From the IMG/VR virus record IMGVR_UViG_3300017971_000755, positions 1-24,155 of that record: a stretch of DNA of 24,155 bases. The stretch is one strand, 5' to 3'. The position numbers and the translations under genes were made by a program. Below the pieces are notes generated by a model. The model saw nothing but the letters and a program-made list of their open reading frames with translations. It searched no databases and was not told the DNA's origin. Positions 1 through 24,155 of the stretch are shown in pieces. The first letter of the stretch is position 1. Every line of letters begins with the position of its first letter. Origin of the DNA: a virus.

Positions 1-180
1 ATATACGAAATCATCCGAATATACCTCCTCTAAGAAATGCATCTTCGAATTGGTGTCCATCGCATCCAACGCAGACTGGATCAATTGGGAGATTTCCTGA
101 AATCCCTCCTCATTGTTGACGAGGGAGACTGAGTAGCCTTTTTGGACCAACTCTTTGAAAGACTTCAGTAAATCTTTCAT
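1..180 (-). CDS. Putative nested scaffold protein, internal start in the protease frame (partial)
   Basis: An ATG at 180 lies in frame with the protease gene, at codon 254, immediately after the DUF2213 domain ends. It is preceded by a perfect 14-base complement of the 16S rRNA tail. Translation from here would give a separate protein identical to the C-terminal part of the protease polypeptide. Its visible 60 residues begin MKDLLKSFKELVQKGYSV and are rich in Gln, Glu, Leu and Ser, as scaffolds often are. The arrangement copies the known lambda C/Nu3 logic, where a scaffold is made from an in-frame start inside the protease gene. Whether the start is used here is inference. Confidence 0.55.
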   Translation of the reverse strand, partial: MKDLLKSFKELVQKGYSVSLVNNEEGFQEISQLIQSALDAMDTNSKMHFLEEVYSDDFVY

Positions 181-939
181 ATCACCTCCTTTCTTCTGGT
201 TTACACGAACCCCACAACCATCTTCCCATGAACAGGCACCTTGCTCGCCGGGCAATAGAGCCAAGTGATCTGGCATATAGTTAGACGCAATGGATTCGTA
301 GGTTTCATCGTGCCACTGTCCTGTAGTAGCTTCGACATCAGTATAGGATCCTATGCTTACATCCAGAGGTCGTCCCTCACGTATGTGAGCAAGAGCCTCT
401 GGAGAAATAGCTAGGATCCGTTGAACATCAATCCAGGCTTCAGCTTTCAATCCATTATCATAATGGGCATTGAAAATTTGTCCCACGGCATGACGTTCCA
501 TCACCTGAGGATCATTGGCCGAAATGTTTCTACCATTCTCCTTTGGATGATAAATCACTACCGGAATTCCGTTCCAGGCTTGGGGAAATGCACTTAACTC
601 CTCTTCACGATGCAACTGGGGTCCGTCGCTTCCGCTATGTACCCCTTCACGCATCATGACCACCGGAACCACAATATGTGGACGGCCTTGTAAGATCTCT
701 TCCCTGATCTGGTAATTGTTTACCGAGATTGAATACGTTAGTAAATCTTGTGTTTTCATATTGTTTGAGTTTCTTTGCACTGCTGCATTGGCCTGTCTTA
801 TGGCTGACGCTTCACAATTACTTCCTCCTTGACTCTGGCAACGTCTTAGAGCATCATTAGCCACTCGCACCCACTGACGTTTTTGAGCATCGGTAAGACC
901 ACTGTTATGTCTTTCTACATCGCTTACTGTCCACGGCAT
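1..939 (-). CDS. Head maturation protease, DUF2213 type (3' end off window)
   Basis: The reading frame runs from an ATG at 939 through base 1 without a stop, so 313 residues are visible and the C-terminus is missing. Residues 1-60 form a small domain (MPWTVSDVERHNSGLTDAQK, then a Cys-containing segment ending SAIRQAN) of the kind found at the front of phage prohead proteases. Residues about 61-250 resemble DUF2213: a VVPVVMMREGVH segment, GIPVVIYHP, and the family's closing signature MPDHLALLPGEQGACSWEDG. These enzymes cleave scaffold and capsid during head maturation. The start overlaps the methyltransferase stop by 16 bases, so the genes are probably translationally coupled. The part after residue 253 looks like a scaffold region and contains an internal start (separate entry). 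The family assignment is from remembered motifs; the protease role is inference from family and position. Confidence 0.8.
   Translation of the reverse strand, partial: MPWTVSDVERHNSGLTDAQKRQWVRVANDALRRCQSQGGSNCEASAIRQANAAVQRNSNNMKTQDLLTYSISVNNYQIREEILQGRPHIVVPVVMMREGVHSGSDGPQLHREEELSAFPQAWNGIPVVIYHPKENGRNISANDPQVMERHAVGQIFNAHYDNGLKAEAWIDVQRILAISPEALAHIREGRPLDVSIGSYTDVEATTGQWHDETYESIASNYMPDHLALLPGEQGACSWEDGCGVRVNQKKGGDMKDLLKSFKELVQKGYSVSLVNNEEGFQEISQLIQSALDAMDTNSKMHFLEEVYSDDFVY
181..194 (-). promoter_or_regulatory. Internal Shine-Dalgarno site, full match to the 16S rRNA tail
   Basis: On the minus strand the sequence reads AGAAAGGAGGTGAT directly before ATG. This is a 14-base uninterrupted complement of the usual bacterial 16S 3' end (ATCACCTCCTTTCT). 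Most other starts in the window have A/T-rich leaders without such a site, so this one stands out. It decides the start of the nested scaffold. Confidence 0.7.
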
Positions 940-1562
940 GGCTTTATGTATTTAAAAAAGGCACAACTACACAACTCAGGCCAATTACGAATCATGCTAA
1001 ATGAATCAATGTTATTCTCTATAAAATATACGGGAGCTTTTAACCGTTCATACACGGCTCCAGTGTTCTTACGGTAGGCATAATAATCCAGCAGTGCTAC
1101 AACAGTGACCCCTGGTATAAAATACGGAAGTAATGCCCGCATACATCTTGCGAACACCGGATTACGCTTCGGTGCATCAAAAATAATAAATTCTATGGAT
1201 TGAGGTGTAAACTTCTCTAATATTTGAGGCAAATCTCCTCTGACGGCGATTATATCGTCATACACTGGTGTTACATTTTTAACGTATATATGCATTAAGT
1301 CCTGCCCAACAACGAGTTGTTGACCTTGCAAACGAGCCTTCTCCACTTCTGCCTCCGATGCTCTCCACCGATCAAATGCCCAATAAGACTTATTATATCC
1401 AGCGGTAATAAGTCCTTCCAATAACGGAACAGACGTAGCTCCTAACCAACAACCAAGCTCCACCGCACACCCCTGACCTGTCCAATGACTTCCAATTTCC
1501 CTCAGAAAATCATGAACCTCAGTAGGAGTCATAGCTGGTATTTTCAGATCACTTGTTTCCAC
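924..1562 (-). CDS. Class I SAM-dependent methyltransferase-like protein
   Basis: 212 residues. The glycine-rich SAM-binding motif I is AVELGCWLGAT (about 33-43), followed by a motif II-like acidic residue in WAFDRW (D64) and a motif IV-like strand IEFIIFDAPKRN (about 123-134). This order matches the Methyltransf_24/TylF-like group of small-molecule or sugar methyltransferases more than DNA methyltransferases; no DPPY/NPPF motif is present. The start overlaps the glycosyltransferase end by 19 bases and the stop lies inside the protease start, so the three genes are probably co-translated. Next to a glycosyltransferase, methylation of a sugar on a virion protein is a reasonable guess, but the substrate is unknown. 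Confidence 0.65.
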   Translation of the reverse strand: METSDLKIPAMTPTEVHDFLREIGSHWTGQGCAVELGCWLGATSVPLLEGLITAGYNKSYWAFDRWRASEAEVEKARLQGQQLVVGQDLMHIYVKNVTPVYDDIIAVRGDLPQILEKFTPQSIEFIIFDAPKRNPVFARCMRALLPYFIPGVTVVALLDYYAYRKNTGAVYERLKAPVYFIENNIDSFSMIRNWPELCSCAFFKYIKPCRGQ

Positions 1563-2290
1563 GTAAATCGCATCGGATTAATTGGTTCATAAAGAATCAA
1601 AGCCTTGATATAATGGGCTTTTACTACTCGGTCATTATCAATATCGTATTTGGAGCCTTTTCGACCCCATTCAGTTACATTTGCATCACCCACAACATCA
1701 TTCCCGAATCTGAGCAGATAAGGTCCATCCAAATCCACCCACTCAGAAACTCGCTTGGACTCTTTCCGGAAAGGTCTGGGAGATCCATTCCAAAAGCCAG
1801 CCAGATCCTCATCATATCCACCGATCTTCCAAAACATCTGACGAGTCATAATGAAGGAATCTATATGCCGATGGATGGGAGTCCTTTCCACCCTGGATTG
1901 CATATTCCAACGTTCCGGTTGGTAAATCTTATCAGGATGCAAAGTACACTTCTTCAGTAAATAATTCACTGAAGCAACTGGAAAGACATGATCAATATCA
2001 GTAAGAAGAACCCATCCCGACGACTGGGCATGATACATAGCCAAATTCTTAGCACCTCCATGGTTCCAGGGAATGTTCTCCTGTATTCGGAAGAGTTTTA
2101 GCGAAAAGGATGGGAGTCCTACCCGGGAGAATACTTCTTCCGCAGGATGATTTGGGGAACCATCGTCCACGATGATTACTTCGAGTCTACTTGACAAATC
2201 AGGGGTATATTGTGCCCAATAGTCCATGTGAACCAGCAGCATCTCCGGATTTTCATAATAGGGCATCACTATGGTAAACTTAGAAATCAT
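1544..2290 (-). CDS. Glycosyltransferase family 2 (GT-A fold)
   Basis: 248 residues. The N-terminal strand FTIVMPYYENP and VIIVDDGSP (about 38-46) form the nucleotide-sugar binding half. TDIDH (D98-x-D100) is the metal-binding DxD motif, and GGYDEDLAGFWNG (about 157-169) is the acceptor-side signature seen in GT2 enzymes. No membrane segment is seen, so it should be a cytoplasmic enzyme. Its ATG overlaps the stop of the head morphogenesis gene by 4 bases (ATGA), placing it firmly in the head operon. It may glycosylate a virion protein or modify host surface sugars; the sequence does not tell which. Confidence 0.85.
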   Translation of the reverse strand: MISKFTIVMPYYENPEMLLVHMDYWAQYTPDLSSRLEVIIVDDGSPNHPAEEVFSRVGLPSFSLKLFRIQENIPWNHGGAKNLAMYHAQSSGWVLLTDIDHVFPVASVNYLLKKCTLHPDKIYQPERWNMQSRVERTPIHRHIDSFIMTRQMFWKIGGYDEDLAGFWNGSPRPFRKESKRVSEWVDLDGPYLLRFGNDVVGDANVTEWGRKGSKYDIDNDRVVKAHYIKALILYEPINPMRFTWKQVI

Positions 2291-3228
2291 AAGTCACGTA
2301 CATTTACGGGTAAAGCAATACAACGACAATTTGGGTGTACAGGTATCATATTACGTACCTCCTCTAGTGAATAGATATTTCCCTCATATCCAGCACACTG
2401 ATCACAAACCCTATCATCCCCAGCAGTAGACCATTCGGCCTGAACTTGTACCCCCTGTATCTGCCAATTCTGATATTCCTGAATGGTAGCCTGATGGTGG
2501 GCACGAATTACCTCGGTACGAGCCAGAGTTTGTGCTCGTCGCTGGGCTGGGATAAATCGTCCTAGACTGTCTCTAATAGCAAGATCACCCACCCCTTCAC
2601 CATTGATGACAGCCACAATTTTACGAGCCAACAGACGAGGATTATCCCCATCGACAAGTCCTTGGGCCAAAACACGACTGATTTGCGTGTCCATTTGAGA
2701 AGTAATACCCTGTAAATCGGTAAACGTACGGGTATAAGCCAACCCAACCCGATCTACGTGAAAAGGAGTAGACATCAGAGCTTCAATCCCTCCTACTTCA
2801 TCCACAGGAGGAATGGTGTACCCTGCCTTATTCATTTCATATCTGGCACGCATTACTCCACGTTTGTAACTGTCATATATATAGATGTTGGTCCAGGCAG
2901 CTTCGGCCGACTCACCAATACGTGTGAATTCACGTGTTTCCAACAATCCTCGATCTATCTGCCTACGCAACCACGACATAAAAGCCTCCACTTTATCTGC
3001 TGTACGAGGGAAGTTGAATTCACCAGGAGCCGGAGGAACCAATTCCTGTAAAGCAGTAATTTTTTGCAATCCAAATACATCTCGGTCGATAATAGCTTCA
3101 CGAATTATCTTAATCAATTCTCGGAAACGACGATTCATATCTCTAACAAACCTATTACGTAATGTTAGAGTACGAGTAGGATCGTATTCATACACCTGTA
3201 ACCGAGTATATGTAATTACATCACACAT
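2287..3228 (-). CDS. Phage Mu F-like head morphogenesis / minor head protein
   Basis: 313 residues from the ATG at 3228, chosen because it overlaps the portal stop (ATGTGTGA), the usual coupling; an upstream in-frame extension to 3306 lies wholly inside the portal gene. The C-terminus has the family signature: LARTEVIRAHHQA, then STAGDDRVCDQCAGYEG (C275, C278) and HPNCRC (298-303), a likely metal-binding Cys/His cluster. Proteins of this family (Phage_Mu_F) sit next to the portal and take part in head assembly, possibly ejected with DNA. The N-terminal half is helical and charged. Its place between portal and the protease module is usual, except for the two sugar-type genes that follow. Confidence 0.9.
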   Translation of the reverse strand: MCDVITYTRLQVYEYDPTRTLTLRNRFVRDMNRRFRELIKIIREAIIDRDVFGLQKITALQELVPPAPGEFNFPRTADKVEAFMSWLRRQIDRGLLETREFTRIGESAEAAWTNIYIYDSYKRGVMRARYEMNKAGYTIPPVDEVGGIEALMSTPFHVDRVGLAYTRTFTDLQGITSQMDTQISRVLAQGLVDGDNPRLLARKIVAVINGEGVGDLAIRDSLGRFIPAQRRAQTLARTEVIRAHHQATIQEYQNWQIQGVQVQAEWSTAGDDRVCDQCAGYEGNIYSLEEVRNMIPVHPNCRCIALPVNVRDL

Positions 3229-4651
3229 TTTCTTCAGTTTCTTCAGTTCCCCCATCTGAGACTTCTTCTTCTTCAGCCTCCTCGGCAAGCCTTTGCTCTT
3301 CTTCAATCATATCAGAAATATACGCATCGGTCATTTCCATAATCTGCTCCACATCATCCGGATCCAATCCTAAAAACCATTTCAGGAAAGCGTCTGGAGA
3401 AACAATTTCCTGAGCCAAAAGATTCTGTGCATAACTTTTTATAGCTTCAGCTCTGGTTTTACCTACTTCAGCCTTATCTTTATCGCTTTCAGAATATAGA
3501 TCTTGCCAATCAACAAAATACTCACCCGTACTAGCTTCGGGTAAAATACCTAACTCAATCATACGATCTACAAAAGGACGGATAATAGTAGGTTCCGCAT
3601 ATTCCTCACGACGGGTCTGTATTGTAGCATACCAACTAGTAATATCCTGCTGAGAAGACAATTCTCCTCTTTCACTACCGGTCAATATACGCTTGGGGAT
3701 GCCTGTCTGAGCGGAGATCATCTGAATAATCACATCCACATGTTTACTAGGATCACTGATCTGTGGTGCTAAATCCTTTAGTTCATACCCTTCAGTCATT
3801 ATAAATCGACGCAAATTGTGTTCATATTCGGCCAATTTCTCTTGCAACTTATCCTCTTCATTTGGACTAATGGTATAATCGTCCTTTAAAACACCCTGAT
3901 ACCCGGGACGAGCACCTCGCCAGAACATCTCAGCACTTCCTCCTACCAATTTTTCCAAATCCATAAGACGATTATACACAGGCTGTAACACAGGAGTTCC
4001 TTCCACTTCTGATTGTAGCATATTAGGAATGACATGAATACACCGAGTATGATGTACCCGCATTTTGGTCATGTCACTATCACTACCGGGATTGTTATAT
4101 TCAATATCATAGGTTTCCACCAATCCATATCTAGGATCCTTAGAATCCTTTACATAAGAAGCGATTTTAGCTACATCACTGGACAGAGGCTTTACATATA
4201 ACAATTTGGGAGTCCTTGAAACGGGTTTTTTGAAATCAGAAACCTGAGGTGTGTCGTCAAATCCTAACAACAATACCCCATAAAAACCAATAGAACTGAG
4301 TTTGTCCAAACGCACAAACTTGCTTTTTAGACTGTGGTGATCCTCCAATTCTTTCCAAGCCTTTTCCAACTTGGTTTCCTGGTCATCTCCTGCCTCACCA
4401 ATAACCAAAGGCCCACGCCATGTGTAACTTACCGGACGGTCGATGATGGCTCTAGCAATGTCTTGACGTAAATATCTAGAGGCATAATCACTGAACCGAA
4501 CAGTTTCTTTGTACCCCAAAGCCTCATACACGTTACGATCCGTTCCATATTGCATTCCCAATAGAGCAGCCAGCCGTGCCCGAGCCAACAGCACAGAGGC
4601 CTCGTGTATGCTTAATACTTTCTTACCCTCAGGGGGTCTTGTACGCTTCAT
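3221..4651 (-). CDS. Portal protein, DUF1073 type
   Basis: 476 residues, a normal length for a portal. Family hallmarks run in order: RFSDYASRYLRQDIARAIID (53-72), IGFYGVLLLGFDD (121-133), DPRYGLVETYDIEY (172-185), HHTRCIHV (200-207), GTPVLQPVYNRLMDLEKLVG (218-237), and ILTGSERGELSSQQD (322-336) followed by WYATIQTRREEY. The C-terminal 30 residues are strongly acidic. The portal forms the dodecameric ring at the head vertex through which DNA is packaged and ejected. The gene lies more than 9 kb downstream of the terminase genes, an unusual separation. The final codons overlap the start of the Mu F-like gene. Confidence 0.92.
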   Translation of the reverse strand: MKRTRPPEGKKVLSIHEASVLLARARLAALLGMQYGTDRNVYEALGYKETVRFSDYASRYLRQDIARAIIDRPVSYTWRGPLVIGEAGDDQETKLEKAWKELEDHHSLKSKFVRLDKLSSIGFYGVLLLGFDDTPQVSDFKKPVSRTPKLLYVKPLSSDVAKIASYVKDSKDPRYGLVETYDIEYNNPGSDSDMTKMRVHHTRCIHVIPNMLQSEVEGTPVLQPVYNRLMDLEKLVGGSAEMFWRGARPGYQGVLKDDYTISPNEEDKLQEKLAEYEHNLRRFIMTEGYELKDLAPQISDPSKHVDVIIQMISAQTGIPKRILTGSERGELSSQQDITSWYATIQTRREEYAEPTIIRPFVDRMIELGILPEASTGEYFVDWQDLYSESDKDKAEVGKTRAEAIKSYAQNLLAQEIVSPDAFLKWFLGLDPDDVEQIMEMTDAYISDMIEEEQRLAEEAEEEEVSDGGTEETEENV

Positions 4652-4655
4652 TTAA

Positions 4656-5063
4656 TTACCCTCCGTTTTTTATCCTTGTTATTTCTGCTTCACGCATCTT
4701 CTTAATCACTGGCACCTTTTTAAATCCGTGACCAGCAATCTTTCCGAATAAAGCATCAAACGCAATACCATGATACAGACAGTTTATTTCATTCAAACTG
4801 TCAATCCCCAACATGGTTTTATGAAACCTGATGGCCAGAAAAATAGTCACCAATACAATGACCAAACGGAACAGATTGTCTTTAACCATAAACCAAAAAT
4901 TGAAGTTATTGGGCATGCTCACATCTGTTTTCAAACTGTGTTTCACATCCGTGTAGAAAAAGAGACCAGCCCCTGCTAAAAAGAAAATGCCAAAAACAGC
5001 ATAATCAGTGGCTGAAAGTGGGCCCAACATCCTATCCCAAAATTCTGACCTATCAAATTCCAT
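4656..5063 (-). CDS. Small membrane protein, two predicted TM segments
   Basis: 135 residues from the ATG at 5063 (MEFDRSEFWDRM). A longer in-frame start at 5108 would place coding sequence across a 9-bp terminator-like hairpin, so the later start is preferred; it has an A-rich leader. Hydrophobic segments lie at about residues 20-37 (YAVFGIFFLAGAGLFFY) and 68-84 (LFRLVIVLVTIFLAIRF), separated by a polar stretch. The tail is basic (KKVPVIKKMREAEITRIKNGG). It ends 4 bases before the portal gene. I do not recognise the family. A second holin-type or lysis-accessory role is possible because of the neighbours, but it could equally be linked to head assembly. Confidence 0.65.
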   Translation of the reverse strand: MEFDRSEFWDRMLGPLSATDYAVFGIFFLAGAGLFFYTDVKHSLKTDVSMPNNFNFWFMVKDNLFRLVIVLVTIFLAIRFHKTMLGIDSLNEINCLYHGIAFDALFGKIAGHGFKKVPVIKKMREAEITRIKNGG

Positions 5064-5080
5064 TTTTCTAGTTTTAAAAT

Positions 5081-5105
5081 AGGATGGGTCCTGAGAACCC
5101 ATCCT
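5081..5105 (-). terminator. Terminator-like hairpin between lysis and head genes
   Basis: A perfect 9-bp stem (AGGATGGGT / ACCCATCCT) with a 7-base loop lies between the holin-like gene and the membrane protein upstream of the portal. On the minus strand it is followed by ATTTTAAAAC, a short T-rich tract. The U tract is weak, so it may attenuate rather than end transcription. Confidence 0.5.
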
Positions 5106-5126
5106 CACGACTTATTCAAAATAGGA

Positions 5127-5543
5127 CTACGGCTGTTTCGTCTTAATCAATCCGATCAAAAACTCAACCACAGTTTTCAGGAAGAGTAAATTACTGGACC
5201 AAATACCATTTGCGGCAAGACCAGATAGTGCTCCCCAAAACAATGTTTCCCACCAAGTCGCTTCTGCGAGATATCCGATATTTACCAACATACCGAAAAA
5301 AGAAACCGCTATTGCTACTAACCACACGGCAGTCACCTTTTGTAATTTGGTAGCCAGTTTTAGCAACCTGATTAAGTACTCCCCAAGAAATGCTGCTATT
5401 CCAGCAATCCCCAAGTAAGTTGCAAAGTAAATCCCATAGTTATCATATAAATCCTGCCAATCCGCAGGAACCTCAACAACTTGGGCAAAAATCGGTGTGA
5501 TGAGTAACATCAAAAAACCGAAAAACAATAAAATCCTTCTCAT
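5127..5543 (-). CDS. Holin-like membrane protein with signal sequence
   Basis: 138 residues. The first 20 residues (MRRILLFFGFLMLLITPIFA) form a signal peptide with a likely cleavage after Ala. Three further hydrophobic stretches follow at about residues 37-60, 68-92 and 98-133. The small size, multiple TM segments and position directly after the DUF5675 endolysin-like gene suggest a holin or related lysis protein. No family signature is recognisable, so the function is inferred from context. The leader is A/T-rich without a Shine-Dalgarno site, and a terminator-like hairpin follows the stop. Confidence 0.55.
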   Translation of the reverse strand: MRRILLFFGFLMLLITPIFAQVVEVPADWQDLYDNYGIYFATYLGIAGIAAFLGEYLIRLLKLATKLQKVTAVWLVAIAVSFFGMLVNIGYLAEATWWETLFWGALSGLAANGIWSSNLLFLKTVVEFLIGLIKTKQP

Positions 5544-5565
5544 GACGTAAAATTTTGATTAAACA

Positions 5566-5997
5566 TTATTCAATTCTAATCCATATCTGTTCACCATTAC
5601 GAATGGCTGTTAGTGTCCTCTCTACAATCAACATCTCATACTTAGTAGAATTAATCACACCACCTTTTATCTTATTCTCACCGGGTAGAATACATCCGTG
5701 TGAATCTTTGGCTGTATTTCCCCGATGAATCCGAATACCTGTAAAATGAGGAACGTCCAATAGAATAGGAAGAACTCGTTTGAACTTTGGGGACATAGTA
5801 AGATCCACCGCATACGTTCCGTAAGGAATGGCCGTTTCACCAAATACCTTCTCCTCGCCAGGATCGTCCAGATCACCGTCCTTGTTTACATCCCTGACCT
5901 TATCCTCGATAGTATCACACACATACAATCCATCGATGAATAAAGATCCGATAGTGTAGTCATCTCCTAGAAATCGTCTCTGTAATTTGAGTTTCAC
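5566..5997 (-). CDS. DUF5675 family protein, probable endolysin-like
   Basis: 143 residues from a GTG at 5997 that overlaps the upstream stop as GTGA; this start gives the usual family N-terminus (KLKLQRRFLGDDYTIGSLFI). No ATG exists at a sensible place; an ATG at 6060 would overlap the preceding gene by 67 bases. The core reads DTIEDKVRD (28-36), TAIPYGTYAV (55-64) and GIRIHRGNTAKDSHGCILPG (87-106), where the His and the SHGC motif look like an L,D-transpeptidase or cysteine-hydrolase active site. DUF5675 proteins are common in phages near lysis genes and are suspected peptidoglycan-active enzymes. An Asp-rich insert DVNKDGDLDDPGEE (36-49) might bind calcium. Enzymatic activity is inference. 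Confidence 0.75.
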   Translation of the reverse strand: MKLKLQRRFLGDDYTIGSLFIDGLYVCDTIEDKVRDVNKDGDLDDPGEEKVFGETAIPYGTYAVDLTMSPKFKRVLPILLDVPHFTGIRIHRGNTAKDSHGCILPGENKIKGGVINSTKYEMLIVERTLTAIRNGEQIWIRIE

Positions 5998-6248
5998 ATC
6001 AAATGTATTAACAAAATCATTCCTACCACAAACACTACTGAAGACAAAGCCACCAACCAAATCCGGTTCCCGGTAGCCATCTTCATGAAATGATGAATGG
6101 GAGCCAGTTCCTCCCTCAACATCTCCCGAAATGCTAATTTGTCCGCTTTCCGTTGCTTATTAAAATACCTGATCACCTCTCCCGGGCAATCCTCGGGCTT
6201 GATGATTGGGATGTTTTCCTTGTTAGTCGTTCCGTGTAAAGAGTCCAT
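5994..6248 (-). CDS. Small C-tail-anchored membrane protein, unknown
   Basis: 84 residues. The first about 60 residues are charged and probably helical (YFNKQRKADKLAFREMLREE). The C-terminus is one membrane segment (IWLVALSSVVFVVGMILLI, about 64-82) that ends almost at the stop. Such an N-in, C-tail-anchored protein next to an endolysin and holin could be a pinholin, anti-holin or spanin-like component; no motif proves this. The stop overlaps the GTG of the DUF5675 gene, so translation is coupled. The start has an A-rich leader. Confidence 0.6.
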   Translation of the reverse strand: MDSLHGTTNKENIPIIKPEDCPGEVIRYFNKQRKADKLAFREMLREELAPIHHFMKMATGNRIWLVALSSVVFVVGMILLIHLM

Positions 6249-6277
6249 AGGTTTATATTTTTGAATTCAACATGGCT

Positions 6278-6895
6278 TCAAAGTTTGTATCCCAACCAAC
6301 CTATCTGTGACCAGTTGATACTAAAGGCCACTCCCACACTCCATATCTTAGTCACGGCACGATCCATAGGTTGCATCTTACTCAAAATGTTCCCATCCGT
6401 GGAAGTTACCCCCACATACAGCGGATCTAATCCCGCCACAGCATTATAATTCAGATCAAAAGTGGCATATCGCCAGAACACATATTCAGCGGTAAACCAC
6501 GGCAGGTGCCTCCATGTCAACCCCCACTTGGTCAGGGCCAGCGTCCCTCCCGCCATTACTATGGCACTTGATCCCTGAAGCACGTGTCCCCAACGCATCT
6601 GCGCCAACCGCTTCGGGTCAGTGTTTGCCTTACCCATATCATACAGCGCATCTCCGGTAGCTTCCAACGAAATGCTGGCCAACTGAACCACCATTACTCC
6701 CAGCGGTAATCGGTTGCGCTCCCACCAGGTCATTCGGGCCACGGGCTTGGGATTGTCGAATTGGCCAATATTCAGCGAAATTTCCGTTTCTGGGGCCAGG
6801 GTGTACTTCGCTACAGGAGTGGAAGGGAAGTATGACATTTGCCCCATTAGATTGATCGAGGCAACCAATAACAATATGGTTAAGCTCCGTTTCAT
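6278..6895 (-). CDS. Secreted or envelope protein with signal peptide, unknown
   Basis: 205 residues from the ATG at 6895, which overlaps the stop of the preceding gene (ATGA). Residues 1-18 (MKRSLTILLLVASINLMG) are a signal peptide, with cleavage probably before QMSYFP. The mature part has two hydrophobic patches (RLPLGVMVVQLASISLEATG and SSAIVMAGGTLAL) and many aromatics, ending in a strand that could close a beta-structure (FSINWSQIGWLGYKL). It may act in the periplasm or outer membrane during infection or lysis. I do not recognise the family. It sits between the adhesin-like genes and the lysis cassette. Confidence 0.6.
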   Translation of the reverse strand: MKRSLTILLLVASINLMGQMSYFPSTPVAKYTLAPETEISLNIGQFDNPKPVARMTWWERNRLPLGVMVVQLASISLEATGDALYDMGKANTDPKRLAQMRWGHVLQGSSAIVMAGGTLALTKWGLTWRHLPWFTAEYVFWRYATFDLNYNAVAGLDPLYVGVTSTDGNILSKMQPMDRAVTKIWSVGVAFSINWSQIGWLGYKL

Positions 6896-7908
6896 TGCTG
6901 TACTCCTTCCGTTATTGGGCCGGGGATAAAACAATCTCCCTCTCCTAAGGTTGGCATATTATAATTTGATGTTGTAAATGTTGAATCTGTCACTGGATTT
7001 GAACCAATATCTACAGTAACTTGAATAAAATCATTACCCAATTCACCACCTCTTGCATATAGAATAAATTCATTATCATTAGTACGAGTTACTTCCACTT
7101 CATACCATGTGTTTATAGACATTGTCCCAATCGAAACTTCTGCCAAAACACTAAATAAAGGATCAGTTGTGATTTTAAATAATCTAATACCATCTCCACC
7201 TCTCCAATCTACACCGTACCCATTAACATCTGGATATGCCCCAACCTTATCCGCAATAAACACAAATCTTCCCCTCCCTGTTGTATCTTCATTAACTTTA
7301 AATTTCCACCGCCAAGTTCCATACGCATAAGGACTATTTATCCCAATTACTGCAGGATTACCACTTACCCGTTCTAGATACTGCTGTCCTTTGTCCAATC
7401 CGGGAAGTGGTGGAATTTCCTCAATACAAATATCATCAATTGTAAAATCAGCATCAACAGGAACGGCATCTGGACTTGTTGCGTGAAGTCTAATGTAAAG
7501 ATATTTATTGCTCCTGCTTACAGTTCCTACAAATTCATATTGTTGATAGCTTGTAGTTAAATTAGGATTAAGGACTTCAATTTTATTATTTAGATCATCA
7601 GGAAAATAAAATCCACGATCATCTATGTTAGAACTTTTAGCCCTAAATCGGATGCGAGCGGCCTGATGTTGTGCAGAGAATATTTCTGCTTTATAGAACC
7701 CAAAAGAGGAACCTGAATTGCTATATGTCACTGTCATATCTTTGGTGGTGGAATTCCATGCCTTAGTAGCAGAATAATTATCCCACCACGCCGTTCCATC
7801 CGTATCAAACTGACTTGAGGCTGCTGGAACAGGAAGTGCAAGTCCAAAATTCAATTCCTTCACCTCATACGACCCTGTCCCTTTTATGAAATGTCCTGAT
7901 AATTCCAT
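6892..7908 (-). CDS. Beta-rich virion protein, probable fibre or adhesin component
   Basis: 338 residues. Residues about 25-165 look like a carbohydrate-binding jelly-roll (FRAKSSNIDDRGFYFPDD, RLHATSPDAVPVDADFTIDD). Residues about 190-310 look like a second concanavalin-like module (GTWRWKFKVNEDTTGRGRF, TWYEVEVTRTNDNEFILYA). It ends 3 bases before the adjacent LamG gene begins on the upstream side and overlaps the next gene by 4 bases, so it belongs to the same fibre cluster. A role in binding host surface polysaccharide is inferred from the module type and the neighbours. Confidence 0.6.
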   Translation of the reverse strand: MELSGHFIKGTGSYEVKELNFGLALPVPAASSQFDTDGTAWWDNYSATKAWNSTTKDMTVTYSNSGSSFGFYKAEIFSAQHQAARIRFRAKSSNIDDRGFYFPDDLNNKIEVLNPNLTTSYQQYEFVGTVSRSNKYLYIRLHATSPDAVPVDADFTIDDICIEEIPPLPGLDKGQQYLERVSGNPAVIGINSPYAYGTWRWKFKVNEDTTGRGRFVFIADKVGAYPDVNGYGVDWRGGDGIRLFKITTDPLFSVLAEVSIGTMSINTWYEVEVTRTNDNEFILYARGGELGNDFIQVTVDIGSNPVTDSTFTTSNYNMPTLGEGDCFIPGPITEGVQQ

Positions 7909-7911
7909 AGT

Positions 7912-10080
7912 CTATATTGTTGATCCGACTCCATGATCGGAAAGTTCAAGTTGCTGTTGTGTTCGTTTGGCGAATTGGTTGTGGTAATCCTTGGCTTGTT
8001 GTTCGTTGAAGGCATAGTTGTGGAATTGAAGATCATAAAGTTCTCCAATAAAAGGATTATTTCCATCTTGATCAGTTGCCAGTACTACTAAATTTGATGA
8101 ATCTGTATTTCCTGTTGCAACCCCTTCCACCAAAACACCATTCACATAAAAAAGCAATAATGTCTCAATATTGACAGCTACAAAATCATATTCCTGTCCT
8201 GCGGTAACAGTTGTTGATTTATTTATAGTTGATCCATCATACAACTGAAGTACCAATGCTCCATTTTTCACATTAATTGCCGTTCTGTCCGTGCCATCAA
8301 TTCCCGAACTTAAAATACATTGCGTTCCGGTTGGATCATAGGTTTTAAATCTCCCAGTTATGGTCCATATCACATCAACTCCAATAAGATCCGATAAATC
8401 TGAGCCAAGATTAATTTTAGGAACACTTTGCGCTTTCTGATCAAACGCCATTCCATTTTTACAATGAGTTCCAAAATTAATAGTACCATTATTCCCCTCC
8501 CCACTAATATCCACCAGCGTACTTCCGTTGGGAATCATGTTGTAGGCAGCGACCAGCCCGGTGACTTTCATTACGGAGAGGACTTCAATCCAGACAGACT
8601 CTCCTGCGGATAAATCAGAGCCTCGTATATACGGAACTGTACCATCATTTTCGATCACTCCAGATGTATAGGTTATTCCCTCTGTATGCCCAACCAAATC
8701 TGTTCGATAAAGCAATGACCCGTTTCGTATTTCAACCCTCGCAGAAGCCCCTTCGCTAAATTTACAGCGAAATACTACAATCATTTTATCACCATCCGCA
8801 AAATCTTCAAACGTTGTATTATCTCCAACAACACGAAGATATTGATAACCTCCGCTGCTATTGTCCACAAAATCCAATTTGACAAAATTACCATCCTGTG
8901 ATTTTGTATTTGACCCATACAAATTCCAAACACTCACATCATTCGCCACAAACCCCACATCAGCATCTGGGACAAGTTCTTCTCCGTTCCATTCTTTGAT
9001 AGAAAAATTAGTAAAAGCAAACGATCCAACTTCGAAACTATTTAAAAATGTAACTACACCAACTGCAGTTGTATTAACAGTTAATAGTACTGCATTATGC
9101 CCAGAAACCGCCCTAACATTACCATCATCAGAAATACTTGATCCCCCTATGGAAACTGCTAAAAATAAAACAGGTAATTGTCCAGTACCAGAACTATCAT
9201 ATTCAACAATATATGTTTTTCCAGCAACAAAACTTATCTCATCAGGAGTGCCAAATCTATGTGTCCCGGAACCATCTGTTGAACCAGAAATAGTTTCTGC
9301 ATTAATACTTGCAAAAGTGGTATATCCACTATTAACCCACGGACTAACATTCAACACTGTAGGATCATACTCCGGCACACCAATCCTACTATCAACCAAA
9401 TGACTCAGATCCGTAGGCTTTGGATAGCTTAATGGAACAGGAACGGACTTTGTGGTTGGACCGGAACGTAAAAATTCTTGATACAAATTGGCTCTCTCAC
9501 TGGCAGTCAGGATATGATCGTAAAACTTAAAATAAGCCATATTGCCCTCAACTTTTCTAGCAACACCACTTCCCTGTGACATTAAATTAATATGAGTTGT
9601 GGATTTTAATGTACCCGAAATAACAGTAGAATCAACAGGATTATCATTACAATAATAAAGTACGGTGTGTGTTGAAACATCGTAAGAGATAATCATCAAC
9701 TTCCAATTAGAATCCTCTATTGGACTATCCCATAAAAAACTTGGATATGCCCCTTCAACTACTTGAGTCAAGAACCTACTGGGTGTAATGCTAATTCCTT
9801 GCATGTATTCTTGTTCCGCTGCTGTTCCAAAAGTTACATAACCTCTCCACAAATCACCAAAAGATGACTTCTTTATTCTCGTAGCCATCACAATAGTCCA
9901 ATCTTGATGAAGATTATACGACTTTTGAAAAGTAATATGAGAATCAGAAGCCGTTGCTCCATCTATTGCTAATCCCTTTTCTGTTTTATGAAAGTTCGTA
10001 TTAACAGATGTTCCAACCACCCCACCAACAGAATCAATCAGCGTTCCTTTCCTGAAATCTATGTCGAATATCTTTCCCAT
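7912..10080 (-). CDS. LamG-domain fibre-like protein (722 aa)
   Basis: Modular beta protein. A first LamG/concanavalin domain spans about residues 1-205 (WTIVMATRIKK, GNMAYFKFYDHILTASERAN). A beta-module at about 240-365 (FGTPDEISFVAGKTYIVEYD ... FAFTNFSIKEW) is related to the repeated modules of the upstream protein. A second CBM-like module lies at about 370-510. A C-terminal LamG domain at about 512-695 has the usual opening LVAAYNMIPNGSTLVDISG and closing FIGELYDLQFHNYAFNEQQA. Such proteins in phages are usually tail or head fibres that bind surface glycans. The ATG overlaps the stop of the preceding gene by one base (TAATG), so the two LamG proteins are made together. Confidence 0.75.
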   Translation of the reverse strand: MGKIFDIDFRKGTLIDSVGGVVGTSVNTNFHKTEKGLAIDGATASDSHITFQKSYNLHQDWTIVMATRIKKSSFGDLWRGYVTFGTAAEQEYMQGISITPSRFLTQVVEGAYPSFLWDSPIEDSNWKLMIISYDVSTHTVLYYCNDNPVDSTVISGTLKSTTHINLMSQGSGVARKVEGNMAYFKFYDHILTASERANLYQEFLRSGPTTKSVPVPLSYPKPTDLSHLVDSRIGVPEYDPTVLNVSPWVNSGYTTFASINAETISGSTDGSGTHRFGTPDEISFVAGKTYIVEYDSSGTGQLPVLFLAVSIGGSSISDDGNVRAVSGHNAVLLTVNTTAVGVVTFLNSFEVGSFAFTNFSIKEWNGEELVPDADVGFVANDVSVWNLYGSNTKSQDGNFVKLDFVDNSSGGYQYLRVVGDNTTFEDFADGDKMIVVFRCKFSEGASARVEIRNGSLLYRTDLVGHTEGITYTSGVIENDGTVPYIRGSDLSAGESVWIEVLSVMKVTGLVAAYNMIPNGSTLVDISGEGNNGTINFGTHCKNGMAFDQKAQSVPKINLGSDLSDLIGVDVIWTITGRFKTYDPTGTQCILSSGIDGTDRTAINVKNGALVLQLYDGSTINKSTTVTAGQEYDFVAVNIETLLLFYVNGVLVEGVATGNTDSSNLVVLATDQDGNNPFIGELYDLQFHNYAFNEQQAKDYHNQFAKRTQQQLELSDHGVGSTI

Positions 10081-12101
10081 TATTTCCCATATAAGTGTTT
10101 CGTTGCTGTGTAATATTGGCTGATCTCTGCGGCTGTCATTAAGCCTTCAAGGAGGATGACTTCTGAGATAAGGCCGTCAAAGGAACGAATATCTGTGGAT
10201 ATATTTCCCAAAATGATATTTGTACTTCCAGCCACTGGAGTCCCAGTATCAGTATCAATTTGAGCAAACAATTCTCCATCCTTGTAAACATAGGTCACTC
10301 CTGTCGATGTTCTGGTGATAATAAAAAGAACAGGATGATGAAAATCATAAGAATCTGCTGCCGCATATATATTATTCACACCACCATCACTGGAAATCCA
10401 TACAGTTCTATAACCACCTTGTTCCCTTATGTAAATTCTTAATTGTCCGTTTTCAAGTAGCCTGCCATAGTTGCCGCCACCATAACTATATGGATTCATC
10501 CAAAATATTATCGTAATATCCCCCGTCAGATCATGATACCCACCACAATCAATCTTACTCGTACTGCCATTAAACCTCGGCACTCGTATTGATCCCTCTT
10601 TGACTACCTCGATGTCTGTGTTGGTGACTTCAGGGATATATTTCTTTACTGATAGGTTGGTTATGGAGTAGTCGGCGGCAGTGGAGATGTTTTGAAATCT
10701 TAATACTCCGGTTGTAGTTTGGTTGCAAGTAAACTCAAATACGTTTGCCCCTGCTGATGCGGTTTGATCCCCTTCGTCACTGCTTGATGCGCCTCCTCCA
10801 TGTGCGGAGATATCACAATTAGGGGCTGTTCCACTATTCAACACAAGATCAAAGGTTACAACATACTTTTGCCCACTTACAAGCGCAATCTCATCAGCCG
10901 TTCTGGCTTTATGAGTGGCAGCCCCGTTTGACGTTGCATCAAATCCGTTGGGTGTTGCATTGGCAAAAGTCGTATAGTCAACATTCTCACAATTACTCAC
11001 ATTCAAATTATCTCCAATACTATCCCCACTCAACAGGTTCCTACATACCCCGCTCCGGGCATTAACATTGAGGATGGGGGAGAGTGGAGCAACAGTCTGT
11101 AATTTTACTGATAGGTTGGAAATAGTAAATTCAGCAGCAGCATTATTAAGAAAGGCAAGTACTCCAGTTGTCGTTGCTGCCGGAGTAAATTCATATACAT
11201 TACTCCCTGATTCTGCTATTGGAGTACCAGTTAAATATCCACCACCGAAACTATATTTTAGAGCAAAATATGGAGCCTGTCCAGAAGTAAGTGTTGCATC
11301 AAATGTTACTATATATTTTTGCCCACTAACAAAAGAGACTTCATCGGCTGTTCCGGCAACTTGTGTACCACTTGTAGTATAAACAGCATGAAATCCGGTG
11401 GCACTTGCACCATCAAATGAATCATACGAATCATTCTCACAATTACTCACATTCAGATCAGCCCCTAATTGTTGAGCCACGTTCAACTGCGGAAGGACAT
11501 AACGGGCATCGTTGTACAGGTTGGAAACTTCTTCGGCGGTGAGAACCTTATTATAACACTGAAATAATTCAATATCTCCATCAAACCTTGCTGTTCCTCC
11601 ACCCAATTTTCCAAACCTATTCAAGGTATATGAATCTTTCGCCGAATAATCATCTGTTGCAACCAATGATCCATCCACATACATTTTCATAGCTAGATTG
11701 TCTGGATCAAGGGTAATAATTACATCATAAATTTGATCATTGTTTAATCCAGATACAGAATAAACAACTAAAGTATTCTTGTCTGTAGATAAACGAAGTT
11801 CATTAGAATAATATCCTATATAACTATAATTTCCTTCAATAAAATTAGAACCAACGGCTACATTATTTGCCGTCTTATCATTTGATGCAAATCTCACCCT
11901 TAAACTACCCGGCTGACCTTTTCTGATAAGAGTAATTGAATTTAATATAATATCAGAACTACTCCCATTAAACGTAGCCATCCCTTTATCAAACACCACA
12001 TCAGTAGGCACACCACCATTGCGCCGCACCTCCTGTTCGGAGTTGAAGTATTCAGCAAATACCAGGTTCTTGTCCAGATTCCGTGCCCTGCGATAACCCA
12101 T
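10080..12101 (-). CDS. LamG-domain fibre-like protein with tandem beta-modules (673 aa)
   Basis: An N-terminal LamG-like domain covers about residues 1-205 (ATFNGSSSDIILNSITLI; DGDIELFQCYNKVLTAEEVS). Two copies of a beta-module follow at about 212-340 and 362-490. Both begin with LNVSNCEN, carry TADEVSFVSGQKYIVTFD or TADEIALVSGQKYVVTFD, then TTTGVL, and end in the strand ITNLSVKK or ISNLSVKL. A C-terminal LamG domain fills about 505-673 (RFNGSTSKIDCGGYHDLTGD; SFDGLISEVILLEGLMTAAE). The protein is probably a receptor-binding or decorating fibre. The duplication is visible also in the DNA (24 identical bases, 450 apart). No enzymatic motif is seen. Confidence 0.75.
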   Translation of the reverse strand: MGYRRARNLDKNLVFAEYFNSEQEVRRNGGVPTDVVFDKGMATFNGSSSDIILNSITLIRKGQPGSLRVRFASNDKTANNVAVGSNFIEGNYSYIGYYSNELRLSTDKNTLVVYSVSGLNNDQIYDVIITLDPDNLAMKMYVDGSLVATDDYSAKDSYTLNRFGKLGGGTARFDGDIELFQCYNKVLTAEEVSNLYNDARYVLPQLNVAQQLGADLNVSNCENDSYDSFDGASATGFHAVYTTSGTQVAGTADEVSFVSGQKYIVTFDATLTSGQAPYFALKYSFGGGYLTGTPIAESGSNVYEFTPAATTTGVLAFLNNAAAEFTISNLSVKLQTVAPLSPILNVNARSGVCRNLLSGDSIGDNLNVSNCENVDYTTFANATPNGFDATSNGAATHKARTADEIALVSGQKYVVTFDLVLNSGTAPNCDISAHGGGASSSDEGDQTASAGANVFEFTCNQTTTGVLRFQNISTAADYSITNLSVKKYIPEVTNTDIEVVKEGSIRVPRFNGSTSKIDCGGYHDLTGDITIIFWMNPYSYGGGNYGRLLENGQLRIYIREQGGYRTVWISSDGGVNNIYAAADSYDFHHPVLFIITRTSTGVTYVYKDGELFAQIDTDTGTPVAGSTNIILGNISTDIRSFDGLISEVILLEGLMTAAEISQYYTATKHLYGK

Positions 12102-12108
12102 AACCGTT

Positions 12109-12609
12109 TTATTTTACAACTTCAGCCTTGTAATATGTCCAGGTACCAGATCCGTCCGAAACGGAACAAGCAATCATTTTGTTTACAACTGCCGCTACCT
12201 GGGCAACGGTGAATATGTCCTGGAATGCGGCCCCTGCTGCCTCTCGCAAAGCAGTCACAGTAGCCGGAGGGGTATTATAAACCGCTGGCGTGCCCTCATC
12301 ATCCGGCACCACGGGATCAGGAGGGATGGCTGGGGTGACCACCCGTTCTCCCCGCATCTCCGTCCGGCACCATTCCTCAATGGCATCTATTTCGTGGTAC
12401 AAGGTGCGTATTGCTTGGCGTGGAACACGGTTGTCCACTTCAGGATAAAACTCTTTCATCCATTGCCGCCAGTTCTGTGGAAGCACCTTTTCAGCGAATC
12501 CATCCAATACTGCCACTTTTTGATCCACACTCATTGCCGCCAGTATCTCAGGAACAGTCGGCTCCGGAGGGGTCGGATCATCGTAATTTGTAAACCCTAA
12601 TCTTGCCAT
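12109..12609 (-). CDS. Hypothetical protein, possible virion-associated
   Basis: 166 residues. The N-terminus has a Pro-rich segment (YDDPTPPEPTVPE), followed by a helical part (AVLDGFAEKVLPQNWRQWMK), a Pro/Asp-rich linker (VVTPAIPPDPVVPDDEGTPA) and a C-terminal domain (FQDIFTVAQVAAVVNKMIAC). The alternation of linkers and small domains fits a structural or adaptor protein. The final codons end 7 bases before the large LamG gene. I do not recognise the family. Confidence 0.55.
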   Translation of the reverse strand: MARLGFTNYDDPTPPEPTVPEILAAMSVDQKVAVLDGFAEKVLPQNWRQWMKEFYPEVDNRVPRQAIRTLYHEIDAIEEWCRTEMRGERVVTPAIPPDPVVPDDEGTPAVYNTPPATVTALREAAGAAFQDIFTVAQVAAVVNKMIACSVSDGSGTWTYYKAEVVK

Positions 12610-12628
12610 GTTTTCTATGTTTTAAATG

Positions 12629-13351
12629 TTAAGCCTTAATTACAATCACATCGGCTGAATTATTCTCCGTAATACCGGAACTGCTCAACCCATATTCCAG
12701 TTTGATCATATACTTGAGAGCGGGGCGGTCCTGAATCCAAAAATAGAATTCCACCGTGTCATTGATACACTCAATCACGAGATCCGAATTGGCCAGGTCA
12801 CTGAATTCATCCGTGACATTTACCCAACCCGTGTCCGCTGAGTCATCCGCATCCGTATCATTGGTCACCCAGATGGAAAAGAACACCGAATCATCCGCCG
12901 AATCAGCGAACAACTTGACATATACCCCCGCATCCTTGTATTCCTCAAAGGGCAACACGTACCGATTGACGTTGTCCACGGTTTCATCCTCTTCCGCTAC
13001 CAATACTATGGGACTGGTGCTATGGGCATATTCCGGATTCAGTACATGAACCATTGGATACCCGTCCAAATCGCTTCCTTTGTTTGGTACCCAAATTTGG
13101 ATATGTAGAATGTCTCCACTGGCCAAAACTGGACCTGCACTGGCCTCAAAAGTAATAACACCACCACTGACTGTACAGTGGGATACGCCAGGAGCCGGAA
13201 CGTGATATAACTTTCCCTGAGTGATGTTGTATACGTGCAGAAGATGTTTAGTCTCCAACGTAAAACTCAATCCGGTGATAGTAATGTTTCGGGAATCGGC
13301 TGTTACGCTGTAGTTGGTTCCCTGATCACCTATTAAAATTACTCCATCCAT
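12629..13351 (-). CDS. Beta-rich hypothetical structural protein
   Basis: 240 residues dominated by alternating hydrophobic and polar residues typical of beta-sandwiches. Two parts can be guessed: residues about 1-95 (NITITGLSFTLETKHLLHVY; ITFEASAGPVLASGDILHIQ) and about 110-240 (GVYVKLFADSADDSVFFSIW; LVIECINDTVEFYFWIQDRP). Acidic runs (DTDADDSADT) may bind calcium. Together with the neighbouring small beta proteins it probably belongs to the virion. No family is recognised, and no signal peptide is seen. Confidence 0.55.
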   Translation of the reverse strand: MDGVILIGDQGTNYSVTADSRNITITGLSFTLETKHLLHVYNITQGKLYHVPAPGVSHCTVSGGVITFEASAGPVLASGDILHIQIWVPNKGSDLDGYPMVHVLNPEYAHSTSPIVLVAEEDETVDNVNRYVLPFEEYKDAGVYVKLFADSADDSVFFSIWVTNDTDADDSADTGWVNVTDEFSDLANSDLVIECINDTVEFYFWIQDRPALKYMIKLEYGLSSSGITENNSADVIVIKA

Positions 13352-13363
13352 GATATATAAATT

Positions 13364-13570
13364 TTAAATTGTTAATCCTGCTGCATATCCTGCTACCTGA
13401 GCAGAGGTTCCTGTCAGATCACCACTTTTAAACAATGCCCACACCTTAATATTTCGACTCAGGGCAATGGCAATTTGTTCATCGGTGAGTCCTGCTCCAT
13501 ACCTAGAACAGAATGAATCCCTAAGTACAGGTCTAAGAACCGTTCGTAATACATGTCTTACAAAAGCCAT
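13364..13570 (-). CDS. Small hypothetical protein
   Basis: 68 residues from the ATG at 13570 (MAFVRHVLRTVLRPVLRDSF), five bases after the stop of the preceding gene. A TTG four codons earlier would overlap that gene and is less likely. The N-terminus is basic and amphipathic; the rest contains LTDEQIAIALSRNIKVWALF. The short amphipathic form and its place among structural genes would suit a virion or assembly peptide, but nothing specific can be claimed. Confidence 0.5.
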   Translation of the reverse strand: MAFVRHVLRTVLRPVLRDSFCSRYGAGLTDEQIAIALSRNIKVWALFKSGDLTGTSAQVAGYAAGLTI

Positions 13571-13575
13571 AGTTG

Positions 13576-13908
13576 TTACCAATCAAATCCAACAATTATT
13601 GTTCCATCGGTGTATCCACCGGACTTGATCCCAGCACGCCAGGCCACTCCAGCCCCCATATCATCTAGAATACAACGAACTCCATCAGCAAGATCTACAT
13701 CAGTAGTCAAATCACGCCATTCGGTATCCCATTTGGTTTTGTACTGGATGGTTACTGTCCCGTTACCACCACCTCGTCTACTGAACCATATTGGTCCTCC
13801 CTTGACCGCACTCATACTTACCGCATCGCTCCACGCTCCACTTGCTCCCGGAGCCGTATCAATGCTTATGTACCGGTATCGGTCACTGTTCAAACTTGTG
13901 TTTGCCAT
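13576..13908 (-). CDS. Small beta-rich protein, probable virion component
   Basis: 110 residues. The sequence alternates strands and turns (RYRYISIDTAPGASGAWSD; GTVTIQYKTKWDTEWRDLTT; YTDGTIIVGFDW), as in small decoration or fibre-base proteins. It is the first gene after the terminase large subunit and ends just before the next small gene. I do not recognise a family. A structural role is inferred from composition and place. Confidence 0.55.
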   Translation of the reverse strand: MANTSLNSDRYRYISIDTAPGASGAWSDAVSMSAVKGGPIWFSRRGGGNGTVTIQYKTKWDTEWRDLTTDVDLADGVRCILDDMGAGVAWRAGIKSGGYTDGTIIVGFDW

Positions 13909-13926
13909 TTTTACTCAGTTTTATTA

Positions 13927-15501
13927 TTAAAGACTCTTTGCTTGTTTTTTCTTAGTTAACATACGGAATGCACCACTGGCTGCATCCACCTGATCTTTAT
14001 ATGAACTATTGGGAAAAAACTCCAACTCCTTCTTGAATGCCGAATTCCACTCTGCACGCATCATTATGACGTTTCCTTTATTTACTTGAACACTGAATGT
14101 GTCGGCACGGTGAATCTTATCCCCGGTAGGACGATCAGCCTTGGAAATGTATCCTGCTAGATTGCGAATTGTCGCATCTGCTGAATCTTTTCCGCTACTA
14201 CCAGGTTCTTGCTCAATCCCCACACGAGTTCTAGACCCATCAGCCTCGGCAGTGTGTCGTATGCGATCTTCTCTATCATCAGTCCCCCATTGGCCTCTTA
14301 CCACATCTACGATGATAAATTTCCCGTTCTGCAAACGCCACATACAAACTCCTGCTGTAAAGGCACCAGCACCAGGAGTAGCAGCTTTATCCCAATACCG
14401 AACTCGATCAACTACGTTGGTTTCTGAACTTAGACTTTCTATTATTGGCATATTACCAGGTTTGAACATACCTCCTCCAGGAGGTGTGGGTTTTTGTCCT
14501 ACCTGACCTGCATAGCCATACTGACCCAGATCATCAAGCATCTCGTCCAACACTGCCGGATCCAACCTCACTGTATCCATCAACCCATCCCTGTAGAACT
14601 TGATACACTCATTGGGTTTGACTTGCTTTTCGTATCCCGGAGTACGTATCTCACCAGGAAAACACAAATGGCGTATGCGATCTTTGGCTTTCTTCTTGGT
14701 CAGAATATGTCCTGTAGGATCATCCTCGTGAAGACGTTGCATTATCATGACCATTGTACTGACAGCCTTGTTGACCTTACGAGTGCTGAGGGTCTTGTCC
14801 AAATAATCATTCACATCGGGAAGACTCACATCACTCAGAGCACGCTTGGGGTCAATCAGGTCATCGGGGATTATGATATCAGCATGGAATCCAATGATCT
14901 TTGCATCCACACTGGTACTTACTCTTCCTCCCCCTTGTATGATACGTGGTGCAAACCCTGGTTTAGTATATTCTTTCCTGACAACCCTAAAATTGCTTTT
15001 GACGTCCTTGTCTTGTTTAATATCTAAATCAGGGAACATGGATCGGAATTTGTCAGAGCGAATTATATCTCTCGAGTATTCAGCACTTTCCAAACTCAAC
15101 ACCTTATTATGTGAGGTAGTAATAAATCGAAGATAGTGCCAATTCACCCAACACCACACTGGGAAGAATATACTAACCGTGGCAGTTTTTGTAGTACCCG
15201 GAGGCACATTTATCACCAAGTCATACAGTTTACGTTGGCGAGCAGCCACCCTACGAGCAATGACTTCTAATTCTGCACATATATATTGTATGTGCCAATT
15301 GGGTACAAAGGGATCTTGGCAATATGTATCCCAGAAATACTGAATAAAGTAAAACAACGAACCCTTTACCAGAGCACGCATCGACTGCACAGGATTGTTT
15401 ATTCCACTTTTGAGCTGTTCTTGCTCGACAGGAGTGAATTTTGGAGAGGACGTACGAGTCCTTTTCTTGGAGATGGTATTTGTATCAGTTTTGCTGGGCA
15501 T
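13927..15501 (-). CDS. terL: Terminase large subunit (ATPase and nuclease)
   Basis: 524 residues, normal for the family. Walker A is NVPPGTTKT (98-106) and Walker B is ADIIIPDD (207-214). A conserved MQRLHEDDPTGH coupling motif lies at 254-265. The C-terminal RNase H-like nuclease begins at YWDKAATPGAG (D371 as first metal ligand), followed by FIIVDVVRGQW and VGIEQEPGSSGKD (about 427-439). The protein drives ATP-dependent packaging and cuts concatemeric DNA at the portal. Its ATG overlaps the small subunit gene by 17 bases, showing coupling. The nearest other head gene, the portal, lies more than 9 kb further on. Confidence 0.93.
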   Translation of the reverse strand: MPSKTDTNTISKKRTRTSSPKFTPVEQEQLKSGINNPVQSMRALVKGSLFYFIQYFWDTYCQDPFVPNWHIQYICAELEVIARRVAARQRKLYDLVINVPPGTTKTATVSIFFPVWCWVNWHYLRFITTSHNKVLSLESAEYSRDIIRSDKFRSMFPDLDIKQDKDVKSNFRVVRKEYTKPGFAPRIIQGGGRVSTSVDAKIIGFHADIIIPDDLIDPKRALSDVSLPDVNDYLDKTLSTRKVNKAVSTMVMIMQRLHEDDPTGHILTKKKAKDRIRHLCFPGEIRTPGYEKQVKPNECIKFYRDGLMDTVRLDPAVLDEMLDDLGQYGYAGQVGQKPTPPGGGMFKPGNMPIIESLSSETNVVDRVRYWDKAATPGAGAFTAGVCMWRLQNGKFIIVDVVRGQWGTDDREDRIRHTAEADGSRTRVGIEQEPGSSGKDSADATIRNLAGYISKADRPTGDKIHRADTFSVQVNKGNVIMMRAEWNSAFKKELEFFPNSSYKDQVDAASGAFRMLTKKKQAKSL

Positions 15502-16138
15502 CGGACAATTGTTTCATATTCAATTCAAACAACATGTCCTTAACCGAATCCGAAAGATCGTCCAAACTTAGCTCTTCAATTTTACGTACATTAATTTCAC
15601 CACTTACGCTATGGTCGACGCTCATCTTCGTAATATCTGCCCAAACGTCACGGAACATAATACTGAGGTATTTGTTGGCCGCATACGCATCGGGTGGATA
15701 ATGTTTGGTGATCGGGACTATTACAGGTTCAGTGATGGTCTCGATGTGTTTTCCCTCTTTATCGTACACCTTCACTGTTTTAGACAATATATGAATATCG
15801 GGATGGTCATACCCTATGGCTCGGTGATACAGAGCCTGACTGACACGTAGCGCAGCCGTCACACGACCACGACGAATGTGGCGAGCAAATTCAGGATACT
15901 GACGAGTCCAATATTCAATGGTTTTTACGCTTACTTCGAAATATTCAGCCAGCTCTTTTTGTCGTGCCCCCAACTTACCCACCAGCTCTTCCGCTTCTTG
16001 GGGAGTGAAGTTAGGATCGTACACACTTTTTGGACCGGAACGCTGTACACGACTCACCGGAACCGAATTTAGAGGTTCAGTAGTGCGCCGACGACGAGAT
16101 TTTGATTTTTTGCCTTGAGGAGGCCGAGTGCGTACCAT
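15485..16138 (-). CDS. terS: Terminase small subunit (DNA recognition)
   Basis: 217 residues from the ATG at 16138; a TTG eight codons upstream would lengthen it but is less likely. The N-terminus is strongly basic (KKSKSRRRRTT). A helix-turn-helix of the phage terminase type lies at about 58-84 (GARQKELAEYFEVSVKTIEY), followed by SQALYHRAIGYDHPDI, the usual central motif, and HYPPDAYAANKYLSIMFRDVW, which corresponds to the family's P-D-x-x-A ... W segment. It recognises the packaging site and loads the large subunit. As the first gene of the minus-strand block it lies next to the divergent control region, where a late promoter must be sought. Confidence 0.88.
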   Translation of the reverse strand: MVRTRPPQGKKSKSRRRRTTEPLNSVPVSRVQRSGPKSVYDPNFTPQEAEELVGKLGARQKELAEYFEVSVKTIEYWTRQYPEFARHIRRGRVTAALRVSQALYHRAIGYDHPDIHILSKTVKVYDKEGKHIETITEPVIVPITKHYPPDAYAANKYLSIMFRDVWADITKMSVDHSVSGEINVRKIEELSLDDLSDSVKDMLFELNMKQLSDAQQN

Positions 16139-16189
16139 TCGTATAAACGATTTGACGCACAAGTTCTATAAAAATAAACAGAATCAAGG

Positions 16190-16210
16190 CATGAATTTAA
16201 AAAATTCATG
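16190..16210. repeat. Perfect 9-bp inverted repeat
   Basis: CATGAATTT and AAATTCATG are separated by three A residues. On the plus strand AAGATTTTTT follows, a terminator-like T tract, although the stem is entirely A/T apart from two G-C pairs. It lies in the 5' leader of the terminase block on the other strand. It could be a regulator site, a weak terminator or a DNA-melting element. Confidence 0.5.
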
Positions 16211-16229
16211 AAGATTTTTTAAAAAATGT

Positions 16230-16260
16230 TTTGCAGTTTAAAAAAATTAGCATAAATTTG
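16230..16260 (+). promoter_or_regulatory. Bacteroidetes-type promoter for the early genes
   Basis: TTTG at 16230-16233 and TAAATTTG at 16253-16260 are separated by 19 bases. They match the known Bacteroidetes primary sigma factor consensus of TTTG at -33 and TAnnTTTG at -7. It points toward the plus-strand block, whose first clear gene starts about 420 bases downstream, implying a long leader. The assignment rests on consensus only. Confidence 0.7.
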
Positions 16261-16271
16261 ACGTAGTCAAA
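16257..16271. promoter_or_regulatory. Operator-like palindrome overlapping the -7 element
   Basis: TTTGACGTAGTCAAA is a perfect inverted repeat (TTTGAC / GTCAAA, 3-base spacer). Its left arm includes the TTTG of the -7 element and its right arm reaches the expected transcription start. A protein bound here would block the promoter. A single half-site, TTTGACG, recurs at 16151-16157 near the terminase start. Confidence 0.5.
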
Positions 16272-16341
16272 CGCTAAAAACAACCACGCTCCTTGAAATT
16301 CTTGATAACCGACTGAGGCTCAGCTTCCTAACGCTAAAAAC
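16270..16341 (+). repeat. Direct repeat AACGCTAAAAAC, two copies 60 bases apart
   Basis: Identical 12-base copies lie at 16270-16281 and 16330-16341. The octamer CTCCTTGA also occurs twice nearby (16289-16296 and 16373-16380), and between them is the palindrome CTGAGGCTCAG (16313-16323). The set lies in the early leader, in a control region rich in repeats; binding sites or a replication origin are possible. Confidence 0.45.
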
Positions 16342-16663
16342 GGCCCCCGAAAATCTGACAAACACAGGTCAACTCCTTGATTTTCAGCCTCCTCAGGATC
16401 CTCCCGATTACTGTGGTTATCCTCCCCCACTGCTCCCGACCAGATCTACTCAGCCAGCCTCGAAAGGGCGGTCAGTACCGAACCGGGTCCAAACCGGAAA
16501 CCGGGACTCATACCGAAAGGGCATTGACAGTAAAGGATAGAATCCTGAAGATTGCGAAGGAGCGACAAAGATGGGAAGGCCTCGGGGAACCTTCCGTTCA
16601 CATGACAGCTAGGGACAATCTCGTGAAGGCCGAGATCACTCATATATTAAGGTGCTCCGCTTA
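16342..16663 (+). ncRNA. Long structured early leader, possible small ORF
   Basis: No gene with an ATG start fills this stretch. The first part is pyrimidine-rich. The second can form several hairpins: AGGAT/ATCCT with a 3-base loop, GGAAGG/CCTTCC, and ATCTCG/CGAGAT with a 7-base loop (about 16615-16633). It should lie in the transcript from the promoter at 16230. One frame from 16377 (TTG) to 16664 stays open for 95 codons and ends KAEITHILRCSA in a TAATG overlap with the box at 16664; its last 45 residues look plausible as protein. I cannot decide between RNA leader, coding sequence, or both. Confidence 0.4.
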
Positions 16664-16677
16664 ATGTCAAACCAAAA
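16664..16677 (+). promoter_or_regulatory. Early leader box, copy 1 (ATGTCAAACCAAAA)
   Basis: First of four identical 14-base copies. It ends 9 bases before the ATG at 16687, a position where a ribosome-binding site would lie. Its ATG overlaps an upstream stop (TAATG). Reading from it would give an 18-codon peptide that overlaps the main start in another frame. Confidence 0.65.
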
Positions 16678-16686
16678 TCATTTAAC

Positions 16687-17073
16687 ATGTCAGTATTTAA
16701 AGAACAAGCCGAAACCTTAACAAAGGTGGCTCAAAACCAAACACGCATCTATAATGATGCCGCCGATTGGGGATACCCCTACAACACCTCAAATCCTCCA
16801 AACGACATTAAGTGGTTGATTGAAACCATCACCCAATTGAAAGAATTGGACGCTCAGTTTCCTGAGGAGAAGCCTATGGTCAGGAATCGCCAAACGTGGG
16901 GAGATGGCGTTTCAGTCGACGTCGTAATATTCTGGGAAAATGACGGAACCGTATACTACGGTACACGGTTTCACGTTTGCTTCAACAAAACGCATAACCA
17001 TCCCTCGCTGCTTGACAAAACCTACAACGCATACATTTCTGTCGATGTTGAGGCTTATGAAGAGGAGGAGTAA
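16687..17073 (+). CDS. Hypothetical early protein (128 aa)
   Basis: A soluble, mixed alpha/beta protein. Helices at the N-terminus (KEQAETLTKVAQNQTRIYND; WLIETITQLKELDAQF) are followed by beta-strands (GVSVDVVIFWENDGTVYYGT) and an acidic tail (VDVEAYEEEE). It is the first gene of the plus-strand block and carries the conserved box directly upstream, so it is probably expressed immediately after infection. Small acidic early proteins often inhibit host functions, but nothing in the sequence indicates a target. Confidence 0.65.
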   Translation: MSVFKEQAETLTKVAQNQTRIYNDAADWGYPYNTSNPPNDIKWLIETITQLKELDAQFPEEKPMVRNRQTWGDGVSVDVVIFWENDGTVYYGTRFHVCFNKTHNHPSLLDKTYNAYISVDVEAYEEEE

Positions 17074-17076
17074 GCT

Positions 17077-17337
17077 ATGGGTATACTAGAAATTTTAAGA
17101 GCCTCTCTGTTGAAGGATGGCTTCCGGGAATTTACCCAATCAGATTGGGATTGCTACGGCGACGCTGAACGTTTCAAAGAAGTTTCTAACAACACCAGCG
17201 ACGAACCTATTATAAAAGAAGATGACGAAAACGAGTGGGTGTTGATTTTAGACAACTCTGGTTTTCACCGCATCGGATACTACCAGGACACTCAGTATTT
17301 TGAGTCCGTATATTTTGATCACCAAATACTAGGATAA
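17077..17337 (+). CDS. Hypothetical early protein (86 aa)
   Basis: A small acidic protein with several Trp, Tyr and Phe residues (EFTQSDWDCYGDAERF; ENEWVLILDNSGFHRIGYYQ). It follows the preceding gene by 3 bases, with GAGGAGGAG just upstream of the ATG inside the end of that gene. No family is recognised. It is likely a soluble accessory protein of the early operon. Confidence 0.6.
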   Translation: MGILEILRASLLKDGFREFTQSDWDCYGDAERFKEVSNNTSDEPIIKEDDENEWVLILDNSGFHRIGYYQDTQYFESVYFDHQILG

Positions 17338-17338
17338 C

Positions 17339-17500
17339 ATGTTTTCACTTAATTGTAGTTACTACACGAAAAAGTTCAGTTCGTTAGACGAAATGCTGAA
17401 CGAGATTATGATTAGTGGGATGGATCCTAATTACGAGATTCTCCACAATGGTCGTAAAACTGGTGAAACCGCTTGGGACCACATCAAATTCATGGTCTAA
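17339..17500 (+). CDS. Small hypothetical early protein (53 aa)
   Basis: A 54-codon frame begins with an ATG one base after the stop of the 86-residue gene. The product starts MFSLNCSYYTKKFSSLDEML and ends ETAWDHIKFMV. The tight spacing and same strand support a real gene; its shortness does not. It contains a helical, Met-rich middle (LNEIMISGMDPNYEIL). The function is unknown. A 6-bp hairpin follows 15 bases after its stop. Confidence 0.5.
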   Translation: MFSLNCSYYTKKFSSLDEMLNEIMISGMDPNYEILHNGRKTGETAWDHIKFMV

Positions 17501-17759
17501 ACTCTTACACCTCTGGGGACAGGTAAAAGTCCCCACCCACGGCTGAACCCCACTGAATGATAGCTCAGATGAGGGACCTGGAAACCCGGTGGAATATACG
17601 GGCTGTAGGTTCGAATCCTACTGAAGCCGCCACAATGAAGACTGGCAAAGTTAGGAACTGAGAGTGTACATATTGGTTCCCGTATCTTTTCACACGACTT
17701 TGGGGTGCGGTCAGGCTGACGAGCCGTGATTGAGCCAGTAAGTACCCCAGGCACTTTTT
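17501..17759 (+). ncRNA. Structured intergenic RNA candidate
   Basis: A gap without a convincing gene, G/C-richer than its surroundings. Visible hairpins: GGGGAC/GTCCCC with an 8-base loop (17515-17534); a perfect T-arm-like hairpin (17605-17621); and GGGGT (17702-17706) pairing with ACCCC (17744-17748) around an inner stem in which GGTCA GGCT pairs with AGCC-TGATT across a GACG loop. It ends at the second copy of the box before the DUF932-like gene. Parts resemble the leader at 16342-16663 (GGAAACC... then GAATCCT... GAAG). It may be a regulatory leader, an attachment site or a processed RNA. Confidence 0.45.
17541..17632 (+). other. tRNA-like element or tRNA-derived attachment site
   Basis: The 3' part is perfect for a tRNA: GTAGG-TTCGAAT-CCTAC T-arm (17605-17621), TGAAGCC acceptor strand (17622-17628), discriminator G and CCA (17629-17632). 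TAGCTCAG (17561-17568) resembles a D-arm start, at nearly the right distance. The 5' acceptor partner GGCTTCA is absent: GGCT at 17541 pairs only partly, and no anticodon arm with U33 can be drawn. It is therefore a degenerate tRNA, a tRNA mimic, or the half-tRNA expected at an attP site; no integrase is in view. Confidence 0.4.
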
Positions 17760-17773
17760 ATGTCAAACCAAAA
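17760..17773 (+). promoter_or_regulatory. Early leader box, copy 2
   Basis: Identical to the other three copies. It ends 11 bases before the ATG of the DUF932-like gene, which has no Shine-Dalgarno site. The overlapping out-of-frame reading from its ATG gives 20 codons (MSNQKFTHHE...). Confidence 0.65.
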
Positions 17774-17784
17774 ATTTACACACC

Positions 17785-18462
17785 ATGAATTATTTACAAA
17801 CACCACTACCCGAGAAAACTAAGAGTTACGCTCCGGTAGGTCACAAAGAACTGATTGAATTTGTTGAGGCCCGATTGGATGCCGCAAAATTCAAACGTAC
17901 TACTATGTCTGTAGATCAAAACAAAGAAGGTACAATTATTGTTGCCAACATGGGAATTCAGCGTAAGGAGGTAAAAGACTTCCACCAGGAATTCAGCATC
18001 ATCAATTCCTACAACAAAAGCAAGCCTGTTACCTTTGCCAGTGGTGCACGGGTATTCGTTTGTGAAAACGGAATGATCATCAGCGAGGCCGTTACGGTTC
18101 GCCGTCACACCACCAACGTCTGGAACGAACTGGGTGAAAAAGCTGATACCGCCATCGCTCAGTTGGAAGCAAACTGGCAGAAGACTCTGGCTGACGTCAA
18201 TAAAATGAAGGAAGTTGAACTGACCATGACCAGAGCCTCTGAACTGATGGGACGGATCTTCGTTGAGGAAAAGATCCTGCGTCCCACCGAAGTTACTACT
18301 GCCGTACGGGAGCTGCGCAAACCATCGTTTGGTGAATTTGCTGCTCTGACCCTGTGGTCAATGTACAATGCCTGTACCTACGCTCTGAAAGAAGCACACG
18401 CTTACCGCAAAAACGACAGTCTGAAGTCACTCCATGATTTCTGTCTGAAAGTTGCTGAATAA
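17785..18462 (+). CDS. DUF932-like protein
   Basis: 225 residues. The N-terminal half shows the pattern of DUF932 proteins of phages and plasmids: SYAPVGHKELIEFVEARLDA, a strand IVANMGIQRKEV, EFSIINSYNKSKPVTFASGA (a conserved NSYDKS-like motif) and VFVCENGMIISEA. The C-terminal half is helical, with a long charged segment (ALKEAHAYRKNDSLKSLHDF). The function of the family is not known; members are common in phage early regions near recombination or anti-restriction genes. The gene opens a new cluster behind a structured gap and the conserved box. The start is fixed by the box spacing. Confidence 0.7.
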   Translation: MNYLQTPLPEKTKSYAPVGHKELIEFVEARLDAAKFKRTTMSVDQNKEGTIIVANMGIQRKEVKDFHQEFSIINSYNKSKPVTFASGARVFVCENGMIISEAVTVRRHTTNVWNELGEKADTAIAQLEANWQKTLADVNKMKEVELTMTRASELMGRIFVEEKILRPTEVTTAVRELRKPSFGEFAALTLWSMYNACTYALKEAHAYRKNDSLKSLHDFCLKVAE

Positions 18463-18492
18463 AGGCATACCGATGAAGATTCATTATCAGAA

Positions 18493-18515
18493 ACCGGGTC
18501 ACGAGTTGGCTCGGT
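18493..18515 (+). ncRNA. Hairpin in the leader of the DUF2786-like gene
   Basis: ACCGGG (18493-18498) pairs with CTCGGT (18510-18515), including one G-U pair, around an 11-base loop. The stem ends two bases before the third copy of the box. It repeats the layout of hairpin, box and start codon seen at the other early cluster starts. Confidence 0.4.
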
Positions 18516-18517
18516 CT

Positions 18518-18531
18518 ATGTCAAACCAAAA
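18518..18531 (+). promoter_or_regulatory. Early leader box, copy 3
   Basis: Identical 14-base copy ending 8 bases before the ATG at 18540. The overlapping out-of-frame reading from its ATG gives 14 residues (MSNQNCYYVTRTYY). Confidence 0.65.
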
Positions 18532-18539
18532 CTGTTATT

Positions 18540-19076
18540 ATGTCACACGAACGTATTATTGAACTCGCACAGAAATTGAAAGCTCTCTCCGAACGAGGAG
18601 TAGGAGGAGAGCGTGAAAATGCCATTGACAAGCTGGATCGACTGATGCAGCGTCACAAAATTACCTTTGATGATCTAGAGACTGAAACTCGCCACTTGCG
18701 TACTTTCAGATTTCGCAACCGGTATGACCGTGACATACTCATTCAAATCATGTTCAAAGTACTGAACGTACGATCGATGCGTATATCCCATGATCGTGGT
18801 ACTCGTGGAATGCGTAAGATACAGGTGACTGATGCCGAATACTTGGAGATCACAGCCATGCACGAATTCTACTGGAAAGCCTTCAAACGTGAGATGAAGA
18901 TCTTCGTCGACGCTTTTATCCAAAAGAACCGTCTGTTCCCAGATAGTGCTGGTCCCGGTAAAGATATCAGTGAACTATCCCCTCGTGAATGGGATAGATT
19001 GGTGAAGATGAGTGGTATGATGGAGGGGATGGAAACTTATGTCCCTCCTACCAGAGGACTACATGAGAATAACTAA
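18540..19076 (+). CDS. DUF2786-like protein
   Basis: 178 residues. Residues 1-47 match the DUF2786 pattern: an N-terminal helix (RIIELAQKLKALSERG), E-A-like helix (ERENAIDKLDRLMQRHKITF) and DDLE. The remainder is rich in Arg and Met (HLRTFRFRNRYDRDILIQIM) with an MHEFYWKAFKREMKIFVDAF helix. The family occurs in phages and bacteria and has no settled function. The stop overlaps the fourth copy of the box (TAATG), so the 3' end doubles as the leader of the next gene; it contains a GGAGGG/CCCTCC hairpin at about 19022-19049. Confidence 0.65.
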   Translation: MSHERIIELAQKLKALSERGVGGERENAIDKLDRLMQRHKITFDDLETETRHLRTFRFRNRYDRDILIQIMFKVLNVRSMRISHDRGTRGMRKIQVTDAEYLEITAMHEFYWKAFKREMKIFVDAFIQKNRLFPDSAGPGKDISELSPREWDRLVKMSGMMEGMETYVPPTRGLHENN

Positions 19077-19089
19077 TGTCAAACCAAAA
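19076..19089 (+). promoter_or_regulatory. Early leader box, copy 4
   Basis: Identical 14-base copy that begins inside the stop codon of the DUF2786-like gene and ends 11 bases before the ATG at 19101. An out-of-frame reading gives 20 residues (MSNQKSLENE...). Confidence 0.65.
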
Positions 19090-19100
19090 ATCACTTGAAA

Positions 19101-19376
19101 ATGAGATTCAGAATCACCGACCTATTCAAAAGTCGTAAAACCAAAATTCGGGAACAAGCCCACTTGCCTATTCTCCCACCACCTCCTAAGAAAAAGGAGC
19201 CGGAAGAAAACCTGATCCCTCAGAAAGGTCCTAAAACACGTCGTTCTATTTATTCACATGGATATGGCGCAAGCTCTACCAAGAACAATTACATGCTGAA
19301 TTTGAAGAACAAAAGCAAGCGTCGTAAGAAGAACCGAATAGCTCGTCGTCAAAGAGTCTTAAACGCAAAAAGATGA
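19101..19376 (+). CDS. Very basic small protein, possible nucleic-acid binder
   Basis: 91 residues from the ATG at 19101; a TTG two codons earlier is less likely. Almost a third of the residues are Lys or Arg, gathered at the N-terminus (FKSRKTKIRE) and C-terminus (KNKSKRRKKNRIARRQRVLN), with a Pro-rich middle (LPILPPPPKKKEPEE). Such composition suits binding of DNA, RNA or ribosomes. It resembles no family I can name. The stop lies 4 bases before the next gene, indicating a shared transcript. Confidence 0.55.
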   Translation: MRFRITDLFKSRKTKIREQAHLPILPPPPKKKEPEENLIPQKGPKTRRSIYSHGYGASSTKNNYMLNLKNKSKRRKKNRIARRQRVLNAKR

Positions 19377-19380
19377 AACC

Positions 19381-19767
19381 ATGATAGAAGAAATGAAACA
19401 AATCGTACAAGAAGTTTGGCCGTACATAGGAATCGGTCGTATTCCTAAAGTCGAAACCAAACGTGGTGGCTATACCGCAGTGTATTATCCTCGAAGTCAC
19501 GTCATCCGGTTCCGTGAGAATTCATGGGATCGCCTGAATCTGGCGAATAGACGATTGCTGGTCATTCATGAATGTTACCATGCCACAGGACACAAACACT
19601 CGGTAAAGAACGGAATCTATTTGAGTTCGTTCGATCTGTTGAGTATTACATTCTATAAGCATATTTACGGAGACGATGGAGTTTTTGCAAGAGCACAATT
19701 GGAAGTGGCCGAATATGCTGAGGAGATTCTAAAATACGTCAAAAGCCTCAAACCAAATGAAAAGTGA
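19381..19767 (+). CDS. Putative phage metallopeptidase (HExxH)
   Basis: 128 residues. RRLLVIHECYHATGHKHS contains H63-E64-x-x-H67, the zinc-binding motif of gluzincin/metzincin-like peptidases, on a hydrophobic helix. Small phage proteins with this motif are often annotated as putative metallopeptidases (SprT-like). The third ligand is not obvious; candidates are H71, H73 or an acidic residue in YGDDG. The upstream part (YTAVYYPRSHVIRFRENSW) forms the usual beta-strands. The ending overlaps the next small gene by 11 bases. The substrate is unknown. Confidence 0.65.
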   Translation: MIEEMKQIVQEVWPYIGIGRIPKVETKRGGYTAVYYPRSHVIRFRENSWDRLNLANRRLLVIHECYHATGHKHSVKNGIYLSSFDLLSITFYKHIYGDDGVFARAQLEVAEYAEEILKYVKSLKPNEK

Positions 19768-19903
19768 CACCATTATACGCCGGATCATAGATCGGCTAAA
19801 TTTGAAGATCGAACAGGATCGTGAGGACGATGGACGTATTGTTCGTCGTCCTCTCACAAAAATTAAATCACATCTGAAAAATGGAAAAGATTCAAATCCT
19901 TGA
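19757..19903 (+). CDS. Very small hypothetical protein (48 aa)
   Basis: A 49-codon frame starts with ATG inside the end of the metallopeptidase gene and ends inside the start of the next. The peptide is charged (MKSDTIIRRIIDRLNLKIEQ ... LTKIKSHLKNGKDSNP) and can form an amphipathic helix. It fills the only gap between its neighbours and overlaps both by a few codons, as phage small genes commonly do. The function is unknown. Confidence 0.45.
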   Translation: MKSDTIIRRIIDRLNLKIEQDREDDGRIVRRPLTKIKSHLKNGKDSNP

Positions 19904-20063
19904 ATGTTACATCGTACAACAGAGATCACAAACACGTGTCTTGATCCCAATGTCAGACGGATCTGTTAGGATCACTTCCGAAACAGGAGAATTCGTACAA
20001 CTGGTGTGGATAGTAGACGAACAGCACAGTTTTCTTTGTGAACGACCATTCAGTCAAAACTAA
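19881..20063 (+). CDS. Small hypothetical protein (60 aa)
   Basis: The frame starts with ATG within the preceding small gene (overlap 23 bases) and ends 5 bases before the helicase gene. The sequence is beta-rich (IQILECYIVQQRSQTRVLIP; VRITSETGEFVQLVWIVDEQ), resembling a small SH3- or OB-like barrel by pattern only. It is probably co-expressed with the helicase. The function is unknown. Confidence 0.5.
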   Translation: MEKIQILECYIVQQRSQTRVLIPMSDGSVRITSETGEFVQLVWIVDEQHSFLCERPFSQN

Positions 20064-20068
20064 AAATA

Positions 20069-22132
20069 ATGAAAACATATCTAATCACGATTCGCCCAAG
20101 TTACGCTTCACACAAGCGTATACCAAATGTCTTTGCTGCCGTGAAATTGATAGAAACACCCAGAGCATATTACTTTTGGGGACACGGAACAGTTGAGGCC
20201 GCACAAACAGGAAGATGCTGCGCCTGTGGACGCACACTCACTCACCCCGTAAGTATCACTTTGGGTATTGGCCCAGTGTGTGGACAACACTATTGGAACT
20301 GGGAATTGGTAGGTGGTTTCAGTGAAGAAAACATCGAACGGCTGAAACAAGAAATTGGTCATTTGTATCGCGAAATGAAAGTAGACCAATGGATTCCCAA
20401 ATCTGTAGTCCAAAACATCACGGATTGTACAGAGCAAGTCACCCCTCCCGAAACCCATCCTATGTTGAAATCTACCCAAAAAAGATCAGCCATCAAAAGT
20501 ACTGAACTGATGAGGTATGACAACGGAGACTATGGTATCAAAGTTGAATTTCCTTACAACCCCGACGATGTTTTCACCGTCAAACGTATAACCGGACGTC
20601 GTTTCAATTCAACCGAAAAATACTGGACCGTTCCCCTCAATCCCGAAAGTGTCGAAACATTGGAAAAAGGAGGATGGTCCATAGACCCACGTATCACCAA
20701 ATTCCTAGAACGAGCCACCATCGTACTAGATGATTTGAGTACTGACGTAGATATACCAGGATTACGTATGCCGCTGTTTGAATTTCAGAAGCTGGGAGTA
20801 TCATTCCTAGAACACCGCAACGGTCGTGCCCTGATCGGTGACGAGATGGGTTTGGGCAAGACGGCTCAAGCATTGGCCTACCTACAACTACACCCCGAAA
20901 TCAAACGAACCATTATTGTGGTTCCAGCCTCACTGAAGCTGAACTGGAAAAAGGAGATCAGCATGTGGATGGACGGAACACGCTCCGTCCAAATACTCAA
21001 GGGACAAACCCCATACAACTTACTAGGAGATATCCTGATTATCAATTACGATATATTAAACTTCTGGGTAGAAGCCTTAATCAACTATGAACCTCAGGTA
21101 CTCATAGCAGACGAGTGTCATTATGTAAAGAACAACTCGGCCAAGCGTACCAAAGCCATGAAAAAGCTGGCCAAACACACCGAGCGGTTCATAGGACTCA
21201 GTGGTACACCAATAGTAAATCGTCCCGTAGAATTCTTCAATGCCATCAAGATGATTGACGGGACTATGTTTCCTAACTTCTGGGACTACGTTCATAAATA
21301 TTGCGCCGCTCGACACAACGGATACGGTTGGGATTTCAGCGGATCATCAAACACGCAACAACTACACGAACTGCTGACTTCTACGATCATGATCCGTCGT
21401 AAAAAACGTGACGTGCTAAAGGATCTTCCCGACAAGATTTATAGTTTTGTACCTTGTCACATGGACGACCGTGGTGAATATGACATAGCCGAGCATGATT
21501 TTGTCGGTTATGTAACAATGACCAAGGGAACTGGCGAAGCCGAGCGAGTGAGTCGTGCTGAGGAGCTGGCCAAAATCGAGAAGCTGAAGCAACTGGCCGT
21601 GCGTGGTAAATTGATAGAAGCCATTGGTTGGATACAAGACTTCATATCATCAGACGAACAAATCAAGTTAGTGGTTTTTGCTACTCATAGATTCGTAATT
21701 GATGAAATACTGAAATTCTTCGGAGAGAAGGCCGTCAAGGTCGACGGAGGGGTCAGTCTTAAGGATCGGCAAAAGGCAGTGGAACGCTTCCAAAACGATC
21801 CTGATGTGCAGTTATTTATTGGCAACATTAAGGCAGCTGGCGTTGGTTTGACATTAACAGCTGCCTCTAATGTTGCTTTTTTGGAACTGCCGTGGACTCC
21901 TGGCGATTTAGTTCAGGCCGAAGACCGTTGTCACCGTATAGGACAAAAAGACAGTGTGAACGTATATTATCTATTAGCACAAAATACCATAGAAGAGCGC
22001 ATTGCTCGTCTATTAGACTCTAAACGAAAAGTTCTAGAAAGTGTGTTGGACGGAGCTGTCCCCGAAGACTCATCCTTATTAGGAGAACTGATAAATGATT
22101 ACTATGAATACATGTTAACCAAACAAGAGTAA
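20069..22132 (+). CDS. SNF2-family DNA helicase/translocase with zinc ribbon and HARP-like domain
   Basis: 687 residues. Residues about 48-76 form a DUF6011-type zinc ribbon (C50-x2-C53, then GIGPVCGQHY with C71). Residues about 150-205 read VEFPYNPDDVFTVKRITGRR ... KYWTVPL, a pattern like the HARP domain of SMARCAL1-type annealing helicases. The SNF2 ATPase follows: GDEMGLGKT Walker A (257-265), DECH box (348-351), LSGTPI motif III (377-382), and near the C-terminus AEDRCHRIGQKDSV (motif VI) and NTIEERIARLL. It should remodel or reanneal DNA at replication forks or recombination intermediates. Placed just before primase, it fits a replication role. Confidence 0.88.
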   Translation: MKTYLITIRPSYASHKRIPNVFAAVKLIETPRAYYFWGHGTVEAAQTGRCCACGRTLTHPVSITLGIGPVCGQHYWNWELVGGFSEENIERLKQEIGHLYREMKVDQWIPKSVVQNITDCTEQVTPPETHPMLKSTQKRSAIKSTELMRYDNGDYGIKVEFPYNPDDVFTVKRITGRRFNSTEKYWTVPLNPESVETLEKGGWSIDPRITKFLERATIVLDDLSTDVDIPGLRMPLFEFQKLGVSFLEHRNGRALIGDEMGLGKTAQALAYLQLHPEIKRTIIVVPASLKLNWKKEISMWMDGTRSVQILKGQTPYNLLGDILIINYDILNFWVEALINYEPQVLIADECHYVKNNSAKRTKAMKKLAKHTERFIGLSGTPIVNRPVEFFNAIKMIDGTMFPNFWDYVHKYCAARHNGYGWDFSGSSNTQQLHELLTSTIMIRRKKRDVLKDLPDKIYSFVPCHMDDRGEYDIAEHDFVGYVTMTKGTGEAERVSRAEELAKIEKLKQLAVRGKLIEAIGWIQDFISSDEQIKLVVFATHRFVIDEILKFFGEKAVKVDGGVSLKDRQKAVERFQNDPDVQLFIGNIKAAGVGLTLTAASNVAFLELPWTPGDLVQAEDRCHRIGQKDSVNVYYLLAQNTIEERIARLLDSKRKVLESVLDGAVPEDSSLLGELINDYYEYMLTKQE

Positions 22133-22146
22133 AAAGAATTAATCAC

Positions 22147-22533
22147 ATGAACAAACGTAACCGTAAAGTGAGTTGGGCACCCAATGAGGTGCCTCACTCA
22201 CATTTTTTGATCCTATGGTCCATCGTTTGGACCTATCACCAACAAACGGGACATGACCCAGAAGATTTATTTGGTGAAGCAAGTTTGAAATATTGTTTAT
22301 GTCGTGATCGGTGGAACCGTAAAAGAGGTGAATTCAGTACCTATCTATACACCGTAATCCCAAACCATTTAAAAGATTACCTTTGGAAGAATTGGGATAT
22401 AGGAAAACGTATAAAACTACCAGATGGTACAAACACACCTTTGCAATTTATACCCTTGGAACATGTTGAGCAACTGTTGCTTAAACTAGAAGAAGAACGA
22501 GCCAACAGGGAATGTCAAATATTTTCCGTATAA
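22147..22533 (+). CDS. Sigma-70 region 2-like protein without region 4
   Basis: 128 residues. The middle part has the order of a sigma-70 region 2: GHDPEDLFGEASLKYCLCRD (helix with the D-x-x-D-L-x-x-E pattern), RKRGEFSTYLYTV (equivalent of F-S-T-W/Y-L) and IPNHLKDYLWKN (R-N-x-x-x-D-x-x-R-K-like). After it come only about 45 residues, too few for a region 4 HTH. It might redirect host RNA polymerase to phage promoters with a partner, act as an anti-sigma decoy, or be a DNA-binding protein that only shares the fold. It sits between helicase and primase with an A-rich leader. Confidence 0.6.
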   Translation: MNKRNRKVSWAPNEVPHSHFLILWSIVWTYHQQTGHDPEDLFGEASLKYCLCRDRWNRKRGEFSTYLYTVIPNHLKDYLWKNWDIGKRIKLPDGTNTPLQFIPLEHVEQLLLKLEEERANRECQIFSV

Positions 22534-22543
22534 TAATTAAAAC

Positions 22544-23458
22544 ATGCGGATATTAGATTTGTATCAGGATTATTCGGTCGATCATATCACTGAAACCTCA
22601 AGACATCGACACGCTACCACAGGATGGGTGAATACACATTGTCCCTTTTGTGTAGGTAGTCATGATTATCATTTAGGATATTCCCTTGAAGATGATTACT
22701 TTAATTGCTGGCGTTGTGGTTTCCACAGAACGATTAAAGTAATCATCGAAATTTTGGACATCTCCTATGATGAAGCAAAAAAGGTAGTAAAACAGTACGG
22801 GGGGGATATTCAAATTTCTCATTCTGATCATTCTGAACCAGAAAAGAAACCATTTCGTTATCCATCAGGAACTACAGAACTATTGAACTACCACAAACAA
22901 TATCTTGAAGATAGAAAATACGATCCTAATCGCATTGTTACTTTATGGAATATAGCTGGAACAGGACCAAGCAGTTTTCTTGATGGAATAAATTACTCGA
23001 AACGAATTATTGCTCCCATACACTGGAAAACCAAGGCCGTCTCATTTCAAGCAAGAGCCTTGAATAGCCATACACAACCAAAATACAAAGCCTGTCCCAT
23101 AACCCGAGAATACATCCACCACCAACACATACTATACGGAATGCCCCAAAAGTGGACCTCACAAGGTATCTGTGTAGAAGGAATATTTGACGTCTGGAGA
23201 ATTGGGTATAAAGCATTCGGAGTATTCGGAATCAATTATACTCAACAGCAGATAGTAGAAATAGTAAAACATTTTGAGGAAATAATCATACTCTTTGATC
23301 CCGAACCACAGGCACAAATTCAGGCACGAAAACTGAAGAAAAATTTAGAGGCACATCGACTGAAAGTGTATATTGAAAACATCGACACAGATCCTGGTGA
23401 TTTAACTCAAGATGATGCCAATCATTTAGTTCGCCAACTCACGACCAAATTCAAATGA
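22544..23458 (+). CDS. DNA primase, CHC2 zinc finger and TOPRIM domain
   Basis: 304 residues, short compared with DnaG but usual for phage primases. The zinc finger is HCPFC (C33, C36) and NCWRCGFH (C55, C58). The linker ends in a segment IIAPIHWKTKAVSFQARAL (about 155-173) that matches the N-terminal part of the catalytic core. TOPRIM follows: GICVEGIFDVWRIG (E212) and IIILFDPEPQAQIQARKL, where D252-P-E254 replaces the usual D-x-D. It makes RNA primers for phage replication. The gap after the stop holds the G-run and Z-DNA-type tract described separately. Confidence 0.85.
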   Translation: MRILDLYQDYSVDHITETSRHRHATTGWVNTHCPFCVGSHDYHLGYSLEDDYFNCWRCGFHRTIKVIIEILDISYDEAKKVVKQYGGDIQISHSDHSEPEKKPFRYPSGTTELLNYHKQYLEDRKYDPNRIVTLWNIAGTGPSSFLDGINYSKRIIAPIHWKTKAVSFQARALNSHTQPKYKACPITREYIHHQHILYGMPQKWTSQGICVEGIFDVWRIGYKAFGVFGINYTQQQIVEIVKHFEEIIILFDPEPQAQIQARKLKKNLEAHRLKVYIENIDTDPGDLTQDDANHLVRQLTTKFK

Positions 23459-23515
23459 ACGACTCATTATCATATTCAATTGTATTTTGGAGTGAATACG
23501 AATTTGTTCCACGAA

Positions 23516-23622
23516 GGGGGGGTTGGAGGGGGTATATATGCATGCAATGACAATTAGAAAAACAAAGGCTGTTACCACACGTGCACGTGCAACGCATGCA
23601 CGCACGCACAAGCGTATGCGCA
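23516..23622 (+). other. G-run plus alternating purine-pyrimidine tract
   Basis: Seven G residues (23516-23522), TT, GGA and five more G residues (to 23532) are followed by TATATATGCATGC. From 23576 to 23622 purines and pyrimidines alternate with only two breaks (16, 19 and 11 bases), rich in CACG, GTGC and GCGC. This last part can adopt Z-DNA and also codes the N-terminus of the next gene. An origin-like element or a G-quadruplex is possible. Confidence 0.5.
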
Positions 23623-23939
23623 GACAGAGATGGTTTCCATGGAAGACCCAAGAATTCATTAAGATTTGGAACGAATGGACTGAATACAAAAAAGATCAGT
23701 TCGGATTTAGATACAAAAATCCAAAAAGTGAACAACGGGCATTAGACAATTTGTATAAAATTTCCAATCAGGATTTAGATACAGCCAAGGCCATTATCAT
23801 TCGCAGCATTGTGAACGGATGGAAGGGATTGTTTCAATTACAAACAGATGTTAAGTCACCAAACAATACCAACCGAGCAGGATCCCGTTACGGAAACACC
23901 AGTAAGAAGAAATATCGTAAACCAGACATAGAAGATTAA
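23538..23939 (+). CDS. Probable phage replication-associated protein
   Basis: 133 residues from the ATG at 23538, five bases after GGAGGGGG, one of the few Shine-Dalgarno-like leaders on this strand; a TTG at 23523 is less likely. The N-terminus is Arg, Thr and His-rich (TTRARATHARTHKRMRRQRW), coded by the alternating tract. The core, EFIKIWNEWTEYKKDQFGFR then KSEQRALDNLYKISNQDLDT and IIIRSIVNGWKGLFQL, follows the C-terminal pattern of phage replication proteins (W..W, then SEQ-AL-L, then I-SI-NGWKGLF). Between primase and a helicase-loader-like ATPase, a role as replisome organiser or helicase partner is likely. Confidence 0.6.
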   Translation: MHAMTIRKTKAVTTRARATHARTHKRMRRQRWFPWKTQEFIKIWNEWTEYKKDQFGFRYKNPKSEQRALDNLYKISNQDLDTAKAIIIRSIVNGWKGLFQLQTDVKSPNNTNRAGSRYGNTSKKKYRKPDIED

Positions 23940-23940
23940 T

Positions 23941-24155
23941 ATGAGAAACGAAAGAACATGGAGGGAAACTGTTATGCCCTCCGTAATACAAAAATTGTCT
24001 CCTCGTATTCAACGAGACCTCAAAATCATCCCCATCCCTACAAAACTCCCACAAATGTGTAATATGTACATTCATGGGGAAGTGGGAACAGGTAAAACCA
24101 TAGACGCCATAATGATGCTTCTTGGAGCGGCAATGGAACGATACCTACAAAATCG
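23941..24155 (+). CDS. P-loop ATPase, helicase-loader-like (3' end off window)
   Basis: The first 71 residues are visible. MYIHGEVGTGKTIDAIMML holds a Walker A motif (G-E-V-G-T-G-K-T), preceded by a helical N-terminus of about 45 residues (SPRIQRDLKIIPIPTKL). This arrangement is like DnaC/IstB-type AAA+ ATPases that load replicative helicases. Position after primase and the replication-associated protein supports this. Walker B and other motifs lie beyond the edge, so another P-loop ATPase class cannot be excluded. Confidence 0.6.
   Translation, partial: MRNERTWRETVMPSVIQKLSPRIQRDLKIIPIPTKLPQMCNMYIHGEVGTGKTIDAIMMLLGAAMERYLQN

Follow-up and report, generated by a model that had tools for sequence, protein, structure and literature searches.

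The analysed DNA (the window) was a 24-kb virus record with terminase and portal, the structural genes, on the minus strand. A plus-strand arm began at about 16.2 kb and comprised a non-coding stretch, four genes preceded by a repeated box, an SNF2 helicase gene and the genes of a sigma-70 region 2 protein and a primase-like protein (Table 1). Because the terminase had its nearest known-phage relatives in Cellulophaga and Croceibacter phages, a host in Bacteroidota is likely. The 128-aa product of 22147–22533 matched sigma-70 region 2, with no region 4 found, and is a possible phage transcription factor. A relative represented by contigs L007 and L057 had the same gene order at about 65% DNA identity. 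The non-coding segment opening the early arm (16253–16432) was 82% identical to L007 2989–3171, against about 65% for coding DNA, and it contained an identical block longer than 40 nt together with the complementary segments GATAACC and GGTTATC; it probably represents structured RNA or an early leader. In a hairpin at 16573–16596, the loop region CCTCGGGGAA was kept in L007 and the stem differed (GGAAGG/CCTTCC in the window, GAGCAG/CTGCTC in L007).

Table 1. Boxes, candidate RNA elements and genes of the plus-strand early arm (window coordinates).
Feature	Position	Strand	Remarks
Candidate twister-sister before/into box 1	16601–16673	+	RF02681, 30.1 bits; predicted cut 16662^16663
Box 1	16664–16677	+	Exact repeat
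Gene behind box 1	16687–17073	+	128 aa, no family
tRNA-like element with a terminal CCA, before box 2	17541–17632	+	Motif and T-arm common to L007, L015, L279 and L353
Box 2, before DUF932 gene	17760–17773	+	Exact repeat; 14/14 in L007 at 3485
Gene behind box 2	17785–18462	+	DUF932 protein
Predicted type-I hammerhead before box 3	18464–18522	+	R1 covariance model; canonical homologue L007 4201–4259
Box 3, opens predicted 23-nt leader of DUF2786-like gene	18518–18531	+	Exact repeat; R1 hammerhead
Gene behind box 3	18540–19076	+	phrog_421; weak DUF2786 match, below Pfam cut-off
Box 4, overlaps stop codon of preceding gene	19076–19089	+	Exact repeat
Gene behind box 4	19101–19376	+	91 aa, basic protein; TTG start at 19095 possible alternative

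The box, ATGTCAAACCAAAA, occurred in four exact copies, all on the plus strand, and no further exact copy was present in the record. It was the sole 14-mer with at least three copies in the window, and in 200 dinucleotide shuffles of the window the maximum for any 14-mer was two. The four boxes are real and far beyond chance. They ended 9, 11, 8 and 11 bases before the start codons of the genes behind them, so that the sites, the strand and the spacing described in an earlier note on this DNA were all found again; counted from the first base of the box, the distance to the start codon was 22–25 bases. The box does not encode a common N-terminus, because the offset between its ATG and the gene start varied (23, 25, 22 and 25), and a coding meaning, as a peptide or an upstream ORF, was ruled out since the frames of box and gene differed. 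It was also correctly stated in the note that the box is no Shine–Dalgarno sequence, as it has neither a G run nor GGAGG and no complementarity to the CCUCC of the 16S tail.

Contig L005, 99.98% identical to the window, carried boxes 2–4, which are therefore not assembly errors. The proposed link of the box to gene starts held within the record, where every exact copy preceded a start, and extended to L007/L057, where two boxes were kept 14/14. One of these preceded the DUF932 homologue and corresponded to box 2; the second fronted a gene non-homologous to any window counterpart, which indicates that the box was kept while the gene behind it changed. Most of the exact matches in viral_contigs were coding or chance sites. 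A look-alike at 20053, listed in the note as a weaker copy before the helicase gene, was out of register, lying closer to the start codon than the boxes do, and was not kept in L007.

Upstream of box 3 and reaching into it, a hammerhead was recognised with the R1 covariance model, which had been trained on 20 hammerheads from other phages with the window and L007 left out. The match scored 35.3 bits (E 2.9e-8), and the runner-up site in the window 12.6 bits. Many R1 sequences had been chosen by a pairing rule, so the count of covarying pairs is inflated and partly built in; the placement and the independent matches are unaffected. The hammerhead consisted of stem I (18464–18469 paired with 18517–18522), the core CCGAUGA (18470–18476, a U4C variant with one change from CUGANGA), the stem II arm (18477–18489), GAA (18490–18492), stem III (18493–18515) and C17 at 18516. 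In the predicted fold, open at stem I, stems I and III were paired and stem II, three pairs long, had a basal A-A mismatch. The required GAA, the A15.1–U16.1 pair and a non-G position 17 were present (GAA-A...U-C^U, 18490–18517). Cleavage is predicted at 18516^18517, one base 5' of the box, with the first five bases of the box lying in the 3' strand of stem I.

The U4C core was common to box 3 of the window, L329/L362 and L299. It is described in PMC3088659 as a known natural variant, weak in vitro and sufficient for viroid infectivity. With this change and the mismatch in stem II, the box-3 ribozyme may be slow. At the corresponding site of L007, the second box was part of a complete canonical type-I hammerhead with all three stems (GGCAUA-CUGAGGA-GCUG..CAGC-GAA-ACGGG..CCCGU-C^UAUGUCAAACCAAAA), which scored 46.2 bits with R1 and in which the start of the leader formed the 3' strand of stem I. 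Neither the L007 nor the window copy was reported by the Rfam hammerhead models, and Rfam at gathering scores together with ARAGORN gave no match anywhere in the window. At the level of sequence, the hammerhead fold, its conservation and its placement, like that of the boxes, before gene starts are well supported.

Boxes 1 and 2 were accompanied by different candidate elements. The twister-sister match at box 1 (E 4e-4) lay below the RF02681 gathering score of 34 and did not appear in the output of a faster search; there was one copy only, with none found in 39 related records. Around the cleavage step, GCUAG and GCUU^AA agreed with G5, C6, A8, G9, G59, C60, U61 and A63, and the departures were C62 to U and U64 to A (for the residues around the C62–A63 step, see PMC5660989). 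As at box 3, the predicted cut falls one base before AUGUC. A twister-sister ribozyme at box 1 is suggestive only.

The element upstream of box 2 combined a T-arm with a conserved AUGANAGC loop. Its copy in L007 scored 20.3 bits with the Rfam tRNA model, below the gathering score of 29, and the window element was not called by ARAGORN, so it is referred to as tRNA-like only. In three relatives it stood directly before a leader and gene start, namely at the first box of L007, about 12 nt before an exact box in L015 and before a similar leader in L279; in the window, box 2 sits 127 nt past it. Processing at the 3' end of this element is a reasonable guess. Upstream of box 4 no recognisable processing element was detected with R1, the Rfam hammerhead models or alternative layouts, and alternative-layout hammerheads at boxes 1, 2 and 4 lacked a usable core strand. 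Because the box occurs both with and without ribozymes, we read it as combining two functions in one sequence, a stem I strand and a translation leader.

The same arrangement was found in other phages. A terminase homology query, which carried no RNA bias, yielded 80 loci. Among them, L291 had three canonical hammerheads, each with its predicted cut directly before a NNNGUCAAACUAAAA leader, and L329 had two, one of which shared the box-3 U4C core and stem I and was followed by a UAUGUCAAA leader; one hammerhead each was present in L299, L277, L312/L316 and L315. A scan for GGCATACYGATGA..GAAA..TATGTCAAA revealed 22 contigs with a hammerhead of the window-type stem I, and phages with the stem I GGUUAA/UUAACC carried up to four hammerheads per genome. 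In L054 the exact window box followed a hammerhead whose stem III loop was long. A canonical three-stem hammerhead also preceded QMP84841.1 of the cultured Flavobacterium phage vB_FspP_elemoC_14-1A, the host of which is known.

In the loci examined, an ORF start lay 15–45 nt downstream of 52 of 54 distinct hammerheads (median 25, IQR 23–26), compared with 63 of 207 shifted positions and 11 of 54 on the opposite strand; start codons had played no part in finding the 54. Beyond stem I, A made up 56% of the leader bases and G 4%. Where the opening bases of the leader differed from phage to phage, the opposite strand of ribozyme stem I changed with them. It appears from these patterns that RNA enzymes in dozens of phages cut the early messages about 25 bases ahead of many gene starts.

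A particular case was L131, a 66-kb syntenic relative with the gene order of the window, in which the leader UUAACCAAUAAAAACGUUGU..AUG was present in nine copies before early genes. Eight of the nine lay directly behind GAAA-stem III-U-H, the 3' half of a hammerhead, which ended exactly at the leader (background about 6e-4 per position). A cis core strand was found at the first leader copy only; seven of the eight had GACC and no cis core strand, and the sole GGUUAA-CUGAUGA of the contig was located at the first copy, in a closed domain that also offers GGUC. A trans-acting hammerhead is the simplest reading of L131. In ViennaRNA, with the closing helix omitted, the trans hammerhead junction formed at a mean of -10.6 kcal/mol, which was equalled by none of 300 shuffled-arm controls. 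Cofolding with the whole enzyme domain gave no useful pairing; the closing helix creates a pseudoknot, which is beyond that method. The replacement of stem II by several helices is unusual, which makes the activity uncertain. The broader proposal that the L131 hammerhead acts in trans on its own mRNAs and that, across the group, hammerhead, twister-sister and tRNA-like elements have converged on one leader is put forward tentatively, the balance being somewhat against it. To our knowledge, no natural trans-acting hammerhead has been described, and this one, if true, would be the first of its kind.

Around L131 several further observations were made. The stem III hairpins of box 3 and of the first L131 hammerhead (about 3805–3827) had a common loop, GGUCACGAGUUGGC, and their stems differed by compensating changes (CCGGG/CUCGG versus CCCGG/CUGGG) in phages about 50% identical in protein. 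No L131-type box and no hammerhead was detected in L364, a terminase relative of L131. A GACCGAAA..TTAACCAA pattern tried for relatives of L131 was rejected as it gave mostly chance matches, yet it revealed the UUAACC hammerhead phages.

It is quite probable, judging from these arrangements, that mature early mRNAs open with a standard leader of about 22–26 nt, the box being its 5' portion, and that this leader is released by cutting at an RNA element upstream. A polycistronic early transcript would be cut by such elements one base before the box or nearby. At box 3 this would be done by the hammerhead, with UAUGUC of the leader serving as the 3' strand of stem I; at box 1 probably by a twister-sister ribozyme pairing with the same leader bases; and at box 2 a processed tRNA-like element may release the leader. 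The released mRNA would have a 5'-OH end, and its leader, unstructured, rich in A and poor in G, would be fit for initiation without Shine–Dalgarno pairing; the hairpins of the ribozyme would stay behind on the 3' end of the upstream mRNA, possibly with consequences for mRNA stability. Cleavage itself, the 5' ends it would leave, the function of the leader and any influence on translation or stability are inferred, as is the manner of release at boxes 1, 2 and 4.

In the earlier note the box was suggested to be a translation enhancer, and part of that view stands: the box is tied to early gene starts, and its A-rich second half likely aids translation; the ribozymes upstream had been missed. 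In its pure form, as an enhancer for a host initiating without Shine–Dalgarno pairing, with the hammerheads incidental at some copies, this explanation would account for box 4, which has no ribozyme, and for the A-rich leader half common to different leader types. It also finds parallels in two other phages, since the repeated leader of L126 occurs without hammerheads, showing that a repeated leader needs no ribozyme, and that of L133 contains a Shine–Dalgarno site. However, it leaves unexplained why the 5' end of the leader and the ribozyme strand pairing with it differ in concert from one phage to another, and why a genome can hold as many as four hammerheads, all at a constant spacing from gene starts. 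Enhancement as the sole function is therefore considered improbable.

Exact repeats close to early gene starts would also suit binding by a phage-encoded translational repressor that recognises RNA, the other function offered in the note. However, at box 3 the opening bases of the box form the 3' strand of stem I and are thus paired in the upstream ribozyme, and across dozens of phages these bases co-vary with their upstream partner rather than keeping to one fixed protein site. No candidate repressor was found, and a repressor target is very unlikely. A promoter read by a sigma factor of the phage or the host, for which repetition on a single strand of the early region and the sigma-70 region 2 protein might speak, conflicts with the pairing of box 3, as RNA, with the strand upstream and with the position of box 4 on the end of a coding gene; moreover, in the window and L007 the boxes had no other conserved sequence upstream. 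It is given even slightly less credence than the repressor target.

The leader-release scheme has a protein-based parallel. RNase III cuts the polycistronic early RNA of phage T7 between genes, giving mRNAs with 3' hairpins. Early RNA cut between genes and 3' hairpins left behind are common to T7 and the proposed scheme, but in T7 a host protein cuts, whereas here the catalyst would be RNA. As a system found in many phages, one of them a cultured Flavobacterium phage, the hammerheads make RNA catalysis of early mRNA processing, after the manner of T7, directly open to test. We know of no proof of a role for most bacterial and phage hammerheads.

Hammerheads as such are already known, including the HHphage copy of the haloviruses HF1/HF2, which lies 13 nt upstream of an early helicase start codon and for which a transcript 5' end was mapped at most 3 nt from the cleavage site (PMC3088659). 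It resembles the present ones in standing shortly upstream of an early gene start, but it occurs singly, has an atypical core, belongs to archaeal viruses and has no leader repeated over several genes. The same source describes hammerheads flanking ardA in Agrobacterium tumefaciens, several of them active between phage-associated genes of one transcript; the several copies within one transcript and the phage-associated genes are alike, whereas a constant leader at a fixed distance before starts is not described in the part available. HDV-like theta ribozymes of gut phages are likewise self-cleaving RNAs engaged in phage RNA processing near tRNAs, but belong to another ribozyme class and are tied to suppressor tRNAs rather than to leaders of mRNAs (PMC10879173). 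Serial, gene-by-gene phage hammerheads with a constant leader were not reported in the literature searched, which covered few subscription journals. The hammerheads described here form a system, being repeated per genome about 25 nt before early starts, with a constant leader, in many phages. This suggests how phages of hosts without Shine–Dalgarno initiation could standardise the 5' ends of their mRNAs.

Repeated leaders of other kinds were also noticed in related phages. L126 had a leader of its own, AAAACCTTAAAA, at several sites from 2925 to 13244 without ribozymes, and L133 had one of the Shine–Dalgarno type, AAGGAGCACGACAATG, at several sites from 1724 to 9552. Among Pelagibacter-type phages, R1 hammerheads were located at 596–655 of L366 (AP013542.1, 49.4 bits) and at 596–656 of L367 (MT375528.1, Pelagibacter phage Jormungand, 45.0 bits), and similar matches to the hammerhead core were present in HTVC019P and others.
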